DNA of 64,000 nucleotides from Acidovorax radicis N35 (GTDB lineage: Bacteria; Pseudomonadota; Gammaproteobacteria; Burkholderiales; Burkholderiaceae_C): positions 62,001-126,000 of the forward strand of contig NZ_AFBG01000003.1 of NCBI RefSeq assembly GCF_000204195.1, written 5' to 3'. Made by a program: the position numbers and the translations under genes. Under the pieces are notes generated by a model, which worked only from the letters and a program-made list of their open reading frames with translations, had not been told where the DNA came from and ran no database searches. Positions 1-64,000 of the stretch are shown here, in pieces (the stretch's first letter is position 1; every line of letters begins with the position of its first letter).

Positions 1-1302
1 CCGCAGGGCCCCGTGCCAGACCATCAGGCCGACCGGGAGTTCCCCTTGCACGTGGCAGGGCAGGGACAGCGCGCAGCCGTCCAGCAGGTTGACCACGCTG
101 GTGTTGCGCAGCAGCAGGTTGTTGACGCGGAAGAATTCGGCGTCGCGTGCGGTGTCTTGCGCTGTGTCCACCCCATCGGCCGGTGCCACGTTGGCAATGA
201 GCGGGGCCACGATGGGCACGGTGGGGGACAGCAGGGCGTCATAGCCCTCCATGTTGGCGAGCATGCGTGCGATCCATTGCTGGCGCGCCTGGAGCAGATC
301 GATGTATTCCCAGGCCATCAGGGTGGCGCCTTTTTCAATGCGCATGCGCACCCGGGGGTCGTAGCGGTCGCTTGCGCGCTGCAGCAGCTCGCGGTGCCAG
401 GCGTAGGCTTCGGGGGCTGCAAAGCCGTAGGCCGGCTGCTCCAGCACAGCGGGCAGGGCAATGGTGTCGATCTGGGCGCCGGCCTGGCGCAAGGCATCCA
501 CGCTGCGTTCGAACGCGCGGGCCACGGTGGCGTCCAGCGCCTCCAGAAACAGCGTGGAGGGAACCGCGAACCGGTACTGCGACAGCGGTGCCGGACTGCG
601 CGTGACGCGCCGGGCGGCCAGCACCTCGTGCACCACGATGGCGTCGCGCACCGTGCGTGTCATGGCACAAGCGGTGTCGAGGGTGGTAGACAGCGGCACG
701 GCGCTGGCCGTGGGCACCAGGCGGGCGGTGTTCTTGAAGCCCACGATGCCGTTGAGCGCCGCTGGGATGCGGATGGACCCCCCCGTGTCAGACCCCAGTC
801 CTATGAAAGCGGCCCCGGTAGCCACTGAAACCCCGGCGCCGGAGGAAGACCCTCCAGGCACGCGGGGTGCGCCGGGCAGGGCGCCAAAGCGGGCGTCCCA
901 GGCGGCAGGTGTGCCGAAGTGAGGGTTGACGCCCACCCCGGAGAAGGCGAACTCCACCATGTTCGTGCGGCCGATGAGGCTGGCGCCTGCCGCGCGCAGC
1001 CGGGCCACAGCGGGGCAGTCGGCAACTGCTGCGGGAGCCCCTGACAGGGCGGTGGAGCCCGCTGGGGTGGGTTGTCCGGCAATGTCAAACAGGTCTTTGA
1101 CCGATACCGCTAGCCCAGCCAGTGGCAGGTGGGCCAGACCGGGTTGCACCGCTGTGGTGCGCGCCGCGTCAAACAGCGTGCGCACGAAGCTGTGGGTATT
1201 GGCGGGAGCCTGGGCTGCTTCGATGCAGCGTTCCAGCTCGGCCACTGCGGTGGTGGTGCCGTCCCGCAGTTGGTCGCGGACGGCGGTCAGGTCAGGGTGC
1301 AT
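1..1302 (-). CDS. Amidase (amidase-signature family), 3' end cut by window edge
   Basis: An amidase-signature hydrolase of the GatA/AtzF type, which cleaves amide bonds; the substrate cannot be told. 434 codons are present and the frame is open at the window edge, so only a short C-terminal piece is missing for a family of about 450-470 residues. The Ser-cisSer-Lys triad is visible: Lys in SVKDLFDIAG, the GGSSSGAG loop, and the second Ser in GSDTGGSIRIP. It is probably a stand-alone amidase, because no gatB or gatC lies beside it. It is transcribed away from rpsB, and its ATG lies just left of the rpsB promoter region. The ATG at 1302 has only a distant AAGGA upstream. Confidence 0.88.
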   Translation of the reverse strand, partial: MHPDLTAVRDQLRDGTTTAVAELERCIEAAQAPANTHSFVRTLFDAARTTAVQPGLAHLPLAGLAVSVKDLFDIAGQPTPAGSTALSGAPAAVADCPAVARLRAAGASLIGRTNMVEFAFSGVGVNPHFGTPAAWDARFGALPGAPRVPGGSSSGAGVSVATGAAFIGLGSDTGGSIRIPAALNGIVGFKNTARLVPTASAVPLSTTLDTACAMTRTVRDAIVVHEVLAARRVTRSPAPLSQYRFAVPSTLFLEALDATVARAFERSVDALRQAGAQIDTIALPAVLEQPAYGFAAPEAYAWHRELLQRASDRYDPRVRMRIEKGATLMAWEYIDLLQARQQWIARMLANMEGYDALLSPTVPIVAPLIANVAPADGVDTAQDTARDAEFFRVNNLLLRNTSVVNLLDGCALSLPCHVQGELPVGLMVWHGALR

Positions 1303-1496
1303 GGGTGTGCTAGAATCCTTGGGTTTTGCTGGGTGCTGTGGCGCAAGCAGTGTGTGCACCGTGCATGCATCGTGAGTGTGGCAGCTGCGGCAAGACCAAT
1401 CGCAAACCAGCCCTGTCAAGGTGTTGTGGCGTTCGTGAAGATCACGGCGCTGCAAATATTGGGGCTGATTTTAGACCTAACCTTTGGAGTATTTTT
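1303..1496 (+). promoter_or_regulatory. rpsB promoter region and 5' leader
   Basis: This 194-base gap separates the divergent amidase and rpsB. A TAGAAT hexamer at 1311-1316 looks like a sigma-70 -10 box, but I see no good -35 at the proper distance. If transcription starts just after it, the rpsB leader is about 170 bases, long enough for the autogenous control by S2 known for rpsB-tsf in other proteobacteria. A Shine-Dalgarno-like TTGGAG lies just before the rpsB start. The promoter position is an inference. Confidence 0.35.
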
Positions 1497-2249
1497 ATGT
1501 CCGTTACCATGCGCGAAATGCTGGAAGCCGGTGTCCACTTCGGTCACCAAACCCGCTTCTGGAACCCCAAGATGGCCCCTTACATCTTCGGCCATCGCAA
1601 CAAGATTCACATCATCAACCTGGAAAAGTCGCTGCCACTGTTCCAGGAAGCCCAAAAGTTCGCCAAGCAACTGGCTGCCAACCGCGGCACGATCCTGATG
1701 GTCGGCACGAAGCGCCAAGCCCGTGAAATCCTGTCCACCGAAGCCCTGCGCGCTGGCGTGCCTTTCGTGGACCAACGCTGGTTGGGCGGCATGCTGACCA
1801 ACTTCAAGACGGTCAAGACCTCGATCAAGCGCCTCAAGGACATGAAGGCCCAGCAAGAAGCTGGTCTGGACAGCCTGAGCAAGAAGGAGCAACTGACGTT
1901 CTCCCGCGAAATCGAAAAGCTCGAAAAGGACATCGGCGGCATCCAGGACATGACTGCACTGCCCGACGCCATCTTCGTCATCGACGTGGGCTTCCACAAG
2001 ATTGCCGTGGCCGAAGCCAAGAAGCTCGGTATTCCGCTGATCGGTGTGGTTGACACCAACCACTCGCCTGAAGGCATCGACTACGTGATCCCTGGTAACG
2101 ACGACTCGGCCAAGGCCGTGACGCTGTATGCCCGTGGCATCGCTGACGCGATCATCGAAGGCCGCGCCAACGCCGTGAACGAAGTTGTGAAGGCTGCTAC
2201 CGCCGAGAGCACCGACGAATTCGTGGAAGTGCAAGAAGCTGCCGCCTGA
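1497..2249 (+). CDS. rpsB: 30S ribosomal protein S2
   Basis: S2 is a primary small-subunit protein that helps bind S1 and the mRNA path. The 250-residue product opens [20 protein letters not shown] and contains the typical [13 protein letters not shown] and [19 protein letters not shown] stretches, full length for the family. The open frame extends further upstream, but the ATG at 1497 after TTGGAG matches the conserved N-terminus and was chosen. It is first gene of the rpsB-tsf-pyrH-frr series, followed by a hairpin terminator that probably allows partial read-through. Confidence 0.98.
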
Positions 2250-2273
2250 TACCCGGCTGCGCGATCCGTCGCG

Positions 2274-2309
2274 AAAAAAAGCGGGGCCCTGGTGAGCCCC
2301 CTTTTTTTT
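2274..2309 (+). terminator. Hairpin terminator between rpsB and tsf
   Basis: A run of seven A is followed by a GGGGC/GCCCC stem with a loop of about eight bases and then eight T. The A and T tracts can extend the stem, so it could act in both directions. It sits 25 bases after the rpsB stop and 45 before tsf. Partial termination here would give more S2 message than EF-Ts message. Confidence 0.75.
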
Positions 2310-2353
2310 AGGCGGAATCTGAATCGATTGAACTGAATACTGAAGGAATAAAG

Positions 2354-3286
2354 ATGGCTGCAATTACCGCAAGCATGGTTGCCGAACTGCGTGGCAAGAC
2401 CGATGCACCGATGATGGAATGCAAGAAGGCGCTGACGGAAGCTGACGGCGACATGGCCAAGGCTGAAGAACTGCTGCGCGTCAAGCTCGGCACCAAGGCT
2501 GGCAAGGCCGCCTCGCGCATCACCGCCGAAGGCGTGGTGGCCAGCTACATCGACGGCACCACCGGTGGCCTGATCGAAGTGAACAGCGAAACCGACTTCG
2601 TGAGCAAGAACGACAGCTTCATGGCCCTGGCCAAGGCTGCTGCCGAACTCGTGGCCAAGCACAACCCCGCCGACGTGGTTGCGCTGGGTGCACTGCCCTA
2701 CGAGCAAGACAGCTTTGGTCCCACGCTGGAAGACGTGCGCAAGGGCCTGATCGGCAAGATCGGCGAAAACATGTCGTTCCGCCGCTTCCAGCACTTCGGT
2801 GGCAGCGGCAGCAAGCTGGCTTCCTACCTGCACGGCTCGCGCATTGGTGTAGTCGTGGAATTTGAAGGCGACGAAGTCGCTGCCAAGGACGTGGCCATGC
2901 ACATCGCAGCCATGAAGCCCGTGGCACTGACCAGTGCTGATGTGCCTGCCGACCTGATCGCCAAAGAGCGTTCGGTGGCAGCCGCCAAGGCTGCCGAAGA
3001 TGCCGCTGTGGCCGTGGCCGCAGGCAAGCCTGTGCAATCCGACGAAATCGTTGCCAAGCGCATCGAAGGTGGTGTGCAGAAGTTCCTCAAGGAAGTCTCG
3101 CTGTTCAACCAGGTCTTCGTGAAGGCTGCGGACGGCAAGCAGACCGTCGAGCAAATGCTGAAGGCCGCCAACACCACGGTGAAGGGCTTCACGCTCTACG
3201 TCGTGGGCGAAGGCATCGAGAAGAAGGTGGACGACTTCGCTGCCGAAGTGGCCGCCCAGGTTGCAGCCGCCAAGGCCGCTGCCTGA
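2354..3286 (+). CDS. tsf: Translation elongation factor Ts
   Basis: EF-Ts is the nucleotide exchange factor that recycles EF-Tu from GDP to GTP form. The protein has 310 residues, a little longer than the E. coli one (283). The N-terminal UBA-like domain covers about residues 1-55, and the conserved TDFVSKND motif at about 80-87 contacts EF-Tu, followed by the core and coiled-coil parts. AAGGA stands 9 bases before the ATG. Its place after rpsB is conserved in nearly all bacteria. Confidence 0.98.
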
Positions 3287-3345
3287 TCGCCGTTTCCGGC
3301 AAAAAAACCACCAAAGCCCAGCACCACCTACCGGAGAAATTTCCC

Positions 3346-4068
3346 ATGTCCAACGCTGCACCAGCCCACAAGCGCATCCTGCTCAAGCTGTCTGGTGAGG
3401 CGCTGATGGGGGACGACGCCTTCGGTATCAACCGCGCCACCATCGTGCGCATGGTGGAGGAGATCGCCGAAGTGACCCGCCTGGGTGTCCAGGTGGCCGT
3501 GGTGATTGGTGGGGGCAATATTTTCCGTGGTGTCGCGGGTGGCTCGGTCGGTATGGACCGTGCCACCGCTGACTACATGGGCATGCTGGCTACCGTGATG
3601 AACGCACTGGCCCTGGCCGATGCGATGGACAAGCAGGGCTTGGTGGCCCGCGTGATGTCTGCCATTGCCATCGAGCAGGTGGTCGAGCCCTACGTACGCC
3701 CCAAGGCGCTGCAGTATCTCGAAGAGGGCAAGGTCGTCGTGTTTGCTGCTGGCACGGGCAATCCGTTCTTCACCACCGACACTGCAGCTGCGCTGCGTGG
3801 TGCCGAAATTGGCGCCGAACTGGTGCTCAAGGCAACCAAGGTGGATGGCGTTTATACTGCCGACCCCCAGAAGGACCCCACCGCCACGCGCTACACAAAG
3901 CTGAGCTTTGACGAGGCCATGTCCCGCAATCTGGGCATCATGGATGCGACCGCGTTTGCCCTGTGTCGCGACCAGAAGTTGCCTGTGCGGGTGTTCTCCA
4001 TCATCAAGCACGGCGCCCTGAAGCGCGTGGTGATGGGTGAAGACGAAGGTACGCTGGTTTACGCTTGA
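3346..4068 (+). CDS. pyrH: Uridylate kinase (UMP kinase)
   Basis: PyrH phosphorylates UMP to UDP with ATP in pyrimidine nucleotide synthesis; the family is hexameric and controlled by GTP and UTP. The 240-residue protein belongs to the amino-acid-kinase fold and shows LLKLSGEAL (about 12-20), the [10 protein letters not shown] loop (about 53-62) and the C-terminal [11 protein letters not shown] segment. It starts after a GGAG site. It lies between tsf and frr, the usual arrangement. Confidence 0.98.
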
Positions 4069-4083
4069 CGACGATGGCTGCGG

Positions 4084-4100
4084 CCTGCATTGGATGCAGG
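4084..4100 (+). other. Small hairpin before frr
   Basis: CCTGCAT and ATGCAGG form a perfect 7-bp stem with a TGG loop, in the pyrH-frr gap 19 bases before the frr start. There is no T run, so it is unlikely to be a terminator. It may be an RNA stability or processing signal; its function is unknown. Confidence 0.35.
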
Positions 4101-4119
4101 TCGGCCCTGAGGAGAAAAC

Positions 4120-4680
4120 ATGACGATTGCCGACATCAAGAAGAATGCTGAAACCAAGATGGACCAGTCCATCTCGGCCTTCAAGAACAATCTGCAAAAG
4201 ATCCGCACCGGCCGCGCCAACCCCGCGCTGCTCGATACGGTGCAGGTCGAGTATTACGGCTCTCTGGTTCCATTGAGCCAGGTTGCCAACGTGGCCTTGA
4301 TCGATTCGCGCACCATCAGTGTGCAGCCCTGGGAAAAGGGCATGGGTGCCAAGATTGAAAAGGCGATCCGCGAAAGCGACCTGGGTTTGAACCCCGCATC
4401 GATGGGTGATCTGATCCGCGTTCCGATGCCCGCGATGAGCGAAGAGCGCCGCAAGGAAATGACCAAGCTGGCCCGCAACGAAGGCGAGAGTGCCAAGATT
4501 GCCGTGCGCAACCTGCGCCGTGACGCGAACGAATCCCTCAAGAAGCTGGTCAAGGACAAGCTGGCGTCCGAAGACGACCAGAAGCGCGCCGAAACCGACG
4601 TGCAGAAGGTCACCGACAAGCACATCGCCGAGATCGATGCGCTGGTGGCTGCCAAAGAGCAGGAAATCATGGCGGTTTAA
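4120..4680 (+). CDS. frr: Ribosome recycling factor
   Basis: RRF splits the post-termination ribosome together with EF-G. The 186-residue length is standard. The N-terminal part has the typical [19 protein letters not shown] stretch, and the C-terminus has the [21 protein letters not shown] helix. The ATG has a strong GAGGAGA site in front. The next gene, uppS, begins about 20 bases after the stop, consistent with one transcript. Confidence 0.98.
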
Positions 4681-4703
4681 GCCCGAAGGGCTTGAACGTT
4701 CAC

Positions 4704-5435
4704 ATGTCTGTATCTCCGGTGGTGCCACACCACATTGCCATCGTCATGGATGGCAACGGCCGCTGGGCCACGCGCCGCTTCCTGCCGCGCCTGGCAGGCC
4801 ACAAGCAAGGGGTTGATTCACTGCGACGCTGTGCACGCGCTTGTGTGGAGCGCGGCGTGGGTGTGCTGACCGTCTTTGCCTTTTCTTCCGAGAACTGGAA
4901 CCGGCCGGCCGATGAGGTCTCCGGCCTCATGGAGCTGCTGGCGATGGCGCTGGCGCGCGAAGTGCCGCAGCTCAAGAAGGATGGGGTGCGCCTGTACTTC
5001 GTGGGTGAGCGTGCCGGTCTTTCGCAGAAGGTGCGTGATGGCTTGGCGCAGGCAGAAGCGGCCACTTCCGAAAACACCCGCCTCGTGCTCAACGTGTGTT
5101 TCAACTATGGCGGCCGCTGGGACATTGCCCAGGCCGCGGCATCTCTGGCAGCGCGTGGTGAAGCCATCACCGAGGCCAGCCTGCATGGTGCGATGGGCAT
5201 GGCCCACGTGCCCGACCCGGATCTGGTGATTCGTACCGGCGGGGAAATGCGGATCAGCAACTTTTTGCTGTGGCAGGCCGCATACTCCGAGTTTTTCTTC
5301 AGCGACCGGTTGTGGCCGGATTTCGACGAGTCGGCACTGGACGAGGCGATTGCAGCCTTCAGAGGTCGCGAGCGCCGTTTTGGCAAAACCTCCGAACAAA
5401 TCCTGTCCGCGCATCCCCATCCGATGCCGGGCTGA
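4704..5435 (+). CDS. uppS: Undecaprenyl diphosphate synthase
   Basis: This cis-prenyltransferase builds C55 undecaprenyl diphosphate, the lipid carrier for peptidoglycan and O-antigen. The 243-residue protein has the catalytic Asp in MDGNGRWA (residues 15-22) and the C-terminal RTGGEMRISNFLLWQ motif. A TTG four codons upstream could also start the frame, but the ATG at 4704 sits at a better distance from GAAGGG and was chosen. cdsA follows after 27 bases. Confidence 0.96.
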   Translation: MSVSPVVPHHIAIVMDGNGRWATRRFLPRLAGHKQGVDSLRRCARACVERGVGVLTVFAFSSENWNRPADEVSGLMELLAMALAREVPQLKKDGVRLYFVGERAGLSQKVRDGLAQAEAATSENTRLVLNVCFNYGGRWDIAQAAASLAARGEAITEASLHGAMGMAHVPDPDLVIRTGGEMRISNFLLWQAAYSEFFFSDRLWPDFDESALDEAIAAFRGRERRFGKTSEQILSAHPHPMPG

Positions 5436-5462
5436 GAACCTGCACAGGTTCTGAAAGGCCCC

Positions 5463-6317
5463 ATGCTCAAGCAGCGCGTCATTACAGCCCTTGTCCTGCT
5501 GGCCATTTTGTTGCCGGCGCTTTTCTACCCATCCACCGTGCCCTTCACCGTGGTTGTGCTGGTACTCATGGCGGCCGGTGCATGGGAATGGGGCCGCTTG
5601 AGCGGGTTTGGACAGGCAGGCTCCCTGGCTGTGGGGGGCGCCTGTGTCGCTTTGTGCGCTGGATCGTGGGCCCTGGGCTGGGTGAACCGTCCGTTGACCG
5701 CTCTCTGGGTCGTCGGTGGGGGGCTCTGGGTGCTGGCGACTTCCTGGTTGCTCAAGGCTGGCGTGCCCGGTTGGCCCCGGATTCCTGCGGCGGTGCGGTT
5801 GGTGGCTGGGGTCCTGGCCCTGTGGCTTGCGTGGCTGGCAGTCGTGCAAGCGCGCAATGTTGGCATCAACTTCTTGCTGTCGGTGCTGCTCCTGGTGTGG
5901 GTCGCCGACATCTTTGCCTACTTTGCAGGCCGGGCTTTTGGCCTGCGCTTCACCAAAGGCAAACTGGCCCCCTCCATCAGCCCTGGCAAGAGCTGGGAGG
6001 GCGTGTGGGGCGGTTTGGCGGGCGTGATGGTCATGGCCTTCCTCTGGGTGGCGGCCGATGCCCACTGGCAGGCGACCGTGCCCAGCTTCTACAGCCGCAT
6101 GGCACAACAGGGCTGGTGGCTGCTGGTGATCGCGGCGCTGTTCATGGTGGCCATGAGTGTGTCGGGTGACCTGGTCGAGTCGCTCATCAAGCGCAGCGCC
6201 GGTGTCAAGGACAGCAGCGGCCTGCTGCCCGGGCACGGCGGGGTGCTGGATCGGGTGGATGCCTTGTTGCCGACGCTGCCCCTGGCGATGATGCTCACGA
6301 GTCTGACCACACAATGA
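5463..6317 (+). CDS. cdsA: Phosphatidate cytidylyltransferase
   Basis: CdsA makes CDP-diacylglycerol from phosphatidic acid and CTP, the branch point to phospholipids, in the inner membrane. The 284-residue protein has several hydrophobic helices and near the C-terminus the family signature SGDLVESLIKRSAGVKDSSG followed by LPGHGGVLDRVD. The stop overlaps the ispC start as ATGA, so the two genes are probably translationally coupled. Confidence 0.96.
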   Translation: MLKQRVITALVLLAILLPALFYPSTVPFTVVVLVLMAAGAWEWGRLSGFGQAGSLAVGGACVALCAGSWALGWVNRPLTALWVVGGGLWVLATSWLLKAGVPGWPRIPAAVRLVAGVLALWLAWLAVVQARNVGINFLLSVLLLVWVADIFAYFAGRAFGLRFTKGKLAPSISPGKSWEGVWGGLAGVMVMAFLWVAADAHWQATVPSFYSRMAQQGWWLLVIAALFMVAMSVSGDLVESLIKRSAGVKDSSGLLPGHGGVLDRVDALLPTLPLAMMLTSLTTQ

Positions 6318-7495
6318 TGAAACAACGACTGACTGTCCTGGGTTCCACCGGTTCCATTGGTACCAGCACGCTGGACGTGGTGGCCCGCCATCCTGAGCGC
6401 TTTGAGGTGTTTGCGCTCAGTGCTGCAACGCAGGTGGATCTGATGCTTGCGCAGTGCGCGCAATTCCACCCCCGTTATGCAGTGATGGCGAGTGCTCCCC
6501 ATGCGGCGCTTCTTTCTGAAAAGTTAGCGGCAAATAGCCTTCCAACGCAAGTCCTTCAAGCGCAAGATGCTCTTGAAATGATAGCGTCGCACGCTGATGT
6601 GGATGCCGTGATGGCGGCCATCGTGGGTGCGGCCGGCCTGGCGCCCTGTCTGGCTGCGGCGCGCGCGGGCAAGCGGCTGCTGCTGGCAAACAAGGAAGCC
6701 CTGGTCGTCGGTGGTGGGCTGTTCATGCAGACGGTGCGTGACGGTGGGGCGACGCTGCTGCCCATCGACAGCGAGCACTCCGCAATTTTCCAATGCCTGC
6801 CAGAAGATCCAGCGACCTGGGCCGACCGGATCGACTGCATCCTTTTGACCGCTTCGGGGGGGCCCTTTCGCCAGCGTGATCCGGCGACGCTGTCACAGAT
6901 CACGCCGGCCCAGGCCTGTGCGCATCCCAATTTTTCGATGGGCCGCAAGATCTCGGTGGATTCGGCCACGATGATGAACAAGGCGCTCGAAGTGATCGAG
7001 GCGCGCTGGCTGTTCGATCTGCTTCCAGACCAGATCAAGGTGGTGATCCACCCGCAGCAGATCATCCATTCCATGGTGCAGTTCAAGGATGCGTCCATCC
7101 TGGCGCAGCTGGGAACGCCCGACATGCGGGTTCCAATTGCTTGCGGCCTGGCCTGGCCAGAGCGCATCGCGAGCGGCGCGAGCAAGCTGGATTTTTCGGC
7201 CATGACTGCGCTGGCGTTCGAAGACGCCGATGCCCATCGATTTCCGGGTTTGCACCTGTCCTGGCAGGCGCTGAGGGCGGCCGAAGGGACAACCGCCGTA
7301 TTGAATGCCGCGAACGAGGTGGCCGTCGGGGCATTTTTGTCCGGTCGTCTGCGTTTTGACCATATTCATGCCGTGAATCTTGCAACTTTGGATGCGGTTT
7401 TGCCCTCCAAGCCCGATTCGCTCGAAGCCCTGCTGGACCTGGATGCCCAGGCCCGCAATGCTGCCGAGCACGCCGCAGGCCGCCTGGCTGCCTGA
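6314..7495 (+). CDS. ispC: 1-deoxy-D-xylulose 5-phosphate reductoisomerase
   Basis: IspC (Dxr) makes 2-C-methyl-D-erythritol 4-phosphate with NADPH, the committed step of the MEP isoprenoid pathway that feeds UppS. The 393-residue protein shows the GSTGSIG nucleotide loop, DSEHSAIFQ, ASGGPFR and the VDSATMMNKALEVIEA segment. Around residues 67-92 the coding sequence contains a family A repeat on the opposite strand, read through in frame as a short charged insert (LSEKLAANSLP... onward). The start overlaps the cdsA stop. Confidence 0.97.
   Translation: MMKQRLTVLGSTGSIGTSTLDVVARHPERFEVFALSAATQVDLMLAQCAQFHPRYAVMASAPHAALLSEKLAANSLPTQVLQAQDALEMIASHADVDAVMAAIVGAAGLAPCLAAARAGKRLLLANKEALVVGGGLFMQTVRDGGATLLPIDSEHSAIFQCLPEDPATWADRIDCILLTASGGPFRQRDPATLSQITPAQACAHPNFSMGRKISVDSATMMNKALEVIEARWLFDLLPDQIKVVIHPQQIIHSMVQFKDASILAQLGTPDMRVPIACGLAWPERIASGASKLDFSAMTALAFEDADAHRFPGLHLSWQALRAAEGTTAVLNAANEVAVGAFLSGRLRFDHIHAVNLATLDAVLPSKPDSLEALLDLDAQARNAAEHAAGRLAA
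6512..6588 (-). repeat. Family A interspersed repeat, copy 1 (inside ispC)
   Basis: On the minus strand this reads GCTATCATTTCAAGAGC, then CTTGCGCTTGAAGGACTTGC, then GGAAGGCTATTT, matching the other copies in order: GCTAT...AGC, a CTTGCGC arm, a short spacer, a GCG-type arm and an A/T-rich tail. It is open in the ispC frame. It is the most diverged copy, with an uncertain right end. Confidence 0.55.
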
Positions 7496-7521
7496 GTTCT
7501 CACAGCACCACGGACCCGTAC

Positions 7522-8886
7522 ATGCTCCTTACCATCGTTGCCTTCATCGTGGCCCTGGGCCTTCTGATTGCCGTGCACGAATACGGCCACTACCGGGTGG
7601 CAGTGGCATGCGGAGTGAAGGTGCTGCGTTTTTCGGTGGGCTTTGGCAAACCGCTGCTGCACTGGCAGCCCAAAGGCTCGCCCACGGAGTTCGTGCTGGG
7701 CGCGTTTCCGCTGGGTGGTTATGTGCGCATGCTGGACGAGCGGGAGGCGCCTGTGGCGCCCGAAGAGCGGCATCTGGCCTTCAACACACAGCCTCTGCGG
7801 TCCCGCGCGGCCATTGTTGCAGCAGGTCCTGTGGCGAACCTGCTGCTGGCTGTACTGCTGTATTCGATCGTCAACTGGAATGGCGTTGAGGAGCCGAAGG
7901 CGGTTCTCGCCAGTCCGGTCGCTGGCTCCGTCGCGCAGAGTGCGGGCTTGCGCGGCGGTGAATTGGTGGCGCAGGCCGCGCTGGGTTCGGACGACATGGA
8001 ACCCGTGCGGTCTTTCGAAGACCTGCGCTGGTTGCTCACGCGCGGGGCCCTCGAGGGTCTGGCCGTTCGCTTGGACGTGCAGCCGCAGTCGGGTGCCGTG
8101 CACCGGGAAATCCTGCTGGACATGTCGAAGATCGACAGCCGCGAGGCGGATGCCCAGCTTTTTCGAAAAATAGGAATCCTGGGTCCGTGGACGCGCCCCG
8201 TGCTCGGGGAGGTCATGCCTGATGGCGCTGCTGCCCGAGCCGGATTGCGCCAGGGGGATGTGGTCCTCAAGATCGGTGCCAGCGATGTGGTGGATGGGCA
8301 GCAGTTGCGCGAGTTGATCCGCCATTCCGTGCGGGGCAATGAGCCGCTGGTCCAGTCCTGGCGCGTTGATCGATCGGGACAGGTGCTGACCATGGAGGTC
8401 TTGCCTGACGCCAAAGCGGAGCTGGGTGCGACAGTCGGGCGCATCGGCGCCTATGTTGGAGCACCCCCCGAATTCGTGATGGTCGAATACGGTCTGTTCG
8501 AGGGGGCTTGGGCTGGCGTGGTCAAGACCTGGGACGTGTCCATCCTCACGCTTCGGATGATGGGGCGCATGCTGATCGGCGAGGCATCCCTCAAGAACCT
8601 CAGTGGCCCCTTGACCATCGCAGACTATGCCGGACGTTCGGCCAGCCTGGGGCTGACGCAGTACCTCGTATTCCTCGCCCTGATCAGCGTGAGCCTGGGC
8701 GTGCTCAACCTGCTGCCGCTCCCCGTCTTGGACGGAGGGCACCTGATGTATTATCTTTGGGAGGGTGTCACGGGCAGGGGGGTGTCAGACGCATGGATGG
8801 AGCGCCTGCAGCGCGGAGGTGTTGCAGTCTTGCTTCTCATGATGTCCATTGCCCTGTTCAACGATATCACCCGGCTCTTTGGCTAA
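7522..8886 (+). CDS. rseP: Site-2 protease RseP
   Basis: RseP is an inner-membrane zinc metalloprotease that cuts the anti-sigma factor RseA within the membrane and so activates sigma-E; it also clears signal peptides. The 454-residue protein has HEYGH at residues 19-23 in the first membrane helix, two PDZ domains in the periplasmic middle part, and the second catalytic motif VLDGGH near residue 400. It sits directly before bamA, as in E. coli, linking the envelope-stress protease to outer-membrane assembly. Confidence 0.97.
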   Translation: MLLTIVAFIVALGLLIAVHEYGHYRVAVACGVKVLRFSVGFGKPLLHWQPKGSPTEFVLGAFPLGGYVRMLDEREAPVAPEERHLAFNTQPLRSRAAIVAAGPVANLLLAVLLYSIVNWNGVEEPKAVLASPVAGSVAQSAGLRGGELVAQAALGSDDMEPVRSFEDLRWLLTRGALEGLAVRLDVQPQSGAVHREILLDMSKIDSREADAQLFRKIGILGPWTRPVLGEVMPDGAAARAGLRQGDVVLKIGASDVVDGQQLRELIRHSVRGNEPLVQSWRVDRSGQVLTMEVLPDAKAELGATVGRIGAYVGAPPEFVMVEYGLFEGAWAGVVKTWDVSILTLRMMGRMLIGEASLKNLSGPLTIADYAGRSASLGLTQYLVFLALISVSLGVLNLLPLPVLDGGHLMYYLWEGVTGRGVSDAWMERLQRGGVAVLLLMMSIALFNDITRLFG

Positions 8887-8931
8887 CACTTTTGCCGCGC
8901 TTGCCATGCAACTGCGGCGCCAGCTTCATTC

Positions 8932-11229
8932 ATGAAAAAACACATCAATCGCCTGGGCGTGCGTACCGCATCGGCCGTTGCAGCCATGATTTTTGTCGCC
9001 AACGCGGCATGGGCTCTGGAGCCTTTCAAGGTGCAAGATATTCGCGTCGAGGGCCTGCAGCGTGTGGAGCCCGGCACCGTGTTTGCCTCGATGCCACTGC
9101 GGGTGGGTGACGACTACAACGACGAAAAAGGCGCTGCGGCCATCCGCTCACTTTTCGGTCTGGGGCTGTTCAAGGACGTGCGCCTGGAGGCGGCTGGAAA
9201 TGTGCTGGTGGTCGTGGTGGAAGAGCGACCCACGGTGGCTGATGTGGACTTCGCCGGGACCCGTGAGTTTGACAAGGATGCGCTCAAGAAGGCCATGCGC
9301 GATGTCGGATTGACCGAAGGCCGTCCTTACGACAAGGCGCTGACCGACCGGGCCGAACAAGAGCTCAAGCGCCAATACATCAACAAGAGCCTGTATGGTG
9401 CCGAGGTCGTCACGACGGTGACCCCGATTGAACGCAATCGTGTCAATCTGACTTTCACCGTGGTCGAGGGTGATCCCGCCCGCATCAAGGATGTGCGCAT
9501 TGTTGGCAACAAGGCCTTCAGTGAGTCCACCCTCAAAGGCTTGTTCGATCAGGACACTGGCGGCTGGCTCAGCTGGTACACGAAGTCCGATCGCTATTCA
9601 CGCGCAAAACTCAACGCTGACCTGGAGACCCTGCGCTCCTACTACCTGCAGCGCGGTTATCTGGAGTTTCGTGTCGATTCCACCCAGGTCGCCATCTCGC
9701 CGGACAAGCAGGACATTTCCATCACCGTCAATGTCACGGAAGGCGAGCGTTATGTAGTCTCCGGCGTGAAGCTGGAAGGCAACTACCTGGACCGGGAAGA
9801 CGAGTTCAAATCCCTGGTCACGATTCGCGCGGGCGAGCCTTACAACGCCGACCAGGTCACTGAAACAACCAAGGCTTTTTCGGAGTATTTCTCGCGGTTT
9901 GGTTTTGCATTCGCGCGGGTAGAAGCCGTGCCTGAGATTGATCGCGAAAACAACCGCGTTGCCTTTGTCCTGCAGGTGGAGCCGTCGCGCCGCGCCTATG
10001 TGCGCCGCATCAACGTCAGCGGCAACAACCGCACGCGCGACGAAGTGATCCGCCGGGAGTTCCGCCAGTACGAGGCCTCGTGGTATGACGGAGAGAAGAT
10101 CCGCCTGTCGCGCGACCGCGTGGACCGCCTGGGCTACTTCACCGAGGTCAATGTGGAGACCCAGGAGGTTCCGGGCTCTCCCGATCAGGTGGACCTGGTG
10201 ATCAATGTGGCCGAAAAACCCACGGGCTCGTTGCAGATGGGCGTGGGTTTTTCCAGTGCAGACAAGGTCTCGCTGTCATTCGGTATCAAGCAAGAGAATA
10301 TTTTTGGTTCCGGCAATTACCTGGGCATTGATGTCAATACCAGCAAATACCGCCGTACGCTGGTGTTCAGCACCACCAATCCGTATTTCACGCCGGACGG
10401 CATTTCGCGGACGCTGGATGTGTACTACCGCACGGACAAGCCCTATGAAGACCAGGGTGGCAACTATGAGCTGGTGACCACCGGGACATCGGTGCGATTC
10501 GGGGTGCCGTTCAGTGAGACCGATACCGTGTTTTTTGGTGGAGGCCTGGAGCAGACCAAGATCAAGGCCGGCACGAACATTCCCGCGACCTACCTGGCCT
10601 ACGCGGATCAGTTTGGCTACAGCAGCACATCCATTCCCTTGACGATCGGCTGGTCGCGGGATGATCGCGACAGTGCCCTGGCACCCAATTCCGGCCGCTA
10701 TCAGCGCCTCAACTCCGAATGGTCGGTGGCCGGAGACGCGCGTTATGTGCGGGCCAACTACCAATACCAGCAGTACGTACCTCTGAACAAGCGCTTTACC
10801 GTCGCCTTCAATGGCGAGGTGGGGATCGGCAAAGGCATGAATGGCAGGCCATTCCCGGTGTTCAAGAACTTCTATTCGGGGGGGTTGGGTTCGGTGCGTG
10901 GCTTCGATCAAGGGACCTTGGGCCCGCGCGACGTAACGGGTGCCTCCTTGGGGGGGCCGAAGAAAGTGACACTGAACGCGGAGCTGATCGCTCCGTTCCC
11001 AGGCGCAGGGAACGATCGGACACTGCGCGTATTCACATTCTTTGACGTGGGTAATGTGTACGGAGAAAACGAAAAGGTTACCTTCAGTGACATGCGTTCC
11101 TCCGTGGGGCTGGGCTTGAGCTGGATTTCTCCGCTCGGTCCTTTGCGTCTCGCCTTTGCGCAACCGGTGCGCAAGTTCGCTGGCGATAGAATCCAGAAAC
11201 TGCAATTCCAGATTGGAACGTCTTTCTAA
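8932..11229 (+). CDS. bamA: Outer membrane protein assembly factor BamA
   Basis: BamA is the core of the BAM complex that folds beta-barrel proteins into the outer membrane. The 765-residue protein has a signal peptide (cleavage probably after AWA, about residue 28), five POTRA repeats up to about residue 430, and a C-terminal barrel ending in the phenylalanine expected of barrel proteins (QIGTSF). The FYSGGLGSVRGFDQGTLG stretch carries the VRGF lid-lock motif. The stop shares one base with the skp start. Confidence 0.98.
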   Translation: MKKHINRLGVRTASAVAAMIFVANAAWALEPFKVQDIRVEGLQRVEPGTVFASMPLRVGDDYNDEKGAAAIRSLFGLGLFKDVRLEAAGNVLVVVVEERPTVADVDFAGTREFDKDALKKAMRDVGLTEGRPYDKALTDRAEQELKRQYINKSLYGAEVVTTVTPIERNRVNLTFTVVEGDPARIKDVRIVGNKAFSESTLKGLFDQDTGGWLSWYTKSDRYSRAKLNADLETLRSYYLQRGYLEFRVDSTQVAISPDKQDISITVNVTEGERYVVSGVKLEGNYLDREDEFKSLVTIRAGEPYNADQVTETTKAFSEYFSRFGFAFARVEAVPEIDRENNRVAFVLQVEPSRRAYVRRINVSGNNRTRDEVIRREFRQYEASWYDGEKIRLSRDRVDRLGYFTEVNVETQEVPGSPDQVDLVINVAEKPTGSLQMGVGFSSADKVSLSFGIKQENIFGSGNYLGIDVNTSKYRRTLVFSTTNPYFTPDGISRTLDVYYRTDKPYEDQGGNYELVTTGTSVRFGVPFSETDTVFFGGGLEQTKIKAGTNIPATYLAYADQFGYSSTSIPLTIGWSRDDRDSALAPNSGRYQRLNSEWSVAGDARYVRANYQYQQYVPLNKRFTVAFNGEVGIGKGMNGRPFPVFKNFYSGGLGSVRGFDQGTLGPRDVTGASLGGPKKVTLNAELIAPFPGAGNDRTLRVFTFFDVGNVYGENEKVTFSDMRSSVGLGLSWISPLGPLRLAFAQPVRKFAGDRIQKLQFQIGTSF

Positions 11230-11750
11230 TGAAATCCATTTCTCGCCATATCTCTTTGGCCCTGCTGCTTGGCTCCCTGGCCGTGGCAGCCCCTGCGCAA
11301 GCGCAAGAGTCGTTCAGAGCCGGTTTTGTCAATACAGACCGCATCTTCCGTGAGGCCAGCACGGCCAAGGCTGCACAGGCCAAGCTGGAGCAGGAGTTCT
11401 CCCGCCGCGAGAAAGAACTGGTGGACATGGGCAATACCCTGAAGACCGCTACTGAGAAGTTCGAGCGTGAAGCGCCGACGATGGCTGAAAGCCAGCGCAC
11501 CACCCGCCAGCGCCAGCTGGTGGATCAGGACCGCGAATTCCAGCGCAAGCGCCGCGAGTTCCAGGAAGACCTGAGCGCCCGCAAGAACGAGGAACTGTCC
11601 CAGGTCCTCGAACGTGCGAACAAGGTGGTCAAACAAGTGGCTGAAGCCGAGAAGTACGACGTGATCCTGCAAGAGGCGGTCTACATCAACCCCAAGCATG
11701 ACATCACCGACAAGGTGATCAAGGCGCTGAATGCCGCTGCAGGCAAGTAA
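11229..11750 (+). CDS. skp: Periplasmic chaperone Skp/OmpH
   Basis: Skp holds unfolded outer-membrane proteins on their way to BAM. The 173-residue product has a signal peptide with likely cleavage after AQA (residue 26), then FRAGFVNTDRIFREAS, and a long charged helical arm (about 50-120) as in the three-tentacle chaperone. Its start overlaps the bamA stop by one base (TAATG), implying coupled translation. Confidence 0.95.
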   Translation: MKSISRHISLALLLGSLAVAAPAQAQESFRAGFVNTDRIFREASTAKAAQAKLEQEFSRREKELVDMGNTLKTATEKFEREAPTMAESQRTTRQRQLVDQDREFQRKRREFQEDLSARKNEELSQVLERANKVVKQVAEAEKYDVILQEAVYINPKHDITDKVIKALNAAAGK

Positions 11751-11774
11751 GCCACAGCGCTGGACAGGTGGCGC

Positions 11775-12758
11775 GTGAGCTTGCTTCTTGGGCACATAGT
11801 TGATGCGCTCGGTGGCTCGCTGGAAGGAGGTGCGGCAAAGGATGTCGTCATCTCCCGCATTGCGCCCCTGGAGGTTGCCGGGCCGGGAGATCTCAGTTTC
11901 CTGAGCAACCCCCGCTACCAACAGCAACTGGCCGCCTCCCGGGCGGCCTGTGTCATTGTGGCGCCTGCCATGCGTGATGTGGCGGTGGCGCGTGGTGCCA
12001 GCATCGTCGTGGACAACCCCTACGTGTACTTTGCGCGAGCTACCCAATTGTGGCGGCAGCGCAATGCGCCCGCGCGCCAAGCCGGTGTGCACGCCAGCGC
12101 GGTGGTCGATCCCACGGCACAGGTGCATCCCACTGCGACCATTGGACCGCTGTGTGTGGTGGAACGTGGCGCGCACGTGGGCGCAGGGACAGTGCTCAAA
12201 TCGCGTGTGACCTTGGGCGAGGATTGCCATATCGGCGCGCACTGCATCGTGCATGCCGGTGTCGTGATCGGGGCGGATGGCTTTGGCTTTGCGCCCGATC
12301 ATGGGCAATGGGTCAAGATCGAACAGCTCGGAGCCGTCCGCATTGGTGACCATGTCGAGATCGGTGCCAACACCTGCATCGACCGGGGCGCACTGCAGGA
12401 CACCGTCATCGAAGATGGCGTCAAGCTCGACAACCTGATCCAGATCGGCCACAACGTACGCGTCGGAAAACACTCGGCCATGGCTGGATGTGTGGGTGTG
12501 GCTGGCAGTGCGACCATTGGCGCGCACTGCACGGTGGGTGGCGGGGCCATTGTGCTGGGCCACCTGGAGCTGGCAGACAACGTGCATATCTCGGCAGCCA
12601 CGGTGGTCACACGCTCGCTGACCCGGCCTGGGCAATACACGGGCATGTTTCCCATCGACGACAATGCGCGCTGGGAAAAAAACGCTGCAACACTCAAACA
12701 ACTGCACAGCTTGCGAGAGCGCATCAAGGCGCTGGAGCAGGCCCTCAAAGCAGCATGA
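11775..12758 (+). CDS. lpxD: UDP-3-O-acylglucosamine N-acyltransferase
   Basis: LpxD adds the second acyl chain from acyl-ACP in lipid A synthesis. The 327-residue protein has an N-terminal substrate-binding domain and then a left-handed beta-helix of hexapeptide repeats from about residue 110, ending in a helical tail. The GTG start at 11775 gives the family-typical [19 protein letters not shown]. It belongs to the lpxD-fabZ-lpxA-lpxB block. Confidence 0.96.
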
Positions 12759-12774
12759 ACGGAAGAACAACTCG

Positions 12775-13215
12775 ATGATGGATATTCACGCAATTCTCAA
12801 GCAACTGCCCCACCGCTACCCGTTCCTGCTGGTGGACAAAGTGATCGAGCTTGAGAGCAACACCCGCATCAAGGCCATCAAGAACGTGACGTTCAATGAG
12901 CCCTATTTCATGGGCCATTTCCCTGGCCGCCCTGTGATGCCTGGCGTGTTGATCCTGGAAGCGCTGGCCCAGGCAGCAGGCTTGCTGGCGTTTGATGCGA
13001 TGGGCAAAGTGCCCGATGAGAACAATATCTACTACTTCGTGGGCATTGATGGCGCACGCTTCAAGCGCCCTGTGGAGCCGGGGGATCAACTGATCCTGTC
13101 CATCACGATTGACCGTGTCCGTGGTGGCATCTGGAAATTCAAAGGCGTGGCCAGCGTGGGCGAGGAAGTGGCTTGCGAGGCCGAACTCATGTGCACCATG
13201 CGCAGCGTGGGTTGA
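12775..13215 (+). CDS. fabZ: 3-hydroxyacyl-ACP dehydratase FabZ
   Basis: FabZ removes water from 3-hydroxyacyl-ACP in fatty acid elongation and competes with LpxA for the same substrate. The product has 146 residues from the ATG at 12775, which has GGAAG ten bases before it; the open frame reaches further up but without family similarity. Catalytic His48 (in [12 protein letters not shown]) and Glu62 (in LILEALAQ) are present. Confidence 0.97.
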
Positions 13216-13236
13216 TCGGCCCAGACCCGTTGGATC

Positions 13237-14025
13237 GTGAGCAATATCCATCCCACAGCCATCGTTGCGGACGGCGCCAACCTGGACCCCACGGTCACGG
13301 TCGGGCCGTATGCGGTCATTGGCGCGCATGTGTCCATCGGTGCGGGCACGACGGTCGGCGCACATTGTGTGATCGAAGGGCGCACCACGATTGGTGCCGA
13401 CAACCGCATCTTTCAGTTCAACTCGATCGGTGCCATCCCGCAGGACAAGAAATACGCAGGTGAACCCACCAAACTGGTCATCGGCAACCGCAACACCATC
13501 CGCGAGTTCTGCACCCTGAATTTGGGTGTGCCCCAGGCTGGCGGCGTCACCAGGGTGGGAGACGACAACTGGATCATGGCTTACACCCACATCGCCCACG
13601 ATTGCCATGTGGGCAACAACACCACGCTGGCCAACAACACCACGCTGGCGGGCCATGTGCACCTGGGCGATTGGGTGACGGTGGGAGGGCTCACCGGCAT
13701 CCACCAGTTCGTCAAGGTCGGAGCCCATGCCATGGTGGGCTTTGCCAGCGCAGTGACACAGGACGTGCCCCCTTTCATGCTGGTGGATGGCAACCCGCTG
13801 GCCGTGCGGGGCTACAACGTGGTGGGGCTGCGCCGCCGTGGCTTCTCGCCCGAGCGCATTGGTGCTGTCAAGCAGATGCACAAGCTGATCTATCGCCAGG
13901 GCCTCACACTGGAGGCCGCACGTGCCGCCATTGGCGAGCTGGATCAAACCGCCCCCGATGCCGGGGGCGATGTGGCGATGATGGAGCGGTTCCTGGCCGA
14001 CGCTACGCGCGGCATCGTGCGTTGA
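13237..14025 (+). CDS. lpxA: UDP-N-acetylglucosamine acyltransferase
   Basis: LpxA carries out the first acylation of UDP-GlcNAc in lipid A synthesis. The 262-residue protein is a hexapeptide-repeat beta-helix followed by a C-terminal helical part (from about 195). The catalytic His lies in the [13 protein letters not shown] stretch. The start is GTG at 13237, giving [17 protein letters not shown]. It sits 21 bases after fabZ. Confidence 0.97.
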
Positions 14026-14035
14026 GGCGATCACC

Positions 14036-15199
14036 GTGAAGACGCCTCCCCGCATCGCCATGGTGGCGGGCGAAACATCGGGTGACCTGCTCGCAGGCCT
14101 GCTGATCGACGGCATGCAGGCCCATTGGCCGGGCCTGCAGTCCTGCGGCATTGGTGGCCCCCAGATGCAGCGCCGCGGATTCGCTGCCTGGTGGCCCAGC
14201 GAGAAGCTGGCTGTGCATGGCTACAGCATGGAAGTGTTGCGCCGGTTGCGCGAGCTTCTTGGCATTCGCAAGCAGTTGCGCCAGCGGCTCCTCAAGGATC
14301 GTCCGGATGTGTTCATCGGCGTGGATGCCCCTGATTTCAACCTGGCACTGGAGGCCGACTTGCGCGCGGCGGGCATCAAGACCGTGCATTTCGTGTGCCC
14401 GTCGATCTGGGCCTGGCGCGCGGACCGTGTCGAGAAGATACGCCGCAGCGCCGACCATGTGCTGTGCATCTTTCCGTTCGAGCCTGAACTGCTGGCGCGC
14501 CATGGCATTGCTGCGACCTATGTAGGGCATCCTCTTGCCGGTGTGATTCCCATGGTGCCGGACCGCGCTGCCGCCCGTGCTCAGCTCGGACTGCAGGATT
14601 CAGATGAAGTGCTGGCCATTTTGCCGGGCAGCCGCTCCTCGGAGATCGCCTACATCACTCGGCCATTTTTTGAGGCTGCAGCGCTTATTCTTCAAGCGCG
14701 CCCAGCTATTAAATTGATAGTGCCAGCCGTTCCAGCGCTGCGCGACCGCATCGTGCAGGCAGCGCAGGCCGCTGGATTGGGTGGTGCGGTGCAAGTCGTA
14801 TCCGGGCAGTCCCACGCCGTGCTCGCAGCTTGCGACACCACGCTGATCGCCAGCGGTACCGCCACGCTGGAGGCTGCCCTGTTCAAGCGTCCCATGGTCA
14901 TCGGATACCACATGCACCCGCTGAGCTGGTGGCTCATGCGGCGCAAACAGTTGCAGCCCTGGGTGGGGTTGCCCAACATCCTGTGTGGTGAATTCGTGGT
15001 GCCCGAGCTGATTCAGGATGCCGCGACACCCCAGGCGCTTTGTGCGGCAACGCTGCAATGGCTGGATGCGCGCCAGCACCATCCCGAGAAAATCACGGCC
15101 CTGGAGCAGCGGTTTACCGTGCTGCATGAAAGCCTGTTACGCAACACTCCCCAACTGGCAGCCGATGCGATCCAGAAAATCCTCCATCCCGCTGCCTGA
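14036..15199 (+). CDS. lpxB: Lipid A disaccharide synthase
   Basis: LpxB (GT19) condenses UDP-2,3-diacylglucosamine with lipid X to the lipid A disaccharide at the inner membrane. The 387-residue protein opens with [13 protein letters not shown], has VGHPL and [10 protein letters not shown] in the middle and the [20 protein letters not shown] donor-binding stretch. The GTG at 14036 is the start. A family A repeat is read in frame near residues 211-230 ([18 protein letters not shown]). The 3' end overlaps rnhB by 35 bases. Confidence 0.96.
14666..14723 (-). repeat. Family A interspersed repeat, copy 2 (inside lpxB)
   Basis: On the minus strand it reads ACTATCAATTTAATAGCTGG, GCGCGCTTGAAGAATAAGCG, CTGCAGCCTCAAAAAA: the A/T palindrome ending ATAGCT, a GCGCTTG / AAGCGC arm pair, and the final agCCTCAAAA tail shared with other copies. 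It stays open in the lpxB frame. Confidence 0.65.
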
Positions 15200-15791
15200 A
15201 CAGGCCTGCCTGCCATGGCACCCGGAAGGTCTTGTGGCCGGCGTGGATGAAGCGGGCCGTGGCCCGCTGGCGGGGCCCGTGGTGGCTGCCGCTGTCATCC
15301 TGGATGACCTGAACCCGATCGCCGGTCTTGCAGACTCCAAGAAACTCACGCCGGCCCGGCGCGAGAGGCTCTATGACGAAATCCGCGCCAAGGCGCTGTG
15401 CTGCAGCATTGCCGAGGCCAGCGTGGAGGAGATCGACCAGCTCAACATCCTGCAGGCCACCATGCTGGCCATGCGGAGGGCCGTGATGGGGCTGCGCCTG
15501 AAGCCCGTCATGGTGCTTGTCGATGGCAATCGGCTGCCTACGCTGGGCATCCAGGCCGAGGCCATCGTCAAGGGCGATGCGCTGGTGCCAGCCATCTCGG
15601 CCGCATCCATCCTGGCCAAGGTGCACCGCGACCGCTGGTGCGTGCAAGTGCATGAAGAATTTCCCCAATACGGATTTGCCGGCCACAAAGGCTATGGCAC
15701 GGCCGTGCACATGGCGGCCCTGCGAGAGCATGGGGCCTGCGTTCACCACCGGCGTTCCTTTGCACCCGTGGCGCAGAACCTGCGCGGCTGA
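15165..15791 (+). CDS. rnhB: Ribonuclease HII
   Basis: RNase HII nicks at ribonucleotides in DNA-RNA hybrids and starts ribonucleotide excision repair. The 208-residue protein has the catalytic [14 protein letters not shown] motif near residue 26, [14 protein letters not shown] and the Asp-containing [10 protein letters not shown]. The start ATG at 15165 lies inside lpxB; no later in-frame start leaves the DEAGRG motif with room before it. The overlap suggests coupled translation with lpxB. Confidence 0.94.
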
Positions 15792-15803
15792 ATCCGCCCA
15801 CCC

Positions 15804-16577
15804 ATGACATCTTCCTCCATCACTACCATCCATTCACGGGATAACACGTTCGTGAAAGACCTGCGCCGTCTTGCGCAGGACACCACGGCCTACCGCAAGC
15901 AGGGCCGGGTCTGGCTGGAGGGGGATCACCTCTGTCGCGCGGCCGTGGAACGGGGACAGCGTGCATCGATTGCGGTGTTTTCTGAGTCTTTTTGGCCTCT
16001 TGCGCAAGTGGAATGGGCGCAAGAAGCTATGAAAATTATAGTAATTTCCGACGCACTGTTTGCCGACATCAGTGGCCTGGAATCACCGGCGCGCATGGGT
16101 TTCATCATTGACCTGCCGTCGCCTGCCGCCTTGCGCCCGGGTGCGGCGACCGTCGTGCTGGACCGCGTGCAGGACGCTGGCAATGTGGGCTCCATCCTGC
16201 GCAGTGCATCGGCATTTGGATTCCGCCAAGTGGTCGCCATCAAGGGCAGCGCCGCGTTGTGGTCCGCCAAGGTGTTGCGCGCAGGCATGGGCTCGCATTT
16301 CGCATTGGACCTGATCGAAGGCGTGGAGCACGGCGAACTCCAATCGCTGGAGGTACCTATGCTGGTGACCAGTTCGCACGCCGGAGACTGGCTGCACCGT
16401 GCCGCCTTGCCCTGGCCTTGCGCTTGGGTTTTGGGCCACGAAGGGCAGGGCGTTTCCCCAGCCCTGGAGGCGCGGGCCGCGATGCACATCCGCATCGCGC
16501 AGCCTGGCGGCGAGGAGTCGCTGAATGTGGCGGCCGCTGCAGCGATTTGCCTGCATGCGAGCGGCGCCGGGCGCTGA
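15804..16577 (+). CDS. TrmH/SpoU-family RNA 2'-O-methyltransferase
   Basis: A SPOUT-class methyltransferase that should methylate a ribose 2'-OH in rRNA or tRNA with S-adenosylmethionine; the exact target is not clear. The 257-residue protein has an N-terminal substrate-binding part and the C-terminal knot with VVLDRVQDAGNVGSILRSA, VLGHEGQGVSPAL and PGGEESLNVAAAAA. A family A repeat is read in frame at about residues 58-80. Twelve bases separate it from rnhB. Confidence 0.9.
   Translation: MTSSSITTIHSRDNTFVKDLRRLAQDTTAYRKQGRVWLEGDHLCRAAVERGQRASIAVFSESFWPLAQVEWAQEAMKIIVISDALFADISGLESPARMGFIIDLPSPAALRPGAATVVLDRVQDAGNVGSILRSASAFGFRQVVAIKGSAALWSAKVLRAGMGSHFALDLIEGVEHGELQSLEVPMLVTSSHAGDWLHRAALPWPCAWVLGHEGQGVSPALEARAAMHIRIAQPGGEESLNVAAAAAICLHASGAGR
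15977..16044 (-). repeat. Family A interspersed repeat, copy 3 (inside the TrmH-type gene)
   Basis: On the minus strand: TTACTATAATTTTCATAGCT, TCTTGCGCCCATTCCACTTG, CGCAAGAGGCCAAAAAGACT. The A/T inverted repeat CTATAATTTTCATAG, the CTTGCGC and GCGCAAG arms and the GAGGCCAAAA tail are all clear. The host frame stays open and reads SFWPLAQVEWAQEAMKIIV. Confidence 0.8.
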
Positions 16578-16601
16578 AACCCCGTCTTTTGGGGCTGCCT
16601 C

Positions 16602-16636
16602 CAGCAGGCTGGATTTGCCTGCTGTCCTTTGCCTTT
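16602..16636. terminator. Bidirectional hairpin between converging genes
   Basis: CAGCAGGC and GCCTGCTG form a perfect 8-bp stem with a 7-base loop, followed by TCCTTT and then GCCTTTTT. A smaller CCCC/GGGG hairpin precedes it at 16580-16594. It lies between the stop of the methyltransferase gene and the stop of the leftward gene at 16637. Confidence 0.65.
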
Positions 16637-17452
16637 TTAGAGATTGCGCAGGAACTGGCGCACGAATTCACCCTGGTTGGCGGCATCTTTCTCGGTGCTG
16701 AACAGCACTTGCTGGTTCTCCACGCGGATCTTCAGTTGCGGTGCGAATTTGCATTGCACCAAGCCCACGCCGGACGCCGTGCTTTTGAAGGCGGGGGTGT
16801 TGCGGCACATGGATTCCAGCTCTGATGCCACCACGCCGCAGAAGCTGCCGATGCTCAGTGTCTGGAGTTTCTCGTCATCAATCGTGGCCCAGTCAACGTT
16901 GGTTTTCACTGAGGTACCGCATGCTGCCGTGGCATCCTGGTCGGCCTTGGCCAGTTCGGCCTGCACGCCCGCCAGGCGCTTGTTGCGGTCAAAGCGGGCC
17001 AGCTTTTCCTGCAGTCCCTGTTTTTGCTGGCTCTTGTAGCTGGCCTGCAGGTCGGCCAGCTTGAAGGCCTTGCTCTTTTCTTCGCTGAAGGCCAGTGGCA
17101 CGCCATCGCGTTTGCCGGGCAGGTACACCACATAGTGTTCACCATTGCGATAGGCTTGGCTCTGCTTTTGCAGCAGGCCGTAGCTGCGGCCGTCGAGCGT
17201 GGTGGCGTACACCTCGCGCGCCGAGCCCTGCTGCTCCAGCTGGCTCAGAAACACAACCTGGTCGATGGGGTCGTTGATGCCGCTCACGCGCACCAGGGCC
17301 TGTTTCCCGTCTGCGGTGGGTGCCAGCACGACTTCAACCCCCTGGGGGGCCACGAAGACCTGGGGGTATTTGGCCAATTCCTGGGCATGGGCTGCCATGG
17401 CGGCACAGAGGCTGGCCAGGGACAGGGCGAGGGGGCGGAGAAAAACGCGCAT
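16637..17452 (-). CDS. Secreted hypothetical protein
   Basis: I do not recognise the family. The 271-residue protein has a clear signal peptide (MRVFLRPLALSLASLCAAMA, cleavage likely after AHA) and a mature part that is probably periplasmic. A lysine/glutamine-rich, probably coiled-coil stretch lies at about residues 120-165 (KSQQKQGLQEKLARFDRNKR). The C-terminal half holds three cysteines (in ACGTS, SFCGVV and SMCRNT, with a fourth in VQCKF), which could form disulfides. It faces carA divergently. Confidence 0.75.
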   Translation of the reverse strand: MRVFLRPLALSLASLCAAMAAHAQELAKYPQVFVAPQGVEVVLAPTADGKQALVRVSGINDPIDQVVFLSQLEQQGSAREVYATTLDGRSYGLLQKQSQAYRNGEHYVVYLPGKRDGVPLAFSEEKSKAFKLADLQASYKSQQKQGLQEKLARFDRNKRLAGVQAELAKADQDATAACGTSVKTNVDWATIDDEKLQTLSIGSFCGVVASELESMCRNTPAFKSTASGVGLVQCKFAPQLKIRVENQQVLFSTEKDAANQGEFVRQFLRNL

Positions 17453-17536
17453 CGGAGGCAGCCTTTGGTGTGGGTGTGAGGGATGGAAACCGGCCGAAGT
17501 CTAGGGCGGCTGTTGTTCCCTGAAATGCCTGGAACA

Positions 17537-17553
17537 CTTGCTTACGTAACAAG
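17537..17553. promoter_or_regulatory. Imperfect palindrome upstream of carA promoter
   Basis: CTTGCTTACGTAACAAG is nearly its own reverse complement, centred on TACGTA. It lies about 20 bases upstream of the candidate -35 of carA, a position fitting an operator. The binding protein is unknown. Confidence 0.3.
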
Positions 17554-17571
17554 GTTATGCAAGACATGCAT

Positions 17572-17602
17572 TTGCCGTTGATTGCCCCCTGAAGGGTATA
17601 AT
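17572..17602 (+). promoter_or_regulatory. Candidate carA promoter
   Basis: A perfect TATAAT lies at 17597-17602. TTGCCG at 17572-17577 is a possible -35, with a long 19-base spacer. The leader to the carA start would be about 135 bases. Confidence 0.55.
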
Positions 17603-17680
17603 CGGGAGCTTTTCTCGCAACAGCGTCGCCCGACCGCACCCAAAGCAACAACCCATCTGAGAGCAGCCGCTGGCACTCGA

Positions 17681-17699
17681 TTGCAAATATCCTTTGCAA
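17681..17699 (+). other. Hairpin in carA leader
   Basis: TTGCAAA and TTTGCAA form a perfect 7-bp stem with a 5-base loop, enclosed by a second CCGC/GCGG pairing. It lies within the presumed untranslated leader of carA, 44 bases before the GTG start. It may be a regulatory RNA structure. Confidence 0.4.
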
Positions 17700-17743
17700 G
17701 CGGCCTGCAGGCGCCGGGCGACCGTAACCATCCGGAGAACCCA

Positions 17744-18916
17744 GTGCTTTTGTCTCTACAGGGAAATTTCCCGCCCGCCATCCTGGCGCTCGCAGACGGC
17801 ACGGTCTTTATCGGCAATTCGATTGGTGCCACCAGCACCACCGTCGGCGAAGTGGTGTTCAACACCGCCATCACCGGCTACCAGGAAATCCTCACCGACC
17901 CGAGCTACTGCCAGCAGATCGTGACCCTCACGTATCCGCACATCGGCAACTATGGCGTCAATGTGGAGGATATCGAAGCCGACAAGGTCCATGCTGCAGG
18001 CCTGATCATCAAAGACCTGCCCCTGCTGGCCAGCAACTTCCGCTCCACAGAAACGCTCTCGCAGTACCTGGTGCGCGAGAAGACCGTTGCCATCGCCAAC
18101 ATCGATACCCGCAAGCTGACGCGCCTGCTGCGCAGCAAGGGTGCTCAAAACGGCGCCATCATCGGCCTTGCCGCTGGCCAGGCCGTCACGCAGGCGCTCA
18201 TCGACGAAGCCATTGCCATGGCCAAGGCGGCCCCCAACATGGCCGGGCTGGACCTGGCCCAGGTGGTGACCACGGCATCGCGTTATGAGTGGACGCAGAC
18301 CGAATGGAAGCTGGGCTCTGGCTACGGCGAGCTGGCAGCGCCGCAGTTCCACGTGGTGGCTTATGACTTTGGTGTGAAGAAAAACATTCTGCGCATGTTG
18401 GCAGAGCGCGGCTGCAAGGTCACCGTGGTACCCGCGAAGACGCCTGCCGCCGACGTGCTGGCACTCAAGCCCGATGGCGTTTTCCTGTCCAATGGCCCTG
18501 GCGATCCGGAGCCTTGCGACTACGCGATCGCAGCGACCCGCACCATCGTGGACAGTGGCATGCCCACGTTCGGCATCTGCCTGGGTCACCAGATCATGGC
18601 CCTGGCCGCAGGCGCCAAGACCTTCAAGATGACGCACAGCCACCATGGTGCCAACCACCCGGTGAAGGACCTGGACACCGGCCGCGTGAGCATCACGAGC
18701 CAGAACCACGGTTTTGCGGTGGAAATGGAATCGCTTCCTGCCAATCTGCGCGCCACGCACGTCAGCCTGTTTGACGGCACGTTGCAAGGGCTGGTCCACA
18801 AGGACAAGCCGGCATTTTGCTTCCAGGGGCATCCTGAAGCTTCCCCCGGGCCGCACGACATTGCTTATCTCTTCGACCGCTTCACCGACGCCATGCGCGC
18901 GGCGAAAGCCGGTTGA
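17744..18916 (+). CDS. carA: Carbamoyl-phosphate synthase small subunit
   Basis: CarA is the glutaminase subunit that feeds ammonia to CarB for carbamoyl phosphate, used for arginine and pyrimidines. The 390-residue protein has the N-terminal CPSase domain and a class I amidotransferase domain with the nucleophilic Cys in FGICLGHQ (near residue 277) and the His/Glu pair in [11 protein letters not shown]. The open frame extends upstream, but the GTG at 17744 after CCGGAGAA gives the conserved start [19 protein letters not shown]. Confidence 0.97.
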
Positions 18917-18936
18917 GCACGTGAGGAAACAGCGCC

Positions 18937-19359
18937 ATGAAACTCTTCAGTTTCCCTCTCGCATCGCTGGAAAAGGCGATCCACAAGCGTGTCCTGACCC
19001 TGCCATCGCCCCACCGTGAGTGGTTCACCGAGCGCTGGGCGCAAAAGCCCTACAAAAAAGCGTTTATCGAGAACAAGGCGATGCCTCTCGTCACGCTCGT
19101 GGCCAAGGGCAAGACCCAGGACGATGCCGCCTTTGCAGAACTGCTGCAGGAGTGGGAAGTGACGTTTTATGACGCGGAAGAAGAGGTCTTGCGCCCGCTG
19201 ATTCAGGGCGACGGCCTGCTGCAACTGATGCAGAAGAACCTTCCTCCCGAACGGGTACAGGCGCTGCTTGCCAAGTTGACCCAGCGGCGTTTGCCCGCAG
19301 ACGCCGCAGCCTCTGCCCCTACCTCCAGCCCCCAGGCAGCCGAACCCACGATCGACTGA
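18937..19359 (+). CDS. Small hypothetical protein between carA and carB
   Basis: I do not recognise a family. The 140-residue protein starts [20 protein letters not shown] after a GAGGAAAC site and appears soluble: no signal peptide or membrane helix is seen. The middle part is acidic ([17 protein letters not shown]) and helical with leucines, and the tail from about 115 is Ala/Pro/Ser-rich and probably disordered. It lies 20 bases after carA and 10 before carB, so it should be co-expressed with both. Confidence 0.8.
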
Positions 19360-19369
19360 TCGACGCACC

Positions 19370-22636
<3,267 letters not shown>

Positions 22637-22674
22637 GCCCCGGCAAAAGCGGCATAATCTTCGCCTGAACAGAC

Positions 22675-22709
22675 ACCGCCGCGCGGCAACGTGCGGCGGT
22701 TTCCTTTTG
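22675..22709 (+). terminator. Hairpin after carB
   Basis: ACCGCCGC and GCGGCGGT form a perfect 8-bp stem with a 10-base loop, followed by TTCCTTTTGT. It lies 38 bases after the carB stop and about 110 bases before greA, so it probably ends the car transcript. A CATAAT at 22653-22658 just before it might be a -10 box, in which case the hairpin would lie in the greA leader. Confidence 0.6.
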
Positions 22710-22817
22710 TAGACTTGCCATTTGTATCGCCCTGCGCAGCCCGGGCGTGATGTGGTGACTGACCGGTGGAAGTGCTCTTGGCGCTTTCACCGTTTTGACT
22801 TTTGGAGACGCAACACG

Positions 22818-23294
22818 ATGGCCACCATTCCGATTACCAAGCGCGGTGCTGAAAAGCTCAAGGAAGAGCTGCACCGCCTCAAGACCGTCGAGCGCCCGGG
22901 CGTGATCACGGCTATTGCCGAAGCGCGCGCTCAAGGCGACCTCAGCGAAAACGCCGACTACGACGCTGCCAAGGACCGCCAGGGCTTTATCGAGGGCCGT
23001 ATTCAGGAGATCGAGGGCAAACTCTCGGTGGCCCAGGTGATTGATCCGAGCGGCGTGGACGGCGGTGGCAAGGTCGTTTTCGGCGCCACGGTCGAACTGG
23101 AGGACGAAGAGTCTGGCGATATGGTGAAGTACCAGATCGTGGGCGAAGACGAGGCAGATTTGAAGCTCGGCCTGATCAATATCTCCAGCCCCATTGCCCG
23201 GGCACTGATCGGCAAAGAGGAGGGCGACACTGCCGAAGTGCAGGCGCCCGGCGGCGTTCGTCGCTACGAAGTGGTGGCGGTCAGCTACCAGTGA
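22818..23294 (+). CDS. greA: Transcription elongation factor GreA
   Basis: GreA rescues backtracked RNA polymerase by stimulating cleavage of the transcript. The 158-residue product has the N-terminal coiled coil with the acidic [12 protein letters not shown] tip and the C-terminal FKBP-like domain. The frame is open further upstream, but the ATG at 22818 after TTTGGAGA gives the conserved [14 protein letters not shown] start. Confidence 0.97.
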
Positions 23295-23755
23295 ACAGGC
23301 GCGGCATGCTCCATCGCCTCCCCGCTTTGGTGGCTGCCCTCTGGTGGGGCAGCCTGACCACCATTGGGTTTCTGGTGGTTCCGATGCTGTTTGCCCACCT
23401 TCCGTCGCCCATGGTGGCGGGCAACATGGCGGCCAAGCTGTTCGCGGCGCAGACCTGGGTGGCGGTGGCTTGTTGCCTGGTTTTGCTGCTGGTTTCAAGG
23501 CCAAAACAGGCCGTAGCGCAGTATCCATGGGCGCAAGCTGCTATGGTTTTCATACTTGGCGGTCTGCTGCTGGCGCTGCTCACGCAGTTTGGCGTTGCAC
23601 CGCGCATTGTGGCGCGGCAGGATCTGCGCCTGTGGCACAGCGTGGGGACGGTGATGTATGTGCTTCAGTGGTGCTGCGCATTGGCCGTGCTGTGGCACAC
23701 GCTGCGCCACGATCTGAAGCCTTCATCTGCCGCCGATGGGCCAGACAGCGCTTGA
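23291..23755 (+). CDS. DUF4149-like inner-membrane protein
   Basis: A small integral membrane protein of 154 residues with four hydrophobic segments, at about 10-32, 52-69, 80-98 and 115-135. It resembles the DUF4149 group; the function is unknown. The GTG start overlaps the greA stop (GTGA), with an ATG five codons further as the alternative. The second/third loop ([16 protein letters not shown]) is encoded by a family A repeat, so this copy contributes directly to a membrane protein. Confidence 0.75.
23499..23559 (-). repeat. Family A interspersed repeat, copy 4 (inside the DUF4149-like gene)
   Basis: On the minus strand: AGTATGAAAACCATAGCAGC, TTGCGCCCATGGATACTGCG, CTACGGCCTGTTTTGGCC. It keeps the A/T block ending ATAGCAGCTTGCGC, the GCGC arms and the ACGGCC tail of the family. 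Confidence 0.75.
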
Positions 23756-23791
23756 GTCGTGGCCTGGGCTCTCAGTCCGAGGTAGGGCCGA

Positions 23792-24568
23792 CTATTCGCG
23801 CCAATGCTCTGCTACCCAGGTCGCGGGTCGGATGTAGCGAAACCGCCGGTTGCGCCGCCCGGCCAGTGCATCGGGCGGATTGCACTCCCCATGAAAAATC
23901 ACGATGCGCGCACCGGCTGGCACGAACGGGGCGCGCCAGTAGTTGGTCGGCCAAGTCGGTATGCCGTGGTATTTAAAACTCGGGCACCACGCTTCGGGCC
24001 AGTACTGCAACTTGCCTTGCCGATGCAGAAAATCCGAGAGATAAGCCTGTTCGTTGCGGAACTGTTCGCGGATTTCTGCGAAATGCGCGCGAAAGTGCTC
24101 CAGCACGTCTGGGTGCGCCCCGAGTTCAAACCGGTAGACCGATGAATTGCCCGTGACGCGCCAGGGGCGCTTGTAGTCGTGGATGATCAGAAACTCGCCC
24201 GGCCTGGTAAAGAAATCGTCCAGGCGGCCGGTGATGACCACGTCTACATCCAGGAACAAGGCCGTGCCCCGGAGTCCGTGCAGGTCCTTGCTGAAAGTGA
24301 CCAGCTTGGTCCAGCCCCGTTCGGGAATGCCCGGCGGCAGATCGAGCGCCGGGATGGGCAGGCATTGCACCTCGCTGCGGATACCGGCGCTGTCATCGGT
24401 CAGGCAGACAAAGTGAAAGTCCCCGCTCAGGTGCCGGCGCACCATGGCGTAAAGCCGGTTGACGTATTCGGGGCCGTATTTCGTGCCCCATTTCATGCAG
24501 AGGATGTGGCGGGCGGGCGCCGTGCCGGCAGGTGCTGCAAAGGTTGCAGGGACTGCTTCAGGGCTCAT
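23792..24568 (-). CDS. Putative glycosyltransferase
   Basis: The 258-residue protein looks like a GT-A-type glycosyltransferase: ILCMKWGTKYGPEYVNRLYA near the N-terminus, and an Asp-rich sugar-nucleotide motif FLDVDVVITG in the middle (near 105-114). It lacks a signal peptide or membrane helix. The donor and acceptor are unknown. Its ATG shares a base with the yhbY stop (TGATG), so it is translated behind yhbY, an unexpected partner for a sugar transferase. Confidence 0.75.
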   Translation of the reverse strand: MSPEAVPATFAAPAGTAPARHILCMKWGTKYGPEYVNRLYAMVRRHLSGDFHFVCLTDDSAGIRSEVQCLPIPALDLPPGIPERGWTKLVTFSKDLHGLRGTALFLDVDVVITGRLDDFFTRPGEFLIIHDYKRPWRVTGNSSVYRFELGAHPDVLEHFRAHFAEIREQFRNEQAYLSDFLHRQGKLQYWPEAWCPSFKYHGIPTWPTNYWRAPFVPAGARIVIFHGECNPPDALAGRRNRRFRYIRPATWVAEHWRE

Positions 24569-25041
24569 CAGTCCGCCTGGCGCTTCTTGATGGATTTTTG
24601 TTTGGGCTTGGCGCGCTTGATCTGCCCACCCGAAGTGAGGCGCTGGTTGCCCAGCACGCGCAGTTGCTTGATCTCGGGGCGCTGGCCGCCGCGCTTGCTG
24701 TATTTCAGGACCTTGACGTCGCGCGGGCCGGGCATGCGGTCTTCATCGACCGTGCGCTCCTTGACCGGCTGAGGGCGCCAGAGCACCAGCAGCTTGCCGA
24801 TGTGCTGAATCGGTGCAGCGTTGAGTTCTGCGGTGAGCTGCTGGTACATCAGTTCCCGGGCCACGCGGTCGTCGTTGAAAACACGCACCTTGATCAGCCC
24901 GTGGGCATTCAGGGCAGCGTCGATTTCCTTCTGGACGGCAGGCGTCAGGCCATCGCCGCCGATCAGGACGACGGGGTCCAGGTGGTGGGCGTTGGCGCGT
25001 TGTTCCCGGCGCTCGGCGGGAGTCAGTTGAATTTGGGGCAT
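24568..25041 (-). CDS. yhbY: YhbY-family RNA-binding protein (CRM domain)
   Basis: YhbY binds pre-50S ribosomal particles through a CRM (KH-like) domain. Residues about 1-100 match that domain ([20 protein letters not shown], then [10 protein letters not shown]). The 157-residue protein is longer than E. coli YhbY (97) because of a basic Lys/Arg/Gln-rich tail ([13 protein letters not shown]), probably RNA-binding. It stands back to back with rlmE, another 50S assembly gene, an arrangement also found in E. coli. Confidence 0.9.
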
Positions 25042-25064
25042 GGGCCGTATTATCGGCGGTGCGG

Positions 25065-25080
25065 ATTGTCGAGAGACAAT
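25065..25080. promoter_or_regulatory. Inverted repeat between yhbY and rlmE
   Basis: ATTGTC and GACAAT flank GAGA, a perfect 6-bp inverted repeat in the 47-base gap of two divergent genes. On the minus strand, GATAAT nearby could be the yhbY -10 box. The site could be an operator or a hairpin at the start of the rlmE message. Confidence 0.35.
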
Positions 25081-25088
25081 GGAGCTGT

Positions 25089-25751
25089 ATGAAAGTCAAA
25101 ACCCAAAGCAAGAAGGTCAACAAGGCGTGGTTGAATGACCATGTCAACGACACCTATGTCAAGTTGGCCCACAAAGAGGGTTTTCGGGCCCGCGCAGCCT
25201 ACAAGCTCAAGGAAATCGACGAACAACTGGGTCTCATCAAGCCTGGGTATACCGTGGTGGACCTGGGCTCCACGCCTGGCGCCTGGAGCCAGTACCTGCG
25301 CAGGCGCATGTCGCCGGCTGGGGCTGCAGCGGGCCAGCTCAATGGCACCATCATTGCGCTGGACCTCCTGCCCATGGAACCCATCGAGGGCGTCACCTAT
25401 ATCAACGGAGATTTTCGAGAGGCCGACGTGCTGGGGCGGCTGGAGGCAGCGCTCGACGGCAAGGTGGTGGATGTGGTGGTTTCGGACATGGCCCCCAATC
25501 TGTCCGGTATCGAATCGGCCGATGCGGCGCGCATTGCCCACCTGGTCGAGCTGGCCGTGGAGTTTGCTTGCAACCATTTGAAACCGGATGGGGCCCTCGT
25601 CGTCAAGCTTTTTCACGGCAGTGGTTACAGTGATCTCGTCACGCTGTTCAAGCAGACCTTCAAAGTGGTCAAACCGTTGAAGCCCAAGGCCTCGCGCGAT
25701 AAATCGTCCGAGACCTTTTTGGTGGGCATGGGCCTCAAGAAGGCCCCCTGA
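25089..25751 (+). CDS. rlmE: 23S rRNA (uridine-2'-O-)-methyltransferase RlmE
   Basis: RlmE (FtsJ/RrmJ) methylates U2552 in the A loop of 23S rRNA at a late stage of 50S assembly. The 220-residue protein has the SAM-binding [14 protein letters not shown] motif, catalytic Lys/Asp positions (Asp in [11 protein letters not shown]) and VVKLFHGSG. The ATG at 25089 follows GGAG and gives the family-typical [14 protein letters not shown] start. ftsH follows after 175 bases. Confidence 0.96.
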
Positions 25752-25844
25752 AGGGGCTTGCCTCAAGTCAAGAATCTGTGAAATCCGACCCCAAAGCCCG
25801 TGCTGTTTCCATGGCCGCTAGGGGGAATAGGGATGGCCGGATGG

Positions 25845-25872
25845 CTTGAAACACCTAAAATGGGCCGCACAT
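25845..25872 (+). promoter_or_regulatory. Candidate heat-shock (sigma-32) promoter of ftsH
   Basis: CTTGAAA at 25845-25851 matches the sigma-32 -35 element, and 13 bases on CCGCACAT at 25865-25872 resembles its -10 (CCCCATNT). It lies about 55 bases before the ftsH start. ftsH is heat-shock controlled in E. coli. A TAAAAT between the two could serve sigma-70. Confidence 0.4.
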
Positions 25873-25926
25873 GCGTGCCATGACGGCAGTGTGTCCGTTT
25901 TCTGTTTTCCGCAACTGGAGCCCCGC

Positions 25927-27849
25927 TTGAACAATCAGTGGTTTTCAAAAATTGCCGTGTGGCTCGTTATTGCCATGGTGCTGTTCACGGTGTTCAAACA
26001 GTTTGACACCCGTTCTGGCGCCAGCGCAGGCCACGTCGGCTACTCGGAATTCCTGGAGGAAGTCCGCAGCAACCGCATCAAGAGCGCGACCATCCAGGAA
26101 GGCCAGGGCGGCACCGAGATCGTGGCCGTCACCAATGACGACCGCAAGATCCGCACGACGGCCACCTACCTCGACCGTGGCCTCGTGGGCGACCTCATCA
26201 ACAACAACGTCAAGTTCGATGTGAAGCCCCGCGAAGAAGGCTCCCTGCTCATGACCCTGCTGGTCAGCTGGGGCCCCATGCTGCTGCTGATCGGCGTGTG
26301 GGTGTACTTCATGCGCCAGATGCAGGGCGGCGGCAAGGGCGGTGCCTTCAGCTTCGGCAAGAGCAAGGCACGCATGCTCGACGAGAACAACAACCAGGTC
26401 ACGTTCGCGGACGTTGCGGGTTGCGACGAGGCCAAGGAAGAAGTCAAGGAAGTTGTGGACTTCCTGAAGGACCCACAGAAGTTCCAGAAGCTGGGTGGCC
26501 GCATTCCCCGCGGCCTGCTGCTGGTCGGCCCTCCCGGCACCGGCAAGACCCTGCTGGCCAAGTCCATCGCGGGCGAAGCCAAGGTGCCGTTCTTCAGCAT
26601 CTCGGGCTCGGACTTCGTGGAAATGTTCGTCGGCGTGGGCGCGGCCCGTGTGCGCGACATGTTCGACAACGCCAAGAAGAACGCCCCTTGCATCATCTTC
26701 ATCGATGAAATCGATGCCGTGGGCCGCCAGCGTGGCGCGGGCCTGGGCGGTGGCAACGACGAGCGCGAGCAAACCCTGAACCAGATGCTGGTCGAGATGG
26801 ACGGCTTCGAAACCAACCTGGGCGTGATCGTGGTGGCTGCGACCAACCGCCCCGACATCCTGGACGCTGCGCTGCTGCGACCCGGCCGCTTCGACCGCCA
26901 GGTGTATGTGACGCTGCCTGATATCCGTGGCCGCGAGCAGATCCTGAACGTGCACATGCGCAAGATCCCGATCGGGCAGGACGTGGCCCCGAGCATCATC
27001 GCCCGCGGTACGCCCGGCATGAGCGGTGCCGACTTGGCCAACCTGTGCAACGAAGCGGCCCTGATGGCTGCGCGCCGCAACGCCCGCACCGTGGAGATGC
27101 AGGACTTCGAGAAGGCCAAGGACAAGATCCTGATGGGCCCCGAGCGCAAGAGCATGGTCATGCCCGAGGAGGAGCGCCGCAATACGGCCTACCACGAGTC
27201 TGGCCACGCCCTGATCGGCAAGCTGTTGCCCAAGTGCGACCCGGTGCACAAGGTCACCATCATTCCCCGCGGCCGTGCCCTGGGCGTGACGATGAGCCTG
27301 CCTGCACAAGACCGCTACAGCTACGACCGCGAGTACATGCTCAACCAGATCAGCATGCTGTTCGGTGGCCGTATTGCCGAAGAAGTGTTCATGAACCAGA
27401 TGACCACCGGCGCCAGCAACGACTTCGAGCGTGCCACGCACATTGCGCGTGACATGGTCACCCGTTACGGCATGACGGATGCGCTGGGTCCCATGGTCTA
27501 TGCAGAAAACGAAGGCGAAGTGTTCCTGGGCCGTTCGGTGACCAAGACCACCACCATGAGCGAGCAGACCATGGAAAAGGTGGACATGGAAGTGCGTCGC
27601 ATCATCGACGAGCAGTACAACCTGGCTCGCCGCCTGATCGAGGAGAACAGCGACAAGATGCACGCCATGGCCAAGGCCTTGCTCGAATGGGAAACCATCG
27701 ATACCGAGCAGCTGGACGACATCATGGCTGGCAAGGAGCCCCGTCCTCCGAAGGATTGGACCCCACGTACGCCTCCCTCATCGGGCGGTGACAATTCCAG
27801 CGGTGGCACGCCCGCGGTGACGACGGACGCCGCGCCATCGGCCGCCTGA
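25927..27849 (+). CDS. ftsH: ATP-dependent zinc metalloprotease FtsH
   Basis: FtsH is a membrane-anchored AAA+ protease that degrades unneeded membrane proteins and regulators such as sigma-32 and LpxC. The 640-residue protein has two N-terminal membrane helices around a short periplasmic domain, Walker A GPPGTGKT near residue 203, the second-region-of-homology stretch and the zinc site HESGH near 423-427. No ATG fits: the TTG at 25927, after CTGGAG, gives the conserved [13 protein letters not shown]. LpxA-D genes, whose pathway FtsH tunes elsewhere, are 13 kb away. Confidence 0.97.
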
Positions 27850-27871
27850 GTGCTGGTCGGTCCATTCGTTG

Positions 27872-27896
27872 AAACGGGGCCTCGTGCCCCGTTTTT
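27872..27896 (+). terminator. Rho-independent terminator after ftsH
   Basis: ACGGGGC, a CTCGT loop and GCCCCGT followed by TTTT make a textbook terminator 22 bases after the ftsH stop. folP begins 70 bases later and so may need read-through or its own promoter. Confidence 0.85.
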
Positions 27897-27965
27897 CATG
27901 GCCGATGTCGTGCTGCTTCCTGATCTTCAAAAGGAAGGTGCCCGTGACCTTTTCTCGATGCTCCC

Positions 27966-28793
27966 ATGATCTGGCAGACCTCCCGTTTCTCCATTGACCT
28001 GACAGAGCCCCGTGTGATGGGCATCGTCAATGTCACACCGGACTCGTTCTCCGACGGCGGGCGCCATGGCTCTACTGCAGCGGCCCTGCAGCATTGCGAG
28101 CAGTTGTTGCGCGACGGCGCGCACATTCTGGACATTGGCGGGGAATCCACGCGCCCGGGCAGCCCGGCGGTGCCTCTGGACGAAGAGCTGGCGCGTGTGG
28201 TGCCGCTGGTGCAGGGCGCGGTGTCCCTGGGCGTGCCCATTTCCATCGACACCTACAAGCCCGAGGTCATGCGCGCGGTGCTGGACCTGGGCGCCGACAT
28301 CGTCAATGACATCTGGGCGCTGCGCCAGCCGGGGGCAGCGGAGGTGGTGGCATCGCACCCGCAATGCGGGGTCTGTCTCATGCACATGCACCGCGATCCC
28401 CAGACCATGCAGGCGGCCCCGATGGAGGGCGATGTGGTGTTGCAGGTGCTATACTTTTTGGAGCGCTCTGCGCTTGATATACAAGCGCGAGGGGTCAAAA
28501 AGCCTCGAATTGTGCTGGACCCGGGCATTGGTTTTGGCAAGACGGTGGAGCAGAATTTTGCGCTGCTGGCGCACCAGTCGGCGTTGCGGGCTGCGGGCTA
28601 TCCTCTTTTGGCAGGCTGGTCCCGCAAGTCATCGCTTGGGGCGGTGACGGGCTTGGCGGTAGAGCAACGCATGGTGCCCAGTGTGGCGGCCGCCGTGCTG
28701 GCCGTGGAGCGGGGAGCTTCGGTGGTGCGCGTGCACGATGTCCGCGAAACGGTGGCGGCGCTCGCTGTGTGGCGCGCGATGCAAGCGGCCTGA
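27966..28793 (+). CDS. folP: Dihydropteroate synthase
   Basis: FolP joins p-aminobenzoate to dihydropterin diphosphate in folate synthesis and is the sulfonamide target. The 275-residue TIM barrel has MGIVNVTPDSFSDGG, DIGGESTRPGS, DIVNDIWAL, VLDPGIGFGKT, AGWSRKSSLG and the C-terminal VRVHDV motif. A family A repeat is read in frame near residues 160-180 (LYFLERSALDIQARGVKKPR), just ahead of the VLDPGIGF strand. The order ftsH-folP-glmM is as in E. coli. Confidence 0.96.
   Translation: MIWQTSRFSIDLTEPRVMGIVNVTPDSFSDGGRHGSTAAALQHCEQLLRDGAHILDIGGESTRPGSPAVPLDEELARVVPLVQGAVSLGVPISIDTYKPEVMRAVLDLGADIVNDIWALRQPGAAEVVASHPQCGVCLMHMHRDPQTMQAAPMEGDVVLQVLYFLERSALDIQARGVKKPRIVLDPGIGFGKTVEQNFALLAHQSALRAAGYPLLAGWSRKSSLGAVTGLAVEQRMVPSVAAAVLAVERGASVVRVHDVRETVAALAVWRAMQAA
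28447..28505 (+). repeat. Family A interspersed repeat, copy 5 (inside folP)
   Basis: TGCTATACTTTTTGGAGC, then GCTCTGCGCTTGATATACAA, then GCGCGAGGGGTCAAAAAGCC. The TGCGCTTGAT-ata-CAAGCGCGAG core pairs as a hairpin and closely matches copies 6 and 8. The folP frame is open through it. Confidence 0.8.
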
Positions 28794-28898
28794 TGGATTC
28801 GGTCTTGGGTGGTCTGGGGCGTTGTATGAATGAGCGCATGCCAGGCCCTCTGGCCGTGGATAACAAACAATGAGATTCATACGAGGAGACGCTAGAAC

Positions 28899-30233
28899 AT
28901 GACGCGCCAATACTTTGGAACCGATGGGATTCGTGGCACCGTCGGGCAGCCACCGATCACCCCGGATTTTGTTCTGCGCCTTGCCCATGCCGTCGGGCGT
29001 GTGCTGCGCAGGACCGAGGACCGACCCACCGTGCTGATCGGCAAGGACACCCGCATTTCGGGCTACATGCTGGAAAGTGCGCTGGAGTCAGGCTTCAACT
29101 CCGCCGGTGTGGACGTGGTACTGCTGGGCCCCTTGCCCACCCCAGGCGTGGCCTACCTGACCCGTGCGCAACGGGCGAGCCTGGGGGTGGTCATCAGCGC
29201 CAGCCACAACGCCTATCCCGACAATGGCATCAAGTTTTTCAGCGCACAGGGCACCAAGCTGCCTGACACCTGGGAGCAGGCCGTAGAGGCCGCTGTGGGC
29301 GAGCCCCCCGTGTGGGCCGATTCGGCCAGCCTGGGCAAGGCGCGGCGGCTCGATGATGCCGCTGGCCGCTACATCGAGTTCTGCAAGAGCACCTTCCCGC
29401 AGGACCTGACCCTCAAGGGCCTCAAGATCGTTGTCGATGCGGCACACGGTGCGGCCTATCAGGTGGCGCCCAAGGTCTTCCACGAACTGGGTGCCGAGGT
29501 GTTGTCGATAGGCTGCTCGCCCGATGGCCTCAACATCAACCACGAGGTAGGGGCCACACACCCTGATGCACTGGTGCGGGCCGTGCGCGCCAACCGCGCC
29601 GACTATGGCATTGCGCTCGATGGCGATGCGGACCGCCTTCAGATCGTCGATGCCACGGGGCGCCTGTACAACGGCGACGAGCTTCTGTACCTCATGGCTT
29701 CGGACCGCATGGGCCGCGATGAACATGTGCCGGGCGTCGTGGGCACCCTGATGACCAACATGGCCGTGGAGGTGGCGCTTCAGGCCCGGGGTGTGAAGTT
29801 TGTGCGTGCGAAGGTGGGCGACCGCTATGTGCTCGAAGAACTGGCACGGCACAAATGGGTGCTGGGCGGCGAGGGTTCGGGCCACCTGCTGGCGCTGGAC
29901 CGCCACACCACCGGCGACGGCTTGGTGAGCGCACTGCAGGTGCTGCAGGCCTGTGTGCGCAGCGGCCGCACATTGGCGCAGTTGCTGGCCGACATCACGC
30001 TTTATCCGCAGGTGCTGCTGAATGTGCGCCTGGCCCCTGGCCAGGACTGGAAAGCCAACCGCTTGCTGGCAGACACCACCCAGGCGGTTGAGCAGGAGCT
30101 GGGCGCATCGGGCCGTGTGTTGATCCGCGCGAGCGGCACCGAACCGCTGCTGCGGGTGATGGTGGAAGCGCGCGACGCGCAGCAGGCCAGCACCTGTGCG
30201 CAGAAGCTGGCCGACGCGGCCCGTGCCGGCTGA
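28899..30233 (+). CDS. glmM: Phosphoglucosamine mutase
   Basis: GlmM converts glucosamine 6-phosphate to glucosamine 1-phosphate on the way to UDP-GlcNAc, the start of peptidoglycan and lipid A. The 444-residue protein opens with FGTDGIRG, carries the phosphoserine loop VVISASHN (Ser102), the metal site DGDADR and the phosphate-binding [13 protein letters not shown] near the end. An ACGAGGAGACG site precedes the ATG. Confidence 0.97.
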
Positions 30234-30315
30234 TGGCTCCGCAGGCCCTCTCAACCGGTGGGCACGCCGTGCGATCCGCTACGCTGCTGTCTTTACCGCC
30301 AGCCCCGAACCATTG

Positions 30316-30876
30316 ATGCCTTCAAACACTGACACACCCTCCGCCATCACCGTCCGCCCCGTGGACTATGGCGACGCCCGGGAAGCCCAGGCGTTGGTTG
30401 AGTTGCTCGACGGCTATGCAAGGGACGTGGCCGGTGGCGGCGCTCCGCTCAGTGCCGAGGCCCAGCGCGGCTTGCCCGAGGCGCTGCGCCAGCGGCCGCA
30501 GGCTTTCAGCGTGATCGCATGGGCGGCTGACGCCTCGGCGCTGAATGGCGAGGTGCCCGTGGGCCTGATCAATTGCCTGGAGGGTTTTTCGACCTTTGCG
30601 TGCCGGCCCCTGGTCAACGTGCATGACGTGGTGGTGGCGCCCGGCTGGCGGGGTCACCGCATTGCCCAGCGCATGCTGCAGTCGGTGGAGGCACTGGCGC
30701 GCGAGCGTGGTGCCTGCAAGCTCACGCTGGAAGTGCTTTCAGGCAACCACAGTGCCCTGCGCGCATATGAACGGGAAGGCTTTGCCGCCTACACGCTCGA
30801 CCCCAGCATGGGGCAAGCCCAGTTCATGCAGAAGATGCTGGATGGGGCAGAGGCTGCGCCACCTGCGGCACTCTGA
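30316..30876 (+). CDS. GNAT-family N-acetyltransferase
   Basis: The 186-residue protein carries a GNAT fold: VNVHDVVVAPGWRGHRIAQR is the acetyl-CoA-binding strand and loop (Gly-x-Gly-like WRGHRIA), followed by KLTLEVLSGNHSALRAYEREGF, the typical final part. The substrate is unknown. The ATG at 30316 is preferred over a TTG one codon before it. It ends 25 bases before the periplasmic binding protein gene and may share its transcript. Confidence 0.88.
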   Translation: MPSNTDTPSAITVRPVDYGDAREAQALVELLDGYARDVAGGGAPLSAEAQRGLPEALRQRPQAFSVIAWAADASALNGEVPVGLINCLEGFSTFACRPLVNVHDVVVAPGWRGHRIAQRMLQSVEALARERGACKLTLEVLSGNHSALRAYEREGFAAYTLDPSMGQAQFMQKMLDGAEAAPPAAL

Positions 30877-30901
30877 ATCATTTTCCGGGAGACAAGACCG
30901 T

Positions 30902-31942
30902 ATGAAGACATTTCTGAGCCAGATCGCCGCGGTGGGCGCCACTGCATTGGCGGGGTTGCTCGCGGCGCCCGCCGCCCATGCGGGCAAGACACTCGATGGC
31001 ATCAAGGCGCGCGGGCAGGTGGTGTGTGGCGTCAACACCGGGCTGGCCGGGTTTGCGATGGCGGACTCCAGCGGCAAGTGGTCAGGCCTCGATGTCGATG
31101 TCTGCAGGGCGCTTGCCGCCGCAGTGCTGGGCGATGGCCAGAAGGTCAAGTATGTGCCGCTGGACGTGCCACAACGCTTCACCGCCTTGCAATCCGGTGA
31201 GGTGGATGTGCTGTCGCGCAACACCACGTTCTCGCTGGCACGTGACGCATCGCTGGGCCTGCACCAGACGGCCGTGACCTACTACGACGGCCAGGGCTTC
31301 ATCGTGCCTGCCAAGAGCAAGATCAAGAACATCCGCCAGCTCAAGGGGCAGACCGTGTGTGTGCAGTCGGGGACCACGACCGAAAAGAACCTGGCTGACT
31401 ATTCCCGTGCCAACGACCTCGACATCAAGCCCGTGATGTTCGAGAAGGTGGATGCTGCAACGTCCGCCTATCTGGCAGGCCGCTGCACCGCGTTCACCAC
31501 CGATGCATCGGGTCTGGCATCCCTGCGCAGTGGTGTTCCGCAAGGTGCGGCAACACACACCATCTTGCCGGAACTGATCTCCAAGGAGCCCCTGGGGCCC
31601 TTGGTGCGGCGGGGTGACGACGAGTGGTTTGCCGTGGTCAAGTGGGTGATCTACGGCCTCATCGAAGCCGAAGAGCACGGCGTGACGCAGGCCAATGCGG
31701 ACCAGCTGAAGGCCAGCAGTACCCAGCCGGTGGTGCAGCGCATCGTGGGGACCTCCTCGGAAGACACCGGAAAGCTGCTCGGGCTGGACCGTGATTGGCT
31801 GCTGCGCGCTGTCAAGACCACGGGCAACTATGGCGAGATCTTTGAGCGCAATGTCGGTCAGAAGTCGCCTCTGGCGCTGCCACGTGGTCTCAACAATCTG
31901 TGGAACAAGCAGGGCCTGATGTACGCCTTCCCGATCCGCTGA
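30902..31942 (+). CDS. Amino-acid ABC transporter substrate-binding protein
   Basis: A periplasmic type II solute-binding protein of the general L-amino-acid group (AapJ/BztA-like). The 346-residue product has a signal peptide (cleavage likely after AHA, residue 27), then KTLDGIKARGQVVCGVNTGL, VDVCRALAAAV and DVLSRNTTFSLARD, the expected ligand-binding pattern. No permease or ATPase gene lies beside it, so it either works with a transporter elsewhere or serves as a sensor. CGGGAGACA precedes the ATG. Confidence 0.9.
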   Translation: MKTFLSQIAAVGATALAGLLAAPAAHAGKTLDGIKARGQVVCGVNTGLAGFAMADSSGKWSGLDVDVCRALAAAVLGDGQKVKYVPLDVPQRFTALQSGEVDVLSRNTTFSLARDASLGLHQTAVTYYDGQGFIVPAKSKIKNIRQLKGQTVCVQSGTTTEKNLADYSRANDLDIKPVMFEKVDAATSAYLAGRCTAFTTDASGLASLRSGVPQGAATHTILPELISKEPLGPLVRRGDDEWFAVVKWVIYGLIEAEEHGVTQANADQLKASSTQPVVQRIVGTSSEDTGKLLGLDRDWLLRAVKTTGNYGEIFERNVGQKSPLALPRGLNNLWNKQGLMYAFPIR

Positions 31943-32007
31943 TCTCGGTGGGTTGGGGTCAACTTGGGCGGTGAGGCGCTGGATGTTCGGTCTTCCGGCG
32001 GCTTGAA

Positions 32008-32070
32008 TTTTGTTTGCTATTAAATAAATAGCTTTTAACGCTTGTGTATCAAGCGCCAGAGGCCATTTTT
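32008..32070 (+). repeat. Family A interspersed repeat, copy 6 (intergenic)
   Basis: The only intergenic copy and the clearest: TTTGCTATTAAATAAATAGC, then TTTTAACGCTTGTGTATCAA, then GCGCCAGAGGCCATTTTT. It has an A/T palindrome GCTATTAAATAAATAGC, a GCGCTTG-like arm pair (ACGCTTG/CAAGCGC) and the AGAGGCCATTTT tail. It lies in the 225-base gap between two converging genes, where I see nothing else. Confidence 0.88.
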
Positions 32071-32167
32071 ATCTAATTGTTCCACCCGATGCAGTTGCCT
32101 GTGGCTCCCGTGGCTCTTGCAGAAGCCATTGGTCTCGGCACGGTCCGGTCCTGTCGGCAAACGTTGT

Positions 32168-34393
32168 TCAATGCAGTTGCCGCCGCATGAAAACTTCCAG
32201 TTCTGGCGCAGACAGCGGCATGCTGAAGTGGTAACCCTGCGCCTCGTCGCAGCCTTGCTCGCGCAGGTAGGCCAATTGGCCTTCGGTCTCCACGCCTTCG
32301 GCCGTGGTGCGCATGCCCAGCGCCTGGGCCATGCGGATGATGGCGCTCACGATGGCGCGGTCGTTGCCGTCATCGCCCAGGTCGCGCACGAACGACTGGT
32401 CGATCTTGAGCTTGAAAATCTGAAAGCGCTTGAGCTGGCTCAGCGATGAGTAGCCGGTCCCAAAGTCGTCCATCGACATGCGCACGCCGCGCGCGTGCAA
32501 TTGGTCCATGGTGGCCACCGCGGCATGCGGGTCGTCCACGGCCACGCCTTCGGTCAGTTCGAGTTCCAGGGAGTCGGGCGGCAGATCGAATTCGGCCAGC
32601 ATGCGGCTCACCAGCTCCGGCAGCTGGGGCTGGCGAAACTGGATGGCAGACAGGTTCACGGCCATTGTCAGTTTGGGAAAACCGCTGGTGCGCCAGGTTT
32701 TGAGCTGAGCCAGCGCGGTGCGCAGCACCCATTCCCCAATCTGCAGGATTTGCCCGCTGTCTTCGGCAATGGGAATGAACTCTGCCGGCGACACCCCACC
32801 GAGCTGCGGGTGCTGCCAGCGCAGCAGCGCTTCCACGCTGCGTACGGAGCCGTTGGTCAGGCTCATCTGCGGCTGGTAGTGCAGGTGGAACTGGTTGCGC
32901 TCCAGCGCACGGCGCAGGGCGTTTTCGAGCTGCAGCGCGCGCACCGACTGCGCCTGCATTTCGGGGGTGAAGAACTTGAAAGTGTTGCGGCCATCCAGCT
33001 TGGCGCGGTACATGGCCACATCGGCCGATTGGGTCAGCGTGTCGAAGTCCGCGCCATCTTGCGGGAACAGCGCGATGCCCATGGATGGCGCCATGGTCAG
33101 CTCGTGGTGGTCGATCTGGTAGTGCTGGCGCGATGCCTCCTGCAGCTTGCCGGCCACGCGGGCGGCGCCGTGCGCGTTGGCACCGGGCAGCAGCAAAATG
33201 AACTCGTCACCGCCCAGGCGCGACACCGTGTCCTTGTCGCGCACCACTGCACGAAGCCTCTTGGCGATCTCCACCAGCAGCGCATCGCCCACGCGGTGGC
33301 CCAGGGAGTCGTTCACATGCTTGAAATGGTCCAGGTCCAGGAAGATCAGGGCCAGCGGCGTGTTGCCTTCCTGGGCGACGCGGATGGCCTGCTGTGCCCG
33401 TTCGGCCAGCAGCGTGCGGTTGGGCAGGCCTGTCAGGGCGTCGTAGTGGGCCAGCCAGTAGATGCGCTCCTGATCGGCCTTGCGGTCGTTGATCTCACGG
33501 TGCAGGTTGTCCACGGTTTCGCGCAGTTCGCGGGTGCGGTCCTGCACTTGCCTTTCCAGGTCTTCGTGGGTGCTGGCAAGCAGGGCCTGCGCCTGCTTGC
33601 GCTCCGTGATGTCCATGGTGATCCAGATGGAGCCCTGGGACGGATCGGCAGGGTCGATGGACTTGCTGCGCACCTCGCAGATCACGGGGGTCCCGTCCTT
33701 GCGGCACAGCTCCAGCTCGCCTTCGTAGGAGTGGCCTGCGGCCAGCTGCGGATAGCACCGGCGGCCGACTTCTTCCCAGGCGGCATCGCTGGCGTACCAC
33801 TGGCGCGAGGGGCTGCCTGCCAGTTCTCCCGGCTGGTAGCCCAGCATCTGTTCAAAGTGGTGGTTGCAGCGGGTCAGATGCCTGTCACGCAGGAACGCGA
33901 TCCCCACCATCGCGCTGTCGAAGAGCAACTGCTTTTCACGCACTGCCGCACCCAGCGCCGCCTGGGCGCGCTTTTGCTCATCGATGTCGTCCAGGATCCA
34001 GATGGAGCCTTCTGTCGTGTCCTGTGGGTTGATGAGCCGCCCCGTCAGGCTGCCCCAGAACAAGCTGCCATCGCATCGGCGCAGTTGGCGCTCGACGCGG
34101 AATGCCTGGCCCTGGGCCAGCACGGGATAGGCGGTGCGGCCCAGATCGCGAAACGCCTCGCGCGAGGGGTAGAACGCCTCGGTGTTGAGTCCCACCAACC
34201 GCTCGGGGCTGGCATAGCCAAAAATCTCGGCGTACCGCTGGTTGCAGCGCACCACACTGCGCTGGCGCAGGAACACAATGCCCACGCCTGCGCTGTCGAG
34301 CAGGGTTTGTTGTTCGCGCAGCGCGCGTTGCAGGGGAGTGTCGGTGGCAACTCCAGGACGCTGCAATTCTGGAGTGCTGAACGGCGCAAACAT
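32168..34393 (-). CDS. PAS-PAS-GGDEF-EAL c-di-GMP enzyme
   Basis: A cytoplasmic signalling protein able in principle to both make and break cyclic di-GMP. From the ATG at 34393 it has 741 residues: two PAS domains (about 30-145 and 150-270), a GGDEF domain with intact GGDEF at 394-398 and an RxxD inhibition site (RDKD) five residues before it, and an EAL domain with EALLRW at 521-526, DDFGTGYSSL and KIDQSFVRDL. No membrane helix is seen. A TTG at 34441 would add 16 residues. It is a close paralogue of the next gene upstream. Confidence 0.93.
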   Translation of the reverse strand: MFAPFSTPELQRPGVATDTPLQRALREQQTLLDSAGVGIVFLRQRSVVRCNQRYAEIFGYASPERLVGLNTEAFYPSREAFRDLGRTAYPVLAQGQAFRVERQLRRCDGSLFWGSLTGRLINPQDTTEGSIWILDDIDEQKRAQAALGAAVREKQLLFDSAMVGIAFLRDRHLTRCNHHFEQMLGYQPGELAGSPSRQWYASDAAWEEVGRRCYPQLAAGHSYEGELELCRKDGTPVICEVRSKSIDPADPSQGSIWITMDITERKQAQALLASTHEDLERQVQDRTRELRETVDNLHREINDRKADQERIYWLAHYDALTGLPNRTLLAERAQQAIRVAQEGNTPLALIFLDLDHFKHVNDSLGHRVGDALLVEIAKRLRAVVRDKDTVSRLGGDEFILLLPGANAHGAARVAGKLQEASRQHYQIDHHELTMAPSMGIALFPQDGADFDTLTQSADVAMYRAKLDGRNTFKFFTPEMQAQSVRALQLENALRRALERNQFHLHYQPQMSLTNGSVRSVEALLRWQHPQLGGVSPAEFIPIAEDSGQILQIGEWVLRTALAQLKTWRTSGFPKLTMAVNLSAIQFRQPQLPELVSRMLAEFDLPPDSLELELTEGVAVDDPHAAVATMDQLHARGVRMSMDDFGTGYSSLSQLKRFQIFKLKIDQSFVRDLGDDGNDRAIVSAIIRMAQALGMRTTAEGVETEGQLAYLREQGCDEAQGYHFSMPLSAPELEVFMRRQLH

Positions 34394-34538
34394 GAGACCG
34401 GTACGGGCGTAGGGCCTGGCGGCCTTGGTAATTTGTACCAAAGTGTAGCAGTGCTCCCTTACAGCCGCCGGCGCCCCTCCCGCACCTTCCGCACCGTCGC
34501 AGCACCAAGTAAGAACGTGTTCACGATCTTAGCCAGCC

Positions 34539-37490
34539 TTAGCGTGCCTGCTGTCCGCGCAGGTAGGCCTCGAAGGCGTCGGCCGGCAGTGGGCGGCTAA
34601 AGTAAAAGCCCTGGGCTTCATCACAGCCCTGTGCGTGCAGAAACTCGAGCTGTCCGTCGGTTTCCACCCCTTCGGCCGTGGTCTGCATGCCCAGAGCCTG
34701 CGCCATGCGGATGATGGCGCTGACGATGGCGCGGTCGTTGGCATCCTCTTCAAGATCGCGTACGAACGATTGATCGATCTTGAGCTTGTAGATCTGAAAG
34801 CGCTTGAGATAGCTCAGCGACGAGTACCCGGTGCCAAAGTCATCCATCGACAGGCGCACGCCCCGGTCGTGCAACTGGTCCATCATCGCCAGTGCAGCGG
34901 CAGGGTCGTCCACGGCGGCACCTTCGGTCAGCTCCAGCTCCAGCCTGCGGGCAGGCAGGCCGGCCTGTTCCAGGCAGCGGGTCACCATCTCGGGCAGTTG
35001 AGGGTGCCTGAATTGCACGGCAGAAACGTTCACGGAGACGGCCCGCAGGGGCAGGTGCAGATCCAGCCAGCGCTTGATGTCGGTCACCGCCGTGTGGATG
35101 ACCCATTCGCCAATCGCCACGATCATGCCGCTGCTTTCGGCGACGGGGATGAACTCTGCCGGTGACACCAGGCCCAGCTCGGGGTGGCGCCAGCGCAGCA
35201 GGGCCTCCGCGCCTACCACCTGGCGCGTGGAGAGCGAGACCTGTGGCTGGTAGTGCAGCTCAAACTGATTGCGCTCCAGTGCACGGCGCAGTGCGTTTTC
35301 TATCAGCAAGGCGCGGGCCGTGCGCGCTTCAATATCGGCGGTAAAAAATCCGTACCGGTTGCGCCCGTTTTGTTTGGCGCGGTACATGGCGGCATCCGCC
35401 CGTTGGTACAGCGTGTCGAACGATTCGCCATCGGCCGGATACATCGCAATGCCGACCGACAAGGTGGTGGTGAGCTCGTAAGGATCGATCTGAAACGGCT
35501 GGGCCACGGCCGCGAGCAACTGCATGGCCATTTCGGCGGCAGCGCTTGCAGTGGTGGATGGGAGCAACAGAAGAAACTCGTCACCGCCCAGGCGCGAGAC
35601 CGTGTCCTGGGGTCTCAAGAGGGACTGAAGCCTTTGTGCCACCGCCACAAGCAGGATGTCGCCAATTCTGTGGCCCAGTGAGTCATTGACATTCTTGAAG
35701 TGGTCCAGGTCTAGAAACAGCATCGCCAGTGTGCCACCCCGTGCCTGCTCATCGGCAATGTGGCGATGGGCGCGTTCTGCCAGCAGCGCGCGGTTGGGCA
35801 AGTTCGTGAGCGGGTCGAAGTGCGCCAAGCGTTGAATGCGGTCCTGGGCCTCGCGCTGCTGGGTGATGTCACGGAACAGCGTGATGGAATGGGTGACCAC
35901 ACCATTGCCGTCTCGCACACTGCTGACCGACAGCCACTGGGGGTAAGTGGAAGCGTCTTTGCGGTGTCCCAGGGCTTCGCCTTCCCAGCTTCCGCCCTGC
36001 GGCAGCTGTGCATAGACGGTATCCGCATCGAAGTCGTGGCCGGGCCCCGCGACGGTGAGTAGACGCACTGACTGCCCTACCGCTTCGGCTTCTGCATACC
36101 CCGTGATCCGCGTGAACGCCCTGTTGATGCGCACGATGGTATGGGCAGCATCGGCGATCACGATGGCTTCACTGCTCTGGTCAAACACCTGCGCGGTGAG
36201 TTGCAACTGCTCCTGGGACCGCTTGCGCTCGGTGATGTCGCGCGACAGCACAATGAACCGGGGTTTTGCGTTGGGGGAAGTCGCCTTGCGCGCCGCAGAC
36301 AACTCAAACCAGGTGGCGCCCAGGCGAGGCAGGTCGAGCATGATCTGCCGTCCGGTGGACCAGCCCTGCGCCTGGGCTTCATTCAGCACGTCCATCACTG
36401 ACAAGGCCGCCAGCGCAGGCATCACATCGGCCACGTTGCGTCCCACCAGCGTTTCGGCGGGGGCCATGAGCAGCTCCGCGCGCGGGCTGTGCACGCTGCA
36501 GTAAAAACCATCCTGGTCGAGCTCGAAAAGCGGATCCGGTATGGCGTCGATGGTGGCGTGCAATTGCTGCTGGGTTGCCTGGATTTCCGAGGTGCGCTGC
36601 GCCACCTGGTAGGCCAGGCCGCGCTCATGCTCTTTCAGCTCGAACAGCAGCCGGGCCACGTAGGCCATCATCAAGGCAAACAGCAAGGCGATCGCGCATC
36701 GCATGGCCAGCACGCCCGGGTCTCCCCAACCCTTGATGGGGGTCAGGCTCAGCGTCCACTGTCCATTGGGCAAGGTCAGCGACCTGCCCACGGCATCGGG
36801 GCCCGGGGGCGGTGCAGACGCTGCAATCGTCTGCTCTTCTTCCGTATCGGGCCGGATGCGCCACAGCCGGTAGTGGTATCCCCGCTGGGTCAGTTGCGGC
36901 AGGCGCGCAGCGGCGAGCACCTCGGGCAGGCGGATGGTGACGTAGGTAAAGCCCCAGAAGGTGCGGTGACCCTGGGCATCCTCCAGATAGACCGGCTGGC
37001 GCCCCACCACCCCCAGACCGCCTTGCACCAGCTCCATGGGGCCAGCCAGGGTCAGCAGGCCTGACTCCCGTGCCCTGGCGGATTCGCGACCTTGACGCGG
37101 GTCATTGAGTTGATCGAAACCGATGGAGTTTTCGTTGCCCTGGCGCGGCACCACGTGCCTTACCACGCCGTTGGGGGACAGGCCCATGGCCGCAATGCCA
37201 GGGTAGAACGGCAGCATCTGGGTGCCGATCTCTTCAAACTGCGTCACCTGCCCTTTGCCCTGGCGCACCAAGGCGACCAGGGTGTTGTTGGCGGACAGGG
37301 CCAGTTCGATGGCGCGCTGCAAGGCCTGCACATGGTCGCCCGCCATGTCTGTCACCTGCGTGCGCTGCTGTGCCTGTTCCTGGCGCTCCAACGCCCACAC
37401 CAAAGCGCCTGCACACAGTGCCGCCAGAACAAACACGACCAGCGCGCCCATGGCAGGGCTTCGGGGGCGGGCGGGGAAGGAGGCGTGCAC
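34539..37490 (-). CDS. CHASE-PAS-GGDEF-EAL membrane c-di-GMP enzyme
   Basis: A membrane-bound sensor with diguanylate cyclase and phosphodiesterase domains. The 983-residue product has a membrane helix at about 14-33, a periplasmic CHASE-type sensor to about 255, a second helix at 260-283, two PAS domains (about 305-420 and 430-550), GGDEF near 634-638 with an RPQD inhibition site, and EALLRW near 762. The frame is open 36 codons further up; the GTG at 37490 was chosen because AGGA sits nine bases before it. It faces the phosphate-linked lipid operon divergently. Confidence 0.92.
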   Translation of the reverse strand: MHASFPARPRSPAMGALVVFVLAALCAGALVWALERQEQAQQRTQVTDMAGDHVQALQRAIELALSANNTLVALVRQGKGQVTQFEEIGTQMLPFYPGIAAMGLSPNGVVRHVVPRQGNENSIGFDQLNDPRQGRESARARESGLLTLAGPMELVQGGLGVVGRQPVYLEDAQGHRTFWGFTYVTIRLPEVLAAARLPQLTQRGYHYRLWRIRPDTEEEQTIAASAPPPGPDAVGRSLTLPNGQWTLSLTPIKGWGDPGVLAMRCAIALLFALMMAYVARLLFELKEHERGLAYQVAQRTSEIQATQQQLHATIDAIPDPLFELDQDGFYCSVHSPRAELLMAPAETLVGRNVADVMPALAALSVMDVLNEAQAQGWSTGRQIMLDLPRLGATWFELSAARKATSPNAKPRFIVLSRDITERKRSQEQLQLTAQVFDQSSEAIVIADAAHTIVRINRAFTRITGYAEAEAVGQSVRLLTVAGPGHDFDADTVYAQLPQGGSWEGEALGHRKDASTYPQWLSVSSVRDGNGVVTHSITLFRDITQQREAQDRIQRLAHFDPLTNLPNRALLAERAHRHIADEQARGGTLAMLFLDLDHFKNVNDSLGHRIGDILLVAVAQRLQSLLRPQDTVSRLGGDEFLLLLPSTTASAAAEMAMQLLAAVAQPFQIDPYELTTTLSVGIAMYPADGESFDTLYQRADAAMYRAKQNGRNRYGFFTADIEARTARALLIENALRRALERNQFELHYQPQVSLSTRQVVGAEALLRWRHPELGLVSPAEFIPVAESSGMIVAIGEWVIHTAVTDIKRWLDLHLPLRAVSVNVSAVQFRHPQLPEMVTRCLEQAGLPARRLELELTEGAAVDDPAAALAMMDQLHDRGVRLSMDDFGTGYSSLSYLKRFQIYKLKIDQSFVRDLEEDANDRAIVSAIIRMAQALGMQTTAEGVETDGQLEFLHAQGCDEAQGFYFSRPLPADAFEAYLRGQQAR

Positions 37491-37558
37491 GGTACGAGTT
37501 CCTGGACCAATTATGCAGGCCCAACGATTGCCTGCGTAGGTGCCTTCCCAGGGTCCGC

Positions 37559-37598
37559 ATGTCATGACATTGACATGCCATCGACATGGCTGCGTCAT
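37559..37598 (+). promoter_or_regulatory. Candidate tandem Pho boxes before the lipid-remodelling operon
   Basis: Four 7-mers at an exact 11-bp step resemble the Pho-box unit CTGTCAT: ATGTCAT (37559), TTGACAT (37570), TCGACAT (37581) and GCGTCAT (37592). PhoB binds such direct repeats. They lie about 100 bases before the olsB-like start. The first 12 bases (ATGTCATGACAT) are also a perfect palindrome, so another regulator is possible. Confidence 0.55.
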
Positions 37599-37694
37599 GT
37601 GCCAATTTCACACTCGCTCCCAGGGGAAAACGGTTCCCAGCCCTTGGTTGGGGCCTCCAGCCGAAACCGTCCTGACGCAAGGAGATGTTGCACC

Positions 37695-38531
37695 ATGAAT
37701 GAATTGCCCACCTTGACACCGCCCCTGCCAGCCGAAGTTGCTTCTCCGAGGGGACTTCGTGGTGCGGGTACTCTGTCTGGCGCAGCGCGTCTGGTGCCGG
37801 AACGTGGCGCCATTCAGGTGGCCTGGGCGCGCCATGAAGACGAAGTGCGCCAGGCGCAGCGGCTGCGGTTCGACGTGTTTGCAGCGGAAATGGGCGCTCG
37901 ATTGACGACCCCCATCCCGGGCCATGATGTGGACCTCTTCGACGACTACTGCGAACACCTGTTGGTGCGCGATGCCCAGAGCCAGCAAGTCATTGGGACT
38001 TACAGGGTGCTCACTCCGGCACAAGCCCGACGCGTTGGTGGTACCTACAGCGATACCGAGTTCGACCTCACGCGGCTGCGTTCGCTGCGTCCCCGCATGG
38101 TGGAACTGGGGCGCAGTTGCGTGCACCCCGATCATCGCCACGGTGGCGTGATCATGGCCTTGTGGAGCGCGTTGGCGGATTTCATGGTGCGCAACCAGTT
38201 GGACACCATGATCGGCTGCGCGAGCATTCCCATGCTCTACAACGGCGTTGTGAGCGGCGATGCTGCCGCCAGCATCTGGCAGCAGGTGCGCCAGACGCAC
38301 CTGGCCCCCATCGAATACCACGTGCTCCCCCGGTTGCCCTTGCCCGTGGAGCAGCTTAATGGCTCGATCACGGTAGAGCCCCCGGCGCTCATCAAAGGCT
38401 ACCTGCGGCTTGGGGCACGCGTGTTGGGCGCTCCGGCCTGGGACCCGGATTTCAACACCGCAGACCTGCCGATGCTGATGCGTCTGGCAGATCTTCATCC
38501 CCGCTATCGCAAGCATTTTCTGGGGGCCTGA
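37695..38531 (+). CDS. olsB: OlsB-like N-acyltransferase (GNAT superfamily)
   Basis: Likely makes the 3-hydroxyacyl amide of an amino acid such as ornithine, the first step to ornithine lipids. The 278-residue protein shows the family pattern: LRFDVFAAEMGA, DLFDDYCEHLLV, VIGTYRVLTP, EFDLTRL, MVELGRSCVHPDHR and DTMIGCASIPM. AAGGAG stands ten bases before the ATG at 37695. The second enzyme, OlsA, is not nearby, so the amino acid and final lipid are inferred. The stop overlaps the next start (TGATG). The symbol is by similarity. Confidence 0.75.
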   Translation: MNELPTLTPPLPAEVASPRGLRGAGTLSGAARLVPERGAIQVAWARHEDEVRQAQRLRFDVFAAEMGARLTTPIPGHDVDLFDDYCEHLLVRDAQSQQVIGTYRVLTPAQARRVGGTYSDTEFDLTRLRSLRPRMVELGRSCVHPDHRHGGVIMALWSALADFMVRNQLDTMIGCASIPMLYNGVVSGDAAASIWQQVRQTHLAPIEYHVLPRLPLPVEQLNGSITVEPPALIKGYLRLGARVLGAPAWDPDFNTADLPMLMRLADLHPRYRKHFLGA

Positions 38532-39400
38532 TGCGCACCGCGTTCGATGCCTTGGGTCCCTGGATGGAACCGTCCTTGGGCCCCGAGGACACAGCCGACG
38601 ACGCGCAGGCATCCGCCGCTGGTCATCGCCGGTACCGCGCGGTCTTTATTTCTGATCTGCATCTGGGTACTCCAGGTTGCCAGGCGGTCGCATTGCTGGA
38701 CTTTCTCAAGCACCATCCCAGCGATCACCTTTACTTGGTCGGCGACATCGTGGATGGTTGGCAACTGCGCCGCAAGTGGTTCTGGCCACAAGCCCACAAC
38801 GATGTGGTGCAAAAGCTCCTGCGCCGCGCGCGCAAAGGGTGTCGGGTGGTGTTTGTACCCGGCAACCATGACGAATTCGCCCGTGCGTTCGTAGGCCACT
38901 CTTTTGGTGGCATCGAGGTGCGGGCCGATGCGGTTCACACGACGGCCGATGGTCGCAGCCTCTGGGTCACGCACGGAGATCATTTTGATGGGGTCATTCA
39001 GTGTGCCAAGTGGCTGGCGTATCTGGGCGACAACCTGTATGAGTTCACCCTCAAACTCAACCGGCACCTCAACACCCTGCGTGCCCGCGTGGGGTTGCCC
39101 TACTGGTCCCTGTCGGCGTACCTGAAGGGCAAGGTCAAGAAAGCACTGAACTACGTCACTGATTTTGAAGTGGCCGTGGCAGCCGAAGCGCGCCGCAGGG
39201 GACATGATGGCGTGGTGTGTGGCCATATCCACCGTGCTGAGATGCGGGAGATCGGCGGGACCCTGTATTGCAATGACGGCGACTGGGTGGAAAGCCACAC
39301 CGCCCTGGTCGAGCACATGGACGGCCGACTGGAACTGCTGCAGTGGCCGGCTTCTCCGCTCGCAAATATCCCCCAGGCCGAGGCCGCTGTTGTGTTATGA
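38531..39400 (+). CDS. PlcP-like metallophosphoesterase (LpxH/UDP-diacylglucosamine hydrolase superfamily)
   Basis: A calcineurin-fold phosphoesterase of 289 residues with all metal motifs: DLHLG (42-46), GDIVDGW (71-77), GNHDE (111-115), HGDHFD (148-153) and GHIHRAEM. Annotation by family alone would suggest an LpxH relative, but true LpxH is shorter and the operon context matches PlcP, the phospholipase C that strips head groups from phospholipids under phosphate starvation in Sinorhizobium and marine bacteria. It lacks a signal peptide. Its stop overlaps the next start as ATGA. Confidence 0.8.
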
Positions 39401-40485
39401 AAATTGCCTTGTTGACCGATGCCTGGCTTCCCCAGGTGAATGGGGTGGTTACCACCCTGCTGGAACTGGTGCAGGCGCTTGAAACTGCCGGGCACGAGGT
39501 GCAAGTGCTGCACCCCGGTCAATTTGCAACCCGTCCCTGCCCTGGCTATCCCGGCATCGACCTGGCCGTGCGGCCGACAAAGCGCGTGGCAGAGGTACTG
39601 GACGCCATGCAGCCCGATGCCATCCACCTTGCCACAGAAGGGCCGCTGGGCTGGGCGGGGCGCCGCTACTGCCTGCGCAAGGGCCTGGCGTTCACGTCGG
39701 CTTTCCACACACGTTTTCCGGAAATACTGCATGCGGCGCTGCGTGTGCCGCTTGGTTGGGGGTACGCGCTGTTCCGGCATTTCCACCGTCCATCCTCGGG
39801 AGTGATGGTGCCCACGCAAGGCGTTCTGCAGATGCTGGAGCGTCGGGGTTTCCGCAATTTGCGCCCGTGGACCCATGGAGTCGACACGCGGGTTTTTCCG
39901 TTCCATGGCGCAACCACCCAGAGCCCGCTCATGGGCACTCTGGCGCACCCGGTGTCGCTGTATGTGGGGCGGATTTCGTACGAAAAGAACATCGAAGCTT
40001 TCCTCCGGCTCGACATGCCGGGCTCCAAGGTGGTTTGTGGTGTCGGGCCGCTGGAGGCGCGTCTCAAGGCGAAGTACCCGCAGGTTCGTTGGCTGGGCAT
40101 CCTGGACCGCGCAGCTTTGGCAGAGGTCTATGCGGCCGCTGATGTGTTTGTATTTCCAAGCCGGTCAGAAACGTTCGGTTTGGTCATGCTGGAGGCCATG
40201 GCCTGCGGGACGCCTGTGGCAGCGTATCCCGAGGATGGCCCCATGGAAGTGCTGGGAGCGCATTCTGGCCAGGCCCCTAGAGGGGGTGTGCTACAGAATG
40301 ATCTGCTCCTGGCAAGCCAGCAGGCCTTGGGGATTCCTCGGTCCGAAGCACGCGCGCGGGCACTCGATTTCACCTGGGCTCATGCCGCCCGGCTGTTTGA
40401 ACAGTACCTGGTCCCCGCCCGTGTGCAGGATGCATCTTGTGTGACTGTCACAAAACCTGTCACATCGTTGTCATCTGGGCGTTAA
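39397..40485 (+). CDS. Glycosyltransferase family 4, Agt-like
   Basis: A GT-B glycosyltransferase of 362 residues: N-terminal [20 protein letters not shown], then [15 protein letters not shown] and the donor site [20 protein letters not shown] (E-x7-E). In the PlcP-Agt pairs known from phosphate-starved marine bacteria, the transferase puts sugars on the diacylglycerol released by PlcP, forming glycolipids. The ATG at 39397 overlaps the preceding stop. The last 29 bases carry the Pho box of the next gene, ppk. Confidence 0.82.
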
Positions 40486-40490
40486 ATACT
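40445..40490 (+). promoter_or_regulatory. Pho box and -10 of ppk
   Basis: CTGTCACATCGTTGTCAT at 40457-40474 is a Pho box with exact 7-4-7 spacing. An additional CTGTCAC stands at 40445-40451. AATACT at 40485-40490, ten bases past the box, fits a PhoB-dependent -10. The site overlaps the end of the glycosyltransferase gene. Confidence 0.75.
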
Positions 40491-40524
40491 GCAGGCATCC
40501 TGCACTTGCCGCGTTTGCGTACCC

Positions 40525-42693
40525 ATGTTGCCTTTGCCTTTCGATCATGCTGGCACACATGCCACCACCTCCCTGTTGCATGACAGTGGCACGAGTTGTA
40601 CGTTAGTGCAATCCACCAGCCACCCTCCTCAGATGTTTCTGGACAGAGATCACAGCATCCTGGCTTTCAATGAGCGGGTGTTTGACTGGGCCGTGCGGAC
40701 GGATGTCCCCTTGCTGGAGCGGCTGCGCTATCTGTGCATCGTGTCTTCCAATCTCGATGAGTTTTTTGAGGTGCGCGCTGCGCCACACATCACCGCTGCG
40801 CAGAAGGGCGAGACCAAGGGGCTTTATTCAACGGCGTCCTTCGAAGCCATGGCCGCCAAGGTGCACAGCCTTGTGGAGCGGCAGTACACGCTGTACAACG
40901 ATTCCTTGGTGCCGGCGTTTGCCGCACACGGGATTCGCATCGTGGGCTACAGCGAGCGTTCTCCCGCGCAAAAGCGGTGGGTCCACGATTATTTTTTGGA
41001 CGAAGTTCGGCCTTTGCTGATTCCGGTGGGCTTGGATCCGGCACATCCGTTTCCACAGGTAGCCAATAAATCGCTGAATTTCATTGTCCGGTTGAAAGGT
41101 CACGACGCCTTTGGCCGCGAGAACGAGATCGCCATCGTCAAGGTGCCCCGGGCCCTGCCAAGACTCATTCGCATGCCTGACCGCGTTGCTCCCGGGGAAG
41201 CGCTTTTCGTGAGCCTTTCCAGCATTGTCCGGGCGCATCTGGAGGATTTGTTCCCGGGGCGCGAGGTCACGGAGTTCTCGCAGTTCCGCGTCACGCGCCA
41301 TTCAGACCTGGCACTGGACGAGGAGGACGTGCGCAATCTGCGGACCGCACTTCGCCAGGGCTTGCAGCACCGGCACTACGGGCAAGCGGTGCGGCTGGAG
41401 GTGTCTTCTGGATGTTCGCAGTTTCTGTCGGATTTTCTGTTGGCGCAATTTGCCTTGCCGGCAGCTGCCCTGTTCCGGGTGCAGGGTCCCGTGAATCTGG
41501 TGCGACTGACACAACTCGTGGATCTGGTGGATGCCCCGGACCTCCTGTTTGCGCCCTGGAACTCTGCCTGGCCTCGGCAATTGCAGTCCGGCGTGTCCAT
41601 TCTGGAGCAACTGCGCAAGCACGATGTGCTGATCCATCAGCCGTTCGAAAGTTTTGATGGGTTACTCGCCTTTCTGCGCGAAGCCGTCAATGACCCGGAC
41701 GTGCTCGTCATCAAGCAGACGATCTACCGAACCGGGGCGGACTCCGAACTCATGGACCTGCTCACCGAGGCGGTGCGTCGCGGCAAGGAGGTCATGGCCG
41801 TGGTGGAACTCAAGGCCCGGTTTGATGAAGAGGCCAATATCAACTGGGCCGAGGCCCTGGAGTCCATTGGTGCACAGGTGGTCTACGGTGTGGTGGGGCT
41901 CAAGACACACGCCAAAATGCTGCTCGTCACGCGCAGGGAAGGGCGAAAACTGCGGCGCTATGGGCACCTTTCCACCGGCAATTACAACGTGCGTACTGCG
42001 CGGCTCTATACCGATCTGAGCTACCTCACGGCCGATGAGGAAACCACTGCTGACATGGATGGGGTGTTCAACCATCTGGCGAGCCAGAACCGTCCGCCCA
42101 AGCTGCGCAAGCTGATGCTGGCGCCGTTCCATCTGCACCGGCGCATGCTGGAAAAAATCGAACAAGTGGGGCTGGCGGCCAGTCGGGGAGAGGATGCGCG
42201 CATCGTCGCCAAGATGAATGCCCTGACGGACGAGGCCCTGATGCGTGCCCTGATTGCGGCCGGCCAGCGCGGGGCACGCATTGACCTCATCGTGCGCGGA
42301 GCCTGCATGTTGGCTGCCCAAGTCCCTGGGGTGACCGACAACATCCGTGTGCGCTCGGTCATTGGCCGGTTTCTGGAACACACGCGCGTTTTCTATTTCC
42401 GCAGCGGGAATGAGGAAGACCTGTATCTCTCCAGTGCCGACTGGATGAACCGCAACATGATGCGGCGGGTGGAGCTGGCCTGGCCCGTGACCGACCCTCG
42501 CCTGCGCCAGCAGATTGTCGATGAATGCCTGGTCGCCTATCTGCATGATGAACGGGATGCCTGGACCCTGAACGCAGATGGCTCCTACGGCAGGGCTCCT
42601 CGTCCCCAGGATGGTTTGGGCGCACAGAACGCTCTGATGGTCCGGTATGGTCCGGCCCCATCGGTGGCGCACGTGGATCAGGGGACGGCATGA
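40525..42693 (+). CDS. ppk1: Polyphosphate kinase 1
   Basis: PPK1 polymerises the terminal phosphate of ATP into polyphosphate. The 722-residue product from the ATG at 40525 has the family start FLDRDHSILAFNERVFDWA from about residue 38, IVSSNLDEFFEVR, the phospho-acceptor His in VYGVVGLKTHAKM and the LSTGNYNVRTARLYTDL region. The 36 residues before MFLDRDHS are not conserved, so translation may instead begin at 40633; neither start has a good ribosome site. The stop overlaps sixA (ATGA). Confidence 0.95.
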   Translation: MLPLPFDHAGTHATTSLLHDSGTSCTLVQSTSHPPQMFLDRDHSILAFNERVFDWAVRTDVPLLERLRYLCIVSSNLDEFFEVRAAPHITAAQKGETKGLYSTASFEAMAAKVHSLVERQYTLYNDSLVPAFAAHGIRIVGYSERSPAQKRWVHDYFLDEVRPLLIPVGLDPAHPFPQVANKSLNFIVRLKGHDAFGRENEIAIVKVPRALPRLIRMPDRVAPGEALFVSLSSIVRAHLEDLFPGREVTEFSQFRVTRHSDLALDEEDVRNLRTALRQGLQHRHYGQAVRLEVSSGCSQFLSDFLLAQFALPAAALFRVQGPVNLVRLTQLVDLVDAPDLLFAPWNSAWPRQLQSGVSILEQLRKHDVLIHQPFESFDGLLAFLREAVNDPDVLVIKQTIYRTGADSELMDLLTEAVRRGKEVMAVVELKARFDEEANINWAEALESIGAQVVYGVVGLKTHAKMLLVTRREGRKLRRYGHLSTGNYNVRTARLYTDLSYLTADEETTADMDGVFNHLASQNRPPKLRKLMLAPFHLHRRMLEKIEQVGLAASRGEDARIVAKMNALTDEALMRALIAAGQRGARIDLIVRGACMLAAQVPGVTDNIRVRSVIGRFLEHTRVFYFRSGNEEDLYLSSADWMNRNMMRRVELAWPVTDPRLRQQIVDECLVAYLHDERDAWTLNADGSYGRAPRPQDGLGAQNALMVRYGPAPSVAHVDQGTA

Positions 42694-43154
42694 TGGACCT
42701 CATTTTGTGGCGCCATGCGGAGGCGGAAGAGCCTGCAGAGGGGGGTGACGATCTGGCGAGAGCTTTGACGTCGCGTGGGGAGAAGCAGGCTGCACGCATG
42801 GCCGCCTGGCTGGACCGGCAATTGCCCGAGGGTTTGCGTGTGCTCGCCAGTCCGTCGCGGCGCACGGAGCAGACCGCAAGCGCTCTGGGGCGAAAATTCA
42901 AGATGCGCGCCGAGCTGTTACCTGGTGCGATTCCGCAGGATCTGCTGGATCTTGTGCAATGGCCACGCGCCAAGGGCACGGTGCTGGTGGTGGGCCATCA
43001 ACCCGTGCTGGGCCAGACCATTGCGCAGTTGATGGGGCTCCAGGCTTCGGAGTGCGCCGTGCGCAAGGGGGCTGTCTGGTGGTTGAGGCAGCGGCAACGG
43101 CTGGACCAGAGCCAGACGTTGCTGATCACGGTCCAATCTCCCGAGTTTCTTTGA
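42690..43154 (+). CDS. sixA: SixA-type phosphohistidine phosphatase
   Basis: A histidine-phosphatase-superfamily protein of 154 residues with the RH motif in LILWRHAEAEE and a second His in VLVVGHQP. SixA removes phosphate from histidines of signalling proteins; in this position next to ppk1 and phosphate genes its partner is open. The start overlaps the ppk1 stop (ATGATGG), so the two are translationally linked. Confidence 0.88.
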   Translation: MMDLILWRHAEAEEPAEGGDDLARALTSRGEKQAARMAAWLDRQLPEGLRVLASPSRRTEQTASALGRKFKMRAELLPGAIPQDLLDLVQWPRAKGTVLVVGHQPVLGQTIAQLMGLQASECAVRKGAVWWLRQRQRLDQSQTLLITVQSPEFL

Positions 43155-43161
43155 TGCCGGT

Positions 43162-43187
43162 TGCGCCGAGGGGCCTCACCCGGCGCA
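43162..43187. terminator. Hairpin between converging sixA and Lys/Ala-rich gene
   Basis: TGCGCCG and CGGCGCA form a perfect 7-bp stem with a 12-base loop in the 44-base gap between two stops. There is no T run on either side, so termination would be weak or Rho-aided. Confidence 0.4.
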
Positions 43188-43198
43188 GAACAGCGGGA

Positions 43199-43732
43199 TT
43201 ACTTGCGCGTGGCTTTGGCGGTCGTCTTTGTGGCTGGCGCGGGTGTTGCCGGTGCTGCGTCTGCCTTCGGGCGTCCCGTCTTGATGGATGGCACGGCCTG
43301 CACCGCGCTGCGCAGGGCCGCGTCGGACATCGCTGCCAAGACCTTGAGACCCGCACGCAGCAGCTCGCTTTTCTTCACAGGCTGGGCGAGAGCGGCTGAG
43401 CGCTGCTTCAGGGTTTCTATGACTGCGTATTCGTCTTTGGGAATGGTGAAGCTGTCGCGCACCAGCTTGGGCTTCTTGGCCTTGACGTCCCGGGTGGCTG
43501 CCGGTGTGGGGGCCTTGGGCTGTTTGAGCGTCACCTGTTTGGCGCTGGGTGCCTTTTTCTTGGGAACCGCGGCGGGTTTTGCCGCCAATTTTTTCGGTGG
43601 CTTGACGGCAGCCGCTGTTTTGGCCGGGGTCTTGGTAGCCGCAGCAGTGGTCTTGACCGACTTTGCCGGAGTTGCTGGTGCGGGGTTCGGTGCGAGGGCT
43701 GCTGGCGTAGTGGTGGTGCTGGATGTGGTCAT
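43199..43732 (-). CDS. Lys/Ala/Pro-rich protein with ribbon-helix-helix-like core
   Basis: The 177-residue protein has long Ala/Lys/Pro/Thr-rich arms at both ends (about 1-88 and 150-177), like histone H1-type tails. Between them lies a compact segment, RDSFTIPKDEYAVIETLKQR then PVKKSELLRAGLKVLAAMSD, with the strand-helix-helix pattern of ribbon-helix-helix DNA-binding proteins. I infer a nucleoid- or DNA-binding role; the family is not one I can name. The arrangement of ATAAAC repeats upstream would suit self-regulation. Confidence 0.75.
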   Translation of the reverse strand: MTTSSTTTTPAALAPNPAPATPAKSVKTTAAATKTPAKTAAAVKPPKKLAAKPAAVPKKKAPSAKQVTLKQPKAPTPAATRDVKAKKPKLVRDSFTIPKDEYAVIETLKQRSAALAQPVKKSELLRAGLKVLAAMSDAALRSAVQAVPSIKTGRPKADAAPATPAPATKTTAKATRK

Positions 43733-43747
43733 GACAAAGAAATTTTT

Positions 43748-43781
43748 CGATAAACGGTATAAACAGTTTATATAGTTTATT
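43748..43781 (-). promoter_or_regulatory. A/T-rich repeat cluster upstream of the Lys/Ala-rich gene
   Basis: ATAAAC occurs twice and its reverse GTTTAT twice within 34 bases; ATAAACAGTTTAT at 43759-43771 is a perfect inverted repeat around one base. This is strongly A/T-rich against the surrounding DNA and lies 15-50 bases upstream of the leftward start. It is probably the promoter and operator of that gene. Confidence 0.45.
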
Positions 43782-43789
43782 CCTGATGC

Positions 43790-45268
43790 TCACGGTAGGT
43801 CAACCACCAGTTCCCAAGGTGTCTTTAGCCATGCCTGAATTTCCTCGCGCAGCAGGTGTGCCGACTGTGGAAAGATCGCCGCCCAGCCGGCGCGGGCTCT
43901 CAGAATGAAACGCTGGCCTTCTGTCTGCAACGAAAGACCGGCCGTGTCCGGGTCGCGGCGGGCGTGGCACAGTGCCACGGCCAGGCGCATGCTGAGCAGC
44001 TGAAGCGCGAAGACGGAGTCTTGCAAGTCCGCTTCCAGTTTGCGCACCTTGCCGCGTTGCCCTTGAACCAGTATCCCGAGACGGTGAAGTTCGGGGACGG
44101 CAAATCCAGCGGCGTCGGTGTTGTCGAGGATGTAAGCGCCGTGGCGGTGGTAGTCGCTGTGGGAGATCAGGCAGCCAATCTCGTGCAGCCGGGCGGCCCA
44201 ATCGAGTTTTCGCGATGCGCGCTCGCTCCCGAAAGGCATGGCCTGATCAAACAGAGCACACGCAGTGCGTGCGACACGCTCCGCGTGCTCTATATCCACA
44301 CCAAACCGCTGCATCAGGCCATTTACGGTGGTGGTCCGCAGGTCGGTGCCAGGTTGTTCGCGGTCGAGCAGATCGTAGAGTGCACCTTGGCGCAAGGCAC
44401 CCTGGGCGACATGCATCTGCTCGATGTCCAGCAGGTCAAACACGGCGCGCAACACACTGATGCCTCCGCCGATGACGGCGCGCCGTTCTTCCTTGAGGCC
44501 TTCCAGGCGTATGCGGTCCGCTGACTGGGCGCGCAGCAGTCGCTCGTGCAGCCAATGGAGGCCTTCGCGGGTGATGAGGCCTTGTGGCCCACCCGCAGCC
44601 GTCAGCACGTCGCCAACGGCTCCGGCGGTGCCGGAGGATCCATAGGCTATCTCCCAGGCGTCGGGCTGGAAGGTCTCCAGCGCTTCGTCCAACACGGCCT
44701 TGGCTGCGATCTCGGCTGCCAGGAAGGCCTGCGCGGTGAACTCGCCGTTGGCAAAGTAGCGCTGCGACCAGGCAACACTGCCCACCCGGTACGAAGCCAC
44801 GGCATGGGGTGTGAACTGCTGGCCCAAAATCAATTCGGTGGAACGCCCACCGATGTCCACCACCAAGCGGCGCTCGTCGGATTGCGGAAGCAGGCGGGCT
44901 ACGCCCTGGTAAATCAGCCGTGCTTCCTCGGGGCCAGAGACGACGTCGATGGGATAGCCCAGCACTTCGCTGCCGCGCAACAGAAACTCTTCCCGGTTGC
45001 GTGCTTCGCGCAGCGTCTGTGTGGCCACGGCGCGAACCTGGGCGCGTGGAAACCCGGCCAGCCGCTCGCCAAACCGCGCCAGGCAGGCCCAGCCACGCTC
45101 CATGGCGTCGCGTGTCAAATTGCGATCTTCGTCAAGGCCATTGCCCTGGCGCACGGTCTCCTTGAGGTATTCCACCCGCTGGATATGACCGAACTCATAG
45201 CGCCCGATTTCGAGGCGAAAACTGTTGGAGCCGAGGTCGACTGCGGCGAGGCGTGTGCCGTTCTGCAT
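43790..45268 (-). CDS. ppx: Exopolyphosphatase (Ppx/GppA)
   Basis: Ppx removes phosphate from polyphosphate ends, opposing PPK1. The 492-residue protein from the ATG at 45268 has the sugar-kinase/Hsp70 fold: phosphate loop AAVDLGSNSFRLEIG, VVDIGGRSTELILG, and GSSGTAGAVGDVL, followed by an HD-like C-terminal part (AARLHEIGCLISHSDYHRH). The frame is open 49 codons further up without family similarity. It lies opposite to ppk1-sixA and is divergent from pstS with a shared 278-base control region. Confidence 0.95.
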   Translation of the reverse strand: MQNGTRLAAVDLGSNSFRLEIGRYEFGHIQRVEYLKETVRQGNGLDEDRNLTRDAMERGWACLARFGERLAGFPRAQVRAVATQTLREARNREEFLLRGSEVLGYPIDVVSGPEEARLIYQGVARLLPQSDERRLVVDIGGRSTELILGQQFTPHAVASYRVGSVAWSQRYFANGEFTAQAFLAAEIAAKAVLDEALETFQPDAWEIAYGSSGTAGAVGDVLTAAGGPQGLITREGLHWLHERLLRAQSADRIRLEGLKEERRAVIGGGISVLRAVFDLLDIEQMHVAQGALRQGALYDLLDREQPGTDLRTTTVNGLMQRFGVDIEHAERVARTACALFDQAMPFGSERASRKLDWAARLHEIGCLISHSDYHRHGAYILDNTDAAGFAVPELHRLGILVQGQRGKVRKLEADLQDSVFALQLLSMRLAVALCHARRDPDTAGLSLQTEGQRFILRARAGWAAIFPQSAHLLREEIQAWLKTPWELVVDLP

Positions 45269-45392
45269 GTTTTTCTGGTTGGAGCTTCGTTCGGCATGGT
45301 ACCGCGACCATCTGGTGTGCCCCCCGCGACGCACGTTGCCACAAGGGCGGTGGGAGGGCGGGCTGTGATCTTTGCCAGTGTGTGCCGCTTGC

Positions 45393-45410
45393 ATGACACA
45401 TTCATGACGA
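45393..45410 (-). promoter_or_regulatory. Candidate Pho box facing ppx
   Basis: On the minus strand TCGTCATGAATGTGTCAT has 7-4-7 spacing with 5 and 6 matches of 7 to CTGTCAT. It points toward ppx, about 125 bases before its start. No clear -10 box follows at the expected place. Confidence 0.45.
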
Positions 45411-45471
45411 TGCAAGCCGCATCGGGTAAAGGCGGGTGGTCGTGTGGCAGTTGGCTACGACGAGGATTTGT

Positions 45472-45505
45472 GTGTCACTGAATTGTCATCTTGGGGCCCT
45501 AGAGT
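45472..45505 (+). promoter_or_regulatory. Pho box and -10 of pstS
   Basis: GTGTCACTGAATTGTCAT at 45472-45489 is a Pho box with exact 7-4-7 spacing, and TAGAGT at 45500-45505 starts ten bases after it, the usual place for the -10 of PhoB-activated promoters. pstS starts 41 bases later. Confidence 0.75.
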
Positions 45506-45546
45506 TCATCCTGTTCCTGATAACCCTAGCCAAAAGGTACTGAATA

Positions 45547-46569
45547 ATGAAACGCACATTTCTCAAAACCGTTGCTGTAGCACTCGCCACCATGGCGGTA
45601 GGCAGTGCCTTTGCTGCGGACATCACCGGCGCGGGCGCAACCTTTCCGTTTCCCATGTACGCCAAATGGGCCGAAGCCTACAAGAAGGAAACCGGCACAG
45701 GGCTGAACTACCAGTCCATCGGTTCGTCCGGCGGTATCCGCCAGATTCGCGCCAAGACCGTGGCCTTTGGTGCCTCTGATGCACCGGTTTCTGGTGCCGA
45801 TCTGGAGAAGGACGGCATGGTGCAGTTCCCCGCCATCATTGGGGGCACGGTGCCCGTGGTCAACCTGGAAGGCTTCAAGCCCGGCGAACTGCGCGTCACA
45901 GGCCCGGTGCTGGCAGAAATCTTTCTGGGCAAGATCGCCAAGTGGAATGATGCCAAGCTTGCTGCACTGAACCCTGGCAAGACCTTGCCAGACCAGAACA
46001 TCACCGTGGTCCACCGCGCAGATGGTTCGGGCACCACGTTCAACTGGACCGACTACCTGTCTGCCGTCAGCAAGGAATGGGCAGATTCCGTGGGCAAGGG
46101 CGCTGCCGTGAAATGGCCAGCCGCTTCGTCCGTGGGTGGCAAGGGCAATGAAGGCGTGGCCGCCAATGTGACCCGGGTGAAGGGCGCAGTGGGCTACGTG
46201 GAATACGCCTACGTCAAGAAGAACAACATGAACTTCCTGCAGCTGCAGAATGCGGACGGCAAGTATGTGAGCCCTGACGACAAGACCTTCGCCGCCGCAG
46301 CAGCCAGCGCAGACTGGTTCAGCGTGCCGGGCATGGGCATCTCGATGGTCAATGCCAAGGGTGCCGAAAGCTGGCCCGTCAGCACGGCCTCTTTCATCCT
46401 GATGTACAAGGACCCTGCGGACAAAGCCCAATCGGCTGAAGTGCTGAAGTTCTTTGACTGGGCGTTCAAGAACGGCAAGGGTATGGCTGCAGATCTGGAC
46501 TATGTCCCGCTGCCTGACAGCCTGACCGCCGAGATCCGCTCCAAAGTCTGGTCGCAGATCAAGAAATAA
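45547..46569 (+). CDS. pstS: Phosphate-binding protein PstS
   Basis: The periplasmic high-affinity phosphate receptor of the Pst transporter. The 340-residue protein has a signal peptide (cleavage likely after AFA, residue 23), ITGAGATFPFPMYAKW at the mature start, the phosphate-contacting IGSSGGIRQI and RADGSGTTFNWTDYL. First gene of pstSCAB-phoU-phoB; a hairpin after the stop should keep its message more abundant than the rest. Confidence 0.97.
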   Translation: MKRTFLKTVAVALATMAVGSAFAADITGAGATFPFPMYAKWAEAYKKETGTGLNYQSIGSSGGIRQIRAKTVAFGASDAPVSGADLEKDGMVQFPAIIGGTVPVVNLEGFKPGELRVTGPVLAEIFLGKIAKWNDAKLAALNPGKTLPDQNITVVHRADGSGTTFNWTDYLSAVSKEWADSVGKGAAVKWPAASSVGGKGNEGVAANVTRVKGAVGYVEYAYVKKNNMNFLQLQNADGKYVSPDDKTFAAAAASADWFSVPGMGISMVNAKGAESWPVSTASFILMYKDPADKAQSAEVLKFFDWAFKNGKGMAADLDYVPLPDSLTAEIRSKVWSQIKK

Positions 46570-46591
46570 GCCAGTCTGCCCCAGAATACCC

Positions 46592-46620
46592 CCCATTGGC
46601 CGGCTGGTCTGGCCGATGGG
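46592..46620 (+). other. Hairpin between pstS and pstC
   Basis: CCCATTGGCC and GGCCGATGGG pair over 10 bp with one T-G wobble and a 9-base loop, 22 bases after the pstS stop. No T run follows, so it looks like an mRNA-stabilising or partial-termination structure as often seen after binding-protein genes. Confidence 0.55.
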
Positions 46621-46662
46621 TGCTGGTTTGTGGGGATCTCCAGAAGCCAGATGGGAGTCAAT

Positions 46663-47670
46663 ATGAGCGTGGGAACCACCATGAGTTCGCAATCCGGGTC
46701 CGTCAAGAAGACAGACGCCCCCACAGAGTCGATGGTATCGATTGCCAAGCGGCAGCATCTTCAGGACATCTTTTTCCATCGTCTCACCCAAAGTCTTTCG
46801 CTGCTGGTGCTGGTAGCGCTTCTGGGCATCATCGTCTCGCTGTTTGTCTACGCGTGGCCGACGTTTCACAAATTCGGTGCCCAGTTCATCTGGCGCGTGG
46901 AATGGGACATCATCAACGAAGAGTTCGGCGCCGCGATTGCCATCGTCGGCACCTTGGCCAGTGCAGGCATTGCGCTGCTGATCGCAGTGCCACTCGCTTT
47001 CGGCATCGCCCTTTTCCTCACGGAAACCTGCCCCGTGTGGCTGCGGCGCCCGCTGGGCACGGCAGTGGAGCTGCTGGCGGCGGTGCCTTCGATCATCTAC
47101 GGCATGTTTGGCCTCTTTGTGTTTGCCCCGCTGTTCGCGGACTACTTCCAGATGCCGGTGCAAAAGCTGTTGGGCTCCATGCCACTGGTCGGGTTTCTGT
47201 TTGGGGGCAGCACAAACGGGTTCGGCATCCTGGCTGCTGGCATTGTGCTGGCGTTCATGGTGCTGCCTTTTGTGGCTGCCGTGATGCGCGACGTGTTCGA
47301 GATTGTTCCGCCCATCCTGCGCGAGTCCGCCTACGGCCTGGGCTGCACGACCTGGGAGGTGGTGCGCCGCGTCGTGTTGCCCTACACGCAAAAGGGGGTG
47401 ATCGGCGGGGTGATGCTGGGCCTGGGCCGTGCCCTGGGCGAGACCATGGCGGTGACCTTTGTGATCGGCAATGCCAACCGCATGCCCACGTCGCTGTTCT
47501 CCCCGGGGACCTCGATTGCCTCCACGCTCGCCAATGAGTTCGGCGAAGCTGCCGACTTTCACCTTTCCACGTTGTTCGCGCTGGGTTTCCTGCTGTTCGT
47601 GATTACCTTCGTTGTGCTTTCGGCGGCCAAGATCATGATGCTGCGCGCCGAAAAGGCCAAGGGCCTTTGA
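46663..47670 (+). CDS. pstC: Phosphate ABC transporter permease PstC
   Basis: One of the two membrane subunits of the phosphate importer. The 335-residue protein has about six membrane helices and the EAA loop ([20 protein letters not shown]) that docks PstB. Upstream in-frame starts exist (46630, 46651), but the ATG at 46663 has GGGAG five bases before it and was chosen. The cytoplasmic N-terminus of about 40 residues is Ser/Thr-rich. Confidence 0.96.
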
Positions 47671-47712
47671 CTCCGCCCGTCCTGACCATGAACCTCTTTT
47701 GAGACAAGCTCC

Positions 47713-48567
47713 ATGGAATTCAACCAACAACTCTACAAAAAGCGCCAGCGCTCCAACGCCATCGGTCTGACCCTGTCCCTGGGTGCGATGGTGCTGGGCC
47801 TGTTCGTGCTGCTCTGGATCCTGAGCGTTCTGCTCTCCAACGGTTTTGCCGCGCTGGACTGGAACATGTTCACCCAGTCGACGCCAGCCCCGGGATCGGA
47901 AGGCGGGGGTCTGGCCAACGCCATCGTCGGCAGTCTCATGATGGTGGGTTTTACCGTCCTGGTATCCACACCGATTGGTGTTCTGGCCGGCGTGTACCTG
48001 GCGGAATATGGCGACCAGAGCAAAACGGCCGAGCTCACCCGCTTTGTGACCGACATCATGTTGTCTGCGCCCTCCATCGTGCTGGGCCTGTTCGTCTATG
48101 CCATTGCCGTGGCGACGGTCGGTAACTTCTCGGGTTGGGCCGGTAGCCTGGCGCTGTCGCTCATTGCCGTGCCAGTGGTGGTTCGCACCACGGAGAACAT
48201 GCTGCGCCTGGTGCCCGGCAGCCTGCGTGAAGCGGCCTTCGCTTTGGGGGCGCCGCGTTGGAAGGTGTCCACCATGGTCACCCTGCGCGCTGCGCGCAGC
48301 GGTGTGATGACGGGGCTGCTGCTGGCCGTCGCCCGCATCAGCGGCGAGACGGCGCCTTTGTTGTTCACCGCGCTCAACAACCAGTTCTTCAGTACCAACA
48401 TGAATGCGCCCATGGCCAACCTGCCGGTGGTGATCTTCCAGTTTGCCTTGAGCCCCTATGAAAACTGGGTGCGCCTGGCCTGGGGCGGTGCCCTGCTCAT
48501 CACGCTGTCGGTGCTCATTCTCAACGTCGTGGCACGGGTGTTCCTGCGCGAGAAAAACCGCGTCTGA
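47713..48567 (+). CDS. pstA: Phosphate ABC transporter permease PstA
   Basis: The second membrane subunit of the Pst importer. The 284-residue protein has six likely membrane helices, the EAA loop LREAAFALGAPRWKVSTMV and the conserved VRTTENMLRLVP stretch. It follows pstC by 42 bases. Confidence 0.97.
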   Translation: MEFNQQLYKKRQRSNAIGLTLSLGAMVLGLFVLLWILSVLLSNGFAALDWNMFTQSTPAPGSEGGGLANAIVGSLMMVGFTVLVSTPIGVLAGVYLAEYGDQSKTAELTRFVTDIMLSAPSIVLGLFVYAIAVATVGNFSGWAGSLALSLIAVPVVVRTTENMLRLVPGSLREAAFALGAPRWKVSTMVTLRAARSGVMTGLLLAVARISGETAPLLFTALNNQFFSTNMNAPMANLPVVIFQFALSPYENWVRLAWGGALLITLSVLILNVVARVFLREKNRV

Positions 48568-48627
48568 TCCTGCCCGCCCTCGCATCGCACACACAGACAA
48601 GACCGCCTCCATTTTCAGGATTTGACA

Positions 48628-49410
48628 ATGAACGCCACTGCTACCGTCACCCCCAGCAAAAATGCGCTGGAACTGCGCAACCTGAGCTTCTTCTACGGCA
48701 AGTTCCAGGGACTGCGCAACGTCAGCCTCAACATTGCCGAGCACAAGGTGACCGCTTTCATCGGCCCCTCGGGCTGTGGCAAGTCCACCCTGCTGCGCAC
48801 CCTCAACCGCATGTACAGCCTGTACCCGGGTCAGCGTGCCGAGGGCACGATCAACTTCTACGGCCAGGACATCCTGGACGCCAAGCAAGACATCAACCTG
48901 CTGCGTGCGCGCATCGGCATGGTGTTCCAGAAGCCCACGCCGTTTCCCATGTCCATCTACGACAACATTGCCTTCGGCGTGAAGCTCTATGAAACGCTGA
49001 GCAAAAGCGAGATGGATGACCGCGTGGAATGGGCGCTGTCCAAGGCCGCCCTGTGGACCGAAGTCAAGGACAAGCTCCACCAGAGCGGTCTGTCGCTGTC
49101 CGGCGGCCAGCAGCAGCGCCTGTGCATTGCACGCAGTGTGGCCGTGAAGCCTTCGGTGCTGCTGCTCGACGAACCTACCTCGGCGCTGGACCCGCTGTCC
49201 ACCGCCAAGATTGAAGAGCTGATCGACGAGCTCAAACACGACTACACGATTGCCATCGTGACGCACAACATGCAGCAGGCAGCCCGTTGCAGCGACTACA
49301 CGGCCTACATGTACCTGGGCGAGATGATCGAGTTCGGCGCCACCGAACAGATCTTCTTCAAGCCCGAGCGCAAGGAAACCGAAGACTACATTACCGGCCG
49401 TTTCGGCTAA
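48628..49410 (+). CDS. pstB: Phosphate ABC transporter ATP-binding protein PstB
   Basis: The ATPase of the Pst importer. The 260-residue protein has Walker [11 protein letters not shown]-loop [14 protein letters not shown], signature LSGGQQQRL, Walker [14 protein letters not shown] and the switch His in [12 protein letters not shown] is seven bases before the ATG at 48628; a TTG two codons earlier is unlikely. phoU follows after 11 bases. Confidence 0.98.
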
Positions 49411-49421
49411 GGAGACAGCAG

Positions 49422-50123
49422 ATGCCCGATAAACATCTTTCGTCCCAGTTCGATAGCGAACTCAACAGCGTGTCCGCCCGTGTCATGGAGATGGGCGGCC
49501 TGGTGGAATCGCAGATTCGGCAGGCTGTGTACGCCCTGTCCCAGTTCAGCCTGGAGGCCGTGGAGACTGTGGCTTCTATGGAAACCCGCATCAACGCGAT
49601 GGAGGTCGAAATCGACCAGGAGCTGTCGTCCATCATCGCCCGCCGCCAGCCCACCGCGCGCGACCTGCGCCTGTTGCTGGCTTTCTCCAAGGCTACGGCC
49701 AACCTCGAGCGCATGGGCGACGAGGCCAACAAGATGGCCCGCATGGTGCGTTCCATCATTGAGGGCGGTGCGCCGCGTTCACTTCCCTCCAGCGATTTGC
49801 GCGTGGCCGCCGAGTTGGCCTCCGGCCAGTTGCGCAAGACGCTGGATGCGTTTGCGCGGCTGGACGTCAAGGCGGCTGTGGCCATCCTCAAGGAGGATGA
49901 CCTGATCGACAAGGAGTTCGATGGCTTCGTGCGCAAACTCATCACGTACATGATGGAAGACCCCCGCACCATCTCGCCCAGCCTGGACCTGTTGTTCCTG
50001 GCCAAGGCGATCGAGCGCATCGGTGACCATTCCAAGAATGTGGCCGAGCTCATCATCTATCTGGTCAAGGGCAAGGATGTGCGCCACACTGCCCTCGACG
50101 AGATCGAGTCGGCTGTCTTGTAG
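49422..50123 (+). CDS. phoU: Phosphate signalling protein PhoU
   Basis: PhoU links the Pst transporter to PhoR and keeps the Pho response off when phosphate is plentiful. The 233-residue product consists of two three-helix repeats with the metal-binding motifs LERMGDEANKMA and IERIGDHSKNVAE. AAGGAG precedes the ATG at 49422; the longer open frame upstream overlaps pstB and was rejected. Confidence 0.97.
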   Translation: MPDKHLSSQFDSELNSVSARVMEMGGLVESQIRQAVYALSQFSLEAVETVASMETRINAMEVEIDQELSSIIARRQPTARDLRLLLAFSKATANLERMGDEANKMARMVRSIIEGGAPRSLPSSDLRVAAELASGQLRKTLDAFARLDVKAAVAILKEDDLIDKEFDGFVRKLITYMMEDPRTISPSLDLLFLAKAIERIGDHSKNVAELIIYLVKGKDVRHTALDEIESAVL

Positions 50124-50144
50124 CGAAAGGGCTTTGGCACATTT

Positions 50145-50852
50145 ATGAGAAAGCTCCCACGCGTCCTCATCGTGGAGGACGAACCCGCGATTGCCGAGCT
50201 GATTGCTGTCAATCTGCGCCACAACGGATTCCAGCCTTTCTGGGCGGAAGACGGCGACTCGGCCCAGCGCGAGCTGGACGCTGTGCTGCCCGACGTCATC
50301 CTGCTCGACTGGATGCTGCCCGGGCAAAGCGGCCTGTCGCTGGCCCGCAAATGGCGGGCCGACAGCCGCACCAAACCGATCCCGATCCTGATGCTCACGG
50401 CCCGCGGCGATGAGCCCGACAAGATTGCTGGGCTCGATGCTGGCGCGGACGACTACATCACCAAGCCGTTCTCCACGCAGGAACTGCTGGCCCGCATCCG
50501 CGCGGTGCTGCGCCGTCGTGCGCCCGAGCAGGTCAGCGACAGCGTGACCATTGGCGAGCTGGTGCTCGATGCCGGAACGTACCGCGTGACCTTCCAGGGC
50601 CAGCCGCTCAAGGTGGGTCCTACGGAGTTCAAGCTGCTGCACTTCCTGATGAAGCATGCCGAGCGTGTGCACAGCCGCTCGCAGCTGCTCGACAAGGTGT
50701 GGGGCGACCATGTCTTCATCGAGGAGCGCACGGTGGACGTGCATGTGAAGCGCCTGCGCGAAGCGCTGGGCGCCGCCTCCGTGATGGTGGAAACCGTGCG
50801 TGGCGCGGGCTACCGGCTCACGGCCCAGCCCCAGGTGCAGTTGCAGGCGTGA
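50145..50852 (+). CDS. phoB: Phosphate regulon response regulator PhoB
   Basis: An OmpR/PhoB-type regulator of 235 residues: receiver with the acidic pocket (Glu11, Asp12), phospho-acceptor Asp55 in VILLDWMLPG and Lys in ITKPFST, then a winged-helix domain with RTVDVHVKRLREAL as recognition helix. It should bind the Pho boxes found upstream of the lipid operon, ppk, ppx and pstS. Lies 21 bases after phoU. Confidence 0.97.
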   Translation: MRKLPRVLIVEDEPAIAELIAVNLRHNGFQPFWAEDGDSAQRELDAVLPDVILLDWMLPGQSGLSLARKWRADSRTKPIPILMLTARGDEPDKIAGLDAGADDYITKPFSTQELLARIRAVLRRRAPEQVSDSVTIGELVLDAGTYRVTFQGQPLKVGPTEFKLLHFLMKHAERVHSRSQLLDKVWGDHVFIEERTVDVHVKRLREALGAASVMVETVRGAGYRLTAQPQVQLQA

Positions 50853-50918
50853 GCGCCTGTTCACTTCCCCTGCAATAGGGAGAAGAGGTGCTGAGGGCGC
50901 AAGCCTGATGTTGTCGAT

Positions 50919-50946
50919 GGGGCGCACAGGATGCGCCCCTGCTTTT
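50919..50946 (+). terminator. Hairpin between phoB and phoR
   Basis: GGGGCGCA and TGCGCCCC form a perfect 8-bp stem with a 5-base loop, followed by TGCTTTTC, 22 bases before the phoR start. It resembles a leaky terminator that would lower PhoR relative to PhoB. Confidence 0.55.
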
Positions 50947-50968
50947 CTGAGAAGGCTTTGCTGACCGC

Positions 50969-52315
50969 ATGCTGTGGCGTATTTCGTATTTCCTGCTCTG
51001 GCAGATAGCGGGTGGTGGGCTGGGATGGTGGCACGGTGGCGGCCCCTGGGGCGCTGCCCTGGGTGCAGCCCTGGCGGCGTGGGCCTGGTTTGTCTGGGAC
51101 CTGCTGCGCGGTGCGCGCGTGCTGCGCTGGCTGCGCACGGGGGATCTGTCCGAAGTCCCGGCCATGCGCGGTATCTGGGGCGAGGCGGCAGACCGTGCGC
51201 GGCGCCTCTTGCGCAGGCAGGAGGCCCAGATCCGCGACAGCCAGGACCGGCTGCAGGAGATCCTGGCCGCGCTGCAGGCCACGCCCAATGGGGTGGTCTT
51301 GCTGGATGCGCAAGGCCGCATCGAGTGGTGCAACCAGATGGCGGCCAGCCAGTTCGGCTTTGATGCGCAGCGCGATGTGATGCAGTCGATCGGCAACCTG
51401 GTGCGTGACCCCGAGTTCACCGCCTACTTTGCCGCCCAGGACTTCACCCACGATGTGGTGCTGGAGGGGCGTTTCAGCACGCCTTCGCGGCCGGTGCGCA
51501 TCTCGGTGCATCTGCACCCCTATGGCGATGGGCGCACCCTGCTGCTGTCGCGCGATGTCACGGCGCTGGAGCAGGCCGAGGCCATGCGGCGTGACTTCGT
51601 GGCCAATGTGTCCCATGAGATCCGCACGCCCCTGACCGTGTTGACCGGTTTTGTCGAAACCCTGCAGACGCTGCCCTTGAGCGCAGAAGAGCGGTCTCGC
51701 TACCTGGGCATGATGGCCCAACAGGCGCTGCGCATGCAAAGCGTGGTGCAAGACCTCTTGACGCTGTCGCGCCTGGAGGGCAGCCCGCCACCCGGCATGG
51801 CAGAGTGGACACCTGTGCAGGCACTGATGCAGCGCTGCGAAGAGGAGGGGCGTGCGTTGTCGTCCCTGCTCACGCAGAACCAGCCGCGCCAGCATGTCAT
51901 GGTTTTTCCGCCGATGAACGCCTTGCAGGCCGAAGGCGACATTGCGGGTGTGCCCACCGAGCTGCAAAGCGCGTTGTCGAATCTCATCAGCAATGCAGTG
52001 CGCTACACGCCTGCGGGCGGGGTGATCACGGTGGCGTGGCACCGCATGGAAGATGGCCGCGCAGTTTTCTCGGTGCAAGACACGGGGCCGGGTATCGCCC
52101 CCGAGCACCTGCCGCGCCTGACAGAGCGCTTTTATCGCGTGGACCGCAGCCGCTCCCGCGAGACCGGCGGCACAGGCCTGGGGCTGGCCATCGTCAAGCA
52201 TGTCCTGCAGCGGCATGGTGCCACGCTGGACATTGCCAGCACCCTGGGCAAGGGCTCGGTGTTCACGGTCACCTTTCCGGCGAACCGGCTGCGCGGGTTC
52301 TTGCTGCCGGACTGA
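50969..52315 (+). CDS. phoR: Phosphate regulon sensor kinase PhoR
   Basis: A membrane histidine kinase of 448 residues that phosphorylates PhoB when the Pst/PhoU signal reports low phosphate. The short N-terminus has two hydrophobic stretches (about 1-48) with almost no periplasmic part, then a PAS domain (about 90-195), the dimerisation helix with His216 in NVSHEIRTPLTVL and the ATP-binding domain (NLISNAVRYTP, DTGPGI, GGTGLGLAIVKH). The end overlaps the opposite MATE gene by 47 bases. Confidence 0.97.
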   Translation: MLWRISYFLLWQIAGGGLGWWHGGGPWGAALGAALAAWAWFVWDLLRGARVLRWLRTGDLSEVPAMRGIWGEAADRARRLLRRQEAQIRDSQDRLQEILAALQATPNGVVLLDAQGRIEWCNQMAASQFGFDAQRDVMQSIGNLVRDPEFTAYFAAQDFTHDVVLEGRFSTPSRPVRISVHLHPYGDGRTLLLSRDVTALEQAEAMRRDFVANVSHEIRTPLTVLTGFVETLQTLPLSAEERSRYLGMMAQQALRMQSVVQDLLTLSRLEGSPPPGMAEWTPVQALMQRCEEEGRALSSLLTQNQPRQHVMVFPPMNALQAEGDIAGVPTELQSALSNLISNAVRYTPAGGVITVAWHRMEDGRAVFSVQDTGPGIAPEHLPRLTERFYRVDRSRSRETGGTGLGLAIVKHVLQRHGATLDIASTLGKGSVFTVTFPANRLRGFLLPD

Positions 52316-53636
52316 TGGCTGTCCAGAGCATGGCCATGAAAAGCGCCGCGGTCACCCACAAGGCCACGGCACTCGCGGCCCAGAAGGGGGTGGGCGATGG
52401 TTCCGTTGCCCAGGGCCCCTGGCCCTGGTAGGCCAGCAGGTAGCCACCCCCCAAGCCTGCCCCCCACAGCAGCACGCAATACACCACCAGCGGCGCCACG
52501 GTGATGCGGTAGCAGCGCAACACGAACACGCACAGTGTCTGCAGTGCATCGGCTGCGTGGTACGCCGCGACCCACACCATGACCCCGCCCGTCAGGGCCA
52601 CCACGCCGGTGTGGGCGGAGTACACACCGCCAATGTGATTTTTTGCTATCAATAAAATAGCTGCTAGCGCAATGCCAATAAGCGCAGAGAGCCTAAAACC
52701 TATAAAAACCACATTGCGCGCCCGTGCGGGATCGCCAGCACCCAGCCAATAGCTGACGCGGGCGCTGGTGGCGATGGCCAGCGACAGCGGCACCATGTAG
52801 AGCACAGCCGCCACATTGGCCGCGATCTGGTGCGCCGCCGATGCGGTGGTGCCCTGGCGTGCAATGAACAACGCCATCAGTGTGAACGACGTCACCTCGA
52901 CCATGACGGCAAGCCCCGCCGGGATGCCCAACCGTGCAAACCCCCCGATGGTGGGCCAGTGCGGGGGCTCCATGCGGCGCCAGATGTGCAGGGGCCTATA
53001 TATGTCCCGCGTGCGCAGCAACCAGATCGCCAGCGCGAGCATGCTGCAGTTGACCACCAGGGTGGCCCAGGCGCATCCCACCACGCCCTGCGCGGGCAGC
53101 CCTGCGCCGCCAAAGGTGAACCAGATCGACAGGGGCAGCTTGATCAGCAGCGAGCCCACCTGCAGCCAGGTCACCAGTTGGGGGCGCCCCAGGGCCTGGT
53201 TCAAGGTGCTGTAGATGCGAAAGAGGAGGGCAGGCGGCAATGCCAGGGCCAGCACGGCCAGGTAGCTTTCCACCTCGGTGCGCAGGGCCGGCGGCACCTC
53301 GGTCCAGCGCAGAAGGGGTCCGGGGGACAGCAGGATGGCCATCCCCACCAGTGAGGCCACGCCGCACAGGTAAAGTGACTGCCGCAGAGACCGGCCCAGG
53401 GCATCGGTCTGTCGGGCGCCGCGCTGCTCGGCCCATACCGGAAGCAACGCCTGGAGCACGCCAATCAGCGCCACATACACGCTGATGAAGATGGCGCTGC
53501 CCACCGACAATGCGGCGAGCGAGGCTTCTCCATGGCGCCCGGCGACGATGGTGTCCGTCACGCCAAACGCCATTACAGCCAGTTGCCCAGCCAGCACCGT
53601 GATGGCGTGGCGGGAGATGGTCGAAAGCTCGGACAT
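52269..53636 (-). CDS. MATE-family efflux transporter
   Basis: A multidrug/toxin extrusion type exporter of 455 residues with about twelve membrane helices. The N-terminal half has AVMAFGVTDTIVAGRHGEAS and the second half ASAAHQIAANVAAVLYMVP, both typical of MATE. The substrate is unknown. A family A repeat encodes part of a helix (LIGIALAAILLIAKNHIG). It lies 21 bases behind the next leftward gene and its 3' end runs into phoR, tail to tail. Confidence 0.9.
   Translation of the reverse strand: MSELSTISRHAITVLAGQLAVMAFGVTDTIVAGRHGEASLAALSVGSAIFISVYVALIGVLQALLPVWAEQRGARQTDALGRSLRQSLYLCGVASLVGMAILLSPGPLLRWTEVPPALRTEVESYLAVLALALPPALLFRIYSTLNQALGRPQLVTWLQVGSLLIKLPLSIWFTFGGAGLPAQGVVGCAWATLVVNCSMLALAIWLLRTRDIYRPLHIWRRMEPPHWPTIGGFARLGIPAGLAVMVEVTSFTLMALFIARQGTTASAAHQIAANVAAVLYMVPLSLAIATSARVSYWLGAGDPARARNVVFIGFRLSALIGIALAAILLIAKNHIGGVYSAHTGVVALTGGVMVWVAAYHAADALQTLCVFVLRCYRITVAPLVVYCVLLWGAGLGGGYLLAYQGQGPWATEPSPTPFWAASAVALWVTAALFMAMLWTAISPAARTRAAGSPER
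52637..52703 (+). repeat. Family A interspersed repeat, copy 7 (inside the MATE gene)
   Basis: ATTTTTTGCTATCAATAAAA, then TAGCTGCTAGCGCAATGCCA, then ATAAGCGCAGAGAGCCTAAA. The GCTATCAATAAAATAGC palindrome is perfect at its ends, and the GCGC arms and AGAGCC tail are recognisable. It is antisense to the MATE gene, which reads through it as hydrophobic helix. Confidence 0.8.
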
Positions 53637-53657
53637 TACCCCGGCATCATTCGGGCA

Positions 53658-55358
53658 TCAGCGTGCAGGCCCCGCACGGTGAAACACCAGGAGGTGGTCG
53701 TTCTTGTCAGTGGGGCGTGGAATGGTGGCTCGGGCTTCCCAGCGCGCCACATTCACCATGCGCTCCGACGGAGGCCAGGAAGCGATGTCCGCCACCAGCC
53801 AGTCGCACTCGTCCTGCAGGCCTGCCCGTTGCAGCGAAAGGCCGCCGTGGTACTGCAGTGCCGCCACCTGGGCGCGGTTTAGTCCCACGGTCTGCACGCA
53901 GCCCGGGGACGGGCCCAATGTGGCCATCACGCTGCGAACCTGGGGGCGGTAGCTGCGGGCGTAGTCCAGCAGTGGGAGCCACAGGGTCATCAGCAGCAGC
54001 CAGCCCAGCGCAGCGCCGCTGGCGGGCAGCACCAGGCTCTTCCAGATCGGGGCCCGGTTGCGCGAGGCGCGCCACCACACCAGGCTGCACCAGCCCACGG
54101 TGGCCGCCAGGGCCACGATGAGGGCCAGCGCAGAAAACTGCGGCACAAAACCGGGGGCCAGCTTGGCCACATTGGCCGCAGGCTTGGCGGGAACGCCCGT
54201 CTGCATGGCAATCCAGATCACCCAGATCGCCAGTGCAGAAATGGTGAAGAACAGCAGTGTGAACCAGTCGATCAGAGCCCCCACGCTACGTCGCAACGTC
54301 GGCAAGGCGAACGCGGCCAGTGCGGCCAGGGCCGGCAGGCCGAGCAGCAAGGCCCTGTCTGCGGGCTGGGTAGTGAAGGTGGCAGCGATGGAAACCGCCG
54401 AGAACCACAGCGGAAGCAGCAGGTGCCGGTGCCCCTGGCGGCTGATGATCTGCTTGCGCCATCGCCACAGGGTCCACAGCGCGAGGGGCCAGGCGGGCCA
54501 TCCAAACCATAGCAGCAGCCGCGCCAGGCTCTGCCATTCCTTGCCGCCAGAGCCGGAACCCACGATCCGCCAGCGCCAGAGATCCAGCCCCCAGGCGATC
54601 CATGCCGCCACCAGCGTGATCGCCGCCAGGGTGAGCGCCCAGCGCAGGCGGCGGTCTGTCGGGCTGCCGGGCGCATACACCACCACCGCCATGCTGCCCA
54701 ACCCCAGCAATGCCGCAAGCGCGGGAGCGCCCGCCAGCGTGAGCCCGACCAGGCCCGCGACCAGCGCCACGGCAGGGGCCACGGTGCGGTGTGGCATGGC
54801 TGCAACCGCAAAGAAGATCAGCGCCGTACAACTGAGCTGCACCAGATAACTGGTGACTTCATGCGAGAGCTGCGCGAGACCCAGGCAGGCAATCAGTGCC
54901 AGCAGCCCGCCATCGGCAATCGCGCGGGCGTAGTCGGGTGGGTTGGCTTCGCCTCCAAAGGCGAAAGCCACAGGCTGGGCTCCGGGACTGCGGGCGAGGT
55001 AGTAGACGGCGTACCACGTGGCAATGAGGGTGATGACCAGCAGGAAGGCGAAGGGGAGTCGAACCGCCATTTCGGCAGAACCCCACTGTGGCGCCAGCTG
55101 GATGGCCCATGCACCCAGCCAGTACGGCAGCAGTCCTTCGGTCTCCGGGGGCATGCCGCCCAGCAGGGGGCTCAGCCAGGGCGTACGCCCGTGGGCCAGT
55201 TCCAGCATGTAGCCAAACGCCGTGACATCCGCACTTTTCCACGGATCGCGCCCGATGAAGCCTGGCACGACGTAGGCAATACAAAGCAGGACCAGTGCCC
55301 AGCGTGGCAGGGGGCTGACAGCGTTCTGGGTAACGATGGCGGGGGTTGGTGGATTCAC
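53658..55358 (-). CDS. ArnT-like membrane glycosyltransferase
   Basis: A polytopic protein of 566 residues with about eleven hydrophobic segments and a soluble C-terminal part from about 470. The first loop has GFIGRDPWKSADVTAFGYML, the DPW/ExE-type acidic loop of GT-C enzymes such as ArnT and protein mannosyltransferases, followed by PPETEGLLPYWLGA. It probably moves a sugar from a lipid carrier to an acceptor in the periplasm; the donor and acceptor are unknown. It is followed by the MATE gene in the same direction. Confidence 0.78.
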   Translation of the reverse strand: MNPPTPAIVTQNAVSPLPRWALVLLCIAYVVPGFIGRDPWKSADVTAFGYMLELAHGRTPWLSPLLGGMPPETEGLLPYWLGAWAIQLAPQWGSAEMAVRLPFAFLLVITLIATWYAVYYLARSPGAQPVAFAFGGEANPPDYARAIADGGLLALIACLGLAQLSHEVTSYLVQLSCTALIFFAVAAMPHRTVAPAVALVAGLVGLTLAGAPALAALLGLGSMAVVVYAPGSPTDRRLRWALTLAAITLVAAWIAWGLDLWRWRIVGSGSGGKEWQSLARLLLWFGWPAWPLALWTLWRWRKQIISRQGHRHLLLPLWFSAVSIAATFTTQPADRALLLGLPALAALAAFALPTLRRSVGALIDWFTLLFFTISALAIWVIWIAMQTGVPAKPAANVAKLAPGFVPQFSALALIVALAATVGWCSLVWWRASRNRAPIWKSLVLPASGAALGWLLLMTLWLPLLDYARSYRPQVRSVMATLGPSPGCVQTVGLNRAQVAALQYHGGLSLQRAGLQDECDWLVADIASWPPSERMVNVARWEARATIPRPTDKNDHLLVFHRAGPAR

Positions 55359-55410
55359 GCGTCAGAGGGCGGCAAAAGCGGAGCCACCGAGAATAAGGGC
55401 AAAACCAAAG

Positions 55411-55444
55411 AAAAAGGCAGCCCGGTTGCCCGGGCTGCCTTTTT
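55411..55444. terminator. Bidirectional terminator after rpmE2
   Basis: AAAAAGGCAGCCCGG and CCGGGCTGCCTTTTT form a perfect 15-bp inverted repeat with a 4-base loop, 21 bases downstream of the L31 stop on the minus strand. It is a strong terminator for rpmE2 and would work in both directions. Confidence 0.9.
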
Positions 55445-55464
55445 GGCGGGAACGCAAGGACGAA

Positions 55465-55719
55465 TTACTTCGCTGCGGTCTTGCCGAAACGGTTGCGGAA
55501 GCGCTCCACGCGGCCACCCATGTTGTCCACCGACTTTTGCGTACCGGTGTAGAAGGGGTGCGACTCCGAGGAGGTGTCCAGCTTGAACAGCGGATATTCC
55601 TTGCCTTCGAAGGTTTCCATTTCCTTGGTGTTCACGCACGAACGGGTCACGAACTTGAAACCGTTGGACAGGTCCGAGAACAGGACTTCGCGGTAGTTGG
55701 GGTGAATGCCTTCTTTCAT
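55465..55719 (-). CDS. rpmE2: 50S ribosomal protein L31 type B
   Basis: L31 helps bridge the ribosomal subunits. The 84-residue product starts [16 protein letters not shown] and carries only one cysteine, so it is the zinc-independent (C-minus, type B) form. AAGGA lies before the ATG at 55719; an in-frame TTG two codons earlier is too close to it. It follows rho in the same direction, separated by a family B repeat. Confidence 0.95.
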
Positions 55720-55890
55720 GATCAATCCTTGTCAAGTGCGGGAGCCGTGCTGAACCCGGTGCAACCTTTGCGCCGTGGAACATCCAGCGTACTTTCCGCA
55801 GAAAAAGCCCTCTATTATGGCACAGGCGGTTGGATGGCATTTTCGCGTTGGCCTGTGACCGCTGAAACTGGCACGGTCTTGGCCAGAACC

Positions 55891-55991
55891 GCCGCGCAAG
55901 GGCCGCCCCGCCGCGCTGGCGGTGTCCCCCTTCCCGAATTGCGTAGCAATTCGAGAGAAGGGGGAAGGCGCGAAAGCGCCTCAGGGGGTTG
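55891..55991 (-). repeat. Family B structured repeat, copy 1 (rho-rpmE2 gap)
   Basis: A GC-rich element of about 100 bases that begins directly at the rho stop. It contains AGGCGC-GAAA-GCGCCT (55966-55981) and CGAATTGC-GTA-GCAATTCG (55935-55953) hairpins, the latter inside a longer CCCCCTTC/GAAGGGGG stem, and the shared arm GCCGCGCAAGGGCCGCCCCG. Its reverse complement aligns end to end with the copy at 60512. Confidence 0.85.
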
Positions 55992-57254
55992 TTACCCTCC
56001 CCTTCGCATCATGTCGAAGAAGTCCACATTGGTCTTGGTGGCCTTCATGTTCTTGATCATGAGCTCCATCGACTCGATCTCGTCCATGTTGTACATGAAC
56101 TGGCGCAGGATGCGGGTCTTTTGCAGGATCTCGGGCGCCAGCAGCAGCTCTTCGCGGCGCGTGCCGCTCTTGTTGAGTTCAATCGCGGGGAACACGCGCT
56201 TTTCGTACAGGCGGCGGTTCAGGTGGATTTCACAGTTGCCGGTGCCCTTGAATTCTTCAAAGATCACTTCGTCCATGCGGCTGCCGGTGTCGACCAGGGC
56301 GGTGGCGATGATGGTGAGCGAGCCACCTTCCTCGACCTTGCGCGCGGCGCCGAAGAAGCGCTTGGGGCGCTGCAGCGCGGCGGCGTCCACACCACCCGAC
56401 AGCACCTTGCCGGACGACGGCACGACGTTGTTGTAGGCGCGGGCCAGGCGGGTGATCGAATCGAGCAGGATCACCACGTCCTTCTTCAGCTCGACCAGGC
56501 GCTTGGCGCGCTCGATCACCATCTCGGCCACGTGCACGTGGCGGGCGGCGGGCTCGTCGAAGGTGGAGGCGATGATTTCGCCCTTCACCGTGCGCTGCAT
56601 TTCGGTCACTTCTTCAGGGCGCTCGTCCACCAGCAGCACCATCAGGTGCACATCGGGGTTGTTGGCCGTGATGGCGTGGGCGATGTGCTGCATCATCACC
56701 GTCTTGCCGCTCTTGGGCGGGGCGACGATCAGCGCGCGCTGGCCACGGCCGATGGGGGCGATGATGTCGATGATGCGGCCGGTGATGTTCTCTTCGCTCT
56801 TGACGTCGCGCTCCAGGCGCATCTGCTCCTTGGGGAACAGGGGCGTCAGGTTTTCGAACATCACCTTGTGCTTGTTCTGCTCCGGCGGGCCGCCGTTGAC
56901 GGAGTCGAGTTTGTTCAGTGCGAAGTAACGTTCACCGTCTTTGGGTGTGCGGACTTCACCTTCGATCATGTCGCCGGTGTGCAGATTGAAACGGCGCACC
57001 TGGCTGGGACTGATGTAGATATCGTCCGTGCTGGCGGTAAAGCTCGTGTCCGGGCTGCGCAGGAAGCCGAAGCCGTCGGGCAGGATCTCCAGCACGCCGT
57101 CGGCAATGATCTGTTCCCCGGTCTTGGCGCGCTTCTTGATGATCGCAAACATCAGCTCCTGCTTGCGCATGCGGCCGGTATTTTCGATTTCGAGTTCTTC
57201 GGCTTGCTTCAGGACTTCAGACACGTGCAGTGCCTTGAGTTCGTTTAAGTGCAT
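55992..57254 (-). CDS. rho: Transcription termination factor Rho
   Basis: Rho is the hexameric RNA helicase that terminates transcription. The 420-residue protein has the N-terminal RNA-binding domain (with GFGFLRSPD and [10 protein letters not shown]) and the ATPase core with Walker A APPKSGKT (178-185), Walker [17 protein letters not shown] and the Q- and R-loop regions. The 261-base gap before it holds its own leader (possible -10 CATAAT on the minus strand near 57393) and the trxA terminator. Confidence 0.98.
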
Positions 57255-57465
57255 GGAATGACTCCTTGGCGGAGCTGGTATGAATCTTGGGGGAGGAGGG
57301 CTGGTGCCAGATGGGCTGCTGTTTGCAGGTCTGGCTCGCCGGGGATCTCGGTCCGGCTGCCAATGCGTGCAGGCCGGTGATCTGAAGGAATTATGACAGG
57401 AAATAAAGCGGGCGATTCACGGGGTCCGAATTCGGTCTGTGTCTGGCGCTGCAATCTGTGTCGTG

Positions 57466-57505
57466 AAAACAAACAACCCCGCGTGCATGGGCGGGCGCGG
57501 GGTTG
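57466..57505 (-). terminator. Terminator of trxA
   Basis: On the minus strand CAACCCCGCG and CGCGGGGTTG form a perfect 10-bp stem with a 12-base loop followed by TTTGTTTT, just after the trxA stop. It separates trxA from rho. Confidence 0.88.
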
Positions 57506-57515
57506 TGGGTGTGGA

Positions 57516-57848
57516 TCAGGCCAGTTGCTGATCGATGAAGGCGGTCAGTTGCGCCTTGCTCATGGCGCCGACCTTGGTGGCGGCCAACTGGCCATCCTTG
57601 AACAGCATCAGCGTGGGGATGCCGCGAATGCCGAACTTGGCGGGGATCTCGCGGTTTTCGTCCACGTTCATCTTGGCAATCTGCAGCTTGCCCTGGTAGG
57701 TGCCTGCCACTTCGTCCAGGATGGGGGCGATCATTTTGCAGGGGCCGCACCATTCGGCCCAGTAGTCCACCAGCACGGCGGAGCCGGGCTGGAGCACGTC
57801 GGCTTCAAAGCTGGCGTCAGAGACATGTTTGATGAGTTCGCTGGCCAT
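57516..57848 (-). CDS. trxA: Thioredoxin 1
   Basis: TrxA reduces disulfides in cytoplasmic proteins, including ribonucleotide reductase. The 110-residue length is standard, with the active site WCGPC at residues 33-37, the structural cis-Pro in [10 protein letters not shown], and the conserved start [17 protein letters not shown]. It stands before rho, as in many proteobacteria, and divergent from addB. Confidence 0.98.
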
Positions 57849-57906
57849 GGCGGATTCCTTGATTTTGAGCGGGTTGTGACCGGTGTACGTTTAAAGTCAG
57901 GGCATT

Positions 57907-60507
57907 GTGACAGAAACCAATCCCACGTTCACCGGTGTGGCCGGGCCTTGCGACGCTATGACTGTCATAGCGAAAAGTGATCAATGCGCCGCAGTGTGGC
58001 AACGTGTGCTGGCCCAGGTAGAGGCGCATATGCAGGGGCTGCGGGCCCACCCTGCGCGCACCGTGGTGCTGGTTCCCTATGCGCAGCTCATGCCCTGGGC
58101 TCAGCGCTATTGGGCCTTGCACCATGCCGACGGATTTGCCCCCCGTTTCGAAACTACACGCAACTGGGCCCGACAGCTGGCGGCCTTTGTGCCGCAGGGC
58201 GATGACCTCGCTGGAGACGTGGCACGCGACACCCTCACTGCGCGTACCTTGCTTGATCGCGCCGGCTTGGCCGCGCAACGCGATGTGCTGGCGGTGCCTC
58301 TGCAAGAGGCTGCTGCCCAGTTGGCGGTGGCTGTGGCGGCCATCGCCCCGCTGCAGCGTGAAGCCTGGGGCATTCAGGCGCGCAGCCTTATGCCCGAGCC
58401 CGACGAAGGCTCCACCTTGCGGTTTGAGGCCGTGGTGGCCCGCATTGCGCTGGAGTGGGTGCTGGCCTCGCGCCATGCCACCGACGTGTTGTTCGAGCCC
58501 GGCGTGCGCCAGTCGGTGGACGCTTTGGTGGTGCTGCAAGGCTTTCAAGTCGAGCCCCTGGCGCAGGCCCTGCAGGTCCATTGGGGCGACAAGGCCGCGG
58601 CCCTGGTCTTACCGCCTGGGGCGACAGACGCCCATGCCGCAGGCCACATTGCGCTGCACGCCGCGCAGGATGCCGAGGATGAAGCCCAGCGTGCCGCCGC
58701 CTGTGTGCTGGCGCATGTGGTGGCCGGCCGCACCCCGGTGGCGCTGGCGGCCAATGACCGCGCCCTCACGCGCCGCATTGGCGCGCATCTGGCCAGTTGC
58801 GGTGTAGCGGTGCGCGATGAAAACGGCTGGACGTTGTCCACCACCCGGGCTGCGGCGCAACTTATGGCCGCGCTCAAGGCCTCGGCCTGGAATGCCTCGG
58901 CCGATGAGGTGCTCGACTGGCTAAAACATGCGCCGGTTTTTGACCCCACGGTGCTCAATGGTCTGGAGCGTGCATTGCGCAAGGCTTCAGTCGCCACCTG
59001 GTCCGGCGCTGCCGGGCGCGACTGGTCGGACAAGCCCGCCCTGGCAGCCTGTGTGGCCCAGGTACAGGGCTGGCGCGAAGCCCTGCGCGCGCCGCGCCCG
59101 CTGGCACAGTGGCTGCAGGCCTTGCGTGAATTGCTGGTGGGCAGTGGCCAGTGGTCTGCCCTGGATGAGGACCCCGCAGGCGCCCGCGTGCTGATGGCAC
59201 TGCGCCTGCAGGTAGGCCAGGAGGCCGAGCTGGAGGACTGGGATGGCGCAGGCCGCCGCATGTCTCTGCCCGAATTCACCCGCTGGACCAACGAAGTGCT
59301 GGAGGCCGCGCGCTACGTGCCTCCCCAGCCTGGTGATGCTCCCGTGATCGTTCTGCCCATGCCCCAGCTGCTGGCCCGGCCGTTTGCCGCCTTGGTGCTG
59401 CCCGGCTGCGATGAAAAACGCCTGCAGCCCTCGCCCGAACCCGTGGGTGACTGGACCCAGGCGCAGCGCCAGGCCTGGGGCCTGCCCACGCGCGAATCGC
59501 TGGAGGTGGCACAGCGCGCCGCCTGGCAACACGCGCTGCAGACACCGGTGGTAGATGTGCTGTGGCGCACGGGCGACGAAGGCGGCGAGCCCTTGCTGGC
59601 CAGCGCGCTGGTGTTGGCGTTGCACCTGGACGGCGCGGCCACCCAGGGCGCGGACGACCGCAGCCAGCGCACCGTGGCGGCCAACCCCACGGCGCGTCCC
59701 TTGCCCGATGGGAGCGCGCTGCCGGTGGTACGCCTGTCGTCCACCGCGTATTCCGACCTGCGGCACTGTCCCTACCGCTTTTTTGCGCTGCGCCAGCTGG
59801 GCCTGCAAGAGGCCGACGAACTGGCGGCTGAGGTGGACAAACGCGACTTCGGCAACTGGCTTCACGCGGTGCTCCAGCATTTTCATGAAGAGCTGCTGGC
59901 CGACCCGACCGACGACGCTGCCGCGCGGGTGGCCCGCATGGACAGTGCCGCGCAGGCCGTCACGCTGCAGCAAGGCCTGGGGGAGGGCGACTTTCTACCG
60001 TTTGCCGCAGGCTGGCCGCAGGTGCGCGATGGCTATCTGCGCTGGCTTGCGCAGCATGAGCAGGCTGGGGGGCACTTCCGGCAGGCCGAGGTGCAGACCA
60101 CCCAACCGCTGGGGGCCCTGCAGCTGGTGGGCACCATCGACCGCATCGATGCCATCTCGTCCACCGGCGAGCCCACGCCGCTGGTCATCGACTACAAGAC
60201 CGAAAACGACACCGTCACGCGCAAGCGCATTGGCGCGGGTGCCGAAGACACCCAGCTTGCTTTCTACGCAGCCTTGCTGAGCCACGACACGCTGCGCGCC
60301 GCCTACGTGAACGTGGGCGAGCGGGGCGAGACGCAGATGCACGAACAGGAAGAGGTGGTGCACCTGCGCGACCTGCTCGTGGAAGGCATTCAGCACGACT
60401 TCGAACGCATCGCTGCGGGCGACCCCATGCCCGCGCTGGGTGAGGGCATGGTCTGCGACTACTGCGTTGCGCGCGGCCTGTGTCGTAAGGATTTCTGGAA
60501 TGACTAG
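57907..60507 (+). CDS. addB: AddB-like helicase/nuclease subunit
   Basis: Partner of AddA in processing double-strand breaks for RecA. The 866-residue protein has an inactive helicase-like first part (no Walker A) and a C-terminal PD-(D/E)XK nuclease with VIDYKTEN near residue 762. Four cysteines around it (in RHCPYRFF and CDYCVARGLC) fit the iron-sulfur cluster of AddB/Cas4 nucleases. GTG at 57907 is the start used; the next ATG is 18 codons later. trxA is divergent, 58 bases away. Confidence 0.9.
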   Translation: MTETNPTFTGVAGPCDAMTVIAKSDQCAAVWQRVLAQVEAHMQGLRAHPARTVVLVPYAQLMPWAQRYWALHHADGFAPRFETTRNWARQLAAFVPQGDDLAGDVARDTLTARTLLDRAGLAAQRDVLAVPLQEAAAQLAVAVAAIAPLQREAWGIQARSLMPEPDEGSTLRFEAVVARIALEWVLASRHATDVLFEPGVRQSVDALVVLQGFQVEPLAQALQVHWGDKAAALVLPPGATDAHAAGHIALHAAQDAEDEAQRAAACVLAHVVAGRTPVALAANDRALTRRIGAHLASCGVAVRDENGWTLSTTRAAAQLMAALKASAWNASADEVLDWLKHAPVFDPTVLNGLERALRKASVATWSGAAGRDWSDKPALAACVAQVQGWREALRAPRPLAQWLQALRELLVGSGQWSALDEDPAGARVLMALRLQVGQEAELEDWDGAGRRMSLPEFTRWTNEVLEAARYVPPQPGDAPVIVLPMPQLLARPFAALVLPGCDEKRLQPSPEPVGDWTQAQRQAWGLPTRESLEVAQRAAWQHALQTPVVDVLWRTGDEGGEPLLASALVLALHLDGAATQGADDRSQRTVAANPTARPLPDGSALPVVRLSSTAYSDLRHCPYRFFALRQLGLQEADELAAEVDKRDFGNWLHAVLQHFHEELLADPTDDAAARVARMDSAAQAVTLQQGLGEGDFLPFAAGWPQVRDGYLRWLAQHEQAGGHFRQAEVQTTQPLGALQLVGTIDRIDAISSTGEPTPLVIDYKTENDTVTRKRIGAGAEDTQLAFYAALLSHDTLRAAYVNVGERGETQMHEQEEVVHLRDLLVEGIQHDFERIAAGDPMPALGEGMVCDYCVARGLCRKDFWND

Positions 60508-60511
60508 AGGA

Positions 60512-60604
60512 CACCCCCCTGAGCCGCTGCGCGGCTTCACCCCCTCTCTCGGCTGCGCCGGGAGGGGGGACGACGCCAGCGCGGCGGGGCGGCCCTTGCG
60601 CGGC
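60512..60604 (+). repeat. Family B structured repeat, copy 2 (addB-addA gap)
   Basis: Contains AGCCGC-TGC-GCGGCT and a long CCCCCTCTCTCGGC-TGC-GCCGGGAGGGGGG hairpin, then GCCAGCGCGGCGGGGCGGCC and CTTGCGCGGCGTCC. It aligns with the reverse of copy 1, but stem bases differ in both arms while pairing is kept. It fills much of the 182-base gap between the two genes. Confidence 0.85.
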
Positions 60605-60689
60605 GTCCCTCGCGCTGGGGGCGCGTCGGGTTCGAAGCGCGGGGGCGCAGTGGCAGCTGGCAGTGCAGCAGGGCAAGCGGATTCTGGAA

Positions 60690-63600
60690 ATGACTGAACA
60701 AGCTGCCTACGAACACAACGGCCACCCCGTCTCGCGCGAGGCGTTCTACGCCATCGCCTGCGACCCCGCGCGCAGCGTGGCGGTGGAGGCCTGCGCGGGC
60801 GCGGGCAAGACCTGGATGCTGGTCTCGCGCATGCTGAGGGCCTTGCTCGACGGCGCCGCGCCGCACGAGATACTGGCCATCACCTTCACCAAGAAGGCGG
60901 CCGGTGAAATGCGCCAGCGCCTGCAGGAATGGCTGGAGGCGTTTGCCGAGGCACCGCTGGATGACCTGACCCGGGAGCTGGTTGCAAGAGGAATCAGCCC
61001 CCAGCGCGCACTGGACAAGCGCGAGGCGCTACAAAATCTATACCGCCAGATGCTGGCCAGTGGCCGCCCGGTACAGATCCGCACTTTCCACAGCTGGTTT
61101 GCAGCGCTGCTCGGCACGGCCCCGCTGGCGCTGCTGCAGGCCCAGGGCTTGCCTGCCAATTTTGAGCTGCTCGAAGACGATGCCGAGGCCGTGCGTGAGG
61201 TGTGGGGGCCGTTCCTGCAAACGGTCGCCACCAGCGCCAGCCTGCGGGCCGACTACGAGGCGGTAGTCGCGCGCCATGGCCGCTCGCAAACCCACAAGGC
61301 GCTGGCGGCGGCGCTCTCCAAGCGGGTGGAGTTTGACCTGGCCGATGTGGCGGGGGTGGTCGATGCCTCGGTGCCTCCATTCCAGGTGCAGTACCCGGAT
61401 CTGGCCGCTTTCAACGAGCCCGCCGACGCGCTGCAGGACGACGCTTGCCACCAGCGCTGGCTGGCCCGCGCCAAGGCCCTGGGGGCCGAGGCCAACAAGA
61501 CGCCACAAAAGGCGGCCGACGCCATCATCGATGCGCTGGCCTGCGGCGACCTGAACCTGCGCCTGGACGTGTTGCGCAAGGCCATGTTCGTGGCCAAGGA
61601 AGACCGGTTGTCGAAGAATCTCGAAAAGTTCGCCGCCGCGCAGGAGGCCGAGCCCGAGCTGCAGCGCCTGCTCACCGCGCGCCGCCAGCACGACGCCTGG
61701 CAACACCAGCAGCGCATGGCCCGGCTGGCCCGCTGCCTGATCGCGGAATTTGCCGCCGTCAAGCAGCAGCATGGCTGGGTGGACATGAACGATGTGGAGC
61801 GCACGGCCCTGGTCATGCTGGCCGACCCGATCCTGTCGGGCTGGGTGCAGGAGCGGCTGGATGCACGCATCCGCCACCTGCTGGTGGATGAGTTCCAGGA
61901 CACCAACCCGCTGCAGTGGCAGGCGCTGCATGCCTGGTTGTCAGGCTATGCGGGCTCGGGCGGCGGCGCCAGTGGCCAGCAGCCGCCCAGCGTCTTCATC
62001 GTGGGCGACCCGAAGCAGAGCATCTACCGCTTTCGCCGCGCCGAGCCGCAGGTGTTCATCGCCGCGCAGGCTTTTGTGCGCGATGGGCTGGGGGGCGACC
62101 TGCTCAGCTGCGACCACACCCGCCGCAACGCCACGGGCGTGATCGCCGCCGTGAACCACGTGATGGGCACGGCGCAGGCGCAGCACGAGACCACGGGTTT
62201 TCGCGACCACACCACCGAGTCGACCGACCCGGGCACCTTGCTGCGCCTGCCGGCCATCCTGCCCGCTGATGCCGACGATGGCCCCGGCAACGACCCCATG
62301 GCCTGGCGCGACAGCCTGACCGAGCCACGCCACGAGGCCGAAGAAACCCAGCGCATGCGCGAATGCACGCAGGCTGCCGCCTGGGTGGCGGCGCAGATTG
62401 CTGCGGGTACGCCGCCGAACGAAGTGCTGGTGCTGGCCCGCAAGCGCGACCGGCTTGCGGCCATGCAAGACGCCCTGCGCGCCTTGCATTTGCCCTGTGT
62501 GCAGCCCGAAAAGGCCGATCTGTTCGACGCGCCCGAGGTGCAGGACATCGTGGCGCTGCTGGATGCCCTGGTTTCCACCGGGCACGACCTCTCGCTGGCG
62601 CGTGCGCTCAAGTCGCCACTGTTTGGCCTGGGCGACGAGGCCTTGGTGGCCTTGGCGAAGCTGCGCCGCCAGCCAGAGCACGCGGGCACTAGTTGGTTCG
62701 ATTTGCTACAAAAAAGTGAGCTAATGGCGCTTGATAAACAAGCGCTAGCGGCCAATTTGGCCCAATACAAAGCCTGGGTGGACGCCTTACCACCGCACGA
62801 CGCGCTGCATGCCATCTACCAGCATGGCGACGTGCTGGCCCGCTTTGCCGCTGCCACGCCCGCCGCGCAGCGCATGGCGGTGCTGGCCAACCTGCGCGCG
62901 CTGCTGTCGGCCGCGCTGCAGCACGACGGTGGCCGCTACCTCACGCCCTATGCCTTTGTGCGTGCCATGAAGAAGGGCGGCGTGCGTGCGCCTGGCCGGG
63001 TGGATGCGCAGGCGGTGCGCCTGCTCACCGTGCACGGCGCCAAGGGGCTGGAGGCGCGCTGCGTGCTGCTGCTCGACACCGACACCCGCCCACAAAAGGC
63101 CGAGACCATGGGCGTGCTGGTGGACTGGCCCGGCGAAAAGACCGAACCCGCAGGTTTTGTCTTTCTGGCCAGCGAATCCAGCCCGCCCCCCAGCGCCGAA
63201 GCCGCCCTGGCCGCCGAGCAACAGGCCCGTCAGCGCGAAGAGCTCAACATGCTGTACGTGGCCATGACACGCGCCAAACATTGCCTGGCACTGTCGTCCG
63301 TGCTGCCCAGCGTGTCAGCGCCCGGCAGTTGGTGGAACCGGCTGGCACCCTTGGTTGCGGATGCGCAGGGGTTGGACGAGGTCGTTGAAGTCGATGGGGT
63401 TGCAGCGAGGACGGGCAGCATGCACGACCAATTCACGCTGGCCGAGTTGCCTGTGCTTCCTGCCGAACTGCGCACTACTCTCCGGGTGGTGGAAGAAGGC
63501 ACTGATCCGGCCGACCCGGAGGCATCGTTGTCCAGCCCTGCATCGCGCCTGGGCGAGGCCATGCACCAGTTGCTGGAGCAGGCCGGCGTGGCAGGTGTTT

Positions 63601-64000
63601 CGCTGATGGAACTGCGCGCCCAGGGCTGGCCGGCAGCCCGCGTAGCGCGGCTGGCGCAGGACTTCGACATCACCGTGGGCGCCGCGCGGGTTGCAGCCCA
63701 GACGGCACAGCGCATCCTGGCGGGCGAAGGCGCCTGGGCCTGGGATGCCACGGTGGTGGACACCGCCATCAACGAAGCACCCCTGCGCTACCAGGGCCAA
63801 AGCCTGCGCATCGACCGACTGGTGCACTGTCACCAGCCACCCGAGCGTGTGGGCTGGTGGGTGCTGGACTACAAAAGTGCCGCCGAGCCCGAGCGCCAGC
63901 CCGCACTGCTGGCGCAGTTGCAGCGCTACCGCAGCGCCGTGCGGGGGCAGGCGCCTGGCGAACCCGTGCGCGCGGCTTTCCTCACGGGCGACGGGCGCCT
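60690..64000 (+). CDS. addA: AddA-like UvrD-family helicase/nuclease, 3' end cut by window edge
   Basis: The motor subunit of the AddAB recombination nuclease. 1103 codons are present and the frame is open at the edge. Seen in order: Walker A ACAGAGKTW (about 34-42), ITFTKKAAGEMRQR, RTFHSWFAALL, Walker B LLVDEFQDTNP near 400, VGDPKQSIYRFRRA, RLLTVHGAKGLEA and LYVAMTRAKH, then a C-terminal nuclease domain with VLDYKSA near 1060. A family A repeat is read in frame near residues 670-690 (FDLLQKSELMALDKQALAAN). The ATG is at 60690, after GATTCTGG. Confidence 0.92.
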   Translation, partial: MTEQAAYEHNGHPVSREAFYAIACDPARSVAVEACAGAGKTWMLVSRMLRALLDGAAPHEILAITFTKKAAGEMRQRLQEWLEAFAEAPLDDLTRELVARGISPQRALDKREALQNLYRQMLASGRPVQIRTFHSWFAALLGTAPLALLQAQGLPANFELLEDDAEAVREVWGPFLQTVATSASLRADYEAVVARHGRSQTHKALAAALSKRVEFDLADVAGVVDASVPPFQVQYPDLAAFNEPADALQDDACHQRWLARAKALGAEANKTPQKAADAIIDALACGDLNLRLDVLRKAMFVAKEDRLSKNLEKFAAAQEAEPELQRLLTARRQHDAWQHQQRMARLARCLIAEFAAVKQQHGWVDMNDVERTALVMLADPILSGWVQERLDARIRHLLVDEFQDTNPLQWQALHAWLSGYAGSGGGASGQQPPSVFIVGDPKQSIYRFRRAEPQVFIAAQAFVRDGLGGDLLSCDHTRRNATGVIAAVNHVMGTAQAQHETTGFRDHTTESTDPGTLLRLPAILPADADDGPGNDPMAWRDSLTEPRHEAEETQRMRECTQAAAWVAAQIAAGTPPNEVLVLARKRDRLAAMQDALRALHLPCVQPEKADLFDAPEVQDIVALLDALVSTGHDLSLARALKSPLFGLGDEALVALAKLRRQPEHAGTSWFDLLQKSELMALDKQALAANLAQYKAWVDALPPHDALHAIYQHGDVLARFAAATPAAQRMAVLANLRALLSAALQHDGGRYLTPYAFVRAMKKGGVRAPGRVDAQAVRLLTVHGAKGLEARCVLLLDTDTRPQKAETMGVLVDWPGEKTEPAGFVFLASESSPPPSAEAALAAEQQARQREELNMLYVAMTRAKHCLALSSVLPSVSAPGSWWNRLAPLVADAQGLDEVVEVDGVAARTGSMHDQFTLAELPVLPAELRTTLRVVEEGTDPADPEASLSSPASRLGEAMHQLLEQAGVAGVSLMELRAQGWPAARVARLAQDFDITVGAARVAAQTAQRILAGEGAWAWDATVVDTAINEAPLRYQGQSLRIDRLVHCHQPPERVGWWVLDYKSAAEPERQPALLAQLQRYRSAVRGQAPGEPVRAAFLTGDGR
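62698..62759 (+). repeat. Family A interspersed repeat, copy 8 (inside addA)
   Basis: TTCGATTTGCTACAAAAAAG, then TGAGCTAATGGCGCTTGATA, then AACAAGCGCTAGCGGCCAAT. The GGCGCTTGATAAACAAGCGCTAG core forms a hairpin and is close to copies 5 and 6. addA reads through it in frame. Confidence 0.85.

Follow-up and report, generated by a model that had tools for sequence, protein, structure and literature searches.

A predicted phosphate-controlled olsB-plcP-agt lipid-remodelling operon beside ppk in the pho locus of an Acidovorax-like genome

Described systems and the arrangement of the present locus

The enzymes considered here, and plcP-agt operons, are already known. According to the cited sections of the respective papers, plcP-agt1 of P. 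aeruginosa (PA3219-PA3218) is preceded by a Pho box, with MGDG and GADG observed under phosphate stress (PMC8528852), and in Methylosinus trichosporium a plcP-agt operon is required for GADG, ornithine lipid also being found at low phosphate (PMC9239053). Six plcP neighbourhood types with predicted Pho boxes are described in marine bacteria (PMC4796936). PlcP, OlsA and OlsB increase at low phosphate in Pseudomonas putida BIRD-1, a response lost in a phoBR mutant (PMC5082522), and in Burkholderia sensu lato Pho boxes are predicted upstream of olsB, whose gene context is usually conserved according to data not shown there (PMC7814305). olsB and olsA are said to be adjacent as a rule (PMC11631085).

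We have analysed a 64 kb stretch of DNA, the whole of which is referred to as the window, in which an olsB-plcP-agt trio forms part of the pho locus in a genome of Acidovorax type (Table 1). As in P. aeruginosa, PlcP and glycosyltransferase genes adjoin behind a Pho box (PMC8528852), a pairing shared with the type 2 neighbourhood of marine bacteria, in which plcP adjoins agt (PMC4796936), and with the M. trichosporium operon (PMC9239053). The position of olsB is different. Ornithine lipid in P. aeruginosa is reported to derive from an olsBA operon (PMC9804370), whereas here olsB heads plcP-agt and the olsA candidate lies elsewhere; olsA and olsB of M. trichosporium have differing locus tags (PMC9239053), and the olsA and olsB tags of P. 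putida BIRD-1 are numerically far from plcP, while here olsB overlaps it (PMC5082522). The plcP partners named in the relevant main-text section for marine bacteria are betaine-lipid and glycosyltransferase genes, with no olsB (PMC4796936), and the available text of the Burkholderia olsB paper does not connect olsB with plcP, agt or ppk, the words polyphosphate and glycosyltransferase being absent from it (PMC7814305). P. putida BIRD-1 Ppk is listed as not PhoBR-regulated, whereas the Pho box before ppk here suggests otherwise (PMC5082522). An olsB-plcP-agt unit was not found described in the open-access texts consulted.

The three genes occur in the predicted order on one strand and are joined by the predicted stop-start overlaps, and the families anticipated for them, OlsB-type, PlcP-like and GT4, were recovered as PF13444, Metallophos/Metallophos_2 and GT4 domains by Pfam.

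Table 1. Features of the olsB-plcP-agt locus and its surroundings (positions in the window)
Feature	Position	Strand	Description
Pair of tandem Pho boxes before olsB	37560..37597	+	four TGTCA-like half-sites, 11-base spacing
CACACT	37609..37614	+	possible -10 element, inferred; 10 bases past last half-site CGTCAT
olsB-like gene	37695..38531	+	278 aa, GNAT N-acyltransferase; PF13444 124 bits
olsB/plcP overlap	38529..38533		TGATG, common to olsB end and plcP start
plcP-like gene	38531..39400	+	289 aa, metallophosphoesterase
plcP/agt overlap	39397..39400		ATGA, common to plcP end and agt start
agt-like gene	39397..40485	+	362 aa, GT4 glycosyltransferase
Pho box of ppk	40446..40473	+	three TGTCA half-sites, all perfect, spaced by 12 and 11; within last agt codons
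ppk	40525..42693	+	polyphosphate kinase 1; TIGR03705 866 bits, cut-off 466
sixA-like phosphatase gene (context)	42690..43154	+	TIGR00249 69.4 bits, below cut-off 74.5; overlaps ppk
ppx/gppA family gene (context)	43790..45415	-	three models matched, each below its own cut-off
pho locus	45547..52315	+	pstS, phoB, phoR by NCBIfam; pstCAB and phoU placed between pstS and phoB/phoR by position only
pstS	45547..46569		PstS above NCBIfam cut-off
phoB	50145..50852		PhoB above NCBIfam cut-off
phoR	50969..52315		PhoR above NCBIfam cut-off

Families of the three encoded enzymes

All calcineurin-type metal motifs sought in the phosphoesterase (SDLH, GD, GNHD, HGD and GHIH) are present, as had been claimed, and the corresponding patterns are matched by 87, 95, 95, 95 and 93, respectively, of 95 PlcP rows. 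GNHD is found in all 95 of these rows, compared with GNRD in 24 of 25 LpxH rows. In a tree of the same 95 PlcP and 25 LpxH rows, in which the bootstrap was not wholly settled and several LpxH branches are long, the window phosphoesterase groups with the S. meliloti and P. aeruginosa PlcP anchors and is split from LpxH (100/100); grouping with LpxH, the placement named beforehand as contrary to a PlcP assignment, was not observed. The anchors were recognised from their neighbours, AHL-synthase and LuxR-type genes lying near that of S. meliloti and a glycosyltransferase gene and CyaB adjoining that of P. aeruginosa. The window protein is 53% identical to the former and 55% to the latter, the 55%, like the Agt1 value given below, referring to the copy in strain PaLo11 and not to PAO1. 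The two LpxH models score 44 bits (cut-off 134) and about 37.5 bits (cut-off 190), both far below threshold, and the same genome encodes a separate LpxH that scores 202.5 bits (cut-off 190), compared with 37.7 for the window gene, which is thus a second gene besides the true LpxH. TIGR01854 replaced PF12850 in locating this LpxH, the PF12850 route having led to two other phosphoesterases (L001 and L002), neither of which matched an LpxH model. Combined, these results support assignment of the window phosphoesterase as PlcP-type, a predicted phospholipase C that would yield diacylglycerol.

Across 335 columns the agt-like protein shares 49% identity with the Agt1 anchor of P. aeruginosa; it carries an E-X7-E motif beginning at residue 258 and is the only match of its kind in the genome at E 1e-5. 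It is assigned as an Agt-type lipid glycosyltransferase, with MGDG and GADG as predicted products. A UDP-sugar dehydrogenase-family gene (406 bits) was counted in favour of a remodelling operon.

The best NCBIfam models for the window OlsB are OlsB models, at 158 and 151 bits. These scores are below the curated equivalog cut-offs of 350 and 320, respectively, and the gene is therefore filed only as OlsB-type, with ornithine a predicted, as yet unproved, substrate. The cut-offs look clade-bound, since S. meliloti OlsB passes one (512 against 320) and fails the other (242 against 350). Identity to S. meliloti OlsB is 34% over 249 columns (E 2.5e-35). OlsB relatives were also detected on plasmids (28 records, all below 60% identity, a Variovorax replicon reaching 53%) and in phages (2 Acinetobacter records, 24% identity). 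OlsB alone yields the lyso form only, complete ornithine lipid requiring OlsA. The gene of the best OlsA candidate is not adjacent to olsB, being on a different contig (C16); OlsA models are its best matches, but at 126 and 118 bits against a cut-off of 300, and its 37% identity to OlsA of S. meliloti, measured across 135 columns, is the highest among five PlsC-type proteins. As OlsB gives only the lyso form and the OlsA candidate is encoded elsewhere, the operon holds only part of the ornithine-lipid route, which corrects the original prediction of both substitution routes in a single operon.

Pho boxes and recurrence of the gene order

The candidate Pho boxes predicted in front of the operon proved to be a four-half-site array matching 16 of 20 half-site letters, the sole place in the 64 kb window at which at least 15 of 20 are matched; 0.15 sites scoring 16 or more are expected per window (20 Markov resamplings). 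The array scores equally on both strands and its score therefore gives no direction. The half-site cores GTCA, GACA, GACA and GTCA are unvarying in 9 aligned Acidovorax promoters, as is ACACT of the -10 candidate in these nine rows, one of which reads GACACT, and AATACT is found before ppk at the same spacing as CACACT before olsB. A 14-letter Pho consensus was dropped as the main test in favour of the four-half-site score: ten sites scoring at least 11 occur in the window, several of them within unrelated genes, so that this consensus alone proves little.

The set of named relatives, the best 80 of 586 that were confirmed, leans to close kin. Of 71 other relatives among them, 48 have a like site ahead of olsB that ranks first in its locus, compared with about 1.2 expected, this last figure being the sum of 1/(controls+1) across the 71 loci in a rank test that has no published null (72 loci less L149, whose upstream DNA is missing). 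The trained Pho matrix is built from eight sites, L101, in which the strict pattern was unmatched, being left out. In the remaining 23 relatives the site is not top-ranked, and in eight of these, all with the full trio (L127, L144, L145, L148, L162, L164, L166 and L167), at least 22 control stretches score equally well. In L145 and L162 phoX lies directly upstream of the trio and shares its strand, and in L167 it is on the opposite strand; the ORF examined upstream of the trio in L166 has no Pfam match, and no phoX was recognised in the upstream ORF lists of L127 and L144 (lists only, no Pfam scan). An upstream phoX as the general cause of missing Pho sites was rejected, as it fits L145 and L162 only. 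Phosphate control of the trio is supported by the Pho boxes, by the recurrence of the gene order and by the two relatives with phoX upstream.

The Pho box of ppk matches 15 of 15 letters in the window, and all 7 Acidovorax relatives that were aligned show the same 15 of 15. It is top-ranked before ppk in 28 of 64 relatives examined (from the best 80 of 586, 16 loci without a usable ppk start being left out), a comparison for which there is no expected figure. The claim that ppk is joined to the operon holds for position only, and this separate Pho box inside the end of agt weakens the view of ppk as a plain operon member.

olsB-plcP-agt is found in 43 of the best 80 of 586 relatives, followed by ppk in 40, ending at a contig end in two and without ppk next in one (L174). 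olsB-ppk without plcP-agt occurs in 15 of the 80 and olsB alone in 11; contig ends truncate two of the rows counted, L106 and L180. Carriers of the trio include the Comamonadaceae Limnohabitans, Rhodoferax, Polaromonas and Acidovorax. Counted against a remodelling operon were the sub-cut-off OlsB and OlsA scores, the placing of the OlsA candidate away from olsB, the 23 of 71 sites that are not top and the loci with olsB-ppk only or olsB alone. A sample across the order gave 152 PlcP matches in 149 of 300 genomes; among 80 of these loci, one per genome and mostly taken down the score list, olsB lies no more than 2 kb from plcP on the same strand in 11, representing six families, and beyond the 80 in at least five more (G076, G108, G155, G225 and G252). 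Eight other genomes of the same family are in the order sample, three having no PlcP match and three having PlcP with neither olsB nor agt nearby, which likewise counts against the operon reading.

Proposed regulation, alternatives and meaning

The earlier reading of the locus as a phosphate-controlled lipid-remodelling operon is supported, and we consider it roughly 85% probable that olsB-plcP-agt is a PhoB-activated membrane-remodelling operon with ppk switched separately. At low phosphate, phosphorylated PhoB would bind the array upstream of olsB and induce transcription of the three genes, predicted to be carried on a single transcript. PlcP would remove the phosphate head group of phospholipids, leaving diacylglycerol to which Agt would add glucose or glucuronic acid; OlsB would acylate ornithine with a 3-hydroxy fatty acid, and the candidate OlsA encoded on C16 would finish the ornithine lipid. 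The separate Pho box a short way downstream would serve to activate ppk.

Were the phosphoesterase a second LpxH-type enzyme, the cluster would serve lipid A or an envelope sugar and not phosphate saving. LpxH is indeed its nearest named NCBIfam family and, at E 0.004, its sole PDB sequence match at E 0.01, and the name is used for relatives in public records; the sub-threshold scores, the true LpxH elsewhere in the genome, the tree and the GNHD/GNRD signature nevertheless led us to reject LpxH identity, and Pho boxes and a pho locus surround the cluster, making this reading highly improbable. It is unlikely, too, that the lipid routes are real but that OlsB uses glutamine, glycine or another substrate and forms an amino lipid other than ornithine lipid. 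The PF13444 family includes several amino-lipid N-acyltransferases, as stated in the section cited (PMC11631085), and the low identity to S. meliloti OlsB and sub-threshold scores leave room for such a substrate. No glutamine-lipid model is among the NCBIfam matches of the window protein, though NCBIfam may contain none. The OlsB models are, however, far ahead of GlsB (21.5 bits), and ornithine lipids are reported from Burkholderia sensu lato, where Pho boxes have been predicted upstream of olsB (PMC7814305).

The three genes could also be neighbours with separate promoters, their overlaps resulting from compaction of the pho locus. The ppk Pho box within agt implies that promoters inside genes may occur at this locus, and the plcP-agt pair is present in some loci and absent from others at its place between olsB and ppk; among the best 80 of 586 relatives, the starred branches require the full arrangement to have changed at least six times. 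This explanation is nonetheless improbable, as the stop-start overlaps leave no promoter gap between the genes, 20 of 45 loci with matches to all three keep the olsB-plcP spacing of the window (by alignment ends) and no second half-site array of at least 15 of 20 exists in the window. A variant of the operon reading, advanced only tentatively and doubtful at present, is that OlsB and PlcP genuinely work as a pair, to which Agt is an optional addition. A single PhoB-driven transcript would then set the ratio of phospholipid breakdown to replacement by amino lipid and glycolipid, and a ppk promoter in the 3' end of agt would tie polyphosphate synthesis to the same PhoB level. If so, relatives without agt between plcP and ppk would recycle diacylglycerol, with amino lipid as the sole replacement in the membrane.

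The expected naming trap is real, plasmid-record relatives being labelled UDP-2,3-diacylglucosamine diphosphatase and GNAT family, and such LpxH and GNAT labels can mask a phosphate-saving pathway. The compact operon offers a clean genetic handle: close relatives differ naturally in whether plcP-agt stands between olsB and ppk, as Tibeticola L153 and L165 do, and this makes both replacement routes comparable. The earlier PlcP work found concerns marine bacteria, rhizobia, pseudomonads and methanotrophs, whereas the trio carriers here include Comamonadaceae. In Acidovorax-type bacteria, one phosphate-starvation switch may turn on two phosphate-saving membrane routes together.

Gene layout and family assignment

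The three stop-to-start overlapping genes of the original prediction are confirmed in this Acidovorax-like genome (5.5 Mb, 30 contigs). Profile searches of the window returned PstS, PhoB and PhoR above their curated cut-offs, with pstCAB and phoU, assigned from position only, between the PstS and PhoB/PhoR genes. As ppk, sixA-like and ppx-family genes and those for PstS, PhoB and PhoR are its neighbours, the trio lies within a pho locus.

Features of the locus (window positions)
Feature	Position	Strand	Remark
GGDEF-EAL gene 1	32168-34441	-	tandem with gene 2, divergent from olsB
GGDEF-EAL gene 2	34539-37598	-	start adjoins or overlaps the Pho array
Pho array	37560-37597		four TGTCA-like half-sites, 11-base spacing
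olsB-like	37695-38531	+	stop-to-start overlap with plcP
plcP-like	38531-39400	+	overlaps olsB and agt
agt-like	39397-40485	+	stop codon 40483-40485
ppk half-sites	40446-40473		three, perfect, within final agt codons, just before agt stop
ppk	start 40525		39 bases past agt
sixA-like			overlaps end of ppk
177 aa ORF	43199-43732	-	Ala/Lys-rich, between sixA and ppx; no NCBIfam match
ppx-family			strand opposite to trio

The first gene, proposed to be OlsB-like and to start ornithine-type lipids, contains a PF13444 domain and among NCBIfam models is matched best by far by OlsB (158 and 151 bits), followed by OlsF (45) and GlsB (21.5), but it misses the OlsB cut-offs of 350 and 320. These cut-offs look clade-bound, as S. 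meliloti OlsB (242 and 512 bits on the same models) fails one of the two and three other Burkholderiales homologues (147-182 bits) fail both. Identity to S. meliloti OlsB, taken from a record labelled pSymB that also holds rpoN and mutS, is 34% over 249 columns, and by sequence the gene is classed as putatively OlsB-type. Ornithine-lipid synthesis also requires OlsA, for which the candidate lies outside the window: among five PlsC-type proteins found in the genome with PF01553, L007 (G000:C16:102042-102380) is nearest to S. meliloti OlsA (37%, 135 columns), and its top models are OlsA (126 and 118 bits, cut-off 300).

The predicted PlcP-like phosphoesterase contains every metal motif sought, and the true LpxH of the genome is encoded elsewhere, scoring 202.5 bits (cut-off 190) where the window gene scores 37.7. 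In a tree of 95 PlcP-like and 25 LpxH rows the two groups separate at 100/100, the window protein falling with PlcP, as do the comparison sequences from S. meliloti (AHL synthase and LuxR-type regulator genes nearby) and P. aeruginosa (adjoining a glycosyltransferase and CyaB). Although the bootstrap had yet to converge fully and the LpxH group includes several long branches, all 200 bootstrap trees contain the split. GNHD occurs in all 95 PlcP rows and in one of the 25 LpxH rows, the other 24 having GNRD. The third gene is Agt-like as proposed, with GT4 domains, E-X7-E from residue 258 and 49% identity over 335 columns to P. aeruginosa Agt1; no further match was detected in the genome at E 1e-5. 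A UDP-sugar dehydrogenase-family gene (406 bits) is present in the genome, making UDP-glucuronate availability plausible. Substrates and products of the trio are predicted from these families.

Two plasmid-labelled records carry apparently chromosomal genes, rpoN, mutS and trpS of S. meliloti in CP090106.1 (L097, L213, L214) and cyaB and plcP-agt of P. aeruginosa in CP075839.1 (L099), and both labels may be wrong.

Predicted Pho control before olsB and ppk

The candidate Pho boxes anticipated before olsB form the sole place in the 64-kb window scoring at least 15/20, and PhoB would be expected to bind there. Nine Acidovorax promoters align poorly save for the cores of the four half-sites, spaced at 11 bases, and for ACACT ~10 bases past the last. 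In 71 relatives additional to the promoters used for finding the array, the top-scoring TGTCA x 4 site per locus falls within the 330 bases before olsB in 48 (~1.2 expected), a count also obtained with a matrix from eight Acidovorax sites. The remaining 23 comprise 15 with 1 to 6 equally good control stretches and eight, every one with the full trio, in which at least 22 control stretches match the score of the olsB site. In two of these eight, L145 and L162, loci from Curvibacter and Polaromonas assemblies, a PhoX alkaline phosphatase gene (L145:3944-5932 and L162:3978-5927; 591 and 555 bits) ends ~70 bases upstream of olsB in the same orientation, suggesting that these operons may start further upstream; in a third, L167, PhoX is on the opposite strand.

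The array scores alike on both strands, and the second GGDEF-EAL gene may therefore also be phosphate-responsive. GGDEF-EAL matches precede olsB on the other strand in L101-L108, L110, L112, L117 and L119.

ppk was predicted to be joined to the trio, which its position supports, but it has a conserved predicted Pho box of its own inside agt. AATACT follows the last half-site by 10 bases, the spacing of CACACT before olsB; 15/15 letters are kept in 7/7 aligned Acidovorax relatives, and the site is top-ranked in 28 of 64 relatives. Thus, ppk here seems to be an independent member of the Pho regulon, with read-through from agt possible; the trio itself would form a single transcript. In contrast, Ppk of P. 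putida BIRD-1 is listed as not PhoBR-regulated in the portions of PMC5082522 covered.

Recurrence of the gene order

Among the best 80 of 586 confirmed named relatives of the first gene, of which Acidovorax sp. sif1233 is nearest among the matches listed (92% identity), olsB-plcP-agt occurs in 43, followed by ppk in 40, ending at a contig end in two and without ppk next in one. The others have olsB-ppk (15), olsB alone (11), olsB-plcP-ppk without agt (6), olsB-plcP plus something else (3) or are cut (2). The full trio is scattered on the olsB tree, with 13 parsimony changes, of which starred branches force 6 or more. Whole-genome searches of 19 relatives with other arrangements found PlcP in 12, five of these being genomes with PlcP beside olsB, and an Agt relative (E 1e-15) in six, one at 50% and five at 35-40% identity. 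The six olsB-plcP-ppk loci are L112, L117, L131, L158, L163 and L176; PlcP may thus act together with OlsB where no sugar transferase gene adjoins them.

Across the order, 149 of 300 genomes have a PlcP match (E 1e-20) and 215 OlsB-like proteins (E 1e-25). In 11 of 80 fetched PlcP loci (families f1, f8, f18, f26, f32 and f43), olsB is on the strand of plcP and within 2 kb of it, the order being olsB-plcP-agt (5), olsB-plcP (2), plcP-agt-olsB (2) or plcP-olsB (2). Three further loci (f13) have olsB at a distance of 4.6-4.8 kb, and L088 has it 1.2 kb away on the opposite strand; the fetched stretches of the remaining 65 contain no olsB match. Eight other genomes of the window's own family in this sample divide into two with the trio, three with PlcP but neither partner near, and three with no PlcP match. 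A 263 kb plasmid of Mitsuaria sp. 7 (L098) carries plcP-ppk-ppx, with no olsB or agt match within the 10.8 kb stretch.

In the portions of the sources covered, operons pairing PlcP with Agt downstream of Pho boxes, and the glycolipids that result, are already established (PMC8528852, PMC9239053, PMC4796936), PlcP and OlsAB of P. putida are reported as PhoBR-dependent (PMC5082522) and Pho boxes are predicted before olsB in Burkholderia (PMC7814305); an olsB-plcP-agt unit was found neither there nor in the result listings of open-access literature searches. The joining of olsB and plcP in differing orders argues for a working link between them, and their coupling may carry a benefit.
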